Assembly (NCBI RefSeq): GCF_024323335.1
Contig: NC_066582.1
Location: forward strand, 89,648,944-89,712,943
Source: Lathyrus oleraceus
Lineage: Eukaryota > Streptophyta > Magnoliopsida > Fabales > Fabaceae
Reading direction: 5' to 3'
DNA length: 64,000 nucleotides
Shown: positions 1-64,000 of the stretch, piece by piece
Position numbering within the stretch: the stretch's first letter is position 1
Layout: each line of letters starts with the position of its first letter
Position numbers and translations under genes: made by a program
The notes under the pieces: model-generated
What the model was told of the DNA's origin: nothing
Databases searched by the model: none
What the model saw: the letters and a program-made list of their open reading frames with translations, nothing else

Positions 1-598
1 GAAGCCAGATCAAAAGTTTCCCAAAATGGAAAGTGACCTGTAATTTCAAGTTTCCCAAAATGGCAAGTTTTTGGATCACTTTCAACTTGACTTTCCAACA
101 TCAAAGAAGATTCAAATTAAATTTTGTCCAACATGAAAGTTGAAGATCTCTCTCTCCCATTTCCAAAAAGTCCAAGATCATGAATTTATGATGAATGGTT
201 GAGGAGATATGATCCAATCATTGCCAAGTGTGCATGGAACTTCAAATGGCCGTATCTTTTGATTCATAACTCCAAATTTGGTGGTTCTTTTTGCATTTTT
301 CTTGTCATGACATAAGCTTTCCAATTCATGCATCACATTACATAAAATCTCATCACATAATCACTTGCATATCCATGCCTTTTTTGGAGGGAAATTGCAA
401 AATTTAAAAATGGTGCATTGTATGGACTTTCTACCATTGCCATTGAGTTTAAAAAAGGATTTTAAGTGAAAATGATCAAAGGAATGGTACTGTTCACGTG
501 TAATTAGTACATGCACCATGCAATTTTGATTTTTTTGCAAAACACCCTATTTTCATTAACCAAACTAAACATGGATTAGCAAGGTGATTAGGAAAGGA

Positions 599-606
599 TA
601 TATATA
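599..606 (+). promoter_or_regulatory. candidate TATA box in element 1 5' LTR
   Basis: TATATATA lies in an otherwise mixed-composition stretch about 1.25 kb into the complete LTR, and the 3' LTR copy has it at 53294-53301. If transcription starts some 30 nt downstream, all hairpin modules described below are part of the RNA leader. No transcript evidence is available. Confidence 0.45.
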
Positions 607-1381
607 GTCTAATCATAATAGAATTGAGGAGGTTAATCACAATTCACATTTCTAGATCCAAAAATTCTCTCTCCCTCCAAAATTTTCTTCCATTCATAAT
701 TCAAATTTTCTTCAAATAGCATTGCAATTTTACTTCATATTCTTGTTCCCTAGCTTTGATTTAGTGCATATCAAGTGCTGGTTTGTTGAATTCGTGCAAG
801 AATCAAGTGGTTGAAGCTCATGAAGTTGAAGATGGAAATTCAAGATTAAGCTAGATCTACACGTTTTCAAGCTTTCTTTTCTTCATCAAACATCATCACA
901 AGCATTATGGACTGGATTTGGATCAATACAAGCTGTGGATCGTGCATTTCCAAGATTCTGCTCTTCAAGAGGTCAATTTTCGATCCTCTTAATTTTGAAA
1001 TTCATTGCTATATTCTGGTAGATCTTGTTCTCCTGGTGATTCTGATCTAAAAATCGTGTGAATTGGTGCATTATTGAGCAAGTTATGTGTGTTTAAAATT
1101 TTGCATCCAAAAATGATTTTGCTCGATTCTCTTTGTTCTTGATGATTTGTGTTTAGATGTTAGTTGATCTATGCTCACCATTGAAAATGCTGCATGATGA
1201 TGTATTTGTTTTTGAATTCTGGTGAAATCTGGAAAAATTTGGAAATTGTGCATGAACCTTCATGAACATTCATCGTCTTCATCATGAAGAAGATGAAGAT
1301 GCATGTTTCTGGAAAAATTGTGTCGGTTTTGGCAAATAGCGTCGGTTTGAACCGTCCAAATTTACGCAGGCTTAGGGTTTT

Positions 1382-1400
1382 ATGAAACGGTGCATTTCAT
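1382..1400. repeat. short palindrome GAAACG...CGTTTC in LTR (decayed copy)
   Basis: The 3' LTR copy (54077-54095) is a palindrome with arms ATGAAACG and CGTTTCAT around GTG. In this 5' copy the second arm reads CATTTCAT, a G-to-A change at a CpG. A longer palindrome with the same GAAACG/CGTTTC core lies at the corresponding place in the LTRs of element M (25643-25677, 38601-38635). Confidence 0.6.
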
Positions 1401-3270
1401 GTCAAACGCGCGCTCATTTCAAATCCACACAGGGATCGATTCCCAGCGATGCCATTTTTCAAATTGCTTCATTCTTTTTGTTTTCCCTCCACATTTCCAT
1501 GTATGCTTCATGTTTGATTTCATTTTTTATGCTAACTTCAAAAATCATATTAAATTGAAAAATGCATCAATTCATCTCCAATTTTTTGCATAATGATCCT
1601 TAGAATGTCTAGTTTCTTATGATCATGAGTTTGAAAGTTGTGCATGGCTGGAATTTTATTTGCTCTAGGATGATTGAACACATGTGCATTTGTGACCTTG
1701 CCTTACTCTTCCTATCATGAAATGCTTGATTTTAATCCAATGGACTTGAAATTTTACATGCTGATTCTAGACACATTGTTGGATGTTTTAGGCTTGGTTT
1801 GGTATTTTTCCCATTCACCATTTTTGTTTTATGCATGTGTTAGCATGGTGTGACAATTTGTGTCAGACATTTAGTTGTTCAACTTGTATCATTTAATTTC
1901 CATGCCAAATGATCTTGGATGCTTCTTATTTTTTGTATGATGATCTTGTTGGATGTGTTGAATGCTCATGAATTTTTCCAGAATTGTTTGAATCATTTCT
2001 GTTTTGTTTTGGAATTTTCATTCATGATGATCACATATGAGCTTTGAAATTGTCTTTGGCTTCTCTTGCTTGATACATGGCCTTGCTTGATGATTCTGAT
2101 TTTAGGATATGTTAATATGTGTTTGAAGTTGCATTGTGTTGAATTTCAGCTCCTGTTTTGAATTTTTTCTTCACCTTTGACCCTAGGCTTTGACCTAGTG
2201 GTTTGTTACTTACATGTGAGCTTTGAATTTCAGGACCAAGCATCCAAATGCCATGGTTGATGATGCTTCATCATTTGAATGTTGATATTTGCTTTTGATT
2301 GCTGACATTTGCTGTTTTGTAGGTTGATGATAAGTCACTTGAGTTTGCCTTATGGCTTATGTGTTGTACATTGGGATTGTCTGTTTGTTATTGACTGTTG
2401 TCTGTTGGTATGAATTCTGTACTGATTGGTTTAGTTGTTTCCACAGGTACCTAAGTTGCTTTAAGTTCATTTGAACTTTGCTTTGCTTTGCTGTGGTTGG
2501 TGTTCAACTTAGGTATAATTCCTGATCTTCATGTAGTCTGGAAGACCTGTCATGTTACTTTGGCAGGCACCTGTCTGAAGCCCTCCTTAAGAGGCAATGT
2601 TTGTGGTTGTTTAATTTTGTCCAAGCAGGTTAAGTCCTCTTAAGAGGCAATTGGCAGATAAAAGGGATGTGTAATCCATCCCCTGCTATTCTGTTGTGTC
2701 ATTCATCTTGCTCACACCATGTGTTGATGCACTTTGAATAAAAACCAAAAATCTTGTAGTGTCAGTCACGTGGAGAAGAGTTCCTTCATTCTGAACTCCC
2801 ACACTTTCTATTGATTAAAGCTCTCCCAGGCCAAGGATAAGAGCTATGAGGCACACCCCTCACTCCCATTTCATCTGCTTCACCCTAACTCTAAATGTTA
2901 GGGTTAAGAGCTCAAAACACCCATTTCCAGTTGGCTTGTTTGTCAAGGTTGATATGACCCCTTGACTAAAGCCCAACCTTGCTTGAGCCCCCCTTGGTTG
3001 TGTATAGTGTGTGCTATTTGCTTTTGATGTTTATCTGCTTAACTTCTCATCTCCTTTCTGTAGGAGTTGTATGATCAAATTTTGAGGAAGTTGACGTACG
3101 TAGAGATAGACTTGAGTTGACTCACTGCCTGTGTGAGTCAAACTCTTGTCAGAGACTTCAATATAGGGATCATTTGCATGACAACTTCTAGGCTCGAGTC
3201 ATAGTCTCCCTAGTAGTCTGTTATCTCCCTAGTCTCTGGTTAGGATAGAAGTTCTTTCCATGTTCAGGGG

Positions 3271-3341
3271 AACTACGTTGCCCTGATCCTCATACCAGAT
3301 GAGGTACGTAGGCAGGAGATCGTGCGAGATCTCTCCGGGCA
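3271..3341 (+). other. hairpin module, copy a (element 1 5' LTR)
   Basis: The module begins GAACTACG, then ..CTGAT. Stem H1 is CCTCAT-ACCAG-ATGAGG (3288-3304), followed by TACGTAGGC, then stem H2 with GAGATC/GATCTC arms (3316-3333). In element M the same module has CTTCAT/ATGAAG in H1, a compensatory change. The 3' LTR copy is at 55975-56046. The structure is inferred from pairing only. Confidence 0.6.
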
Positions 3342-3692
3342 CCCTTTTCCTTTTTGTGTGTGTTTGCTTGACAGCTAGCAGGCTCGAGTACCAGACTCCC
3401 TGTTAGCTTGTTTGTTCAACTTTTTTTGTTGCTTTTGATGACTCAGCGTCCGGTTAACCTCTTGTTTGCTTGGAGTCTGACGTAAGTGCAGCGATTGGCA
3501 GTCGGTTTCCTGTGTTTGTTTGTGTGGAGTCTGACGTAAGTCCAGCAATTGGCAGTCGGTTTCCTGTGTGTGTTTGTTTGTTTGGAGTCTGATGTAAGTC
3601 CAGCGATTGGCATTCGGTTTCCAGTTTGTGTTTGTGTGTTTGTTTTGACGTCTCAGCGTCTGTGCGTGTGTTTTGTTTCGGCGTGCATGAGT

Positions 3693-3767
3693 CGAGCTAC
3701 GAGTGCTCTGATTCTTTCTCTGGTCAGAGAAGATACGTATGCATAGGGTGCGACATCCTAGCGAGCA
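3693..3767 (+). other. hairpin module, copy b (element 1 5' LTR)
   Basis: GAGCTACG is followed by CTCTGAT. H1 is TTCTCT-GGTC-AGAGAA (3716-3731), then ATACGTATGC, H2 TAGGGT-GCGAC-ATCCTA (3744-3760, one G-T wobble), then GCGAGCA. In M the H2 stem is TAGGAT/ATCCTA. The element 1 3' LTR copy (56397-56471) has lost one H2 pair. Confidence 0.6.
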
Positions 3768-3783
3768 TGTTTCCCCTGTCCCC

Positions 3784-3851
3784 GAACTACGTCGACTCTG
3801 ATGTCTGTGCCTGACAGACTACGTAGGCCCAGGATGCGATATCCTGCCGAG
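3784..3851 (+). other. hairpin module, copy c (element 1 5' LTR)
   Basis: GAACTACG is followed by CTCTGAT. H1 is GTCTGT-GCCTG-ACAGAC (3803-3819), then TACGTAGGC, H2 CAGGAT-GCGAT-ATCCTG (3830-3846), then CCGAG. In M, H1 reads GTCTAT/ATAGAC, which keeps the pairing. The 3' LTR copy is at about 56488-56555. Confidence 0.62.
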
Positions 3852-3949
3852 TCCTCTTCTTCCGTCTTTCATCTGTGTTTCAGTCCAGTTTTGTGCAGTT
3901 TTAAGCAGTTCTCTAGCAACCTTTCTTCTATTCTTTCTGAGCGTGGATC

Positions 3950-3998
3950 CCGTCGAGTACGACGGATGCGTAGGGGTGCTAATACCTTTCCTTCGCAT
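3950..3998 (+). other. terminal double-hairpin RNA candidate, element 1 5' LTR
   Basis: The first hairpin is CCGTCG-AGTA-CGACGG (3950-3965). The second helix is ATGCG (3966-3970) with CGCAT (3994-3998), enclosing GGTG-CTAA-TACC. The same fold with different stem bases is found in every other LTR family of this window. It lies 154 nt upstream of the LTR end. Confidence 0.75.
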
Positions 3999-4098
3999 AA
4001 CCGACTCCCGATCCTATCAATCTCTGGTCGCGAGACCATTCCTTTCAAGGTTTACTTCGAGCGTTTCCTTTCCCTCTTTTGGGATAAATAACGCACGG

Positions 4099-4109
4099 TG
4101 GCGGCTCTG
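4099..4109 (+). promoter_or_regulatory. PBS-like segment inside the LTR
   Basis: TGGCGGCTCTG differs at one base from the first 11 bases of the true PBS (4155-4172), which starts 56 nt further on. The equivalent place in the other LTRs reads TGGCGACTCTG (element 2, 18804-18814), TGGCGACTCT (element 3, 42826-42835) and TGGAGACTCT (solo LTR, 62021-62030). Confidence 0.55.
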
Positions 4110-4152
4110 TTTGTTTTGCTTTTCCCGCCGATTGTTTTTCGCGGATGCGACA

Positions 4153-4172
4153 GCTGGCGACTCTGCTGGGGA
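4153..4172 (+). promoter_or_regulatory. primer-binding site, tRNA-Arg type (element 1)
   Basis: Directly after the LTR terminal CA come GC and then TGGCGACTCTGCTGGGGA (4155-4172). Its complement closely resembles, from memory, the 3' end (with CCA) of a plant tRNA-Arg, the primer known for Ogre elements. The identical 18-mer occurs in element M (35176-35193, minus) and element 3 (42896-42913). Confidence 0.85.
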
Positions 4173-5403
4173 AATGAGAAGTTGACCTCTTGCTGGTCCA
4201 TCTTCCCTAAGCGAGTCACTCCTAGCGCTCTCTAGGGTAGTTTTGGTTGCTTGTGTTGCTCTATTTATTGCATTTATGATTATTATACTGTGATTATTTG
4301 CATATGTGTTTGCATGCATCATATTATCATTATGCTGGATTCTGTACAGGTTGGTTCCTCTGATTTTGGGGTGGGTGTTCTGAGTGGGGCTAAAACCCAG
4401 GCCCGAGTATACACCTAGGATTAGCGTGGTCTCATGTTGCCTCTCATGTTAGGTCAACATGGTTTGGGCGACGTGACATACCACAAGTCGGACGAGGTTC
4501 TTTTGAGGGAGCTCTTCCTTTGTGGAGTATCCACTTTGGTTGAGTCACCTCATCTGAGCTGTTGACTTCAGTGACCGATCTTTCCCGGATCTTGGGTTTA
4601 GACGATCTTATGAGAGCTGCAGCGGCACACCCGAAAGGGCAAACCCGTTGAGCATCTTGTCCGATTGTCGAGACCATTATCCGCCTTATGATGACCTTAT
4701 TAGAATTCACCTGTGAGGGGAGGGTTGATCTTACAGATGCATGTTCTGATGGTGACTTTCTGATGGTGACTAATGGTTCAGTTCTTGAGTTGGGTTCTAT
4801 TTATGAGGCAGATTTATGGATATTTATTTCTGAGACGCCGGAATTCTGTCCGCGGTATTTATCAGTGGGGATCCGTTTATTTCAGGATTCCCTAGGTTGA
4901 TTCAGATGGTTTTTTGTTGTGGCCATCAGTTCAGTGATTTCTCAGTGATGATGGTGGTATATCCTTCAGTTCAGTTTATTTCGGAACCCCCGAGTTGGAT
5001 TTGTGATTACTCGTTCCCTCAGATGGTTATGATCAGTTCAGAGACCAGGGCTTCCGTACAGTGGATCTTCATATGACTTGGAGGATGCACAGTGACTTAC
5101 ATTCATGCATCTGCATCATTCCCATTTTTCATTCATCTGCATTCAACCCATGTCTATCCGTACTCAGGGTACATTCTCGATCGAGATTCTGGTTGAGAGA
5201 CATGTTGATGTCAGAATGTTATTGTCAAATTATTATCCGTCTCGATGAAGCCAGAATCGAAGGACCGAATGTTCCTAATACGGATAGACATTGCATGTGT
5301 GAGTCATATTAACCTATTTTCTGTTTTGTAGGTGTCAGTATCTAACCAGGTGCACATAGCTCTTCCGCTCAGATATTCAGTCGGACTCAACAAATCCAAA
5401 CTG
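4173..5403 (+). other. untranslated leader of element 1
   Basis: About 1.2 kb lies between PBS and gag with no convincing reading frame. It resembles the leader of element 3 (42914-43935). Just before gag is a splice-acceptor-like TGTTTTGTAG followed by GTGTCA (about 5321-5337); element 3 has TGTTTTGCAG followed by GTGTCA at the same place. The extra ORF1 known upstream of gag in some Ogre elements is not seen. Confidence 0.6.
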
Positions 5404-6375
5404 ATGGATCCACCCAACGCCGACATTCTCGAATTGAAAGAGATGATGAGGGAGTTGTTCAATGTCATGGAAGGGCTCGCCTTGGGGCAGAAAGCAATCG
5501 CTGAGAGGGTGGAAAGGATTGAAAACTGGCTGATAACGGAGAAAACTCAGGGAAAGGCTCCGTCGTCTAGAATAAAGAAGCCCTTTAGTAATGGTCAGCA
5601 CAAGAAGGAGGTTGAATCAAGTGATGTGCATGCCAAGAGGGGTAAGGATCGTTATCACCCGTATGCTGTTGCGGTAACCATTCCTGCTGGTAATCAATCT
5701 GTACTACAGCAACAGCAGCCACCTCAACAGAGAGTACAGAAAGCCGGGTGCCAAGTGAGAAAAGGGAAGACAGATCGGCAATTTGATAAGCCACCCATGA
5801 CGTATGCTCTTCTGTTGAAGAGGTTGAAGGATCTTGGATTGGTGCGGCCAAGGATGTTGGCTCCGTTGAGACCTGATCAGAGGCCCGCCAGTTATGATGA
5901 GAATGCCAAATGTGAATTCCACTCTGGTGCCCCTGGACACAATATGGAGAATTGTAAAGCTTTTAAGCATATTGTCCAGGACCTGGTGGATTCCAAGGCC
6001 ATTAATTTTGCACAATCTCCAAATGTTAATGCTAATCACATGCCCGCGCATGGTCAGATGGGGGTGAATGCAATTTCTGAGGATAGGAGGACGATTGGGA
6101 TGATGAATGGGGATCAGTTAAAAACTCCAATGTCTGTGGTCCAGAGACCTCTGATGAAGAGTGGAGATTTCCCTGGTTGTGATAATTGTTGTGCGGCTGT
6201 CGCCACAAACAGGTGTGTAATGATGAGGGAAACGACTCAGAGAATGATGGAGGTGGAAATGGATGGTGAAAATTTTGAAACACCATGTCAGGCAGTTGAA
6301 ACCGTCAAGGTGGAGAATGCCATTATTATTGAGAAAGAGAAAAGTCGTCCATTTCTTCTTACAAATAGGCCGTGA
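5404..6375 (+). pseudogene. gag: gag remnant of element 1, central domain deleted
   Basis: Gag forms the virus-like particle. ATG 5404 is chosen because the N-terminus (MDPPNADILELKEMMREL) resembles the coiled-coil start of the other gag copies in the window. The frame is open for 323 codons, but the central retrotransposon gag domain (the W-M-Y...F-x-D-S-L-x-G-A-S region seen in elements M and 3) is missing between the coiled coil and the basic, Gln-rich tail. A metal-binding knuckle of unusual spacing, C-x2-H-x5-H-x4-C (CEFHSGAPGHNMENC), is kept. The frame stays open across the deletion. The last codons before the stop overlap a frameshifted protease tail. The product is probably non-functional. 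Confidence 0.75.
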
Positions 6376-6661
6376 AAGTGGTGAGAAATGGAGGGATCCC
6401 AGGCTGGGGAAGAATGATAGACATTATGGTGAAAGCAGATAGGTTTGGGATTGGTTATCAGGAAAGCCAAGACCCGTCTGAGCAAAACAGAAGACGTCAT
6501 CAACCGTTCACATTCATCAGTGCTGGAATGCTGGATCCAGGTCACGCTTGTGCGGTGGGTGAAGAGATTGACAGTGACTGCAAACTCGACTCGTGGATAA
6601 AATCGTGTGTACCAGGGAACTGGAAGGCCTCAAAGATCATCACTGCCACTCATCAGGAAGA
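6376..6661 (+). pseudogene. protease C-terminal tail of element 1
   Basis: In a frame shifted relative to gag, the reading contains MIDIMVKADRFGIGYQ and DSDCKLDSWIKSCVPG, matching the segment after the protease in element 3 (about 47085-47302, ...DSDCDLDS...RPCVPG). The aspartic protease active-site region is absent, so gag has been joined by deletion to this tail. The frame ends QEE with a TAA that overlaps a splice-donor-like GTAATA at 6662. Confidence 0.65.
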
Positions 6662-6950
6662 GTAATATTTCTGCTTTTCAATTCTGTTTGCATGAAAGCC
6701 ATATGTTTTTCCCGAAACGTATTGGTCCATTGTAAGGGCCACCTCATGTGTTTCATTTTGCAACATTTTGCATCATTAATAAATGGATGTTTTTGTATTA
6801 AGAGCGGTGTCCCTGTTTTTCATTTATTTTTGTAGTTTAAATAAATAAAAATGGCAATGTTTTTCCTTCCTTTTTAATTTGTCTCTTTCCGACTTCAAAA
6901 AATAATTCTCCTGATCTCATTGATAACAATTCGGTTACACCTTTGTATGA
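6662..6950 (+). other. remnant of the pro-RT intron of element 1
   Basis: This is a non-coding AT-rich stretch between the protease tail and the RT linker. It begins GTAATATTTC, matching the donor of the intron in element 3 (47303). The acceptor seen in element 3 (ATGCAG) appears to have been lost here through a short deletion near 6915-6930. Intron-split pol is a known feature of Ogre; this copy is decayed. Confidence 0.5.
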
Positions 6951-7985
6951 CTTCGACAATCCGATCTATCATGTCGAAGAAGAAGGCGAAGAAGATTGTG
7001 ATCTGCTGGAAGATTAGCCAGGTTGTTGAGACAAGAGGAGAAGGTGATTCAACCACACGAGGAGCGAGTTGAGATCGTTAATCTGGGAACCGAGGAGGTC
7101 AAAAAGTGAAAGTTGGGGCCGCTTCAGAGGCAAATGTCAAGAGCAGAATGGTAGCACTGTTGAAAGAGTGCGTTGATATCCTCGCCTAGTCTTATCAAGA
7201 TATGCCAGGGTTGGATACCAAAAGCGTGGCGCTCAAGCTACCATTGAGAGAAGACTGTTCTCCAGCGAAGCGGAAGCCGGTGCTGAAAAAGGATGAGAAG
7301 GCGAGAATGGGTGTGGACTACCGAAATTTGAACAGAGATAGTTCGAAAGGGGAATTCCCATTACTTCACATTGATGTATTGGTTGATAGTACAACTCAAT
7401 TCTCGGTGTTTTCCTTCATTGATGGTTTTTCTGGCTATAATCAAGTTGAAATGTTGCCAGATGACATGGAGAAATAATGTTCATCACACCGTGGGGCACT
7501 CGTGGCTATAGGTGATGCCATTCGGTCTCAAGAACACCAGTGCCACGTATCAGAGAGTTGCGGTGACTTTGTTTCATGATATGATTCATCATGAAATTGA
7601 ATGCTATGTTGATGACATGATAGCAAAGTCCCAAACAGGAGAGGGGCATGTGGTAGACTTGGTCAAGTCGTTGGACCAGTTGAGATAATTCAGATTGAGG
7701 TTGAATCCGAATCAGTGCACTTTTGGAGTGCGGTCCGGTAAGTTGCTAAGGCTAATTATGAGCGGGAAAAAGGAATCGAGGTCGATCCTACTAAAAAAAA
7801 AGAAAAAAAAAGTAATACAAGAAATGCCTGAACTGAAAGCAGAAAAAGAGGTTCGTGGTTTTTTTAGATAGATTGAACTGCATTTCACAGTTCATATCTC
7901 ATCTAACAGCCACGTGGGAACCCACTCAAGCTGTTGAGAAGAAGAAGATCAAACGGTCAGGTGAAATAATAATTGCCAAGGGGTA
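6951..7985 (+). pseudogene. reverse transcriptase pseudogene of element 1
   Basis: The linker contains YDFDNPIYHVEEEGEED. After it come RT blocks in several frames: DYRNLN and FSFIDGFSGYNQVEM (frame of 7202-7477), then a shifted frame with YVDD at 7605-7616 (tat-gtt-gat-gac), the catalytic box of retroelement reverse transcriptases. Stops and frameshifts occur near 7015, 7110, 7477 and 7690, and an A-rich run interrupts it at 7792-7812. The catalytic residues survive, but no frame runs through the domain. Confidence 0.8.
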
Positions 7986-8695
7986 TTGAAAAATAAAAAA
8001 ATAAGTTGCAGGAACCTCCGATTCTGATGCCTGTGGAGGCACGACCGTTAATTCAGTACTTGACAGCCCTCGAGGGGTCTATAAGGTGTGTACTGGGGCA
8101 GCATGACGAGTCTGGTCGAAAAGAGCATGCAATTTACCTTAGCAAAAAGTTTACCGACTGTGAAACAATACATTCACTGCTCGAGAAAACTTGATGTACT
8201 TTGGAATAGGCTGCTCGTCGACTGAGACAGTATATGCTGGTTCATACCACTTTGTGGATTTCCAAGATGGATCTGATCAAGTATAAAATTGCGAAGCCAG
8301 CATTGACCGGACGGGTTGCGAGATGGCAAATGATTTTAACAAATACGATATTCAGTATACCTCTCAGAAAGCAACAAAGGGGAGTGTATTGTCTGATTAC
8401 CTCGCCCAGCAACCCATTGAGGATTATCAACCGATGATGTTTGAGTTCCCTGATGAGGACATCGAGGTTCTCAAATCGAAAGATTGTGAGGAACCGATCC
8501 CGGAGGAGGGTCCTGACCCCGAATCCGAACGGATTCTAATGTCTGATGGGGTTGTTAACGTGAATGGAAACGGGAAAGGTGTTGTTTTGGTTATACCGAA
8601 GGGATCCCACATTCCTTGTGGTTTCCCGGATAACATTTGAATGCACCAACAATGGTGGCTGAGTACGAAGCTGGTATCCTGGGTATCGATCTTCG
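7986..8695 (+). pseudogene. RNase H pseudogene of element 1
   Basis: Recognised by similarity to the copies in elements 3 and 5: CVLGQHDESGRKEHAIY, FTDCET.HSLLEKT, then after a frameshift YDIQYTSQKATKGSVLSDYL and EEGPDPESERILMSDGVVN. Stops occur at about 8192 and 8638, with a frameshift near 8330. The second half of the domain (the ...LVVNQ... region kept in element 5) is missing before the integrase C-terminus begins. Confidence 0.7.
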
Positions 8696-8939
8696 GTGCG
8701 TACGTCTACTGGGGCAAAGCCTTTCTCACTCATGTATGGGATGGAAGTTGTGCTACCTATTGAGGTCCAGATCTCATCATGGAGAGTCCGGATGGATGAA
8801 ATTGGAAAAGGCTGAATGGATAAGGACTCGGTACGAAGAGTTGAGCCTAATTGAGAAAAAGAGGCCGACAACCGTTTGCCATGGACAGTTGTACCAACAG
8901 CGGATGAAGCATGTTGTTGACCAAAAGGTGCGACCTCGG
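8696..8939 (+). pseudogene. integrase C-terminal part of element 1, 5' piece
   Basis: Shifting frames give the YGMEVVLPIEV block typical of the integrase C-terminus of Ty3/gypsy elements, then RPTTVCHGQLYQQRM and DQKVRPR. The zinc finger and catalytic DDE core are absent. Translation would continue at 18884 after element 2; element 2 inserted exactly here with target duplication CTCGG. Confidence 0.7.
8935..8939. repeat. TSD CTCGG, left copy (element 2)
   Basis: CTCGG precedes the LTR start at 8940 and is repeated at 18879-18883 directly after the LTR end. Removing element 2 plus one copy restores continuous integrase tail sequence of element 1. Confidence 0.9.
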
Positions 8940-9148
8940 TGTCATACCCCAATTTTATCCGGGCATATTTAAATTTTCACAGAACTGATTTCATTTTATT
9001 TTTGCATCATATGCATAGCATTACATATATTGCATCATGAATAACACCTGAAATGTCAGTCAGAATGAATTTATTTGAGAATACAGAAAAATCAGTTGAA
9101 TCGTTAAAATTTGAGGAAATAGGGTATTTAAATATGTTTTTCAATAAA
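8940..9148 (+). repeat. truncated 5' LTR of element 2
   Basis: The first about 200 bp match the start of the 3' LTR (14693 onward) almost exactly, with a small extra ATTTAAATATG-like segment near 9125. The match then breaks directly into gag sequence at about 9150. The rest of the 5' LTR, PBS, leader and most of gag were deleted in one event. Confidence 0.85.
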
Positions 9149-9313
9149 TATCACATGGGTGCCCCAGGGCACTCAATAGAGAACTGTAAGGCCTTTAAGC
9201 ACAAGGTCCAGGACCTGATTGACAGTAAGGCAGTTACATTCACGCCAGTTAGGCCAAACGTTGCAACAAACCCCATGCCGGCGCATGCAGAGTCGAGTGA
9301 AGCTCGAAGGTAA
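9149..9313 (+). pseudogene. gag: gag C-terminal fragment of element 2
   Basis: HMGAPGHSIENCKAFKHKVQD matches the knuckle region of the other gag copies (GAPGH...NC, then KVQDL). It is followed by a PNV..NPMPAH segment that is also present in elements 1 and 3. Only about 50 codons remain and the first Cys of the knuckle is lost at the breakpoint. Confidence 0.75.
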
Positions 9314-11984
9314 AGCTTCCCACCGGCCTGAACAAGCAGAACAACTCCCAACAAAGAGTCAAGAAACGAAGTCCGTTGCTTTGAATGAAGGCGATCATTA
9401 TTCCATTTTTACCGTTTTGCATTCTTGTAATTTGTTCTTGATTGTTTAAGTACTGTATGCTTTAAAACATTGTTATTTTTATTTGGTTTTGTTAATGGGA
9501 TGATTATGCATGCTTTGAATCAATCTTTCATATTCACTCATCTATCACATTTGCAAATCACAAACACATACTTTTCCACTTTACCTCCTTTATCACACTA
9601 TTGTTAGCAAATGTTGGAAGGAGGATGACGAAAACGAAATACTCATAATTGCTGATCGTATGCTTTTGATTAAAACCCTGCTAATGATGTACAGGCATTG
9701 TTTCAAAATCCCGAAACACTGGAGAGATAAGGAGTTAATCCCTAGTCAACCACTTCGAGCCTAGAAGTAGGAGTTTTTAGGATCTACAAACCCTTACGCT
9801 TAACTTGGGGCAGGGTAGTGTTCAGTTGATTTGACTACACATTCAAATTACAAGATGAAATATCCCATATAAGGATCAACCATATGACATTCCTCACACA
9901 CACCCTGAAGTGTCGAAGGAACCATACAAATCCAAATTTTATGTCGGTTGTTCTTCAATGACCAATGACTTGGCAGTCACAATTTCCACACAAAAAAAAA
10001 TCAAAGAAAGAGCCTGCTAAGTCGAACACCTTAAAAGGAGACTTAGGCAAAAAACAGGGGCAATCCCGATGGATTAAAGCTTCAAACAAAGTGGTCCATG
10101 CAAAAATTAGGGATCAAAACAAAAATTGAAAGAGACAATGAAAGTCTCCAACAAAACAAAACAAGATTTAGTTACCACCATACCAAAATCAAAGGGTCAC
10201 CGACATCCAAAAAACGAAATAAGGTGGCTGCCATTCCAAGAGACCTTGAATCACCATCTTTATCCTTACACCTGCAAAAGACGAATGTGTGTGAATTATT
10301 TGAACATAGGATTGGAGATCATCATGAAGAAGGGGTGGGTTAAAATAAACTTTGAGCCTTATATCCTTTTGTTTCAATAACCATGAACCAAGCCACATTA
10401 CAACCTTCAAAAGACCTAATTGAAGTAGGGTTTATTTTGAAAGCATATTACAGCAAGGTTGAGTAAACTAACTCCGAAAGATTTACTAATATTCTATTCT
10501 CACTATATCACTCACACGCTAGCTAAAATCAGCACCGCGTTTGGACTCATGGTCCATTCGTCACACACTACCACAACACTCAAAATGAATGATTGTTTTT
10601 CAAAACTTGCATAATTGTTACATTAAAATCACCATTTCTTGGATAACAATTCTTAATTGTCAGTCAGTATTTAACATCAAGAAAATTCCAACAAGGGGCA
10701 ATTCAAGAGGCACTTGATCGTTGATGCTGACACGAATCAAAATCATCTCATAATCCTATGGATCAGGGGTACGACATTTTTTTGATCATGTCGACCTAAG
10801 AAGCAGTAAGTATAAGACAAATCTCCAAGCATCAGTTGATCAGGGAGGAAAAACACTTTAGTACTCTGTCCGTCTGGGGCAAATCCCCAAAGGCTAATCA
10901 GGGGCAGACCATTGCAAGATTCAGGAGTTGGGAAGAACAGACTCAGACCACGTCCTCGGATAACCATTCCCAAGGTTTCCTTTCAAGGAGAATTCCTTTG
11001 AACACCCTACAATCAGGGGCAAGACGAGTTGCAAGGGGCAAGTTCCCTTCATATCTTCAAGTCAGTCAAGCAGATTACGTCAGACACTAGTAACTGCTTG
11101 AATTCACAACAAAAATGTTGATAGTCCATACCAGTACAACAAGAATCCTTAGGGCACGTCAAAGGCATAATCACCATGCGTTGATCACGTCGTTATGCTC
11201 AGTCACAGGCTGGCCAAATACTTCAGAAGAAGAACTGGGATCTTCTCAAAGACAAATACACAATACATCAGCAAGAGATCAAACTTGGGGCACCAGGAGT
11301 ATCCCTATCCGTTGTTTGATCATCACATCATCAACTACCGAGTGTCGGGAAGTCAGATCCTTTCACCAATCAAATGTTTAATCCACAGTGACAATTACCA
11401 GAAAAACCAAAGCCCACCTTGGTGGCACCCACACAAAAACAAATACAACCAACACTGGTTTCCACAAAATACATCTCCTTTGAAAGGGGGGCCAATCCCA
11501 AACAAACCAATCATTCTTTTCATTCAAACATGCATCACATGCATCACATGCATCACCTCATACATAACACATACACATCATTCATGTACATAACACGAAT
11601 CAAAATCCAAGGTTTAGTTGTGGGCATCCAGGCCAACCCTCAATCGAGTCATTGTCACTTTTTCTAAGTGAATTCCTACCTTATCATCGGGCGTTCCCCA
11701 TTGAGTTGCATCCTTCAACCTTTTGTTGATAAGATCTTATCCTCAGATAAGTCAACCATTGTTTCTTTAAACACTTGCCTTGTTTCGCGTTGAGCATTCC
11801 TCAACGAGTCGTTTCCTGTAACCTTTTGTTGACAGAAACTACACCTCCCCATAGAGTATTTGTTTTGCAACCTTTTGTTGTCAACACCCCAAGCGAGTCT
11901 TACCCAGCAATTTTCCAATGCTACCCAACAAATCGGGTTTACTGAACTTTGACAGTAGCCTTATTTTTCCAATGTTTTTCCCAC
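9314..11984 (+). other. non-coding interior and 3' UTR of element 2
   Basis: No reading frame matches a known retrotransposon protein. The part at 9395-9610 is AT-rich and resembles the pro-RT intron and linker of related elements. At about 10005-10120 lie hairpins such as CTAAGTC...GACTTAG, followed by GCAAAAA, like the string downstream of integrase in elements 1, 3 and M. From 10740 to 11700 the text is punctuated by GGGGCA words. At 11715-11930 the motif CAACCTTTTGTTG recurs, a possible forerunner of the array that follows. Confidence 0.55.
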
Positions 11985-14440
11985 TATCATCCTTTTGGTG
12001 AAAGTCCATTGAGGAATAATATTAATCATCACCCTGTTTACGATCACCGTTATCCTTTTGGTAATGGTAAATCCTTGACATTTGTGATCTTACCGCCATC
12101 CTTTCGGTATCGAAGATCCTTGGAGTTTTGGTTCAACCTTCATCCTTTTGGTGAATGGCGACCTCTTATTATTAAAACTTTTATCATCCTTTTGGTGATA
12201 ACAAGTTTTGTGGTTTGATCTTACCGTCATCCTTTTGGTGTCGGCGATCCTTGTGGTGATAAGGATCATTGTCATTTTGGTTCAATCATCATCCTTTTGG
12301 TGATGACGTCCAGTTTAATCTAAAATCATCCTTTTGGTGATAGAGATTATGGGGTTTGGTTTAAGCTATCATCCTTTTGGTGATGGTGACATTTGAAAAG
12401 TCCAATCCCACTGTCATCCTTTTGGTGTCAGCAATATTTGAAGTTATTATAACTTATTATCATCCTTTTGGTGGTAACAAGTTTTGAAGTTATGATCTCA
12501 CCTTCATCCTTTTGGTGATGGTGATTGTGGATTCATTATCATCCTTTTGGTGATAACGAGTTCTGTTCTTTGTAATACCTTCATCCTTTTGGTGATTGTG
12601 ACTATTGACTTATTATCATCCTTTTGGTGGTAACAAGTTCTGTTGTTTGTAGTACCTTCATCCTTTTGGTGATGGTGACTATTGACTTATTATCATTCTT
12701 TTGGGGATAACAAGTTTTGTTGATTGGTCTTACCTTCATCCTTTTGGTGACGGTGACCATTTGAGTTATGGGCTCATTATCATCCTTTTGGTGATAACGA
12801 GTTTTGTTTTGATCTTACCCTCATCCTTTTGGTGATGGCGATCATTGAGTCTGTTTCAGCTTATTATCATCCTTTTGGTGATAACAAGTTTTGAAGTTTT
12901 GTCCTTATTATCATCCTTTTGGTGATAACAAGTTCGGTTTGTTTGATCTTACTGTCATCCTTTTGGTGTCAGTGATATTTAAGGTTATTGACTTATTATC
13001 ATCCTTTTGGTGATAACAAGTTTGTGTCTTGATCCTACCTTCATCCTTTTGGTGATGGTGATCAATTGCGTGTGTGCTTATTATCATCCTTTTGGTGATA
13101 ACAAGTTTTTGTCTTGATCGTACCTTCATCCTTTTGGTGATGGTGATCAATTGTGTTGTGTGCTTATTATCATCCTTTTGGTGGTAACAAGTTTTGTCGT
13201 TTGACAATACCTTCATCCTTTTGGTGATGGTGATTGTTGACTTATTATCATCCTTTTGGTGATAACAAGTTTGTGTCTTGATCCTACCTTCATCCTTTTG
13301 GTGATGGTGATCAACTGTGTTGTGTGCTTTTTATCATCCTTTTGGTGGTAACAAGTTTTGTCGTTTGACAATACCTTTATCCTTTTGGTGATGGTGATTG
13401 TTGACTTATTATCATCCTTTTGGTGATAACAAGTTTTTGTCTTGATCCTACCTTCATCCTTTTGGTGATGGTGATCAATTGCGTTGTGTACTTATTATCA
13501 TCCTTTTGGTGGTAAAAAGTTTTATCGTTTGACAATACCTTCATCCTTTTGGTGATGGTGATTGTTAGCTTATTATCATCCTTTTGGTGATAACAAGTGT
13601 TTGTCTTGATCTTACCTTCATCCTTTTGGTGATGGTGATCATTTGAGTCTATGTCGACTTATTATCGTCCTTTTGGCGATAACAAGTTTTGTCTTTTAAT
13701 TATACCATCATCCTTTTGGTGATGGTGATTGTTGACTTATTATCATCCTTTTGGTGATAACAAGGTTTTGTTTTGATCTTACTATCATCCTTTTGGTGAT
13801 GGGGATCCTTTGAGTTGTGTGACTTATTATCATCCTTTTGGTGGTAACAAGTTTTATCTTGTATCATACCTTCACCCTTTTGGTGATGGTGATCATTGAG
13901 TTTCGACTTATTATCATCCTTTTGGTGATAACAAGTTTGTTGTGTGATTATACCTTCATCATTTTGGTGATGGTGATCATTGAAGTTATTTGACTTCTTA
14001 TCATCCTTTTGGTGATAACAAGCTTTGTTGTTGGATCGTACCTTCATCCTTTTGGTGACGGTGATCTTTGAAGTTGATGAGTCAACTATCATCCTTTTGG
14101 TGATAACCTTGGTACTATACTCTTAGTAATGGGAAACTTTATCAGAATAACCATCGTCCTTTTGGTGGCGGACATCATCCCTTTGGTGATGAAAATCTTT
14201 GAATTATGTCTGACTGTCCTCCTTTAGGTGATAGCGAGATTTTACCATCATCCTTTTGGTGATGGCGATCTTTGTTGTAGCCACTGTAACCATCATCCTT
14301 TTGGTGATGACTACTTTTGGAAGCTCGGTTTATCCATCATCCTTTTGGTGATGACAATCCTGACAATCATGATGAACTACTATCATCCTTTTGGTGATAG
14401 CAATTCCTATTGTCATTCTTTTGGTGCCAAGAAACATGTC
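11985..14440 (+). repeat. tandem CCTTTTGG hairpin array (3' UTR satellite of element 2)
   Basis: Some 50-60 imperfect units of about 30-50 bp centre on TCATCCTTTTGGTGA. The flanks of the core form inverted repeats that differ from unit to unit but stay paired: TTATCA/TGATAA, CTATCA/TGATAG, ACCATCA/TGATGGT, and at 13655-13682 TTATCG/CGATAA, with CC-TTTT-GG at the tip. Unit types alternate (TTATCA type, then a CTTCA or CATCA type). Reading frames inside are by-products of the repeat. Tandem arrays in this position are known for pea Ogre elements (hypervariable 3' UTR). Confidence 0.9.
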
Positions 14441-14679
14441 CCACATTTGTCTTTACATCATATACGACCTGTGCAAGATTTGAATGTCGACTCGAGGGTT
14501 GGCATCGATTTGGGCATTCTACCCCATTACCTTGGTGTTGTTAGAATCCATTGCATTTTCTTTATGCATTTCTCCATTGCATTTCAAAGGACAAAATTTG
14601 GGTCTTTTCGTATTTAATTACCTTCCACCACGAATGTATAAGGACTGTCGTCATTCTTACCTTCTAGTTCAAGTTAATT

Positions 14680-14692
14680 AAATAGGGGCAGC
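14680..14692 (+). promoter_or_regulatory. polypurine tract of element 2
   Basis: AAATAGGGGCAGC immediately precedes the 3' LTR start. Elements 1, 3 and M carry GAATAGGGGCAGC in the same place. This is the plus-strand DNA priming site. Confidence 0.85.
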
Positions 14693-17414
14693 TCTCATAC
14701 CCCAATTTTGTCCGGGCATATTTAAATTTTCACAGAATTGATTTCATTTTATTTTTGCATCATATGCATAGCATTACATACATTGCATCATGAATAACAC
14801 CTGAAATGTCAGTCAGAATGAATTTATTTGAGAATACAGAAAAATCGGTTGAATCGTTAAAATTTGAGGAAATAGGGTATTTTTCAATAAATATGTTTTG
14901 TGCTGACAATTTTAGTGTGACCGGTTCAATTTTCCGAACAAATTTATACTCGTTTTCTATTTCTAATTGGTCAACAGTTTTGTTTAGTTATTTGATTAAA
15001 ACAATTAAAATTTATTTAAGTCAAATATTAATTAGAATTTGTTTTTATGATTCTACTGTTTTTTAAGTAAATAATAATTATAAAAAAATTTGTGCATTGG
15101 ATTCCCTTCCACTTCTCTCATGCCACGCGTCCCTCTCATATCTCTCACTCATACTCCTCACGTTTCTTCCTAAATCTTTAACGGACACTCACACCTCACA
15201 CTAACAATAATGACAAAAATCCTCACAAATCTCTCTGACCTCACTCTCCACGCCTACCCACTATTTCTCCCACCCTCTCATATTCCTCACAAGACGCTCA
15301 CAACAGAAAATCTCTCATAGAAAAAAACCTCACAGACCCTCACCTTCAGCCGCCTCACTGATAGAGCGCCCTCCACTCTCTTCAAAACCCAGATGCCACC
15401 ACCAAACCACCACCTTCAATCTCCTTCAACCACTACCAAACCCTAAATCCACCTCTCCTTCAGCTCCAATCACCTTCACAAAACCCACCGACGAAACCCC
15501 CTAAACAACCCTCAAACCACCATCTTCCACTCACCGACCGGAAACCCCAACTGTCACTGACCGCGACCCACCAAATCAACAACCCTCATCTCACCGCCGT
15601 CACCTCCTTGGGTATCTCCTCCTACCTCATCTCAACCTAAACACTCTTCTTTCAAACCACCGTTAAACCACATCTAATCCACTCAAACAACCCACCACCG
15701 AGTAAGCTTTCATCGCAATGGAATAACACAAATCCCTGGTCCAGCAAGCGAATTCGTCAAGCTTTCTTCCAAGTTTGGCAGGTGTGATCAGCAATCGATT
15801 TGGTCCTAAGTGGATTTACTGTTCGATAAGCATTAGAGACGCTATGCTTCCATGTGTTAGATTTGTATTGCTGGTCTCGTGCGATCTATGTACATTCGAC
15901 AAGGGTGCTGCATTTTTTTGGGTTATTTGATGTTGTTGGTAGTTACTGCTTTTATATCAGTTGGATTTAGCGTAAAAAATAACAACAACAACAACAACGC
16001 TCCCCAGCTGCCTTAACAACAACTCAAGAAGCTAAGCAATCTTTAAGATCAAGGATAAACTCGACATTCTGCAACAACAAAATCGAGCAGCGACATTCGA
16101 TTCGGTAACATTTCGGTGTGTGTTGTAAGTTTTGTTTTTTCATACAGTTTGTTTCATTGGTGAAGAAGTTTTGTTTTATTTTATTCAAATGATATTATGC
16201 TGGAAATTCTGTAAATATTATGTTGTTGATAATGTCGTCTTTAACTGAGTTTCAAACACCGTTTCCCTGCCAATTGTTCATATGATGTTTTCTGTTGAAC
16301 TCAGAATTGAGTATGGCCTAATTAGATGTCAGATTGTTTACGTTTTAGGTTGATTTTTCCAGAATGGTTATCAGCATGAGAAAGATGGGAATTCTTTTCA
16401 CGCGTCTGGGAAAAGAATGAACATTGATTGTGTTCCAATTCTTTCTATATTTTTACTATTATTTATAAAGTAATTGTTATGTTTATGATTTAGGCTTCAA
16501 GTAATTAAGATTGGGCCCTAAGTTTCATCTATATACCACTTCGGCCCAGCATAATATGTGCATTATGGACTTAGTACGCTTGGTTTGAGCCCAGTCGGTT
16601 TTGTGCATCTTGTTGAATTAACTTTGCAAATATATTAATAATGTTTATGATGCTATTATTGCATTCAATTTCGAATTATGGACTCGACAATTTCATGTCG
16701 TTAGACCACCAAATTCTGATACATCAATTATACATTCTTCACCGTGTTTCGATCTCACATGTGACATTCCAATTCAATTGTCGCCATGTATAAACCGGTT
16801 CTTAAGCACATTTTGTTACCAATTCAATTTTTATAAATTAACGTTGTCACTATTTTGTTTTCATAAAATAAAAATATTATTAATTGAACTTTTGTTTGAT
16901 TAATTCTTTTTAATTAATTAATTTTAATTAACTTAATTATTTGAGATAATTAAATAATTTTGATAATTAATCTTAATTAATTCAATTAATCAACTTAACT
17001 AAAATTTGATAACAATTAAAGGATTTTCTTTCCCATCATCATTTCATAATCATGATCTATTCAATTTCAATTCATCATCAACACAAACCAATTTCGAAAA
17101 GCACAAATCATATAATTCTCGATTTAACATCGAGCCCATTTTTAAAACACCCTTGTAAGTCGATTGCTCTTCGCATCGCCATCAACCTCACAAAGCTTAC
17201 TCTTGGGCTTCCTTACAATGAAACCTACTTGGTTATTGATTAATCGAGTAGAAGAAATAATACACTAAATAAAATTCATTTCATTCATTTCATGAACTCA
17301 AACCATTTTCCAAATCATTCAACTTCTAAAAGATTTTTCTTTTAAACATAAACCTTGGGATGAAAAGGAGAATAGTAAGCTTCCGCTTTACTATCTCTCG
17401 ACTATTCGAATATT

Positions 17415-18156
17415 TGGCGTACGCCATATTGCTCGGATTTTCGTCATTCAAATAAAACCCTTTCAATCAATACACTCCTCAAAACCTTTTAACATTAATT
17501 TTGAACGAAAAGGAGAATAGTGAGCATCCGCTTCATTATCTCTCGATTAATCGAATAATTGGCGTACGCCATATTGCTCGGATTATCGTCATTCAAATAA
17601 AAACCATAATCATACAATTTCAAATTATTTCTACAAATTCCAAATCCTTTTAATTCCATATTTCAGATGAAAAGGAGAATAGTGAGCATCCGCTTCATTA
17701 TCTCTCGATTATTCGAATAATTGGCGTACGCCATATTGCTCGAATCTTCGTCATTAAATCAAAACCACAATCGAATAAATCCAAACCTACCATTTCAAAT
17801 TCAAACTACCTTCGCAAATCACATACAAACATCTAAACATATCTTTACAATATAAACTTCGGACGATAAAAGAGGGGAGGCGTACGCCTCGCCCTCTCTC
17901 GACTATTTGAATAATTGGCATACGCCATATTGCACAAATTATCGACTTCCGACTAAAACACGTTAAATAAACTTGGATAAAAGAATAAGGGGCGTACGCC
18001 TCATTATTATTTGAATAAGCAAGTAGAAGGCGTACGCCTCACTACCGTGCGTATTCAACATCCACAAACAAACTTTCAAAATAATTCGAACGAAAAGGGA
18101 CTAGAAGGCGGACGCCTTATTATTCCTCGAAAGAATTGGATAATTGGTGTACACCA
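17415..18156 (+). repeat. block of TGGCGTACGCCA palindromes in element 2 LTR
   Basis: An imperfect unit of about 145-165 bp recurs (near 17363, 17509 and 17671, with a diverged unit near 17866). Palindromes lie at 17415-17426, 17560-17571, 17722-17733, 17877-17890 (GAGGCGTACGCCTC), 17991-18000, 18028-18039, 18105-18118 (arms AAGGCG/CGCCTT) and 18145-18156 (TGGTGTACACCA). The last has changed both arms symmetrically. A half-changed form TGGCATACGCCA lies near 17916. Confidence 0.8.
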
Positions 18157-18431
18157 TATTGCTCAATCTTTCGTCGTTCTCCAAAAACATCTCAAACAAA
18201 TCAAACCTAACTTCTTGCCCCCGCGCGATCGAAACCAAACCAAAACACCTAAACACGTCAATTCAACTTGCCACCCCCGCGTGACCAAAACCTCTTCAAA
18301 AGAACACTGTCAATCCTTTCTAATGCGCACAATAAACCAGTGCTAGAGCCTCCACCGAGAGTAGACAAGCCAGCGTTTAGCCGTTAGAACGCCGACCTAC
18401 ACAGTCGTTCATCAAACAAAACACACCAATT

Positions 18432-18520
18432 ATTCGTAGTAGCCCGAACTACGAATGCTCTGATTTCCTTATTGCACCATAAGGATACGTAGGTAGGAGA
18501 TTGCTGTATCTTTGCGAGCA
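18432..18520 (+). other. triple-stem module, element 2 LTR
   Basis: H0 is ATTCGTAGT/ACTACGAAT (18432-18456), then CTCTGAT, H1 TCCTTAT-TGCACC-ATAAGGA (18466-18485), TACGTAGG, H2 AGAT/ATCT (18498-18511), then GCGAGCA. The unpaired words CTCTGAT, TACGTAGG and GCGAGC are the same as in the other LTR families, while the stems differ and remain paired. Confidence 0.65.
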
Positions 18521-18650
18521 CACTAATAAAAAAACCTCCCCATTTCCCCTCCTGAGGTCTTCATCCACATCTATTATCAACTCTAAACACTCAAAGCAAG
18601 CAAGTAACAGTCAATTAACAGTCAAATAGAAAAATCAGACTAAAAGGTTC

Positions 18651-18698
18651 CCGTTGAGTACAACGGACGTGAGGGGTGCTAATACCTTCCCCTTGCGT
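18651..18698 (+). other. terminal double-hairpin RNA candidate, element 2 LTR
   Basis: CCGTTG-AGTA-CAACGG (18651-18666) is followed by helix ACGTG/TGCGT (18667-18671 with 18694-18698, including G-T wobbles) enclosing GGTG-CTAA-TACC. Compared with element 1, stem pair 5 of the first hairpin changed from C-G to T-A. Confidence 0.75.
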
Positions 18699-18878
18699 AA
18701 TCGACTCCCGAACCCAAATATGGTTGCGACGACCATTATTCTGATATTTCTAAAGGTTTTCTCGATATTTTCCTATTCCTTGATTGGGATAAATAAAGTT
18801 CGGTGGCGACTCTGTTTCGAACAACATTTTTTCGCGTTCCTTCGCGAGGGATCGCATTATCATTTTTGAGGTGCGACA

Positions 18879-18883
18879 CTCGG
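18879..18883. repeat. TSD CTCGG, right copy (element 2)
   Basis: This is the second copy of the 5-bp duplication; element 1 sequence resumes at 18884. Confidence 0.9.
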
Positions 18884-19084
18884 GTATATCACGTGGGCGA
18901 TATGGTGTTGAAAATGATCCTTCCTCCTCAGAACGATTGCAGGGGCAAGTGGACACACATTTATGAAGGTCCATTCGTGGTCAAAAAGGTTTTATCTGGC
19001 GGAGCCTTGTTGTTGACGACCATGGATGGCGAGGACTTTCCATCCCCTGTGAATGCAAACACAGTTAAAAAATACTTCGTATAA
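18884..19084 (+). pseudogene. integrase C-terminal tail of element 1, 3' piece
   Basis: Continuing the frame interrupted at 8939, it reads MVLKMILPPQND, then GKWTHIYEGPFVVKK, DGEDFPSPVNANTVKKYFV and a stop at 19082-19084. The GKW.(P/H).YEGP(F/Y)VVK block is the chromodomain-less C-terminal end of Tat-type integrases. Element 3 has the same tail at 48699-48959 and M a damaged one at 31659-31957. This segment is open. Confidence 0.82.
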
Positions 19085-19300
19085 GAGACCCGCTGGACGA
19101 AAAGAATAAAATAGTCTAGGCAAAGATGGGCATCCCGGCGAACCATAAAAAATGAAAAAAGGTTCGGGCAAAAATTAGGGATAAAAAAGAAAAATTGTAC
19201 ACCCGGCAAGTCGAAAACCTGAAAAGGCGACTTGGGCAAAAAAGTGAATCCCGGTGGACTGAAAACCCGAAAGGGCGGTCCAGGCAAAAGAGGGATTGAA
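19085..19300 (+). other. hairpin string downstream of integrase (element 1)
   Basis: Four consecutive stem-loops: CTGGAC/GTCTAG (one G-T pair), CGAACC/GGTTCG, CAAGTCG/CGACTTG and TGGAC/GTCCA. Each is followed by GGCAAAA-like sequence. Element 3 has the same series with other stem bases (48961-49175) and M a three-member version (31478-31658, minus). Confidence 0.65.
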
Positions 19301-21064
19301 ACGAACAACTGCGTCTAGCATGATCGTTTGCTTTGGTTAAGATGACATGGATAATCCCCGGTAGGGATCAGTCAGAAGCGTCTTGTTCAGAAGGCAGAAA
19401 GCACGGAGAGTCTGAGGACATATGGGGTGTAACCGAGTTGGAACTCGATGAGATCACGGTTTCTCATTGCCATTAGGATAGATTTTTCCTTTTGTGCGCA
19501 ATTACCTCTTTTCAGGAATTGCTTCCTGTGTATTGCTCAGTTTCGAGCCACACCTTTTTCAATCAATAAAATGCATATTCATTCAAATAATTTTGTTTTT
19601 GTTTTCATAACCGCTTTGATTGCAAAAACATCAGTTTATTTTGATAAAGAATCTTTGCATTTTGAGACATGGAGATCCCTTCCAATGCATGTTTATAAGA
19701 TTGAAAACTTGAAATCTTATTCGGAAGGTTGAGTGACCCAAGCGTTGAAATTTTGGCACGCCTGGAGCACGTTTGTATCTAACGATCTCTTTTACAGGTG
19801 CTGTTAGGTATTTTCACTCACTTGCAGGTGGTGATGTGAAGCTTTTTGACAAAAGATCCCCGTGTAGTCCAATCAGGGACAAGGGATTGAAGAATGGTGA
19901 AAAACGGCGAAAGAAGTGTGGCGATCCTGGAGGGTTAATCAAGAAGACTCTTCAAAGTCTGAGGACTGGAAAGTTGATACCAATTTAAGGAGTTCGATCT
20001 CCGCGGAGTACGGAGAAGTCGAGAATACAAGGTGATGAATCAGAAAAGTCCAGACGAGCCTAGGAGCTCTCAAAAGTGGAAAGCTGACACTGTGGTTAGA
20101 TATTGAATACCAGGGTTCGACGAGTCGACGGGTGTTCTGTGCCAGACTTTCCTGGTTTCCCCAAGCAGAGTTGGGATTGTTACCTCCCCAGCAGATTCAA
20201 GGTTTGTGTCTTCCCTAACAGAGTCGGGATTGTTATCTCCCCAGTAGGTTTTAGATCGGTGTTTCCTCAGCAGCCAGGCCTGAAGGTTGCTATTTCCCCA
20301 ACGGAGGTGTTTATTGGTAGTTGTCTCCCCTAGCACGGAGGAGCTTGTTAGTTCCGCAGCAAGTCGAAGATTGTTGTTTTCCCCGCAGAGCGCGTTGGTG
20401 GTTTCTTCCCCAGTGAAGTCCCCAAGCAGATCGGGTTCAGTGGAGGTCATCCCGGGTGAGGGTGGTCCTTTCCCCAACAGCAGTGCTATTCCCCAGCAGG
20501 GTGGAGATCGGAGTGTTATTGAGTTCCTCAGCATAGTGCCTCGAGCTCCCCAGAAGAGTCCCTTGAGGGGATATTTTTTATGCATTCATCATTTAGATAA
20601 GCATAGCATATTGCATAGCAAATTGCGTAGCATTTCCTTGATTATGGAGCATTACGTTAAAAAATCATCATGCATCAGAATTGCAAGCATAAGCTAGTCT
20701 CAAAGTCGTGGTTACCGTTTGAGAGGTGGTTTCGCCAGAAGGTGAAGATGTTACTCTGAGGAGTCTGGCATCATGACGTCAGAACAATAGTATTCCCCAG
20801 TAGTGCGATATTGGAGGAAGGATTTCTGTCGGGCGGAGATGGAAATGATAATCCAAGAAGTTTTGGGGTTCAAGAAAAGCAAAAAAAGAAAGAAAAAGAG
20901 AAAGAGAATAATCCCCAGTTGAGCATAATTTGTTCGTTCACAATGGATTAAGCAGGGATGGCACGCTCATGACTTGGTATCCCCGGCATGGGTCGTTGGC
21001 ACGCGTGCCGCCTCATTTATCATTGTTCCTTATTTCTGCCGGTGTTGACAGGCATAAAAGGTTT
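19301..21064 (+). other. 3' UTR of element 1, non-array part
   Basis: Non-coding. CCCAGCAG and TTCCCCAG words recur between 20140 and 20560 (for example CCCCAAGCAGA, CCCCAGTAGG). Element 3 shows the same vocabulary at 49700-50220 (CCCCAGCAGA), as does M on the minus strand at 29600-30960. Open frames here (for example 20287-20697) have no recognisable domain and are treated as chance. Confidence 0.55.
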
Positions 21065-21760
21065 CCGGTGTTCAGGCTGAGGTGGGTATTCAGACCAGAT
21101 TTTCTGATGTTCAGATCGAAGAAGCTTCCGAAGTTCAGATCGATGCAGCTTGCGGCATTCAAGCCAGGTTTCCGGTGTTTAGGCCGAGGTGGGTATTCAG
21201 ACCAGATTTTTCGATGTTCAGATCGAAGAAGCTTCCGAAGTTCAGATCGATGCAGCTTGCGGCATTCAGGTTAGGTTTCCGGTGTTCAGGCCGAGGTGGG
21301 TATTCAGACCAGATTTTCCGATGTTCAGATCGAAGAAGCTTCCGAAGTTCAGATCGATGCAACTTGCGGCATTGAGGTTAGGTTTCCGGTGTTCAGGCCG
21401 AGGTGGGTATTCAGACCAGATTTTCCGATGTTCAGATCGAAGAAGCTTCTGAAGTTCAGATCGATGCAGCTTGCGGCATTCAGGCCAGGTTTCCTGTGTT
21501 CAGGCCGAGGTGGGTATTCAGACCAGATTTTCCGATGTTCAGATCGAAGAAGCTTCCTAAGTTCAGATCGATGCAACTTGCGACATTCAGGCCAGGTTTC
21601 CGGTGTTCAGGCCGAGGTGGGTATTCAGACCAGATTTTCCGATGTTCAGATCGAAGAAGCTTCCGAAGTTCAGATCGATGCAGCTTGCGGCATTCAAGCC
21701 AGGTTTCCGGTGTTCAGGCCGAGGTAGGTATTCAGACCAGTTTCCGATTTTCAGATCGAA
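21065..21760 (+). repeat. 107-bp tandem repeat in element 1 3' UTR
   Basis: About 6.4 units of 107 bp. The word GGTGGGTATTCAGACC recurs at 21082, 21189, 21296, 21403, 21510 and 21617, always 107 apart. Units are nearly identical apart from scattered changes such as GCTTGCGGCATTC versus ACTTGCGACATTC. Because 107 is not a multiple of 3, the array is open in several frames. Confidence 0.93.
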
Positions 21761-22238
21761 GAAGTTTCCGACGATCAGGTTGAAGTACTTGTGGCATTCA
21801 GGCCAATCTCCCGGTATCCAGACCGAAGTGGTATCCAGACCGAAGTGGTATCCAGACCGAAGTGGTATCCAGACCGAAGTGGTATCTAGACTGAAATGGC
21901 ATTAAGGCCAGATTTTCGGGCATTCAGGCCAATCTCGCGGTGTTCAGACCGACATTAATACTCTCATATTTTGATATTCAGTATTCAGACTGACGAGCGG
22001 CGCTCAGGCCATGGTTATTCCTGTGTTACCATTTATTTTGGTATCCAGGTTAACATTCTATTTCGGTGTTCAGGCTGACTTTCTCCGTACCAGACGGATT
22101 TTTCTTTTGAGATCACTTCTTTGCCGATTCCGACAGGCATTGTTAATTATTTTCCCCAGTGGAGTGCAAATTGTTCGTCTGTTCTTGGTATTCAATCACT
22201 CTTCACCCTGATCATCTGAAAGCCGAAGCTATTCATAT
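21761..22238 (+). repeat. degenerate ATTCAG-loop repeats at the end of element 1 3' UTR
   Basis: Short repeats of the kind TATCCAGACCGAAGTGG (four times at 21828-21890), GGCATTCAGGCC and CGGTGTTCAGACCG. Several are small hairpins with the loop ATTCAG or GTTCAG. Element M (minus, 27500-28020) carries clearly related sequence. The region ends at CATAT, the target of M. Confidence 0.7.
22234..22238. repeat. TSD CATAT, left copy (element M)
   Basis: CATAT precedes TGTCGC at 22239 and recurs at 40428-40432 after the far end of M. Confidence 0.92.
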
Positions 22239-22391
22239 TGTCGCATCACGCGAAAAACCGGCGGGAAAAGAAAGAAACAACAGAGCCGCCACCGTGCGTT
22301 ATTTATCCCAAAAGAGGGAAAGGAAACGCTCAGAGTAAACCTGGAAAAGACATGGTCTCGCGACCAAAGAGAATGGGTTCGGGAGTCGGTT

Positions 22392-22440
22392 ATGCGAAGG
22401 GAAGGTATTAGCACCCCTACGCATCCGTAGTACTCTACGG
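22392..22440 (-). other. terminal double-hairpin RNA candidate, M 3' LTR
   Basis: On the minus strand it reads CCGTAG-AGTA-CTACGG, then ATGCG...CGCAT around GGTG-CTAA-TACC. Relative to element 1, stem pair 5 is A-T instead of C-G. The copy in the other LTR is at 35349-35397. Confidence 0.75.
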
Positions 22441-22539
22441 GATCCACGCACAAAAGGAAGGAATATTGGTTGCTAAACACTGCTCAAACTCACACACACT
22501 GGCTGAAAGAGACAAAAGAGACTGACTGAAACTGACTCG

Positions 22540-23060
22540 GCAGGATATCGTATCCTGGGCCTACTTAGTCTATCAGGCATAGACATCAGAGTCGAAGTAG
22601 TTCGGAATGGGGAGACGACACATGCTCGCTAGGATATCGCATCCTATGCATACGTATCTTCTCGGACGAGAGAAGAATCAGAGCATTCGTAGCTCGGCTG
22701 ACACGCACACAAACAAACAAGACACAGGCAAACGTGGAGCCCGAATGCCAATCACTGGACTTACATCAACATCCGAACCTAAACAGACACACACTAGAAC
22801 CCAAATGCCACTCGATGGACTTACATCGGCTTCCAAGCACACAACAACACAACAAGTCAATAGGGAGTCGGGGACTCGAGCCTATAACTGTCAAGCACAC
22901 ACTCAAACAAACAGACAACGAATTGCTAAGGAGTCAGGCACTCGAGCCTAGCAACTGTCAAACAACACACACAAAAAGAAAAAAGGGCGCCCGGAGAGAT
23001 CAGCTCAATCTCCTGCCTACATACTTCATCTGGTATGAAGATCAGGGCGATGTAGTTCCC
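22540..23060 (-). other. three hairpin modules (c, b, a) of M 3' LTR
   Basis: On the minus strand, module c (22540-22612) has H1 GTCTAT-GCCTG-ATAGAC and H2 CAGGAT-ACGAT-ATCCTG. Module b (22618-22700) has H1 CTTCTC/GAGAAG and H2 TAGGAT-GCGAT-ATCCTA. Module a (22985-23060) has H1 CTTCAT-ACCAG-ATGAAG and a weaker H2. Differences from element 1 are mostly compensatory. The copies in the 5' LTR lie 12,957 bp to the right. Confidence 0.6.
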
Positions 23061-23249
23061 CTACGCAGGGATAAAGGACTAGCCTAACCAGATAACAGAG
23101 GGAGACACAACACTAGGGAGACTACGACTCGAGCCTAGATGTTGTCATGCAAAGTCGACCCTAAGTTAAGGTTTCTAGCTAACTGGCACAGGGAGCCAGC
23201 CTATCCTAAACATGACTTGCACAGGAAGCAAGCCACACCAACACTCACC

Positions 23250-23620
23250 TTGCACAGGAAGCAAGGGTCTCGATTGCAACTAGGGCAAGAGAAAGGGGAG
23301 GTCTCAATCGCAACGAGGGCGAGAGAAAGGATCGCAACGAGGGCGAAAGAAAAGAATTAGTGTTAGTTGTTAGTCAAACTCGACAAGACATCGCATCTCG
23401 TGCCTACGTATCTCATCTGAACATGAGAATCAGAGTTGCCGTAGTTCGGCTACGGAGGGACAAAGGTCTCGATTGCAACTAGGGCAAGAGAAAGGGAAAG
23501 TCTCGATCGCAACGAGGGCGAGAGAAAGGAAAAGGCTCGATCGCAACGAGGGCGAGAGAAAGGAAAAGGCTCGATCGCAACGAGGGCGAGAGAAAGGATC
23601 GCAACGAGGGCGAAAGCAAA
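23250..23620 (-). repeat. short minisatellite in M LTR
   Basis: Plus-strand words such as TCGATCGCAACGAGGGCGAG with AGAAAGG recur every 30-40 bp, interrupted at 23360-23460 by one hairpin module (H1 TCTCAT/ATGAGA; about 23372-23452). The same block is present in the other LTR at about 36207-36577. Confidence 0.8.
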
Positions 23621-25642
23621 CAAGGATTAGTCTAAACTAAACCTAACTTGCACAGGAAGCAAGTCAAACAAACATACAAGCACAGGTAGCACACACTATA
23701 TACACACAAGGGGCTCACACAAGGGTTAAGTTTTAGTCGAGGGGTCATATCAACCTCAACAAACAAACCTCTGGAAATGGGTGATGGTGCTCTTAACCTT
23801 GACATTGAGAGCCAAGGTGAAGCAGATGAAAGGAGATGAGGGGTGTGCCTCATTGCTCTTATCCCTGGCCAGGGAGAGCATTTGACAAGAATGTGTGGGT
23901 TCAGAAGGTGGGAACCCCTCTACACATTTGATACTGACTCAACTGTACAATTGTACAAGATCTTGGGTTTTTATCTGTAATGCATCAACACAGTGGTGTG
24001 AGCAAAACAGAAGACACACTGAATAGCAGGGGATAGGTTGCTTATCCCTTGGTTCTGCCAATTGCCTCTTCACTTAGGAGGTCTTTGACTCTGTACAAGG
24101 ACAAATTAAACATACACAAACATTGCCTCTTAAGGAGGACTTCAGACAGTTGCCTGGCCAAGTAACAGGCCAGGTCTTCCAGACTACATGAAGAAAAAGG
24201 AATTATACCTCAAGCAAGTTGCTAAATAGCAAAGCAAAGCAAGTTCAAAGAACTTAAGCAACTAATGGTACCTGAAATGGTCAAACAGATCAGTACACAG
24301 TTCAACAGTCAAAGCAAAAGGAATTGGGAAACAACAGTCAACACAGAGGGACAAATGTGCAAAGCACAAGACTCAAGTCATATGAGTCATATCACCTACA
24401 AAACAAAGAGGTTAACACATGATATATAATCAAGCTCAATCAAATTTGTATGATACCTTTGAGGCATTTGGTGTTCAACCTGAAAACATAAGCTCAACAG
24501 TAAGTAACTGGACCACTAGGACAAGCCTAGGGTCAAAAAGGAATGAGAAAGTCAAAACAGCAAATGAAGGTCAACCAAAATCAAGTTCAAACATTTAAGA
24601 AGCAAGCTCAATTGGTCTCAAGTTCATATCATTCATCATCATGATTTCATAAGCAAAGGAATTCAAAGCATGGCAAATGAAAGCTCATAGAAGTCAACAG
24701 CAAGACTTGCATCAAAAGCAATCATAATCAATTCCAAAAATCAGCAAATAAATCATGATCAATCACAATCAATAACATGACATGCATATAAAATTTCAGC
24801 TCAATTGGATCATGGGAAGATGGTCAATTAAAATCAGGAAGTCAAAACAATTTCAAACATGCACAAAGAAGTCAAACATACATGTATCAACTTCAAAAAA
24901 TCATAACTTAATGCCAACAGATGAGAAATGGATGGGATCAACACAATTCAAAGCTCAAGATGTCTAGTATGCACATGTAAAATTTCATGATCATCCAATA
25001 AAGTATTAGAATTTCCCAAATGAAATGGCAAGATGTATCACACAAAGTCAACATTTGACTAGACAGGGAAGAAAAATCTCAAACAATTAGGAAATGGCAT
25101 AATTAAATCCAGGAAAAATCACAAGTCAACTAGACATATACAAGAAGGTTCATGCAAAATTTTGGATCAATTGGAGGCCAGGAAGCATGTCAACAAAAAT
25201 CATGAAATGGCATATCATTGGTGTGACACAAATTGTCACACCCTACTTCCAAAATTCATATCTCACAAACCACATATGATAAATTCAAAAACTCCACATC
25301 AAAACAAACATAAATGAGTGTAGATTAACCACAAAAAATTTCAGAATCATTGGATACATCCTCATCATTTCACAAAAGGATTGGCAAAAGGTACAAAATG
25401 TGCACACATGCCAAGAAACCTAATACCATTTAAAATCCAGCCAACCAAAAATTCAGCAAAAATCATGATAAAAAAGTAGACATTCATGTGAACATGATGA
25501 AAAAAATTTCATGAATTTTGGAGTTGAAATGAGTGAGAAATGATTTTTATAAACTTGTGTCACAAAATGAAATAATATTACAAAAAAAGAAATGATTTAA
25601 ATAACTAGTTAATCCGGCGATGGCAATATTGTAATTTTTTGA

Positions 25643-25677
25643 CTCACTAAGTGAAACGCTGCGTTTCACTTAGTGAG
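25643..25677. repeat. 35-nt near-perfect palindrome in M 3' LTR
   Basis: Arms CTCACTAAGTGAAACGC and GCGTTTCACTTAGTGAG are perfectly complementary over 17 bp with a single T at the centre. An identical copy is in the other LTR at 38601-38635. It lies about 770 bp downstream of the TATA-like site, similar to the spacing of the shorter GAAACG/CGTTTC palindrome in element 1. Confidence 0.9.
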
Positions 25678-26436
25678 GTGGCAGCCAACAATTCGCTACA
25701 TGGCCAAGAACGCGGGAACTTCATGCATGGCTGGGTTTTCAAGATCAAACGCGATGCAATTAGGGTTCTAACACATTCATCATCAAAATTTTTCCAGATT
25801 TCCAGCAAGAACGAAGTATAACCAAAATTCACAAACAACATATCATGGTGTTCATCTAACCGAGTACATCAACAATACGAACATCATTTTCATTAACTCT
25901 AGCTAACCAGGGAGCATCGAGCAAAAACATGATTTAACATGAAACTTTAAAATCAGATTTCTCACTCAATGCATAACCATTTCACACGATTCAAACTTCA
26001 TAATGATCAGAAAAACAAGACCTATCTAAAACATGGCACGATTTTGGGAATGGTGTGATTCGAAAACTTACCCAATCTGCAAGACAGTGATGCTACCGAT
26101 GTTGTTTGGTCTCGAAAGGCTGAAACAGATGTTCAATGGAGTTTGCTTTGATGAATGAACACTGAGTTTTAGCTCAACAATCTCTAAAAGGGCTCCATTC
26201 GAGATATGCCATGGAAGGAGCTTCGATGTAATAGTGCCTTTCTCCGCTTACAGTGGTGACATAAGGCTTCCAATGAGCTCAAGAGTGATGGTAGATGATG
26301 ACAATGCAAAGGGTTCCTCGTGTGCTTTGGAGATTTTGGCCAGAAAATGCAATATGTGAAAAATGCAATTTTTGAGAGAATGAGAGTTTTTTGATCTGTT
26401 AGGGGCTGCAGCTAGGGTTTATTTTGCAGAAAATCT

Positions 26437-26444
26437 CTTATATA
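26437..26444 (-). promoter_or_regulatory. candidate TATA box, M 3' LTR
   Basis: TATATAAG on the minus strand, 1024 bp from the LTR start. The copy in the 5' LTR, the one that would drive the element, is at 39395-39402. Confidence 0.5.
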
Positions 26445-27468
26445 TTGACTGTTTAGCATTAGTTAATGAAGTGTTAAGCTTGGTTAACTCAAATGAAGTG
26501 AATTGCCAATTGCTAATTTTTCAACATATGCACATGGAGGGTGTAAGGTCTGCACGAATTGGGCCTCAAAACATGTCTCAAATATCCTTCTAAACAGATC
26601 CCAAATGGCCAAATATGCTGAAAATACTTAAATCAAAAAGTCAACTTTGGTCCACACTTGAAATTAATTAGGTTAGGTTCAAAAATGCCATTTTGCATGG
26701 TAAGGTTTTGGTGCATGAAATTTATATTTTTGGAAAGAGGAGGTAAAATGTGGCTTGTAGGAAAAAACCTCACCAAAATTGGCCAAATGGTTTGAGAGAT
26801 ATGGCCTTTTGAAGTTCAAGATTTTGTGAAAATGATTTGATCATATCTTGACAACCATGCATGGGAATTGAGAGTTCTTGGACTTTTTGAAAATGGGAGA
26901 ACAAGATCTTCAACTTTCATGTTGGGAAAAAATTCATTTGAAGCTTGTATCATGATGTAAGCTTGGGATCAAGAAGTTTCCATTTTTGGCAGTTTGAATT
27001 ACAGGTCAACTTTCTATTTCTGGAAATTTCTTGTCTGACTTTATTTTCTTCACTGTGGATGCTTGACATGATATATGAAGCTTATATAGGCATGAATGAG
27101 ACCTCTCAGACCAAATCCCATCACCAAATCCCTGATTAAATCCACAGTTGACCAAGTTTGACTTTTCTAGGGTTTCTGACTGACTGTGCATGAACTGATG
27201 ACTTCTGAACATCCAACCCTTGACTTAAACATTTCAAATGGACCTCCAAGTCATGTGAACAAATTGGACCAACCCTAGGGCCTTGGCTCCTTGAGAAACA
27301 CCCTTGCTTGCTTGGTTGACTGATCTCCTGATCAGTTTGACCTAATTTCTTGATTGGCTTGCACTTGAGGCAACTGGGACAATGCAATGCTATGCAATGG
27401 ACCATGTTATGCTATGACCTAATATGAAAATGTATGTACAATGGTGGGTGCAAATTTGAGGTGCTACA

Positions 27469-27481
27469 GCTGCCCCTATTC
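27469..27481 (-). promoter_or_regulatory. polypurine tract of element M
   Basis: GAATAGGGGCAGC on the minus strand, directly adjoining the LTR start TGTAGCACC. Confidence 0.88.
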
Positions 27482-28020
27482 AATCAGCTGGGAACCCGAA
27501 CGGATGATAGCAATGGCTGTCAGACTTTCAGGGTAAACAGGGATTGAATACAAAAGAACCGTAGAAATTTGCACCGACTGGATATAATACAAGAATGCCT
27601 GTCAGGATTGGCAAAGAAACAGTCTTGACAGAAAAATCCGTCTGGAATGGAAAAAGAAATCGGCCTGAATACCGAAACAGAAACGTCGACCTGGATACCA
27701 AAATAAATGGTAACACCGGGATAACCACGGCCTGAGCGCCGCTCGTCAGTCTGAATACTGAGCATCGGTGTATGAGAGATTTGATGTCGATCTGAAACAT
27801 CGGAAATTGGCCTGAATGCCACTTCGGTCTGAACACCGGAAAATTGGCCTGAGTGCCGTAAGTACATCGACCTGATCGTTGGAAACTTCTTCGGTCTGAA
27901 TACCGGAAAATTGGCCTGAGTGCCATGAGTACATCGACCTGATCGTCGGAAACTCCTTCGGTCTGAATACCGGAAAGATTGGCCTGAGTGCCAAAGCGTG
28001 AATTGGTTTGTGTTCCAAAA
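27482..28020 (-). repeat. ATTCAG-loop repeats in M 3' UTR
   Basis: Units of about 62 bp on the minus strand alternate GGCACTCAGGCC and CGGTATTCAGACCG. Both are small hairpins (GGC/GCC and CGGT/ACCG stems). Three units are well preserved between about 27815 and 28000. Sequence relatedness to element 1 (21740-21960) shows common descent of the two 3' UTRs. Confidence 0.75.
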
Positions 28021-29520
28021 CACTCAACATCCTGAAGAGGGCTAGAAAAGCAGTCTTATTAAAGGATGGATATTCGATTCCACAAGGAATACGAATCTTA
28101 CTCTGCTGGGGAGGACGACTTCGACCCAAGAGCGCATGAGACATATTATCTATAGCCGTCAGAACGTAGATAATAATCTCGCATGGAAGATTATCCATAA
28201 CCGGGTCGTAGGTTGTTAAATGAATAATCGATCGAAAACATCCTGAAGAAAGCGAAGGCAAACTTGTTAAAGGATGAACATTCGATTCCACAAGGAATAC
28301 GAATCTTACTCTGCTGGTGATAACAATCGAAAGATTGACCAAAGAGTGCATGAGATATATTATCTATAGCCGTCAAAACGTAGATAATAACCTCGCATGG
28401 AAGATTATCCATAACCGGGTTGTAGGTTGTAAGATGGATAAAACGACCGAAATCATCCTGAAGAGAGCGAAAGCAAACTTGTTAAAGGATGGGCATTCGA
28501 TTCCGCAAGGAATACGAATCTTACTCTGCTGGTGATAACAATCGAAAGATTGACCAAAGAGTGCATGAGATATATTATCTATAGCCGTCAAAATGTAGAT
28601 AATAACCTCGCATGGAAGATTATCCATAACCGGGTTGTAGGTTGTAAGATGGATAAAACGACCGAAATCATCCTGAAGAGAGCGAAAGCAAACTTGTTAA
28701 AGGATGGGCATTCGATTCCGCAAGGAATACGAATCTTACTCTGCTGGTGATAACAATCGAAAGATTGACCAAAGAGTGCATGAGATATATTATCTATAGC
28801 CATCAAAACGTAGATAATAACCTCGCATGGAAGATTATCCATAACCGGGTTGTAGGTTGTAAGATGGATAAAACGACCGAAATCATCCTGAAGAGAGCGA
28901 AAGCAAACTTGTTAAAGGATGGGCATTCGATTCCGCAAGGAATACGAATCTTACTCTGCTGGTGATAACAATCGAAAGATTGACCAAAGAGTGCATGATA
29001 TATATTATCTATAGCCGTCAAAACGTAGATAATAACCTCGCATGGAAGATTATCCATAACCGGGTTGTAGGTTGTAAGATGGATAAAACGACCGAAATCA
29101 TCCTGAAGAGAGCGAAAGCAAACTTGTTAAAGGATGGGCATTCGATTCCGCAAGGAATACGAATCTTACTCTGCTGGTGATAACAATCGAAAGATTGACC
29201 AAAGAGTGCATGAGATATATTATCTATAGCCATCAAAACGTAGATAATAACCTCGCATGGAAGATTATCCATAACCGGGTTGTAGGTTGTAAGATGGATA
29301 AAACGACCGAAATCATCCTGAAGAGAGCGAAAGCAAACTTGTTAAAGGATGGGCATTCGATTCCGCAAGGAATACGAATCTTACTCTGCTGGTGATAACA
29401 ATCGAAAGATTGACCAAAGAGTGCATGAGATATATTATCTATAGCCGTCAAAACGTAGATAATAACCTCGCATGGAAGATTATCCATAACCGGGTTGTAG
29501 GTTGTTAAATGAATAATCGA
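28021..29520 (-). repeat. 215-bp tandem repeat in M 3' UTR
   Basis: About seven units, with the same words at 28317, 28532, 28747, 28962 and 29177 (spacing exactly 215). The middle five units are almost identical, the first (28021-28237) is clearly diverged and the last ends in a diverged flank, a pattern expected from unequal exchange. Each unit contains a stem of ATTCG-ATTCC with GGAAT-A-CGAAT arms around GCAA, and a GATAAT/ATTATC inverted repeat. The overlapping open frames of 72 and 84 codons on the two strands are by-products. Confidence 0.93.
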
Positions 29521-31477
29521 CCGAAAAGAAAGGCATCAGGGTACCAGGACTAGGTATGCAAAAGATGACCAATCAAGAGAGGATAAAGTTGCTAACTCGG
29601 AGCAAATATCCAAAAGGAAAGGTGAAGACCCAATGGGGACAATACTGCTTGATCAAGGCAAGTATCCAAAGGGGAAAAGAGTATCAAAACCACAGAGAGG
29701 GGATTACATCTACCGGTTTGTAGGCAGACAACCACAGAAAAGTAACCAGTCATCATCGGGATGAGCACAAAGGGTTAACTCCAACAAGGGGAGGAAAGTG
29801 GGATTTTACAACTACCAGCTAGTGGGTAGAAAACCACAAAGATAGGACTTACAACTACCGGTTTGTAGGTAGAGGCCACCAAATTCCGCTGAGGATAAGA
29901 TGAATGAGTGCCGGTTAGTAAGCGACTATTCATTTATGCCCCAGGGAAGCACAGGAGACAGCCAACAGGAAGCCAATTTAGGATCGATCCAAAAAGGCAG
30001 ACTGAAAACACGACTCATCCTAATGAGGAAAGAACTCAATAGGGACAACCCATCCCGTGTAGGGAGGGAACGGAAATAACCGTCATCCACGAGGATGTAT
30101 CTCAGTGGGGAAATGGCAGGAAAGGATAGACACTTTTTGCTTAAGGGGTTGGCTCTACATGGAGAGATCAGACACACCCAACTCTGCTAGGGAGGATCTA
30201 CTGGAGAGATCTGTATCAACAAATAGCAGGAGGTAACAATCAACAGATACCCGGCGACAGCTGCAACATGAGTATCCAAATGCTATGATTATGCATGTAT
30301 GCATTATGCATGATGAATGTATGATGAATGCTGACAAACAGACATGCTCAACACGCAGGTCCGGGAATCAACCGTCCGGAGAGAAAACCAAAGCCACCAG
30401 AGAGCAAAGAAAATCCACTGGGGACTGGGGTATCAGGGAACACTTATCCTGCAGGGGAGGAAGGCCACCGGAGGCTTCCGGAGGGATCGTCAGTCACAAC
30501 CGGAGAACAGAGTTCAACATACAGGCGTATGCGCCACAACAACTCGTGATGAAAATCTGAGATACCCCGAAGCAACCAGATCTCTGATGAGAAATACAAA
30601 GGCATTGATAAAGCTCCTTACGCGAACAACTCCACTGGGGGATCTATCTGAGGGAATGCCGGATTACGGGGATGTCGATCCTCCAAATACTGAATCTTCC
30701 AAGAAAAGCACCCATGCTGGGGAGAGATGAAGACTGCTCTGCTGGAGAGGCGAAAGTTGAAGTCTTCAGTAAACACTCTGCTAGGGGAGCTGCCCCACAA
30801 TAATGTCCGAAACAGCAAACTTGCTGGGGATGCCCCACGATAGGGCTCAAACAGCACTCTACTGGGGATGCCCCACAATAGGGCTAATAGGGACTTGGAG
30901 AAGGAAAATGCTGCACTGCCGGGGACGTGAAGATAAACGACTTCAACCAACACTGCATCGGGCAACTTCACTGAGGAGAGACCATACGAGGTTCTGCAGG
31001 ACAAAGATACAGTCATGCTCGAGATACGAACAATTGTCTTACCTGTTGGTAATCATACCACCCCCGGGAGAGCACTGTGGGTCTCCTAAGTATTCTTCCA
31101 TCATTGTGAATGTTCACTTTGCTTAAGAACATTTTTTTTTTGAAAAATTTGTTTATTTTGAAAAACAATGGTACTTTATCAATTAAAGCATGCAAAACAT
31201 TTGTTGAGTTGAAACAAATAAGAGTGCAAATAATTGGATAAAAGCTCAAATTGATGTGATGGAATGGTAGTCTGCAAAGGGCGAGACTCCATAGATCTGT
31301 ACAAGTTTGAAATCGGTGATATATATTGGAGAGGGCTACATTGAACATAATGACCTTTCCTCTACCATTCTGAATTTTCGATGTATTCAAAGCTTCAGTC
31401 GACGATGAATCGAGAATCCCTGACGGATGACAGATATAGAGCCTAGTCTTGTCAAGATGCAGTTACTTGCCAAATCC
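29521..31477 (-). other. 3' UTR of element M, non-array part
   Basis: Non-coding. Words of the kind CTCCCCAGC (minus) recur (for example 30640-30990), matching the CCCCAGCAG-rich stretches in elements 1 and 3. No protein domain is recognised in the open frames at 30344-31126 or 30618-31390. Confidence 0.5.
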
Positions 31478-31658
31478 CTAATTTTTGCCTAGATTGCCCC
31501 AGTGTGAGGTGATCAATCTAGCGGGATGCAAATTCCTTTTTTCAATGTCTCTACTTTTGCCTGGATCCCCCTTTCGGGTTTTCAATCCACCGAGACGCTC
31601 CTTTTTGCCTAAGTCGCCCTTTGGGGTGTTCGACTTAGCGAGCTTTTGATTTTTTGTT
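31478..31658 (-). other. hairpin string downstream of integrase (M)
   Basis: Minus strand, in order: CTAAGTCG/CGACTTAG, TGGAT/ATCCA and CTAGATTG/CAATCTAG, each followed by GGCAAAA-like sequence. The stems correspond in position to those of elements 1 and 3 but use different bases. Confidence 0.62.
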
Positions 31659-31957
31659 TTAGGCGAAGTATTTCTTGACTGCATCGGAATTCACAGGACG
31701 AGTGAACTTCCATCCATCGTTGTAAGTGTCAGAACATTGCCTGAAGAGGCTCTCTTGACAACACATGGACTTTCATAGCTTGGGGGTTCACTTGCCCCTG
31801 GAATCGGGCACGAAAGACAAGACTTTCTTGAGCACAAGGTCCCTCGGAACACACGAGGCTTGACCTTCTCGTTGAATGCTTTTTTCACTCTCTGCTGATA
31901 TGACTGACCATGACACATGGCAGTTAATCTCTTTTTTCTTTCAGCTGGATTCAGCAT
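31659..31957 (-). pseudogene. integrase C-terminal tail of M (frameshifted)
   Basis: On the minus strand it reads TAMCHGQSYQQRVKKAFNEK, then shifted sequence through LTTMDGSS and, in another frame, NSDAVKKYFA before a stop at 31659-31661. This matches the tails of elements 1 and 3. The conserved GKW..YEGP block is replaced by PSYESPCVVKRA, so it is damaged or diverged. Everything upstream in integrase is missing. Confidence 0.68.
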
Positions 31958-32243
31958 CAGTCAACTTGGGACTTTGAGGGTGCTATTTTTCTTTTGTTTT
32001 TTTTTCTTTCTTTTTCTTTCTTTTGATTTCTTTTGATTTGATTTTTTTTTTTTTTGATAATGCCCCAGTTGGCTGTTCTGCTGATTCTCGAGATGCAGCT
32101 GAGTGATCTTCTTTTCTCGCTCAAGAAGTCGGGAAATCTCGTCAGGAATCCCTTCAACATCATCTTCTTCCGCTTCGAATACAGGGAATTCAAAATTGGG
32201 AGATGACGTCCGATCACCATGTTCAATGGGTTTGAGAAACAAC
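31958..32243 (-). pseudogene. RT linker scrap of M
   Basis: After the intron acceptor, the minus strand reads SPNFEFPVFEAEEDDVEGI and ISRLLEREKK, equivalent to the acidic linker before RT in element 5 (63860-64000: SPNFDFLV, then ELSHLLEHEE). It then runs into an A-rich stretch (plus-strand T run, 31983-32056) where RT, RNase H and most of integrase have been deleted. Confidence 0.65.
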
Positions 32244-32512
32244 CTGCATAAAGATTTTGAGTATAAAAAGCACTTTGAAAATCAAACAAGACAATCGTTA
32301 TGCAGATGAAAAGATTGCTTTTATTCTTGTTTTTAAGGTTTTTTTTGTGATCACCAATTTCATGCAAAAGCGAAAAGGGAAAACAAATGGAAAAACAAAT
32401 GTTTAACATGAATTTATTTGAATGAAAATATCATTGCACAAAATGTTGCCAACAATGTCATCACTTCTCCTTTTGGCATGGGAGAAGGGTTTTTAAACAA
32501 AGTGATTATTAC
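32244..32512 (-). other. pro-RT intron of M (predicted)
   Basis: Minus-strand donor GTAATAATC starts at 32512 and overlaps a TAA stop in the upstream frame. Acceptor TTTATGCAG ends at 32244. The 269-nt intron is AT-rich, phase 2, and removing it would keep the frame into the PNFEF linker. Element 3 has an equivalent 275-nt phase-2 intron. An intron here is established for Ogre elements; the exact borders are my prediction. Confidence 0.68.
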
Positions 32513-32669
32513 AATGACTCATGAACAACTGTAGGAATGCCCACAGTGACCCAATTGTGATAGATCCCGCCGGGGATGACAACTGTCAGTATCTCTTGCA
32601 TCAGCAGCTTCTGTTTTCTGAACAACCCTTCTGAAGAAAAAGTCGGCGCCAGCCCAGGACTTGTTACCT
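32513..32669 (-). pseudogene. protease tail scrap of M
   Basis: This is the short stretch between the gag stop and the intron donor. The reading VVIPGGIYHNWVTVGIPTVV, followed by a few codons, runs to the stop overlapping the donor. The aspartic protease domain itself is missing. Confidence 0.5.
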
Positions 32670-34196
32670 TCAGGCTTGATTAACACGGGGACCTAAATCC
32701 TCCAAGATCAGAATACCTGACCTCACAAGGTCTTGAACCTTCATCTTCAGCTGGAAACAACTATCCACATCATGACCGGGAGCACCCGAATGATACACAC
32801 AATGTTGTTCAGGCCTATACCACCACCGAGGGTTGACGGGTATGGGCGGCGGGTCTCTGGGAGTAATCAAGTTCCGTTCTATCAGAGTGGGATACAGTTC
32901 GGCGTAGGACATGGGGATTGGATCAAAAATGATCTCCTTCCTCCCATTACTTGTACCGGCTTGATTATCAATGGGAGGCTGGTAAGCCTGCTGTTGAGGA
33001 CGATGTTGTTGACGCTGATGCTGCTGAGCTGGTCTTCTCTGTTGTTGTTGAGTTTGAGTTGCTGGAATAATCACAGCAGCAACTTGCCGATATGGTCCCC
33101 TGTTTGCACTCCTTCGACGGTGCACAGCATTCGTTTCATTCTCTCCCCTTTTGGGTGCCCCAGAGAATGGCTTCTTAGAATTTGAAGAGTTTGAAGAGCC
33201 AGGATCTTGTATCCTTCCTGCTTTGATAAGGCTTTCAGTTCTCTCCCCACAGACAACAACATCAGAAAAGCTGTTGAACGGGCAACTTCCCAAGCGATCC
33301 ACGAACACACCTTGCAAGGTCCCAATGAACATGTCAGTCATCTCTCTCTCCAACATCGGAGGTTGCACTCTAGCGGCTAGCTCACGCCATCTCTGAGCAT
33401 ACTCTTTGAAACTTTCCTTATCTTTCTGATACAAGTTCTGTAACTGAGTTCGGCTCGGCGCCATGTCCATGTTATGCTTGTATTGCCTCAGAAAGGCTTC
33501 ACCCAAATCTCTCCAGCTTCTGACTGATTCTCGCTTCAGATCCATGTACCAGTCCAAAGATGCCCCAGATAGACTATCTTGGAAAAAGTACATCCACATC
33601 TTTTCATCGTCAGTGTAAGCAGATATCTTCCTGAAGTAAGCCTGCACGTGGGTGCGAGGACAGGAGGTACCGTTGTACTTGTCGAATGAGGGTGCCTTGA
33701 ACTTGTAGGGGATCTTCAACCCTTCCACCAGACCCATGTCGGTCACATCAAACCCAAGTGAGTTCTGACACTCCATGGCTCGGATTTTCTCAGCAAGAGC
33801 ATCCACTTTACGATCCCTATCCTCCATTCTGACCACTTCATCTTCTTCACTCAGCAACGTGAACAAGTCCTCTTGTTGGTTGACAAACGGAGCTGGATGA
33901 CGAATCGGAGCCCGGGTAGCTCTGACATTGACCTCTGCAGCAAGAGGCTGTCCATTGATTCTGATGCCCCCCAACTCATCAACCCCATCAAAGTTACTGG
34001 CGGGAGCGGCAGCAACAACATTATCATCCACAGGAAAACCCACTGGTGAAGCACGGTTGGCAGTTGGAATCACAACTTCCTGTCTCTGGGCTAAGGCACG
34101 CAGCTCCTCTTGCCCCTGAACGACCCCTTGCATCATGTTCATGAACTGGGCCATGTTCGCCCTCATCTCAGCTAGCTCAGTCTGAACTTGATCCAT
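32670..34196 (-). CDS. gag: Gag polyprotein of element M, intact (508 aa)
   Basis: Gag assembles the cytoplasmic virus-like particle and binds the element RNA. The ATG at 34196 starts MDQVQTELAEMRANMAQFMN, a heptad-like coiled coil (residues 1-40). A spacer follows, then the central retrotransposon gag domain (about 165-300) with WMYFFQDSLSGASLDWY and YAQRWRELAARVQPP, a basic and Gln-rich stretch (about 340-430), and at 466-480 the knuckle CVYHSGAPGHDVDSC. The knuckle spacing is C-x2-H-x5-H-x4-C rather than the usual C-x2-C-x4-H-x4-C. There are no stops or frameshifts. It is the only undamaged retrotransposon gene in the window, in an element that has lost all enzymes. An intact gag may be under selection in cis, or may simply be young. 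Confidence 0.9.
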   Translation of the reverse strand: MDQVQTELAEMRANMAQFMNMMQGVVQGQEELRALAQRQEVVIPTANRASPVGFPVDDNVVAAAPASNFDGVDELGGIRINGQPLAAEVNVRATRAPIRHPAPFVNQQEDLFTLLSEEDEVVRMEDRDRKVDALAEKIRAMECQNSLGFDVTDMGLVEGLKIPYKFKAPSFDKYNGTSCPRTHVQAYFRKISAYTDDEKMWMYFFQDSLSGASLDWYMDLKRESVRSWRDLGEAFLRQYKHNMDMAPSRTQLQNLYQKDKESFKEYAQRWRELAARVQPPMLEREMTDMFIGTLQGVFVDRLGSCPFNSFSDVVVCGERTESLIKAGRIQDPGSSNSSNSKKPFSGAPKRGENETNAVHRRRSANRGPYRQVAAVIIPATQTQQQQRRPAQQHQRQQHRPQQQAYQPPIDNQAGTSNGRKEIIFDPIPMSYAELYPTLIERNLITPRDPPPIPVNPRWWYRPEQHCVYHSGAPGHDVDSCFQLKMKVQDLVRSGILILEDLGPRVNQA

Positions 34197-35175
34197 ACTT
34201 CTTCTGATGATTGAGTCTGGTTGCGGTGCGGACGATGATCAACAATCCTGTCTCAGTCAAGAACCGAAGTGAGAAGTCTCTCCCAAACATGTCTGTAATG
34301 CAAGGATGATATGTGTATGATATGCATATGATGCGAATGCTATTTTTATCATGAATGATCCTGAAAAGGATATGCGTATGCGAGTTAACTTTTTTTCATT
34401 TTCATGCATTACTATTTTTTTGGAAAATAGACATGCTATGATGCAAATGATGGAGCCAAGACTGGCAGGAACTGGCATCTGAGGAACCATCTAAAACCCC
34501 AAAGTCATCTGAGGAGCTGGCATTTGAACCCAAGTCTGGAGAACTGAGTCACCATCTGAGCGAGTACCCTCAAATTCAGCCCAGGGATCCGAAATAAACG
34601 GAACCCTCTGATCAATACCAGGGTCAAACCTCCGGCGTCCAGAAATATAACTCGTAGTCACTATCAGTACCAGGAGTCACCAACTGTACCTGTTAAAATG
34701 ATCAATCCCGCCCCGCTCACTGGTGTCATCTAGGCCAGGGTAAGGTCGAGAGAAACGCAGCATAAATAACCTTTCGCAGAATATCATCCTGTGCACACCC
34801 GATGTATGCACCGATAACATCCCACCAGGGTCTGAACTGCTCGTGATATCAATGTTCCGCTAAGTGGCGCAATACCACCCGCTTCCCATGAATCGCTCTA
34901 TTCCTAGGTTTCCTAGATTTCACTCATAGCCTGGGTATTGGGCCTTTTACCTCGAGTAACTCCCAACCCCAAACAGAGAAACACAGCCAGATGAACAGAT
35001 GAATATGAATGAATGCAAACATTAATGCAAATAATAAATGCAAACAGTAAAATGCAAATATATACAAATGAATGCAATAAATAACAGCATAAAGCAACCA
35101 AAGCCCTAACCTAGAGAGCGCTAGGAGAGACTCGCTTAGGGAAGATGGACCAGCACAGGTCAACTTCTCTTATAC
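34197..35175 (-). other. untranslated leader of element M
   Basis: About 980 bp between PBS and gag without a credible reading frame. An acceptor-like CATTACAG occurs on the minus strand at about 34290. There is no trace of the ORF1 known from some Ogre elements. Confidence 0.6.
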
Positions 35176-35195
35176 TCCCCAGCAGAGTCGCCAGC
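35176..35195 (-). promoter_or_regulatory. primer-binding site of element M
   Basis: The minus strand reads TGGCGACTCTGCTGGGGA (35193 down to 35176), separated from the LTR end (35196) by GC. It is identical to the PBS of elements 1 and 3 and of tRNA-Arg type. Confidence 0.88.
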
Positions 35196-38100
35196 TGTCG
35201 CATCACGCGAAAAACCGGCGGGAAAAGAAAGAAACAACAGAGCCGCCACCGTGCGTTATTTATCCCAAAAGAGGGAAAGGAAACGCTCAGAGTAAACCTG
35301 GAAAAGACATGGTCTCGCGACCAAAGAGAATGGGTTCGGGAGTCGGTTATGCGAAGGGAAGGTATTAGCACCCCTACGCATCCGTAGTACTCTACGGGAT
35401 CCACGCACAATAGGAAGGAATATTGGTTGCTAAACACTGCTCAAACTCACACACACTGGCTGAAAGAGACAAAAGAGACTGACTGAAACTGACTCGGCAG
35501 GATATCGTATCCTGGGCCTACTTAGTCTATCAGGCATAGACATCAGAGTCGAAGTAGTTCAGAATGGGGAGACGACACATGCTCGCTAGGATATCGCATC
35601 CTATGCATACGTATCTTCTCGGACGAGAGAAGAATCAGAGCATTCGTAGCTCGGCTGACACGCACACAAACAAACAAGACACAGGCAAACGTGGCGCCCG
35701 AATGCCAATCACTGGACTTACATCAGCATCCGAACCTAAACACACACACACTAGAACCCAAATGCCACTCGATGGACTTACATCGGCTTCCAAGCACACA
35801 ACAACACAACAAGTCAATAGGGAGTCGGGGACTCGAGCCTATAACTGTCAAGCACACACTCAAACAAACAGACAACGAATTGCTAAGGAGTCAGGCACTC
35901 GAGCCTAGCAACTGTCAAACAACACACACAAAAAGAAAAAAGGGCGCCCGGAGAGATCAACTCAATCTCCTGCCTACATACTTCATCTGGTATGAAGATC
36001 AGGGCGATGTAGTTCCCCTACGCAGGGATAAAGGACTAGCCTAACCAGATAACAGAGGGAGACACAACACTAGGGAGACTACGACTCGAGCCTAGATGTT
36101 GTCATGCAAAGTCGACCCTAAGTTAAGGTTTCTAGCTAACTGGCACAGGGAGCCAGCCTATCCTAAACATGACTTGCACAGGAAGCAAGCCACACCAACA
36201 CTCACCTTGCACAGGAAGCAAGGGTCTCGATTGCAACTAGGGCAAGAGAAAGGGGAGGTCTCAATCGCAACGAGGGCGAGAGAAAGGATCGCAACGAGGG
36301 CGAAAGAAAAGAATTAGTGTTAGTTGTTAGTCAAACTCGACAAGACATCGCATCTCGTGCCTACGTATCTCATCTGAACATGAGAATCAGAGTTGCCGTA
36401 GTTCGGCTACGGAGGGACAAAGGTCTCGATTGCAACTAGGGCAAGAGAAAGGGAAAGTCTCGATCGCAACGAGGGCGAGAGAAAGGAAAAGGCTCGATCG
36501 CAACGAGGGCGAGAGAAAGGAAAAGGCTCGATCGCAACGAGGGCGAGAGAAAGGATCGCAACGAGGGCGAAAGCAAACAAGGATTAGTCTAAACTAAACC
36601 TAACTTGCACAGGAAGCAAGTCAAACAAACATACAAGCACATGTAGCACACACGATATACACACAAGGGGCTCACACAAGGGTTAGGTTTTAGTCGAGGG
36701 GTCATATCAACCTCAACAAACAAACCTCTGGAAATGGGTGATGGTGCTCTTAACCTTGACATTGAGAGCCAAGGTGAAGCAGATGAAAGGAGATGAGGGG
36801 TGTGCCTCATTGCTCTTATCCCTGGCCAGGGAGAGCATTTGACAAGAATGTGTGGGTTCAGAAGGTGGGAACCCCTCTACACATTTGATACTGACTCAAC
36901 TGTACAATTGTACAAGATCTTGGGTTTTTATCTGTAATGCATCAACACAGTGGTGTGAGCAAAACAGAAGACACACTGAATAGCAGGGGATAGGTTGCTT
37001 ATCCCTTGGTTCTGCCAATTGCCTCTTCACTTAGGAGGTCTTTGACTCTGTACAAGGACAAATTAAACATACACAAACATTGCCTCTTAAGGAGGACTTC
37101 AGACAGTTGCCTGGCCAAGTAACAGGCCAGGTCTTCCAGACTACATGAAGAAAAAGGAATTATACCTCAAGCAAGTTGCTAAATAGCAAAGCAAAGCAAG
37201 TTCAAAGAACTTAAGCAACTAATGGTACCTGAAATGGTCAAACAGATCAGTACACAGTTCAACAGTCAAAGCAAAAGGAATTGGGAAACAACAGTCAACA
37301 CAGAGGGACAAATGTGCAAAGCACAAGACTCAAGTCATATGAGTCATATCACCTACAAAACAAAGAGGTTAACACATGATATATAATCAAGCTCAATCAA
37401 ATTTGTATGATCCCTTTGAGGCATTTGGTGTTCAACCTGAAAACATAAGCTCAACAGTAAGTAACTGGACCACTAGGACAAGCCTAGGGTCAAAAAGGAA
37501 TGAGAAAGTCAAAACAGCAAATTAAGGTCAACCAAAATCAAGTTCAAACATTTAAGAAGCAAGCTCAATTGGTCTCAAGTTCATATCATTCATCATCATG
37601 ATTTCATAAGCAAAGGAAGTCAAAGCATGGCAAATGAAAGCTCATAGAAGTCAACAGCAAGACTTGCATCAAAAGCAATCATAATCAATTCCAAAAATCA
37701 GCAAATAAATCATGATCAATCACAATCCATAACATGACATGCATATAAAATTTCAGCTCAATTGGATCATGGGAAGATGGTCAATTAAAATCAGGAAATC
37801 AAAACAATTTCAAACATGCACAAAGAAGTCAAACATACATGTATCAACTTCAAAAAATCATAACTTAATGCCAACAGATGAGAAATGGATGGGATCAACA
37901 CCAATGCAAAGCTCAAGATATCTAGTATGCACATGTAAAATTTCATGATCATCCAATAAAGTATGAGAATTTCCCAAATGAAATGGCAAGATGTATCACA
38001 CAAAGTCAACATTTGACTAGACAGGGAAGAAAAATCTCAAACAATTAGGAAATGGCATAATTAAATCCAGGAAAAATCACAAGTCAACTAGACATATACA

Positions 38101-40427
38101 AGAAGGTTCATGCAAAATTTTGGATCAATTGGAGGCCAGGAAGCATGTCAACAAAAATCATGAAATGGCATATCATTGGTGTGACACAAATTGTCACACC
38201 CTACTTCCAAAATTCATATCTCACAAACCACATATGATAAATTCAAAAACTCCACATCAAAACAAACATAAATGAGTGTAGATTAACCACAAAAAATTTC
38301 AGAATCATTGGATACATCCTCATCATTTCACAAAAGGATTGGCAAAAGGTACAAAATGTGCACACATGCCAAGAAACCTAATACCATTTAAAATCCAGCC
38401 AACCAAAAATTCAGCAAAAATCATGATAAAAAAGTAGACATTCATGTGAACATGATGAAAAAAATTTCATGAATTTTGGAGTTGAAATGAGTGAGAAATG
38501 ATTTTTATAAACTTGTGTCACAAAATGAAATAATATTACAAAAAAAGAAATGATTTAAATAACTAGTTAATCCGGCGATGGCAATATTGTAATTTTTTGA
38601 CTCACTAAGTGAAACGCTGCGTTTCACTTAGTGAGGTGGCAGCCAACAATTCGCTACATGGCCAAGAACGCGGGAACTTCATGCATGGCTGGGTTTTCAA
38701 GATCAAACGCGATGCAATTAGGGTTCTAACACATTCATCATCAAAATTTTTCCAGATTTCCAGCAAGAACGAAGTATAACCAAAATTCACAAACAACATA
38801 TCATGGTGTTCATCTAACCGAGTACATCAACAATACGAACATCATTTTCATTAACTCTAGCTAACCAGGGAGCATCGAGCAAAAACATGATTTAACATGA
38901 AACTTTAAAATCAGATTTCTCACTCAATGCATAACCATTTCACACGATTCAAACTTCATAATGATCAGAAAAACAAGACCTATCTAAAACATGGCACGAT
39001 TTTGGGAATGGTGTGATTCGAAAACTTACCCAATCTGCAAGACAGTGATGCTACCGATGTTGTTTGGTCTCGAAAGGCTGAAACAGATGTTCAATGGAGT
39101 TTGCTTTGATGAATGAACACTGAGTTTTAGCTCAACAATCTCTAAAAGGGCTCCATTCGAGATATGCCATGGAAGGAGCTTCGATGTAACAGTGCCTTTC
39201 TCCGCTTACAGTGGTGACATAAGGCTTCCAATGAGCTCAAGAGTGATGGTAGATGATGACAATGCAAAGGGTTCCTCGTGTGCTTTGGAGATTTTGGCCA
39301 GAAAATGCAATATGTGAAAAATGCAATTTTTGAGAGAATGAGAGTTTTTTGATCTGTTAGGGGCTGCAGCTAGGGTTTATTTTGCAGAAAATCTCTTATA
39401 TATTGACTGTTTAGCATTTAGTTAATGAAGTGTTAAGCTTGGTTAACTCAAATGAAGTGAATTGCCAATTGCTAATTTTTCAACATATGCACATGGAGGG
39501 TGTAAGGTCTGCACGAATTGGGCCTCAAAACATGTCTCAAATATCCTTCTAAACAGATCCCAAATGGCCAAATGTGCTGAAAATACTTAAATCAAAAAGT
39601 CAACTTTGGTCCACACTTGAAATTAATTAGGTTAGGTTCAAAAATGCCATTTTGCATGGTAAGGTTTTGGTGCATGAAATTTATATTTTTGGAAAGAGGA
39701 GGTAAAATGTGGCTTGTAGGAAAAAACCTCACCAAAATTGGCCAAATGGTTTGAGAGATATGGCCTTTTGAAGTTCAAGATTTTGTGAAAATGATTTGAT
39801 CATATCTTGACAACCATGCATGGGAATTGAGAGTTCTTGGACTTTTTCAAAATGGGAGAACAAGATCTTCAACTTTCATGTTGGGCAAAAATTCATTTGA
39901 AGCTTGTATCATGATGTAAGCTTGGGATCAAGAAGTTTCCATTTTTGGCAGTTTGAATTACAGGTCAACTTTCTATTTCTGGAAATTTCTTGTCTGACTT
40001 TATTTTCTTCACTGTGGATGCTTGACATGATATATGAAGCTTATATAGGCATGAATGAGACCTCTCAGACCAAAACCCATCACCAAATCCCTGATTAAAT
40101 CCACAGTTGACCAAGTTTGACTTTTCTAGGGTTTCTGACTGACTGTGCATGAACTGATGACTTCTGAACATCCAACCCTTGACTTAAACATTTCAAATGG
40201 ACCTCCAAGTCATGTGAACAAATTGGACCAACCCTAGGGCCTTGGCTCCTTGAGAAACACCCTTGCTTGCTTGGTTGACTGATCTCCTGATCAGTTTGAC
40301 CTAATTTCTTGATTGGCTTGCACTTGAGGCAACTGGGACAATGCAATGCTATGCAATAGACCATGTTATTCTATGACCTAATATGAAAATGTATGTACAA
40401 TGGTGGGTGCAAATTTGAGGTGCTACA
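35196..40427 (-). repeat. 5' LTR of element M
   Basis: Almost identical to 22239-27468 (offset 12,957 at the left end). Differences I noticed include C for A near 35696, a few transitions around 35725-35745, and single-base differences near 37411, 37524, 39189 and 39419. It contains the TATA-like site 39395-39402, the palindrome 38601-38635, the modules at about 35497-36017 and 36329-36409, and the double-hairpin 35349-35397. Confidence 0.93.
35349..35397 (-). other. terminal double-hairpin RNA candidate, M 5' LTR
   Basis: Identical to the copy at 22392-22440: stem CCGTAG/CTACGG with loop AGTA, then ATGCG/CGCAT. Confidence 0.75.
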
Positions 40428-40432
40428 CATAT
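40428..40432. repeat. TSD CATAT, right copy (element M)
   Basis: Second copy of the duplication; element 1 3' UTR resumes and reaches its PPT 20 bp later. Confidence 0.92.
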
Positions 40433-40452
40433 CGACAGGTTCACAGTGGATT

Positions 40453-40465
40453 GAATAGGGGCAGC
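40453..40465 (+). promoter_or_regulatory. polypurine tract of element 1
   Basis: GAATAGGGGCAGC directly before the LTR start TGTAACACCTC at 40466. Confidence 0.9.
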
Positions 40466-41360
40466 TGTAACACCTCAAAATTTGCCCTCCTCTCTTGGGA
40501 CTAGCTTAGCATATTGCATTTCATTTTTTAGGACATCAGGCATTTGCATATTGCATATCATGTGAGAGAAAGCAAGTCATCCTCCTAAGTCTTTCTCAGA
40601 AGATAGAGAGTTGTGTAGTTCAAACCTGAGGATCTTATTGAATTGATCACCAACCATCTGAGGGTGTGTGCTTCAATAAGGATTTTCTTGGTTCTTCAAG
40701 GAGGTTGAGCATTATCTTGATTGCAAGGGTGCATCATCATCATCATGGTTTTATCATCTTCAAGAGGTTCATTGTGCCTGATCATGTTCCTTAGGATTAG
40801 GGTTTTGACCTCTGGTCAACCCTAATGAGTTGCATTCTACCAGCCAGGGATTCTCAAGGAGATGAGGTCTTTCTTGAGAAGGAGATCATCATATGATTTT
40901 ATTGAGCTGGTGTAAGTTAGGGTTTCATTTGTGAGCCATTTCATCAAGTGGTTGAGGCTCAAAATCATCTGTGCATGTTCAAGTCATCTGTCAACCATAA
41001 AAGTCAACAGAAAGTCAACTGTGGGCTAGGAGGTGGAGAAATGAGTTTCAACATCTCATTCATGTTCAAAAAAGGCTTGTTCATCATGTCAAATATCTAC
41101 CTTGAAGATTTTGAAGCCAGATCAAAAGTTTCCCAAAATGGAAAGTGACATGTAATTTCAAGTTTCCAAAAAATGGCAAGTTTTTGGACCACTTTCAACT
41201 TGAATTTCCAAAATCAAAGAAGCTTCAAATGAAATTTTGTCTAACATGAAAGTTGAAGATCTCTCTCTCCCATTTCCAAAAAGTCCAAGATCATGAATTT
41301 ATGATGAATGGTTGAAGAGATATGATCCAATCATTGCCAAGTGTGCATGGAACTTCAAAT
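40466..41360 (+). repeat. 3' LTR of element 1, first part
   Basis: It starts TGTAACACCTCAAAATTTGCC. Positions 41113-41360 match window positions 1-248. It is interrupted by element 3 after CAAAT (41356-41360) and continues at 52944. No gene is seen. Confidence 0.92.
41356..41360. repeat. TSD CAAAT, left copy (element 3)
   Basis: CAAAT precedes TGTAACACCCC at 41361 and recurs at 52939-52943. The uninterrupted sequence at 240-262 (CTTCAAATGGCCGTATC) shows the pre-insertion state. Confidence 0.95.
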
Positions 41361-41638
41361 TGTAACACCCCAAATTTTGCCCTCCTCATTCATGCATTCA
41401 TTTAGCATTTCATATTGCATTTCATCATGTCAATCAGAATTAGATCCAAGAAACTTTATTTAAAAAAAAAAAAAACGAAAAAAAAAAACGAAAAAAAAAC
41501 GAAAAAAAAAACGAAAAATAAATAAAAATAAATAAATAAATAAATAAAAATAATAATAAATAAATAAATGAAATATAATAGAAAAAACTTGGACTTGGAC
41601 CTCTCTCATTTGAGCCCACAAAGCCATGAAATTCAGTC

Positions 41639-41646
41639 TATAAATA
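41639..41646 (+). promoter_or_regulatory. TATA box, element 3 5' LTR
   Basis: TATAAATA in the context CAGTCTATAAATACCAAGG, about 280 bp into the LTR, with the 3' LTR copy at 51683-51690. A start about 30 nt downstream would place all modules in the transcribed R/U5 part. Confidence 0.65.
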
Positions 41647-42406
41647 CCAAGGCTTCACTTGAGAAAAAGGAAGAGAAGCAAAATACTCTGAGGTTTCCTT
41701 GAAACAAAACCCTGGACAAAACCTGGAGAGGAACCTGACAGAGAACTCAGAGCAACCCCCATCTCACGCAAACCCTAACATTTCAACCGGTCTCTCCCAT
41801 CAGGGTTTGAGGTTTCTGAAACCATACTGTTATCCATGAAAAAAATGCTTATCGTGTTTCACTAACCCTTTTGTTGAGTTTTTGTGAGGGCTCACAGACT
41901 CTTGCAGAGATGGTTTGCGTGGTTTTCCCACTTTATTTGTGGGATAACCCCTGGAGGTTCATTCTGATTACCTGTACTGACTCACCTTTCTTTGATGGCA
42001 TTAGCTTGGGAGATCCCTGGGTTTCTTACTCCTTTAATTGCTGTTACTTAGGATCTTTATCCGTGTGGTACTTTTACCTCTTTTCCACATTTTTATCGCT
42101 TTCTTAGCTGGAAGACCTCGATAGGAGACATTTGTTTTCTTTTGTTTATTTACTTCTGAGCCCCTTGTTGGCACATTTACTTTATACATGTTTGTTTTGT
42201 ATGTGTTCGTATCCCTGCAGGTAGCGCGGTTCCTTCGTCAAGGACTGCCTTTTTGCCCTTGAGCATCCCAAACCCTAACCCTTCATTGATTTTTCTTCTC
42301 CTAAACACACGTTTACTCCTTCTACTACAGGTGAGTAAGTCTCCAAAGGTCAAGCATCCGGTAGATTGCGTAGTAACGTCGTTCGTCCAAAACCCAATCC
42401 ATAACC

Positions 42407-42590
42407 CCGTAGTTAGCCGAACTACGGCTTGCTCTGATTCTCATTCCAGATGAGATACGTAGGCATAAGACGCGATGTCTTAGCGAGCACACATCCCCCC
42501 AACCCATAGGTCAGCCGAGCTACGAAGACTCTGATTCTCATATTCAGATGAGATACGTATGTAGTGGATGCGACATCCGCGCGAGTCATT
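42407..42590 (+). other. two triple-stem modules, element 3 5' LTR
   Basis: Module 1: H0 CCGTAGTT-AGCCG-AACTACGG (42407-42427), CTCTGAT, H1 TCTCAT-TCCAG-ATGAGA (42439-42455), ATACGTAGGCA, H2 TAAGAC-GCGAT-GTCTTA (42466-42482), GCGAGCA. Module 2: H1 TCTCAT-ATTCAG-ATGAGA (42536-42553), ATACGTATG, H2 GGAT-GCGAC-ATCC (42566-42578), GCGAG. The 3' LTR copies are at 52451-52634. Confidence 0.68.
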
Positions 42591-42667
42591 TTCATTTAAC
42601 CCCCTTTTTAGTAAATAACACATTAGATAAACCTACACCCTTTAGACAAGAACTACAAAAGTGGATC

Positions 42668-42716
42668 CCGTAGAGTACTACGGATGCGTAGGGGTGTTAA
42701 TACCTTCCCTTCGCAT
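42668..42716 (+). other. terminal double-hairpin RNA candidate, element 3 5' LTR
   Basis: CCGTAG-AGTA-CTACGG (42668-42683), then ATGCG (42684-42688) with CGCAT (42712-42716) enclosing GGTG-TTAA-TACC. The 3' LTR copy is at 52713-52761 with loop CTAA. Confidence 0.75.
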
Positions 42717-42893
42717 AACCGACTCCCGAACCCAAGATTTGGTTGCAAGACCCCGTCTTGTCCTTTCCTTTTTCAGGTTTACTTCGAGCGTTTCCTTTCC
42801 CTCCTTTGGGATGAATAACGCACGGTGGCGACTCTTCTGTCATTTTCTTTCGCCGGTTGTTTTTTCGCGCACTGTATTTTTCAGGTTGCGACA

Positions 42894-42913
42894 GCTGGCG
42901 ACTCTGCTGGGGA
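42894..42913 (+). promoter_or_regulatory. primer-binding site of element 3
   Basis: GC and then TGGCGACTCTGCTGGGGA (42896-42913), directly after the LTR terminal CA. tRNA-Arg type. Confidence 0.88.
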
Positions 42914-43935
42914 CACTAAGAAGTTGACCTCTTGCTGGTCCATCTTCCCTAAGCGAGTCCCTCCTAGCTTGTGTGATTTCTTGTTTATTGGGTGTTCATG
43001 CTTTTGTACCTTTATTTGCTTACTTGCTTGCATGCATCTGTTGTATCTGTTGGATCTGTTTGTTTGTTTGTTGGGATGGGGTGTTCTATGAGAGATAAGC
43101 CCATTACCCAGGCTTGAGTGTACACACAGGTTTTAGAGTGGATAATCATGAGGCTTGCGTGGCGTGTTGCTACGTTAAGTCGTTCGTGAAGAACCACACC
43201 CAGACGAGGTTTCTTTTGAATACATTATGTCTTACGGGTGTTCTGTAACGGCAGGATGTTCCTCTAGAAATCGTCGACTTTGGTGACCATTTCCCGAGAA
43301 CTCAGTCGAGGCCTCTCCTCCGAGACGTGATTATGTTAGCTCTGGTGGGCGCATTCTCGATGCTCAATCCGAGGATCCCGAGACTGGGAACTTGCTATTA
43401 GGATGTCCTGTTGAGGGGAGTCAATGGAGGTCTTTTGTCCCGTAATAATACCAAACCTTCAGTGGTAAACGTATTATTCACGACTGAAGGGCTGAAGCTG
43501 ACGAACTTCTGTTCTTAGAACCTACCAGTGAGGGGCGGGCTAAATTCAGGAAACCTTAACCTCCAACCAACCCGGTTTTCTGGAGCAGAGTTTTGGTCTT
43601 GTATTATATTCCTCAGTGAATTTCTCTCCAGGCAGTGCAACCTGACAGATGTTCAAGCGGATCCATCAATTCTGATTGACATGCCTTTGCATTGCATAAC
43701 ATCATCTGCATATTTGCATCCAACATCTCATGCTTATTCATTTGCAGGGTATTCCCTTTCAAAACGGGGGTGCCTTAAAACCGAACAAGCAGTGCATCGC
43801 ATACCATGCATATTAACCCTTGTCTGTTTTGCAGGTGTCACCGCAGTGTCTAATGTTTGTTCCCTGTATCAGGCAGTTATTGGTCCCAGGCGAGTCCACA
43901 GGTACCCGACAAAGGAAAATCGTCCACAGCTAGCG
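42914..43935 (+). other. untranslated leader of element 3
   Basis: About 1 kb with no recognisable product. The open frame running into gag from 43528 has no start context of its own. An acceptor-like TGTTTTGCAG followed by GTGTCA at about 43825-43840 mirrors element 1. Confidence 0.55.
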
Positions 43936-46203
43936 ATGGAACAAGTACAGAAAGAGCTGGCTGATATGCGTGAAAGGATGGATCAGTTCATGACATTGAT
44001 GACTGGTATGGCAGAAGGCCAGGAAAAGCTGAGGGAATTGGTTGAGCAACCGAGACCCGACCCGGAGGTGGAGATACCAAATGCTGAGGGAAACCCTGGT
44101 AACCCTGGGAACGCTGATAACCCTGTGAACACTGGTAACGCGGGTAACGCAAATGCTGATGGAAACCCGGGTAATGTTGGCAACACAGGGAATGTTGGAA
44201 ATGATATTGGCGGAAGGTACAATGTGAATCAAGGAATTCTGATTAACGGGCGCCCCGTTACTGAAGATTACTAGTATGATCAATTTTCTTTGCACGACGA
44301 GGCCCTCGAGACCACTCGCCGTATGGATGAGCTTGCTGAGAAGCTCAAATCTTTGGAGTCTCAAAATTCCTTAGGCTTTGATGTCACAAATCTTGGTCTG
44401 GTTCAGGGAGTAAGGATTCCTCACAAGTTCAAACCCCCTACTTTTGAGAAATACAACGGGGCTTCTTGCCCACGCACTCATCTCCAATCTTATCTGGGAA
44501 GGTTGGGAGCTCACACGGAAGATGAAAAGCTGTGGATGTACTATTTTGAAGACAGTCTGACTGGAGCTTCTCGTGAATGGTATTCTCATTTGTCTCGTAC
44601 TACCATCAAAAGCTGGAAAGACTTGGCAGAGGCTTTTGTCAAGCAATATCAATACAACTTGGACATGGCTCCAAATCGGACCTTGTTGCAAGGTATGTCT
44701 CAGACTGCCAAGGAAACCTTTAGAGAGTATGCTCAGCGTTGGAGACAGATTGCTGCGTCCGTCCAACCCCCTATGCCTGAAAGGGAGATGGCAGACATGT
44801 TCATGAACACTCTTCAAGGCAATTATATTGAGAGATTGGCTGCTTGCCCGTCAATCAGCTTTGCAGAGATAGTGATTGCTGGAGAAAGAATCGAGAGTCT
44901 GTTGAAGATGGGCCGAATTCAAGACAATAGTGCTTCCAACTCATCAGGTCCCAAGAGATCGTTTGCTGGTAACGGTCAGCGAAGAAAAGAAGGCGAGGCA
45001 AGCGTTGTGTATGCCAGTAGAGGTAGGGGTAGAGGACGCCCTAATTATTATCAAGATCAAGTGGCCGCAGTCACTATTCCAACACCTATTCCTCAACCGC
45101 AATATCATCCGCAACAACAACCCAGGTACAACAATCAACAACAAGGAGGTAATCCGGGTCAGCAGAGACACTATCAACAACATCCAAGGCAGACGGACCG
45201 GGTCATCGATCCAATCCCAATGCCTTATTCAGTATTACTTCCCAAGCTGATTGACATGAATCTGGTTACGTTGAGAACTCTGGCCCCACCAATTGATCCC
45301 AATAATTTGCCTAGAGGTTATGATATCAACACCAGATGTGCTTTTCACTCCAACGCACCTGGCCATACTACAGATAATTGCAAGGCTCTCCAGTTAAAGG
45401 TACAAGATTTGAGAGATGCCCAGGCTTTCAATTTTGCTCCGGTGCCTAATGTTATCCAGAACCCGATGCCGGCTCACGGTGGGGAGAGGATTAATGCTGT
45501 TGATAGTGGGGAAACTTTGAATTTGGTTTCTGATGTGACTAAGGTGAAGACTTCGCTATCGGTGGTTAAGGACCGACTTCTAAAAGGACAGATTTTCCCG
45601 GGCTGTGGGGAAGAATGCAGAAATTGTCAAGCTGCCGAAAACGGATGTGACAGTTTGAGAAGGGGTATTCAGCAACTGATAGGTGAAGGTTGTCTTCAGT
45701 TCGATCAGGCCCGTCCAATGAAGAATGACGTATCGACGGTGACGTTTTATTTCACTCCTGAAGAAATATATGTTCCCGAGAGACTCACTCCGACAACAAT
45801 ATATTTCCCAGAAAGTACAGAACCAGCAGCGGTGAACATCGAAAGTTCAGCACCAGTTGCAATTTACTCTGACAACCCTCAACCGACTTTGGTTGGTCCG
45901 ATCACCATCATAATACCAGGACCCGTTCCGTATGAGAAAGACAGTGCTATCCCGTGGCACTATGGGGCTGATATCTACTGCCAGGGGCAGAAAGTTAACG
46001 AAGAAGACATTGACATTGGTAGCTCCGCTGTAGACAATGTTGGAGGGGTTGGTGGCTTCACTCGCAGTGGACGCCTATTTGTACCATCAACATTACGCGC
46101 GAATACTGAAGCCGAGGCAGATGCCAAGGCTAAAGGGAAACAGATGGCCGCCGAAGAGGTTACTACTGAGGAAGATCCTCCTAAGACCGCATTCGAGAAG
46201 TAA
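43936..46203 (+). pseudogene. gag: gag of element 3, interrupted by a TAG
   Basis: ATG 43936 begins MEQVQKELADMRERMDQFMT, matching the N-terminal coiled coil of M gag. After an Asn-Pro-Gly-rich low-complexity stretch (about residues 55-95; NPGN/GNAGN repeats), a single in-frame TAG lies at 44272-44274. The frame then continues through the central gag domain (WMYYFEDSLTGASREWY, YAQRWRQIAASVQPP), a basic and Gln-rich region and the knuckle CAFHSNAPGHTTDNC, followed by NPMPAH. A TAA at 46201-46203 separates it from the protease in the same frame. Apart from these two stops the frame is undamaged for about 750 codons, so inactivation looks recent. Confidence 0.82.
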
Positions 46204-47302
46204 GTGGATGAGTTTATGAGGATTATCAAGAAAAGTGACTACAAGGTAGTCGACCAGCTAAATCAGACACCCTCAAAGATCTCCATTCTCTCACTATTGC
46301 TGTGCTCTGAGGCGCACAGAGCAGCCTTGTTGAAAGTACTGAATATGGCCTATGTTCCACCGGAGATGACTGTTAACCAGCTGGAGTCGGTAGTTTCCAA
46401 TGTAAACGCTAGCCGGGGGCTAGGTTTCACCGATAATGACCTAACATCTGAGGGCAGGAATCACAACAAAGCCTTGCATATCACAATGGAGTGCAAAGGG
46501 GTGATGCTTTCCCATGTTTTGGTTGATACAAGCTCTTCTCTGAATGTTCTCCCAAAGAAAGCCTTAATGAAGTTGGATTGCGATGACACCATCCTAAGGC
46601 CAATAACTTAGTTGTGAGGGCTTTTGATGGCTCTAAGAGAGCTGTCTTCGGCGAAGTTGAGTTGCCAGTTAAGATTGGACCGCAGGTGTTCGAGAGCACC
46701 TTTTATGTGATGGATATCCAGCCTGCCTACAGATGTCTGCTAGGTCGGCCTTGGATTCATGTTGTCGGTGCTGTTACTTCTACCCTCCACCAGAAGCTCA
46801 AATATGAACTAGAAGGCCAGGTCGTCACTGTCTGTGGTGAAGAGGATATTTTTGTTAGCCACCTGTCTACATTTAAGTATGTAGAGATGGACGGTAAGAT
46901 GCACGAGATGCTGTGTCAGGGCTTCGAAGCCATAAACATCAATGAGGTCGCGCCCGAAGCTGTATTTTCACCTGAGTTTGAGAAGGTCGGGACTTCTATC
47001 TCTTCATACAAGCAAGCTGTCGAAGTGGTTAAAGCTGGTAATGCCCAAGGCTGGGGAAAATTTGTGGAGCCAGTCATCAACTAAGACAAGTTTGGATTGG
47101 GGTATGCTCCGGGATCTCAGAAGAATGAAACTGGTACTCTCTCCAGCGAGGGTTTGGTTTCTTCCCACATCGTCAATGCTGCAGATGAAGACAAGGCTGA
47201 CAGCGACTGTGACTTAGATAGCTAGATTCGCCCGTGTGTCCCGGGAGAAAAGCTCGACAATTGGTCGTCTGAAAAAACCGTCCAAGTTACTCTACTGAAA
47301 GA
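46204..47302 (+). pseudogene. aspartic protease and tail of element 3
   Basis: Retropepsin-like protease releasing Gag and Pol proteins. It is in frame with gag from 46204; VLVDTSSSLNVLPKKAL carries the active-site motif as D-T-S instead of D-T-G. A frameshift at about 46600-46612 (ending ...ILRPIT and a stop) moves the rest to another frame: RAFDGSKRAVFGEVELPVKI, YRCLLGRPWIH, then EDIFVSHLSTFKYVEMDG. After a stop at 47082-47084 the tail continues to DSDCDLDS and CVPGEKLDN, ending at a TGA overlapping the intron donor. The D-T-S variant may or may not be active. Confidence 0.75.
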
Positions 47303-47577
47303 GTGATTTTTATTGTTTTCCTTTATTACATGCATAATAAAGTCTTACACTTTGCCCAAGGTGTAACGACTCATTTGTAGGGCCATCCATTTAGTTACAT
47401 TTCACAATTATTTTTATCATCAATAAAGGACGACTTTTGCAAACAATTTTGTGTTCTCTTTCTTTCAATTTTTTTTACTTTTACAAAAAAATGGCAATGT
47501 TTCTTTTTTCGTTTTTTCTTTCTTTCCAAAAAACAAATCTCTCATTCTAAGGTAAAGCATGATCCTCCATCATGCAG
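47303..47577 (+). other. pro-RT intron of element 3 (predicted)
   Basis: Donor GTGATTTTTATT at 47303 lies inside the codon context GAGTGA, so that splicing would remove the TGA. Acceptor ATCATGCAG ends at 47577. The 275-nt, T-rich intron is phase 2; its removal keeps frame into the linker that reads KYDFDNPIY. An alternative acceptor is TTCTAAG at 47551. Splicing of Ogre transcripts at this place is established; the borders are predicted. Confidence 0.7.
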
Positions 47578-47822
47578 AGCGGACCACCCGGATCTCACTG
47601 CTAACGACACTGCTATGGCCAAGTATGACTTCGACAATCCTATCTATTAAGCCGAAGAAGGGGTTGAGGAAGATTGTGAATTTCCTGAAGGGTTAGCCAG
47701 ATTGTTGAAACAGGAGGACCGAGCTATTACACCTTATCAGGAGGTAATTGAGACCGTCAACATCGGTACCGCAGACGACAAGAAAGAGATCAAGATCGGG
47801 GCAAGTCTAGAGGCCGAGAGGA
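47578..47822 (+). pseudogene. RT linker of element 3 (RT core deleted)
   Basis: It contains YDFDNPIY, a TAA at about 47648, then EEDCEFPEGLARLLKQED and an acidic stretch homologous to the segment before RT in elements 1 and 5. At about 47822 it jumps into the end of RT, so the palm with YVDD is missing. Confidence 0.7.
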
Positions 47823-48670
47823 AAGACCGTTGATCATGTACTTGACTGTGTTAGAAAGGTCAATGGGTTGGGTGCTCGGTCAACATGACGAGTCAGGTCG
47901 AAAAGAGCATGCAATATACTACCTTAGCAAAAGTTTACCGACTGTGAACAAAGATACTCATTGCTCGAGAAAACTTGCCACGCTTTGGCATGGGCTGCTC
48001 GCCGACTAAGACAGTATATGTTGACTCACACGACTCTATTGATATCAAAGATGGATCCAGTCAAGTATATTTTTGAAAAGCCAGCACTTACCGGAAAGGT
48101 TACTAGATGACAAATGATACTGACAGAGTATGACATCCAATACACTTCACAAAAAACCATCAAGGGAAGTGTCTTGTCAGACTATCTTGCAGAACAACCG
48201 ATTGATGATTACCAACCTATGAGGTTTGACTTTCCTGATGAGGACATCATGTTTCTCAAATCGAAAGATTGAGAGGAACCACTCCTGGAGGAGGGGCCTG
48301 ACCCTGAATCCAAATGGGTTATGATGTTTGATGGGGCGGTCCACGTCAATGGTCGTGGAGTTGGTGTAGTGTTGATCATATCGGAAGGGGGTTCATATGC
48401 CATTTGGTGCCAGAATAACTTTTCCCTGCACAAACAATGAAGCCGAATACGAAGCTTGTATCCTAAGACTTGAGGAAGCCGTCAATATACAGATTAAAAC
48501 CTTGGATGTATACGGGGATTCAGCTTTGGTCATCAATCAAACCAACGGGAAATGGTATACACCTCAGCCTCATCTGGCTCCTTACAGAGACTACACGAGA
48601 AGATTGTTGACTTTCTTTTGAAGAAAACCAATTTGCTGATGCTTTGTTTACCTTGTCTTCGATGATTAAG
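47823..48670 (+). pseudogene. RT end and RNase H pseudogene of element 3
   Basis: PLIMYLTVLE, MGWVLGQHDESGRKEHAIYY, then (after a one-base shift) MLTHTTLLISKMDPVKYIF, YDIQYTSQKTIKGSVLSDYL, EEGPDPESKWVMMFDGAV and NNEAEYEACILRLEEAVNIQ with DSALVINQTNGKW. FDGA, the E of EAEYEA and GDSA are RNase H catalytic blocks. Several stops and shifts occur (near 47930, 48107, 48270 and 48400). It ends where the integrase core has been deleted. Confidence 0.75.
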
Positions 48671-48959
48671 GTGCTATGCTGGAACCACGTACCCAAAATT
48701 GACGTATCTCGGTCAGAGACGAATGAAGAAAGCATTTGGTCAGAAAGTGCGCCCTCGGGAGTATCAAGTCGTTGAATTGGTACTCAAAAGATTTCTTCCT
48801 CCCAACACAGATCATAGGGGCAAATGGACACCGAACTATGAGGGTCCGTACGTGGTTAAAAGGATTTTCTATGGAGGAGCTTTGATGCTAACAACCATGG
48901 GTGGCGAAGAATTCCCGTCCCCTATCAACTCAGACGCAGTTAAAAAATACTTCGCATAA
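48671..48959 (+). pseudogene. integrase C-terminal tail of element 3
   Basis: RRMKKAFGQKVRPREYQVVE, then LKRFLPPNTDHRGKWTPNYE, GPYVVKRIFYGGALMLTTMG and SDAVKKYFA with a stop at 48957-48959. The tail is open from 48699. The zinc finger and catalytic core are missing, exactly as in element 1 and M. Confidence 0.78.
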
Positions 48960-49175
48960 AATAGACCCGCTGGACGATAAAAAGAATAGTCCAGGCAAAA
49001 AAGGGCATCCCGACGAACCAAAAAAAAAAGAATAAAGAGGTTCGGGCAAAAATTAGGGATATAAAAAAAAAGTACACCGGGTTAGTCGAAAACCCGAAAG
49101 GGCGGCTCAGGCAAAAAAGGGTATCCCGGTGGATTGAAAACCCGAAAAGGGGGCGATCCAGGCAAAAGTTAGGGA
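48960..49175 (+). other. hairpin string downstream of integrase (element 3)
   Basis: Stems in order: TGGAC/GTCCA, CGAACC/GGTTCG, a weak TAGTCG/CGGCTC, and TGGAT/ATCCA. Each is followed by GGCAAAA. Base changes relative to elements 1 and M mostly preserve pairing. Confidence 0.62.
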
Positions 49176-50325
49176 ATAAGCGAATGATTGTGATCTGAGT
49201 TCATAAGTGTTATATCACCGTTTCATTCAATCCGGCAATCTTCGAAGGTTAAAGATCGACTAATCATCCACTTCAGAAAGCAAGATGAGCAGAGCGTCTT
49301 GAGGACATACGAGCCATAGCAGAGTCGAAACTCGGTGGGACCCCGTATCCCCATTGCCATTAGGATATTTCTCTTTTTATAGCGATCACCTCTTTTCAGG
49401 GATCAGCTTCCTGATACCCTCGCCTATTCCTGGCACAAATTTTCTCCCTAGTAAGAGTCGAATAATTCAGTTAAAGAGCCTCTTTATTTTTCATTTATCA
49501 GTTTGTTTGCAAAAATGCCCGAATTTTTGATAAAACATATTGCATATGAACATAATGGTGGCTTTTGCAGATGATTTGCACAGGAAAACATTTAAAATTG
49601 CTTTGAATGTGCTTAATCCCGAACGGTGAATTCAAACCGAGTAATTCCCCCGAGGCATACGTGTATTTTTGGTTGCAGGTCACAGGAACCGGATGCCAAG
49701 TCATGAATCCTCATCCCCAAGCGGTTGACAAAGTCTCTCCTCAGCAGAGCATGTCCCCAAGCAGAGTTGACAGTATCCAGACTATATATCCCAGCAGAGT
49801 TGACAGTGTCAGACTGTATCTTCCTAGCAACAGCGGAGTGGTTGCATAACCAACAGATGAGAGGGTGGTGTTCCCAGTGTTCATCTCATTCCCCAGCAGA
49901 TTATTTTAAACAGATTTGTTAATCCCCAGCTTGAGGGCGATTAACAAGTTCATATCCCTAGCAAAGGTCGTTTCCTACGACATTTCCCCAGGAAGTGTTT
50001 TCCCCACAGACTCTCCTCACAGAGCCTCGCCGAACAAAGTTTCCATAGTTGATACTCCCCCCGCAAGGTCAACTTTTCAAGCAGCCAATTTATTTTTGGT
50101 GGCTCATTGGTCCCGGCAGACGGATCATTCCCCACAGAGCATTCAAGGATTGATACAGCGATCTGTTCCCTACCGGAGTTTGCTTCCCCAAGCAGATTTC
50201 TTTTTACACCATGCATAACATTTGCATTTGCATGCATATCATATCAAGCATACACATAAGCTGATAAACAGGTTCTTCCAAGAAGACTGAAGAATTACTT
50301 TACAACCAAGGTCATGAGATCCAGC
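49176..50325 (+). other. 3' UTR of element 3, non-array part
   Basis: Non-coding; recurrent CCCCAGCAGA and CCCAAGCAGA words (49710-50200) as in element 1 at 20140-20560. Open frames at 49607-50237 have no recognisable domain. Confidence 0.5.
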
Positions 50326-50690
50326 CAGAGGATCAAGGGTGAGTGATCCAGCCTGAGGGTCGTTTTGAAGATTCAGCCTGAGAATCGTTTTCCAGTGATC
50401 CAGCCTGAGGGTCATTTCGAAGATTCAGCCTGAGAATCGTTTTCCAGTGATCCAGCCTGAGGGTCATTTCGAAGATTCAGCCTGAGAATCGTTTTCCAGT
50501 GATCCGGCCCGAGGTTCATTTTGAAGATTTAGCCTGAGAATCGTGTTCCAGTGATCCAGCCTGAGGGTCAGTTCGAAGATTCAGCCTGAGAATCGTGTTC
50601 CAGTGTTCCAGCCTGAGGGTCATTTCGAAGATTCATCCTGAGAATCGTGTTCCAGTAAGCCAGCCTAAGGCTCAATTTGAAGATTCCCCA
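50326..50690 (+). repeat. 52-bp hairpin repeat in element 3 3' UTR
   Basis: About six to seven units, each with two small hairpins of constant loop: GATCC-AGCCTGA-GGGTC and GATTC-AGCCTGA-GAATC, joined by ATTTCGAA or GTTTTCCAGT. Stem bases differ between the two classes and pair in both. Confidence 0.85.
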
Positions 50691-50889
50691 GTGAAGTCGC
50701 CTACAAGCTTTATTTCCCCAGCATGCCCAATTGAGGAGTCGTTACAACATGTTCTAGCCCGAAGAATATGTACGAAGCCCAAAAGTGGAATATTCTCGAA
50801 GCTGCATATCTAATATGAAGGTTGGGTGTAGATTTCAAAAGAGGGTCAACCAGCGCATGCCTCAGATGCGGGATCCTAATGATGGGAAT

Positions 50890-51240
50890 TTATCATCAAA
50901 ACAATCCAGATCTAGCCAGAAGATCGAAGTAGATTCAGCCAGAGAATCGAAACAAAGAAGATCTAGCCAGAAGATCGAAAATCGCAACAATTCAGATCTA
51001 GCCAGAAGATCGAAGTAGATTCAGCCAGAGAATCAAAGGAAATAGATTCAGCCAGAGAATCGAAACGAAGGAGATCTAGCCAGAAGATCGAAGAAGATCT
51101 AGCCAGAAGATCAAAATCGTATCCAGCCCGAGGATCAAAATTAATATCCAACCAGAGGACTAAATTGAGAGGTTCAGCCAGAGGATCGAAACTCCAGATT
51201 AAGCCAGAAGACTGATTCAGATCCAGTCAGAGGATCAGAA
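50890..51240 (+). repeat. 22-bp hairpin repeat in element 3 3' UTR
   Basis: Units of the form GATCT-AGCCAGA-AGATC, GATTC-AGCCAGA-GAATC and GATCC-AGTCAGA-GGATC, roughly a dozen in all, separated by GAAG, AAAC and similar. Loop AGCCAGA is constant; the 4th and 5th stem pairs change together. Confidence 0.85.
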
Positions 51241-51386
51241 GAAAGATAAACAACGCGGTGTATTTCCGCGTTTTTGTCGTGTCCTCGGAGCGTAAATTTT
51301 CGGTCTGTCTTTGGTATTCAATCACAGCTCACCCTGTTTGTCTGATAAGCTGTCCGTTTTCATCCTACTCGGATTAGCTGATGATT

Positions 51387-51399
51387 GAATAGGGGCAGC
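51387..51399 (+). promoter_or_regulatory. polypurine tract of element 3
   Basis: GAATAGGGGCAGC directly before the 3' LTR start at 51400. Confidence 0.9.
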
Positions 51400-51558
51400 T
51401 GTAACACCCCAAAATTTGCCCTCCTCATTCATGCATTCATTTAGCATTTCATATTGCATTTCATCATGTCAATCAGAATTAGATCCAAGAAACTTTATTA
51501 AAAAAAATAAATAAAATAAAAAACGAAAATAAATAAATAATAAAATAATGAAAAAAAA

Positions 51559-51589
<31 letters not shown>

Positions 51590-52938
51590 AAAAATAATAA
51601 TAAAAAAATAAATAAAATATAATAGAAAAAACTTGGACTTGGACCTCTCTCATTTGAGCCCACAAAGCCATGAAATTCAGTCTATAAATACCAAGGCTTC
51701 ACTTGAGAAAAAGGAAGAGAAGCAAAATACTCTGAGGTTTCCTTGAAACAAAACCCTGGACAAAACCTGGAGAGGAACCTGACAGAGAACTCAGAGTAAC
51801 CCCCATCTCACGCAAACCCTAACATTTCAACCGGTCTCTCCCATCAGGGTTTGAGGTTTCTGAAACCATACTGTTATCCATGAAAAAAATGCTTATCGTG
51901 TTTCACTAACCCTTTTGTTGAGTTTTTGTGAGGGCTCACAGACTCTTGCAGAGATGGTTTGCGTGGTTTTCCCACTTTATTTGTGGGATACCCCCTGGAG
52001 GTTCATTCTGATTACCTGTACTGACTCACCTTTCTTTGATGGCATTAGCTTGGGAGATCCCTGGGTTTCTTACTCCTTTAATTGCTGTTACTTAGGATCT
52101 TTATCCGTGTGGTACTTTTACCTCTTTTCCGCATTTTTATCGCTTTCTTAGCTGGAAGACCTCGATAGGAGGCATTTGTTTTCTTTTGTTTATTTACTTC
52201 TGAGCCCCTTGTTGGCACATTTACTTTATACATGTTTGTTTTGTATGTGTTCGTATCCCTGCAGGTAGCGCGGTTCCTTCGTCAAGGACTGCCTTTTTGC
52301 CCTTGAACATCCCAAACCCTAACCCTTCATTGATTTTTCTTCTCCTAAACACACGTTCACTCCTTCTACTACAAGTGAGTAAGTCTCCAAAGGTCGAGCA
52401 TCAGGTAGATTGCGTAGTAACGTCGTTCGTCCAAAACCCAATCCATAACCCCGTAGTTAGCCGAACTACGGCTTGCTCTGATTCTCATTCCAGATGAGAT
52501 ACGTAGGCATAAGACGCGATGTCTTAGCGAGCACACATCCCCCCAACCCATAGGTCAGCCGAGCTACGAAGACTCTGATTCTCATATTCAGATGAGATAC
52601 GTATGTAGTGGATGCGACATCCACGCGAGTCATTTTCATTTAACCCCCTTTTTTAGTAAATAACACATTAGATAAACCCACACCCTTTAGACAAGAACTA
52701 CAAAAGTGGATCCCGTAGAGTACTACGGATGCGTAGGGGTGCTAATACCTTCCCTTCGCATAACCGACTCCCGAACCCAAGATTTGGTTGCAAGACCCCG
52801 TCTTGTCCTTTCCTTTTTCAGGTTTACTTCGAGCGTTTCCTTTCCCTCCTTTGGGATGAATAACGCACGGTGGCGACTCTTCTGTCATTTTCTTTCGCCG
52901 GTTGTTTTTTCGCGCACTGTATTTTTCAGGTTGCGACA
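51400..52938 (+). repeat. 3' LTR of element 3
   Basis: 1539 bp, near-identical to 41361-42893. Visible differences include the length of the A-rich microsatellite (51498-51620), and single changes such as GCAACCCCC/GTAACCCCC, ATAACCCC/ATACCCCC, CATTTTTATC preceded by A or G, CATCCGCG/CATCCACG and GTGTTAAT/GTGCTAAT. TATA at 51683-51690, modules at 52451-52536 and 52556-52634, double-hairpin at 52713-52761. Confidence 0.93.
52713..52761 (+). other. terminal double-hairpin RNA candidate, element 3 3' LTR
   Basis: CCGTAG-AGTA-CTACGG (52713-52728), then ATGCG (52729-52733) with CGCAT (52757-52761). Confidence 0.75.
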
Positions 52939-52943
52939 CAAAT
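52939..52943. repeat. TSD CAAAT, right copy (element 3)
   Basis: Second copy of the duplication, followed by GGCCATATCTTTTG, the continuation of the element 1 3' LTR (compare 248-262). Confidence 0.95.
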
Positions 52944-54076
52944 GGCCATATCTTTTGATTCATAACTCCAAATTTGGTGGTTCTTTTTGCATTTTTCTTG
53001 TCATGACATAAGCTTTCCAAATCATGCATCACATTACATAAAATCTCATCACATAATCACTTGCATATCCATGCCTTTTTTGGATGGAAATTGCAAAAAT
53101 TAAAAATGGTGCATTGTATGGACTTTCTACCATTGCCATTGAGTTTAAAAAAGGATTTTAAGTGAAAATGATCAAAGGAATGGTACTGTTCACGTGTAAT
53201 TAGTACATGCACCATGCAATTTTGATTTTTTGCAAAACACCCTATTTTCATTAACCAAACTAAACATGGATTAGCAAGGTGATTAGGAAAGGATATATAT
53301 ACTCTAATCATAACAGAATTGAGAAGGTTAATCACAATTCACATTTCTAGATCCAAAAATTCTCTCTCCCTCCAAAATTTTCTTCCATTCATAATTCAAA
53401 TTTTCTTCAAATAGCATTGCAATTTTACTTCATATTATTGTTCCCTAGCTTTGATTTAGTGCAGATCAAGTGCTGGTTTGTTGAATTCGTGCAAGAATCA
53501 AGTGGTTGAAGCTCATGAAGTTGAAGATCAAAATTCAAGATTAAGCTAGATCTATACGTGTTCAAGCTTTCTTTTCTTCATCAAACATCATCACAAGCAT
53601 TATGGACTGGATTTGGATCAATACAAGCCGTGGATCGTGCATTTCCAAGATTCTGCTCTTCAAGAGGTCAATTTTCGATCCTCTTAATTTTGAAATTTAT
53701 TGCTATATTCTGGTAGATCTTGTTCTCCTGGTGATTCTGATCTAAAAATCGTGTGAATTGGTGCATTATTGAGCAAGTTATGTGTGTTTAAAATTTTGCA
53801 TCCAAAAATGATTTTGCTCGATTCTCTTTGTTCTTGATGATTTGTGTTTAGATGTTAGTTGATCTAGGCTCACCATTGAAAATGCTGCATGATGATGTAT
53901 TTGTTTTTGAATTCTGGTGAAATCTGGAAAAATCTGGAAATTATGCATGAACCTTCATGAACATCCATCGTCTTCATCATGAAGAAGATGAAGATGCATG
54001 TTTCTGGAAAAATTGCGCCGGTTTTGGCAAATAGCGTCGGTATGAACCGTCCAAATTTACGCAGGCTTAGGGTTTT

Positions 54077-54095
54077 ATGAAACGGTGCGTTTCAT
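54077..54095. repeat. 19-nt palindrome in element 1 3' LTR
   Basis: ATGAAACG-GTG-CGTTTCAT. It is the intact form of the decayed copy at 1382-1400 and shares the GAAACG/CGTTTC core with the M palindrome. Confidence 0.75.
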
Positions 54096-56654
54096 GTCAA
54101 ACGCGCGCTTATTTCAAATCCACACAGGGATCGATTCCCAGCGATGCCATTTTTCAAATTGCTTCATTCTTTTTGTTTTCCCTCCACATTTCCATGTATG
54201 CTTCATGTTTGATTTCATTTTTTTATGCTAACTTCAAAAATCATATTAAATTGAAAAATGCATCAATTCATCTCCAATTTTTTGCATAATGATCCTTAGA
54301 ATGTCTAGTTTTTTATGATCATGAGTTTGAAAGTTGTGCATGGCTGGAATTTCATTTGCTCTAGGTTGATTGAACACATGTGCATTTATGACCTTGCCAT
54401 ACTCTTCCTATCATAAAATGCTTGATTTTAATCCAATGGACTTGAAATTTTACATGCTGATTCTAGACATATTGCTGGATGTTTTAGGATTGGTTTGGTA
54501 TTTTTCCCATTCACCATTTCTGTTTTATGCATGTGTTAGCATGGTGTGACAATTTGTGTCACACATTTGGTTGTTCAACTTGTATCATTTAATTTCCATG
54601 CCAAATGATCTTGGATGCTTCTAATTTTTTGTATGATGATCATGTTGTATGTGTTGAATGCTCATGAATGTTTCCAGAATTTTTTGAATCATTTCTGTTT
54701 TGTTTTGGAATTTTCATTCATGATGATCACATATGAGCTTTGAAATTGTCTTTGGCTTCTCTTGCTTGATACATGGCCTTGCTTGATGATTCTGATGTGA
54801 TCCTTTTTAAGATATGTTAATATGTGTTTGAAGTTGCATTGTGTTGAATTTCAGCTCCTGTTTTGAATTTTTTCTTCACCTTTGACCCTAGGCTTTGACC
54901 TAGTGGTTTGTTACTTACATGTGAGCTTTGAATTTCAGGACCAAGCATCCAAATGCCATGGTTGATGATGCTTCATCATTTGAATGCTGATATTTGCTTT
55001 TGATTGCTGACATTTGCTATTTTGTAGGTTGATGATAAGTCACTTGAGTTTGCCTTATGGCTTATGTGTTGTACATTGGGATTGTCTGTTTGTTATTGAC
55101 TGTTGTCTGTTGGTCTGAATTCTGTACTGATTGGTTTAGTTGTTTCCACAGGTACCTAAGTTGCTTTAAGTTCATTTGAACTTTGCTTTGCTTTGCTGTG
55201 GTTGGCGTACCACTTAGGTATAATTCCTGATCTTCATGTAGTCTGGAAGACCTGTCATGTTACTTTGGCAGGCACCTGTCTGAAGCCCTCCTTAAGAGGC
55301 AATGTTTGTGGTTGTTTAATTTTGTCCAAGCAGGTTAATTCCTCTTAAGAGGCAATTGGCAGATAAAAGATATGTGTAATCCATCCCCTGCTATTTTGTT
55401 GTGTCATTCATCTTGCTCACACCATGTGTTGATGCACTTTGAATAAAAACCAAAAATCTTGTAGTGTCAGTCATGTGGAGAAGAGTTCCTTCATTCTGAA
55501 CTCCCACACTTTCTATTGATTAAAGCTCTCCCAGACCAGGGATAAGAGCTATGAGGCACACCCCTCACTCCCATTTCATCTGCTTCACCCTAACTCTCAA
55601 TGTTAGGGTTAAGAGCTCAAAACACCCATTTCCAGTTGGCTTGTTTGTCAAGGTTGATATGACCCCTTGACTAAAGCCCAACCTTGCTTGAGCCCCCCTT
55701 GGTTGTGTATAGTGTGTGCTATTTGCTTTTGATGTTTATCTGCTTAGCTTCTCATCTCCTTTCTGTAGGAGTTGTATGATCAACTTTTGAGGAAGTTGAC
55801 GTACGTAGAGATAGACTTGAGTTGACTCACTGCCTGTGTGAGTCAAACTCTTGTCAGAGACTTTAATATAGGGATCATTTGCATGACAACTTCTAGGCTC
55901 GAGTCATAGTCTCCCTAGTAGTCTGTTATCTCCCTAGTCTCTGGTTAGGATAGAAGTTCTTTCCCTGTTCAGGGGAACTACGTTGCCCTGATCCTCATAC
56001 CAGATGAGGTAGGTAGGCAGGAGATCGTGCGAGATCTCTCCGGGCACCCTTTTCCTTTTTGTGTGTGTTTGCTTGACAGCTAGCAGGCTCGAGTACCAGA
56101 CTCCCTGTTAGCTTGTTTGTTCAACTTTTTTTGTTGCTTTTGACGATTCAGCGTCCAGTTAACCTCTTGTTTGCTTGGAGTCTGACGTAAGTCCAGCGAT
56201 TGGCAGTCGGTTTCTTATGTTTGTTTGTGTGGAGTCTGACGTAAGTCCAGCAATTGGCAGTCGGTTTCCTGTGTGTGTTTGTTTGTTTGGAGTCTGATGT
56301 AAGTCCATCGATTGGCATTCGGTTTCCAGTTTATGTTTGTGTGTTTGTTTTGACGTCTCAGCGTCTGTACGCGTGTTTTGTTTCGGCGTGCGTGAGTCGA
56401 GCTACGAGTGCTCTGATTCTTTCTCTGGTCAGAGAAGATACGTATGCATAGGGTGCGACCTCCTAGCGAGCACGTTTCCCCTGTCCCCGAATTACGTCGA
56501 CTATGATGTCTGTATCTGACAGACTACGTAGGCCCAGGATGCGATATCCTGCCGAGTCCTCTTCTTCCGTCTTTCATCTGTGTTTCAGTCCAGTTTTGTG
56601 CAGTTTTGAGCAGTTCTCTAGCAACCTTTCTTCTATTCTTTCTGAGCGTGGATC

Positions 56655-56703
56655 CCGTCGAGTACGACGGATGCGTAGGGGTGCTAATACCTTCCCTTCG
56701 CAT
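56655..56703 (+). other. terminal double-hairpin RNA candidate, element 1 3' LTR
   Basis: CCGTCG-AGTA-CGACGG (56655-56670), then ATGCG (56671-56675) with CGCAT (56699-56703). Identical stems to the 5' LTR copy. Confidence 0.75.
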
Positions 56704-56857
56704 AACCGACTCCCGATCCTATCAATCTCTGGTCGCGAGACCATTCCTTTCCAGGTTTACTTCGAGCGTTTCCTTTCCCTCTTTTGGGATAAATAACGCA
56801 TGGTGGCAGCTCTGTTTGTTTTGCTTTTCCCGCCGGTTGTTTTTCGCGGATGCGACA

Positions 56858-57375
56858 CATGTCCATTGGAATGAGTACCAAAGGAACCTTCATGGACTTC
56901 AGTCATCAACAGGTCTGCTCCGTGTCTATCCACACATCTGAGCAAAACCATATCGAAATTTCTTTTGTAAAGCACATCACCATTTAGGTAGAAGTTGCCA
57001 GCTAATCTTCTCAAAGTCTTCTTATCTTTCAAAGATGCTCTAGACAGGTAAATCTGACTTTGGAGGAAACATTTGATATCAAAATACCACGACTTTTTAT
57101 CTTTGATTTCTTCAATAACAAACACATGAGCTCGCCTATCAAGACACATCACAGTCAAGTTGGGATCTTCATTCCAAAGTTTCACCACAATCATTGAAGC
57201 CAACGTTGCAAGAGCATCTGCCATCCAATTTTCATCTCGAGGGTTATGATGAAATTCAACCTTTGTAAAAAAAGTTGAAATCTTGCTCGTATAATCTCTA
57301 TATGGTATCAAACCGGGTTGATTCGTCTCCCATTCACCTTTGATCTGATTCACAACCAAAGTTGAATCTCCATAG
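56858..57375 (-). pseudogene. RNase H end and integrase start of element 5
   Basis: Minus strand, open throughout. It starts at the solo LTR boundary with YGDSTLVVNQIKGEWE (last RNase H block), then FHHNPRDENWMADALATLAS, a linker, and LLMTEVHEGSFGTHSNGH, the first half of the HHCC zinc finger of integrase. It is cut there by element 1. The preceding half of RNase H is at 62087-62345, beyond the solo LTR. Although both ends are broken, the segment has kept its frame. Confidence 0.85.
57371..57375. repeat. TSD CATAG, left copy (solo LTR)
   Basis: CATAG precedes TGTAAGACCCC at 57376 and recurs at 62087-62091. Confidence 0.9.
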
Positions 57376-58868
57376 TGTAAGACCCCAATTTTGACCCTAA
57401 GATCCCTCATGTTATTCTCATCATATGCATTAACATTGGGATCACACCTTGGCATCCTCCTTACCCCTCATTCATTGGGTTTACATTGGGAGAGATCACC
57501 AAGAACATTTGATTGTGTCATACTTCATTTTTATTTATTTACTAACCAAAATACCAAAAATATGTCATTGTATAGTTTAACTACTTTTGTAGGTAGTGTG
57601 TATGTTCACCTATGCTCTATCAAGCTCATATCTAGGGTTTAAGACCCTCAATGCAAGGATATCAATCAAGAGTTAGTTTAATTTGGCTCTAAGTATCATA
57701 TATGGATCCCCATGATCTTCACATGTTATTTTGATCAAGAAATCATCAAGAGTTTGAAGCTTGTTTGCCTTGGAAGCCCTAATTCATTTGGGTATCTTGT
57801 GTGACTTCTTCAACAAGTTTCTTCACCAATTGGTCAAGTATTTCAAAGGATACTTCACTTTTCATCATCTTATGCATATATGACCCTCAATGAGTCCCAA
57901 AAGTCAAGAAAATATCAAGCTAGCAAGTTGGTTCATGGTGGTTGACCAGAGGAATTCAACTAGTCAAAACTGGGGTTCCTTAGACCCTATCTCCTACAAT
58001 TTTTATCATATGAAAATGATTCTAAGAGAAAATTTACTATAAATGACATTCCAAACAACCTTCATGCTGAGGTAAAGAGATAGTTTTGCTTGGAAAGTCA
58101 GTTTTTACGGTGAAAGATTATAGGTCATTTTGTCTAGACCCTTATTTGGAGGTCAACTTCCCAAGATCATAAAATTCTCATTTTGTATGATATGAAAGCC
58201 ATTCAAATTGAATGATCAAATTAAATATGTCAACTTCAACTTTTATGTTTGGAGTAAGTTCAAATTCAACTTGAAAATGCATGTGCCAAGAGGAAACATT
58301 ATAGGTCATTTTGGGCTAATACCACCAAACAAGTGATTTTCCTCAACTTCTAAAATGCATAACGCCTTCATACCAAATCCAAATAAGGTCAAATTGGTGA
58401 CCAAATTCAAGGTATTTGAAAGAGCTACAACTTTGTTGAAGGAATTGTTATCATTTGAAGCCCGTAGAAAAAGGTATTCAAGGTGGAAGAAGTGAACATA
58501 TGGCTTGGTAGTTAGATTTGTTTTTGATATGTTTGATTTTCCAAACTTCCACCTCAAAATTCATCGTGACCCAAGCTTCAAATGAAAAAGTGTTCAACAT
58601 GAAAGTTGTTCCTCTTGATGTAAACTTTCCAAAAAGTCCAAAATAATCTCATTTGGACAAAGGATGAATGACTTGCGCATGGGTTAAATTTGAAGGACCA
58701 TTTGGATAATATCAAGTTCCACTTTTCATACACGAATGCATGGCTTACACTAAATTTTGGACCTAAGTGCATCACTTGATGGGCCTATCACACGCCCATG
58801 CAAGCATGCAAGAGAGATTTTAAAGTTTTGCCAAAAATGGAAGTGTGCAAATATCAGTCCCATTGGCC

Positions 58869-58876
58869 TATAAATA
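58869..58876 (+). promoter_or_regulatory. TATA box of the solo LTR
   Basis: TATAAATA in the context GGCCTATAAATATAAGC, about 1.5 kb into the LTR, followed by a CTCTCTTGCTCAG stretch suited to a start site. Confidence 0.55.
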
Positions 58877-61689
58877 TAAGCTCTCTTGCTCAGAAATAAG
58901 GACCTCATGCGCAAGCTTTGATTCAGCAATCCTAAACCCTTATCATTAAAGGATAAGCTTGAAGATTTTCTTTGAAAATAGATTTTCAAATCTCCAACTA
59001 TTTTGAGATTAAAACTCCAAGAGTCCATACCTTTCCTTGATCCATTTCTATTCCAAAAAGCATCTGAAGCAAGGCCAAGCATAATTGAGAGCAAGATCGT
59101 ACAAATCTAAAGCTCCATTGAAGGTGATTTTCCAGATTTTCCACTCTTCGATTCTCTCTTATTTCTCCAATATTATTGTTGATTTTTGGTTGTTTGAACT
59201 CTTACCAATGTAGGCAACAAGATTGAGTTGCTTAGAGGTCAAATCGAAGTAACTCAGATCATGATTGTCAAAATTCAACTCCCTGTATCTTCCTATATAC
59301 TTGGAGTTAGACAAAATTGAGGTCAGACTCGATCTCCTGAGCATTTTTGCTTTAAATCCATGTCTTGCTTTTTCATTTTGGTGATGGTTGAAGATGGACC
59401 AGTCCGGTGAGGTCCATCGGAGAAGAAGACCAAAGCTCTGGCTCCGGCGATGTGTTGGCAAATCTCTGAACCACATGATCCATTCAAAATGTTTTAATCT
59501 TGAGCGTTGGTTGTGATTACCACGTGTGTTGCGCAGTTGATTGATGACCACATGGAACGCGTGCTTTGGACCATTTGATATGCAGCCTCAATTAATGAGG
59601 GAGATCAGATGGTCCACATTTTTATTTTATTTTTGGATTTTCATTTTAATTGCTTTATCTTCATTAATATATATTAATTTTAATATTGATCCAAGAAAAT
59701 ATGAGACTTTCACCAAAAAATTTCAAAAAATTTTCTCTTTCATTTTCTGAATTAAAATTATTTTTTGGATCAATATTAATATTTTTCATGATTTAATTGT
59801 TTTTGTGCATATTTTTAATTGTTTAAAAATACTTTTGACTTTCCAAAAATTATGAATTTTTTTGTCTAAGATCCTTTGACCTTCACTGACCTAGGATAAA
59901 TCTCTTGGCCATTGATTTGTTATTTTGAAGATATTTTAGGTTTTTAATCAAACATAATTTAATTTAATGCATTTTTAATTGATTTTTAATTGTTTAATTG
60001 TGAATAAATCGTGTTGAGCTATTTTTATTGACTTATGAAGTTTGACTATGATGTTTGGGCCTTGGTCAAGGTTGATTTCACATTGTTGGATTAAAATCAT
60101 TTGATTTAGGGAATTGATGAAATGTGAATTTCATCTCCCAAAATGAATGAATGATTTTAATTTGATGGAATTCCTCTCATGACCAATTTGTGTTTGTCTC
60201 ATTTCCCCTCCCTCTTGATCTTCGATCCCATTATATCCCATCCATTCCATTGACCAATTATATCTCTATATCCTAAGGCTAGTTGGTTCATAAACCGACA
60301 CAAGTATGAATGAGATTAGGTCCATCCTTTTGCCATTTTCTTTTTAAGTGTGGCATGTTTTACGAGTATGGTTCCTTATACCATATCTCTAACATGCATT
60401 AACACTAAAATTTCTATTGCCCGACCTCAGATAGTTGTGACTTCTACATAAGTCCAATTACGATTGCTTAACATATCGCTAAATTTTGACCCAAAAGCAT
60501 AGCATTCTAGTAAGTGAGATTGTAAGTCTCCCCCCTTTCATGGTATTGCGTGGAAACTTAGCCTTTTTGCCTTCCTTTGGAAGATGTCTTGGTTCAAGGA
60601 TCCATGCTTGTGAATAGAGGGTTGAGTGTTCTCCAAAGAATGACTTAAACAATTGAAAAGCAAAAATAATACTAAGATATAATCAACTAACATTTGACTA
60701 ACTTTTAATTTCAAGTCATTTACCTTATGCACTTTAAATTCAAGCCCTTTTATCATTTGCCATTATTCATATCATTTAACTTGTTTATTTTAATGCTATT
60801 TTTACTTTGCTCACTTGAGCCATGTATTGTGAATATATTGTGATTATATATACTTGTTTGTGGATTTTGTTTGTGTTTGTAGTCTTAGGACCTTAATGTA
60901 CATAATAACAACAAAAACCCTAAAAAATGTTTGTGTGGACTGTTGGATTTGATCTGAGACTTGGACTTAGTATTAGGCAACACTCCCTATGCAAAAGGAC
61001 TTGGCCAATTCCAACTTTTCTGAAGCCAAGTCATTGTGAATTGAACTTTCATCTGATGCAAGTATTGAGATCCCTTTTGAGTTCATCTGCTACATGGTCT
61101 TGATGCAAATGTTACTTTGAACCTGTGTCTAATGTCTATTTCTGAGCCATTCAAGGAGTATGTCATTTGATACATGGGAGCTTAAGAAAAAGACTATGGA
61201 GTGGCTAGCTTGGATGTGGTTATCTATCTTTGATGACTTGCTCTTCATCTTGCTACTTGTGTATTGATATTTCTTGATTTCGAAGTCCAAAGGAAAAATG
61301 GGTTTCTATATGACATTCTTGTCTATTGGATTGCATCCCATTGGTCCGATCTTTTCAACTCTTAACTTTTAAATTTCTTTCTTAGGATTAGTGTCTTCAT
61401 CCCCTCCCACTTCTTAAATTTCAAACCTCTCCCCTCATTCAAAATCTTCTTTGCTTGTTATTTTTAAATCTAGACTTTATTGCAAATTAGAAACTTTGGC
61501 CTTATGCCATTGCATTTTTGTAAACTTCTTTTTCTTAATCAAACTTGTAAATGAACTTAACCATACTTGACTTAAAATTTCAAAATACAAAAAGAACTAA
61601 CACTCATTCAAACTCTATTAGGACTTTTGTGCCTCTTTTAAACTAATTTTTTTGTTAAAAGAAATTCACTCACTTTGAAATTGATACCA

Positions 61690-61770
61690 CAAACTACGAG
61701 GTTTTGATCCCTCATTTTATGTTGGTACGTAGGCACAAGTCCGAAGGTCTTGTCAAACACAAAAAATATA
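61690..61770 (+). other. degenerate hairpin module, solo LTR
   Basis: AACTACGAGG and TTTTGATCC correspond to the GAACTACG and CTCTGAT words. GGTACGTAGGCA is kept exactly, and ACAAG/CTTGT forms a reduced H2. H1 (CCCTCAT...ATGTTGG) is imperfect. Confidence 0.45.
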
Positions 61771-61856
61771 ATTAATGAATTCTTTTCTCATCCCCACACT
61801 CTATTTACTACAAACATCTTTCATAGCTAAACACATATACACATAAAAAAGGGATC

Positions 61857-61904
61857 CCTAGGAGTACCTAGGACACTTTGGGTGGTAACACCTTCCCTCT
61901 GTGT
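61857..61904 (+). other. terminal double-hairpin RNA candidate, solo LTR
   Basis: CCTAGG-AGTA-CCTAGG (61857-61872), then ACAC (61873-61876) with GTGT (61901-61904) enclosing GGTG-GTAA-CACC. Stem pairs 3, 4 and 5 all differ from the other families yet remain paired. The inner G-T pair of the other families is G-C here. Confidence 0.78.
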
Positions 61905-62086
61905 AACCAACCCCCTTACCTGTAATCTCTGACATTTTATTAGTTTTGATTTGAAACCTTCTTATCTTTGGGTTTTGTTCGTACTTTTCCCTTTTTCCTT
62001 TGGAAACAATAAAAGTGCGGTGGAGACTCTAGTTTAATTGACATTAATTTTGTCCATAGCTTAATGGTCATGAATTTACCGCTACA

Positions 62087-62522
62087 CATAGACGTCAAGA
62101 TATTTAATTCTGAGAGCAATGGCCTCTTCAAGCCCCATAATGCAAGCTTCATACTCAGCCATATTGTTTGTACACTTGAAGGTCAACCTAACTGTAAATG
62201 GAAAGTGAGTTCCTTGAGGAGTAATAATCACTGCCCCAATGTCATTACCATACGAATTAACAGCTCCATCAAATACCATGCCCCAACGGGATCCGGGTTC
62301 TGGCCCTTCTTCAAGAAATAGTTTATCACAATCTTTCATCTTCAAATAAAAAATCTCTTCTTCAGGAAAATCATATTGTACTGACTAATACTCTTCAATC
62401 GGTTGGTGAGCCAAATGGTCAGCCAAGACACTACCTTTAATAGCTTTTTGAGATCGACATTCAATATCATACTCAGATAACAACATCTGCCAATGGGCCA
62501 TCCTTCTAGTTAAAGCAGGTTT
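62087..62522 (-). pseudogene. RNase H (first part) of element 5
   Basis: Minus strand: after a TAG at about 62520, KPALTRRMAHWQMLLSEYDI and KAIKGSVLADHLAHQPIEEY, then another TAG at about 62385. After that the frame is open to the solo LTR: EEGPEPGSRWGMVFDGAVN, TNNMAEYEACIMGLEEAIAL. FDGA and MAEYEA carry catalytic acids of RNase H. The next block (GDSTL) is on the far side of the solo LTR. Confidence 0.8.
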
Positions 62523-63149
62523 CTAAAAAATATACTTGATTGGATCCATTTTGGATATCAACCAAGTAGTATGATTCAACATATACTGGCGCAGACGCTT
62601 AGCAGCCCAAGCCAATGCACAACATGTCTTTTCAAGCATAGAATACCGAGTCTCACAGTCGGTGAATTTCTTACTGAGGTGGTAAATTACATACTCTTTC
62701 TTTCCAGATTCATCTTGCTGACCCAAAACACAACCCATACTCTCATAAAGCACAATCAGATACATGATCAAGGGTCTTCCTTCAACAGGAGGAGACAGAA
62801 TCAGAGGCTCAAGCAAATATCCTTTGATACTATCCAAAGCTTTATGGAAATCTTTGGTCCAACCACAAGACTGATCTTTCCGAAGAAGCTTGAATATAGG
62901 CGCATATGTGGCAGTCATATGCGATATAAATCTCGAGATATAGTTCAAGCGGCTGAGAAAACCTATGACTTGCTTCTCAGTTTTGAGCGCAGGCATCTCT
63001 TGTATTGCTTTGACCTTGGCAGGATCAACTTCAATATCCTTCTCGCTGACAATTAAGCCCAACAACTTACCAGAACGAACACCAAAAGTACACTTATTGG
63101 GATTCAAGCAGAGTTTATACTTCCTCAAGTGATGAAATAGCTTCAACAA
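62523..63149 (-). pseudogene. RT thumb/connection and RNase H start of element 5
   Basis: Minus strand, open for 208 codons: LLKLFHHLRKYKLCLNPNKC, then LGLIVSEKDIEVDPAKVKAI, GFLSRLNYISRFISHMTATY and CVLGQQDESGKKEYVIYHLS. These are the blocks following YVDD in Ty3/gypsy RT. Internal Met codons are not true starts; it is a fragment between stops. Confidence 0.85.
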
Positions 63150-64000
63150 ATGCTCAACATGCTCTTCTTAACCACTTGATTTGGAAATCATATCATCAAC
63201 ATAAACTTCGATCTCTTTATGCATCATATCATGAAAAAGAGTAGTCATAGCTCTCTAGTACGTTGCACCAACATTCTTTAAACCGAAAGGCGTCACTCTA
63301 TAATAGAATGTTCCCTAGGGCGTAATGAATGTGGTCTTCTCCATATCTTTAGGTGCCATCTTGATCTGATTAAAACCGGAAAATCCATTCATAAACGAAA
63401 ATACTTTGAATTTAGCTTTATTATCTACCAACATGTCAATGTGTGGCCGAGGAAAGTCATCTTTTAGAATAGCTTTGTTCAAATATCTATAATTAACACA
63501 CGTACATACTTTTCCATCTTTCTTAGGAACAAACACAATGATGGCCACCCACTGCGGATACTCGGAGATAACAAGAAAACCAACCTCGATCTTCTTCTGC
63601 ACTTCCTCTTTGATTTTTACTGCCATATCTGGATGAGTCCTTCTCAATTTCTGCTTGACCGGCGGACATTCTGGCTTCAACAACAAGCTATGCTTCACAA
63701 TCTCAGAATCCAAAGCAGGCATGTCTTGATAGGACCAAGAAAACACATCAGAATACTCTCGAAGAAGAGTAATCAACCCCTTCTTAGGTTTTGGACACAG
63801 TTGAGACCCAATTTTAACTTCCTTCACATCATCCTCGGAACCCAAGTTGACTAATTCAATCTGCTCTTCAAACGGCTGGATGGCGTTTTCCTCGTGCTCA
63901 AGTAAATGAGATAATTCATCAGATACTTCTTCATCATCAATCTCTTCCTCAGTTTTAAGCACAAGGAAATCAAAGTTTGGAGAGGGAGTAGGATCATTGT
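63150..64000 (-). pseudogene. RT catalytic part of element 5, with stops
   Basis: Minus strand, from the window edge: acidic linker (SPNFDF, ELSHLLEHEENAIQ), VFSWSYQDMPALDSEIVKHS, VNYRYLNKAILKDDFPRPHI, VFSFMNGFSGFNQIKM and FITP. Stops follow at about 63310-63320 (TAG, where related copies have Trp), near 63258 (TAG) and near 63170 (TAA). YVDD is at 63192-63203. The first catalytic Asp, normally in (M/I)DGFSG as in element 1, is Asn here (MNGFSG). The frame is open upstream to the window end. Confidence 0.85.

Follow-up and report, generated by a model that had tools for sequence, protein, structure and literature searches.

Retroviral R regions carry stem-loops, e.g. the TAR and poly(A) hairpins of HIV-1 and the R stem-loop of MLV. 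To our knowledge, little is known of the RNA signals by which plant LTR retrotransposons pick, package and copy their genomic RNA. Structured RNA transport elements are present in mouse IAP and MusD transcripts, with the MTE including a pseudoknot, according to PMC12786077. For a double hairpin present in the LTRs of a 64,000-nucleotide stretch of Lathyrus oleraceus contig NC_066582.1 (the window), there is strong evidence that the shape serves the RNA life cycle of the LTR elements bearing it, with paired letter changes keeping that shape.

A scan of both strands for a 6-nt arm, the loop AGTA and the exact reverse-complement arm recovers eight hairpin sites in the window and no others; these are the same eight sites and stems, from five families, that were reported in the initial annotation. 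Self-BLAST of the window gives three LTR pairs (A, B and C), and both LTRs of each have the double hairpin. In pair A (97.6% identity) the left LTR ends at 4152 and extends beyond the window start, and the right LTR ends at 56857 and is split by a nested element; hairpin 1 of the left LTR (3950..3965, plus strand) reads CCGTCG-AGTA-CGACGG and is followed by hairpin 2 (3966..3998, plus), with the two hairpins together at 56655..56703 (plus) in the right LTR. Pair B (22239-27468 and 35196-40427, minus strand, 99.5% identity) has the two hairpins at 35349..35397 (minus) in the LTR preceding the presumed primer-binding site (PBS) and at 22392..22440 (minus) in the other; hairpin 1 alone spans 35382-35397 and 22425-22440, the initially annotated positions being the low ends of these spans. 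Pair C (41361-42893 and 51400-52938, plus, 97.7% identity) has the hairpins at 42668..42716 (plus), with arms CCGTAG/CTACGG, in the left LTR and at 52713..52761 (plus) in the right. Families D and E are single copies in the window. In D (18651..18698, plus) the arms are CCGTTG/CAACGG and ACGTGAGGGG/CCCCTTGCGT; in E, hairpin 1 (61857..61872, plus) reads CCTAGG-AGTA-CCTAGG and hairpin 2 (61873..61904, plus) has ACAC..GTGT enclosing GGGTGGTAACACCTTCCC, with a 3x3 internal mismatch, and is weak in folding. By coordinates, the element ends 153-182 nt before the LTR end, in agreement with the 150-185 nt first proposed. Four further families (F, E2, G and H) were located via the double hairpin itself, such that families without the element would be missed and the retention of the element in these four is not an independent test.

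The host elements are probably Ty3/gypsy-type, Ogre/Tat-like LTR retrotransposons, a lineage name that we infer; PF03732 gag is present in two of the seven ORFs scanned. Tandem repeat arrays are seen by self-comparison inside or beside the elements, at 12177-14107, 21059-21841, 28026-29527 and 50342-50686 of the window. Elsewhere, three family E LTR copies lie 7.76-7.77 kb apart (G000:C7:237166699, 237174459 and 237182226; L068-L070, L087) and are identical over 230 nt, i.e. a tandem array of LTR-containing units.

The double hairpin is present in tens of thousands of LTR-element copies in this genome, all evidence for it coming from this one genome. Counts covering the 3,795,255,167-base assembly (1550 contigs) gave 73,607 exact matches, as against eight copies in the window, to a pattern combining hairpin 1 (first C and last GG fixed, 13 of its 16 letters free) with the start of the hairpin-2 core, so that the earlier observation holds and extends further. 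A hairpin-1 pattern in which the third base of the 5' arm is not G gave 79,358 matches, and the hairpin-2 core with seven free letters per side gave 66,494; the three counts overlap and are not additive, and the reversed-pattern control was zero for each. DNA stretches were sampled from seven contigs of 464-653 Mb each, and in 25 stretches of 10 kb taken at regular coordinates (L088-L112) a covariance model identifies 14 copies, in 12 of the 25, or ~1 per 18 kb. Over 27 sources (324 kb) the model finds 25 places scoring at least 55.5 bits, the next best scoring 12.5; 17 of these 25 are training rows, and the other eight score 55.5-82.7 bits. With this separation, the element may help to recognise homology among LTRs that have diverged beyond alignment. 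Pattern searches of IMG/VR returned 9, 30 and 25 stretches, in the printed flanks of which the rest of the element was not seen by eye, and the top covariance-model score on 27 of these 64 loci, all preselected by pattern match, was 19.7. GTDB contigs gave no pattern match, and tblastn with one RT piece (IMG/VR) and one RNase H piece (GTDB) gave no relative.

Hairpin 1 is a 6-bp stem, its 5' arm being C C p3 p4 p5 G, followed by a tetraloop and the complementary arm; across families p3-p4-p5 is GTC, GTA, GTT, TAG, ATG or TTA. The loop had been described as always AGTA, which does not hold in the wider sample: among the 100 matches listed for the 73,607-match pattern (for each genome pattern, the first 100 along contig C1), the loop is AGTA in 59, ATAA in 34, and others in 7, the ATAA tetraloop representing one large family. 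Hairpin 1 is fully Watson-Crick in 80 of these 100, for which the pattern prescribed no more than pair 1 and one letter of pair 2; the rest have one wobble only (6), one mismatch (12) or two mismatches (1), or are out of register (1). For the 79,358-match pattern, which prescribes pairs 1, 2 and 6 and leaves no letters wholly free but the 3' ones of pairs 3-5, 92 of the 100 matches listed are fully Watson-Crick. All six hairpin-1 variants with at least three copies among the matches listed are standard-paired throughout, one of them with a G.U pair. Over the 26 distinct variants among the matches listed, 138 of 156 cells pair, whereas 10,000 shuffles, a control that ignores phylogeny, average 108.4 and reach 127 at most. 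On folding of one copy each from eight families, in native context and at two lengths, the pair probability of hairpin 1 is at least 0.90 in all eight. Some folds also contain an outer closing helix, GGATC/GATCC in A and GGTTC/GAACC in D, which was rejected because B and C break it.

Hairpin 2 abuts hairpin 1 with no gap, and consists of an outer helix of 4-5 bp and a core, GGGTGNTAAYACCTTCCC, that hardly varies. Among 32 distinct arm pairs, drawn from the 100 matches listed for the 66,494-match pattern, 118 of 128 cells in the outer four pairs are paired (shuffled mean 106.3, maximum 114, 5,000 shuffles); the inner three pairs have 59 of 96 cells paired, a value reached by 37 of 5,000 shuffles, with no clear covariation. 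Sliding of the 3' arm by -1 or +1 lowers hairpin-2 pairing from 79% to 15% or 31%, respectively, and sliding by -2 or +2 lowers it less, to 56% or 69%. The core fits two folds, i.e. GGTG/YACC with an NTAA loop, which was chosen by RNAalifold, or GGG/CCC enclosing a 12-nt loop; since only one side of the inner GGTG/YACC pairs varies, covariation is neutral between them. Thus, of the second helix as originally drawn, the outer part is upheld and the inner GGTG-NTAA-YACC part is ambiguous, the 12-nt loop alternative also fitting. In family F, hairpin 2 is a continuous 10-bp helix, ATACAAAGGG/CCCTTTGTAT. The outer helix has a pair probability of at least 0.88 at both lengths in six families (A, B, C, D, F and G); in E3 it is at least 0.86 at one length and 0.06 in the longer context, and in family E (61857) it is 0.08 in the short context and 0.22-0.23 in the long, making the 61857 copy the least convincing for helix 2. 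A further small hairpin is evident, from sequence alone, 22-28 nt past hairpin 2 (4026-4037, 42741-42752, 18720-18736), reading GGTC-GCGA-GACC in A and G, GGTT-GCAA-GACC in C and ATGGT..ACCAT in D, some of the loops being GNRA-type.

The position of the element within the LTR can be given relative to two landmarks. Some 110-150 nt past the hairpin-1 start there is an AATAAA-like motif and then CGGTGGCGACTC; the motif is exact AATAAA in D, E and H, and ATAAAT, ATGAAT or ATAAAA in others. Plant poly(A) signals are loosely defined, and the AATAAA-like word is presumed to be such a signal. In six places the order downstream is the AATAAA-like word, CGGTGGCGACTC or a close variant, the LTR end and then the presumed PBS, TGGCGACTCTGCTGGGGA; these are A, B and C in the window, an F copy (L100), a B-like copy (L110), and L106, where the PBS word lies ~9 nt beyond a degenerate E LTR end. 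In family A, the AATAAA-like motif GGGATAAATAACG with CGGTGGCGGCTCTG, a partial copy of the presumed PBS, is at 4081..4109 (plus) and the presumed PBS at 4155..4172 (plus); AATAAA with GGTGGAGACTC is at 62008..62029 (plus) in E, and the presumed PBS is at 42896..42913 (plus) in C and 35176..35193 (minus) in B. The word CGGTGGCGACTC (with up to two substitutions) duplicates the first letters of TGGCGACTCTGCTGGGGA directly past the AATAAA-like motif, as seen in one or more copies from every one of nine families (4096-4107, 18801-18812, 42823-42834, 52868-52879 and 62018-62029, plus strand; both B LTRs, minus strand), such that the primer tRNA 3' end would find a second complementary site at the 3' end of the RNA.

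Because the element precedes the AATAAA-like motif, it presumably lies in R or U3, not U5, and the R/U5 location initially suggested is not supported as worded. Hairpin 1 is covered by 17 alignments from cross-family BLAST with one copy per family (nine families, 36 pairs, -900 to +300 relative to the element, plus strand), and 13 of these start at -7 to -5; the four that start further upstream are A-B, A-G, B-G and E-E2, and family F near the element aligns to others only from +9 or +23. So sharp a left border resembles a U3/R boundary, and suggests that the double hairpin may stand at the very start of R, though the conserved GGWTC word at -5 to -1 could by itself produce such a border. Conserved pseudoknots that continue upstream of the supposed R start (see below) are evidence against this placement. 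A further point against it is that the motif TATA[AT]A occurs within 1 kb upstream of hairpin 1 only once among seven A-E copies, in D at ~-800.

Conserved loops, stems free to change, sense polarity and a constant position ahead of the presumed poly(A) signal together point to a cis-acting RNA element. The explanation that we rank first, and hold with about even confidence, is that it is an R-region element for recognition or replication of the genomic RNA. Of this explanation, the data above show the structure, its covariation, the strand, the copy number and the placing ahead of the AATAAA-like motif and presumed PBS. The element would lie at the 5' border of R or close to it, ahead of the poly(A) signal, and the sense transcript would fold into two abutting hairpins, stem 1 with its AGTA or ATAA tetraloop and stem 2 with the core GGGTGNTAAYACCTTCCC. 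A protein or second RNA would read the held loops on a fixed scaffold, the stem letters being free to vary while paired, and the element's own Gag/RT machinery may thereby recognise its genomic RNA, either for packaging or for holding two copies of R during first strand transfer. If in R, the double hairpin would be present twice in the genomic RNA, close to the cap at one end and immediately ahead of the poly(A) tail at the other. It is, in this regard, a testable candidate RNA signal and a possible marker of the U3/R border.

A possible, though less favoured, explanation, which we rank second, is that of a 3'-end element controlling poly(A) site use, nuclear export or stability, in the manner of an export element or a far-upstream poly(A) element, and dispensable for packaging. 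The element precedes the AATAAA-like motif in the copies inspected, so that it would be in the 3' end of full-length RNA wherever R begins; structured pseudoknots adjoin it; and structured export elements exist in mouse LTR elements, as described in PMC12786077. However, homology between distant families mostly begins at hairpin 1 and continues through R/U5, which suits a role in R better, and the AATAAA-like motif is not within the hairpins, neither of which is thus a poly(A) hairpin.

The pseudoknots belong to a second covarying element upstream, which can be written as a regular expression comprising GAACTACG, an arm PKa, TGAT, a hairpin, TACGTAGG, a hairpin and an arm PKb. Its number per LTR ranges from one (D and E) through two (C) and three (A) to four (B), and it recurs in relatives; the regular expression did not find it in family F. 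The main PKa types are TGCTC, GACTC, AGCTC, AACTC, CGCCC, TGCCC and GGTTT. A perfect 4-nt complement of PKa is present downstream in 37 of 40 distinct copies, many of which belong to family E (shuffled mean 11.3, maximum 22), and, with one copy per PKa type, in 8 of 10 (shuffled mean 2.1, maximum 7). The E copy (61691..61758, plus) pairs GTTT with AAAC. Family A copy 1 (3270..3345, plus) pairs TGCCC with GGGCA, and copies 2 and 3, in tandem at 3694..3867 (plus), pair TGCTC with GAGCA and GACTC with GAGTC; others are at 18446-18530, 42419-42600, 52463-52640, 55975-56050 and 56399-56570 (plus), and those of family B at 35480-35652, 35940-36015 and 36325-36404 (minus), with equivalents in the other B LTR (apart from the E copy, ends are approximate). 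Upstream of the element in family F (L102, upstream of 4419; L088; L100) there are two repeated hairpin-like units, ACTTGG..CCAAGT and CTTTGTA..TACAAAG, around a similar TACATTCGTAC..AGAATCATT word.

HDV-type ribozymes have the strand order P1-P2-P3-P1'-P4-P2', plus a conserved catalytic core. The pseudoknot element has the same nested strand order, but its P1 (5 bp) and P4-P2' linker (~2 nt) are shorter than those of HDV; a catalytic core is not evident, and a search of Rfam with two family A pseudoknot copies was without a match at E up to 1. The double hairpin and tandem pseudoknots might, though this is unlikely, form one modular RNA domain that marks and protects the genomic RNA ends, in which the pseudoknots would either stall 5'-3' decay by the host or cleave, and the double hairpin, placed where R starts, would be the site recognised by Gag/RT. 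If so, very abundant plant retrotransposons, at ~10^5 copies in one genome, would have a virus-like RNA-end system.

Somewhat more doubtful again is a dimer-initiation signal, by which two genomic RNAs would kiss via the hairpin-1 loop. A leader location, if R starts at about -6, and the constancy of the loop letters are as such a signal would have them; the loops AGTA and ATAA, however, are not self-complementary, which disfavours a kissing-loop dimer, the 12-nt loop TGNTAAYACCTT is without a conserved palindrome, and extended duplexes through palindromic arms are possible for some stems only.

It is very improbable that selection acts on the element as a DNA-level inverted repeat, e.g. as a cruciform in the LTR promoter or a sequence there to which a dimeric protein binds. 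In its favour, CCTAGG and CCATGG, both among the common stems, are hexamer palindromes; yet the stem letters covary while the loops and the hairpin-2 core stay constant, and in helix 2 G.T is frequent and A.C scarce, a pattern that makes sense only for sense-strand RNA. In hairpin 2 of the 100 copies among the matches listed, G.T occupies 83 cells as against 8 for A.C, and in the 32 distinct arm pairs 34 as against 5. A G.T pair would be a mismatch on the opposite strand, and thus sense RNA, not a DNA palindrome, is the form under selection.

All copies of the element are related, and shared ancestry has to be weighed in assessing the covariation. Alignment A1, made with MAFFT from 19 rows (17 distinct) hand-chosen to cover the families found, has 91.9% of cells paired, compared with 77.2% when shuffled and at most 51.5% with slid partners; the covariation score is 0.457, compared with 0.193 and at most 0.165, respectively, and 41 cells have both sides changed, compared with 13.9 when shuffled. 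The remaining two of the five measures are unremarkable beside the shuffles, i.e. two-sided changes in 8 of 16 pairs (30 of 500 shuffles attain as many) and the number of pair types (attained by 275 of 500). A tree was made from 190 nt of downstream flank, with the element itself excluded, for 25 hand-picked copies; it does not include L066, two other copies in L087 and L097 (the latter stretch terminating within the element) or the majority of the near-identical E copies. On this tree pair 5 has changed six or more times on each of its sides, and all 25 copies are paired there; pair 4 has two changes per side and pair 3 three and two, and over pairs 3-5 of the tree copies 74 of 75 cells pair. 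When columns were simulated independently (20,000 column pairs, 4-8 changes each), a mean of 9.4 and a maximum of 23 of 25 tips were paired. It is thus scarcely credible that the motif is simply inherited, with matched changes due to chance or gene-conversion tracts, even given the relatedness of the copies, the blindness of shuffle controls to phylogeny and the two unremarkable A1 measures, since none of the 20,000 simulated column pairs matches pair 5. Two-sided compensatory changes exceed the shuffle, slide and tree controls, as for a covarying structured RNA. The initial interpretation is therefore sustained as regards selection on RNA pairing, by the shuffle and slide contrasts, the repeated changes at pair 5 and the excess of G.T over A.C; its R/U5 placement, as worded, is the part left unsupported, and packaging, dimerisation and initiation of reverse transcription stay candidate roles.

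No description of the double hairpin was found among the titles and abstract openings listed from open-licence PMC text, including with literal sequence words, and Rfam 15 gave no match at the gathering threshold over the whole window or at E up to 1 in 61600-62100 and 3650-4200. A likeness of GGATCC..AGTACTA..GGATG..GGGTG to the 5S rRNA internal promoter was dropped, as some of these letters are changing stem positions and there is no Rfam match. The nearest parallels are the HIV-1 TAR and poly(A) hairpins and the MLV R stem-loop, which are small R hairpins near the cap and poly(A) tail and, like the present element, have a conserved loop and a paired stem. By contrast with these, the present element has two abutting hairpins with other loops, and the AATAAA-like motif is outside them; further, it has no known trans-activator, and its place in R is one that we infer. 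As with the retroviral packaging and dimerisation stem-loops, and in line with PMC3735527, it would be a cis-acting RNA of an LTR element, on which structural selection is expected; it differs from these in that its hairpin-1 loops are not self-complementary and in that it lies within the LTR and ahead of both the AATAAA-like motif and presumed PBS. The IAP and MusD transport elements, in the account given in PMC12786077, are similarly structured RNAs in LTR-element transcripts, but are mammalian, and homology to them, checked through Rfam alone, gave no match. Among the conserved LTR features of Benachenhou et al. 2013, as given in the portion of PMC3601003 consulted, no such double hairpin is described, and the whole words Ogre, Tat and pseudoknot have no occurrence in its main text. 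Structured cis-acting RNAs in LTR elements are thus already known, and it is in architecture and in place that the double hairpin differs from them.
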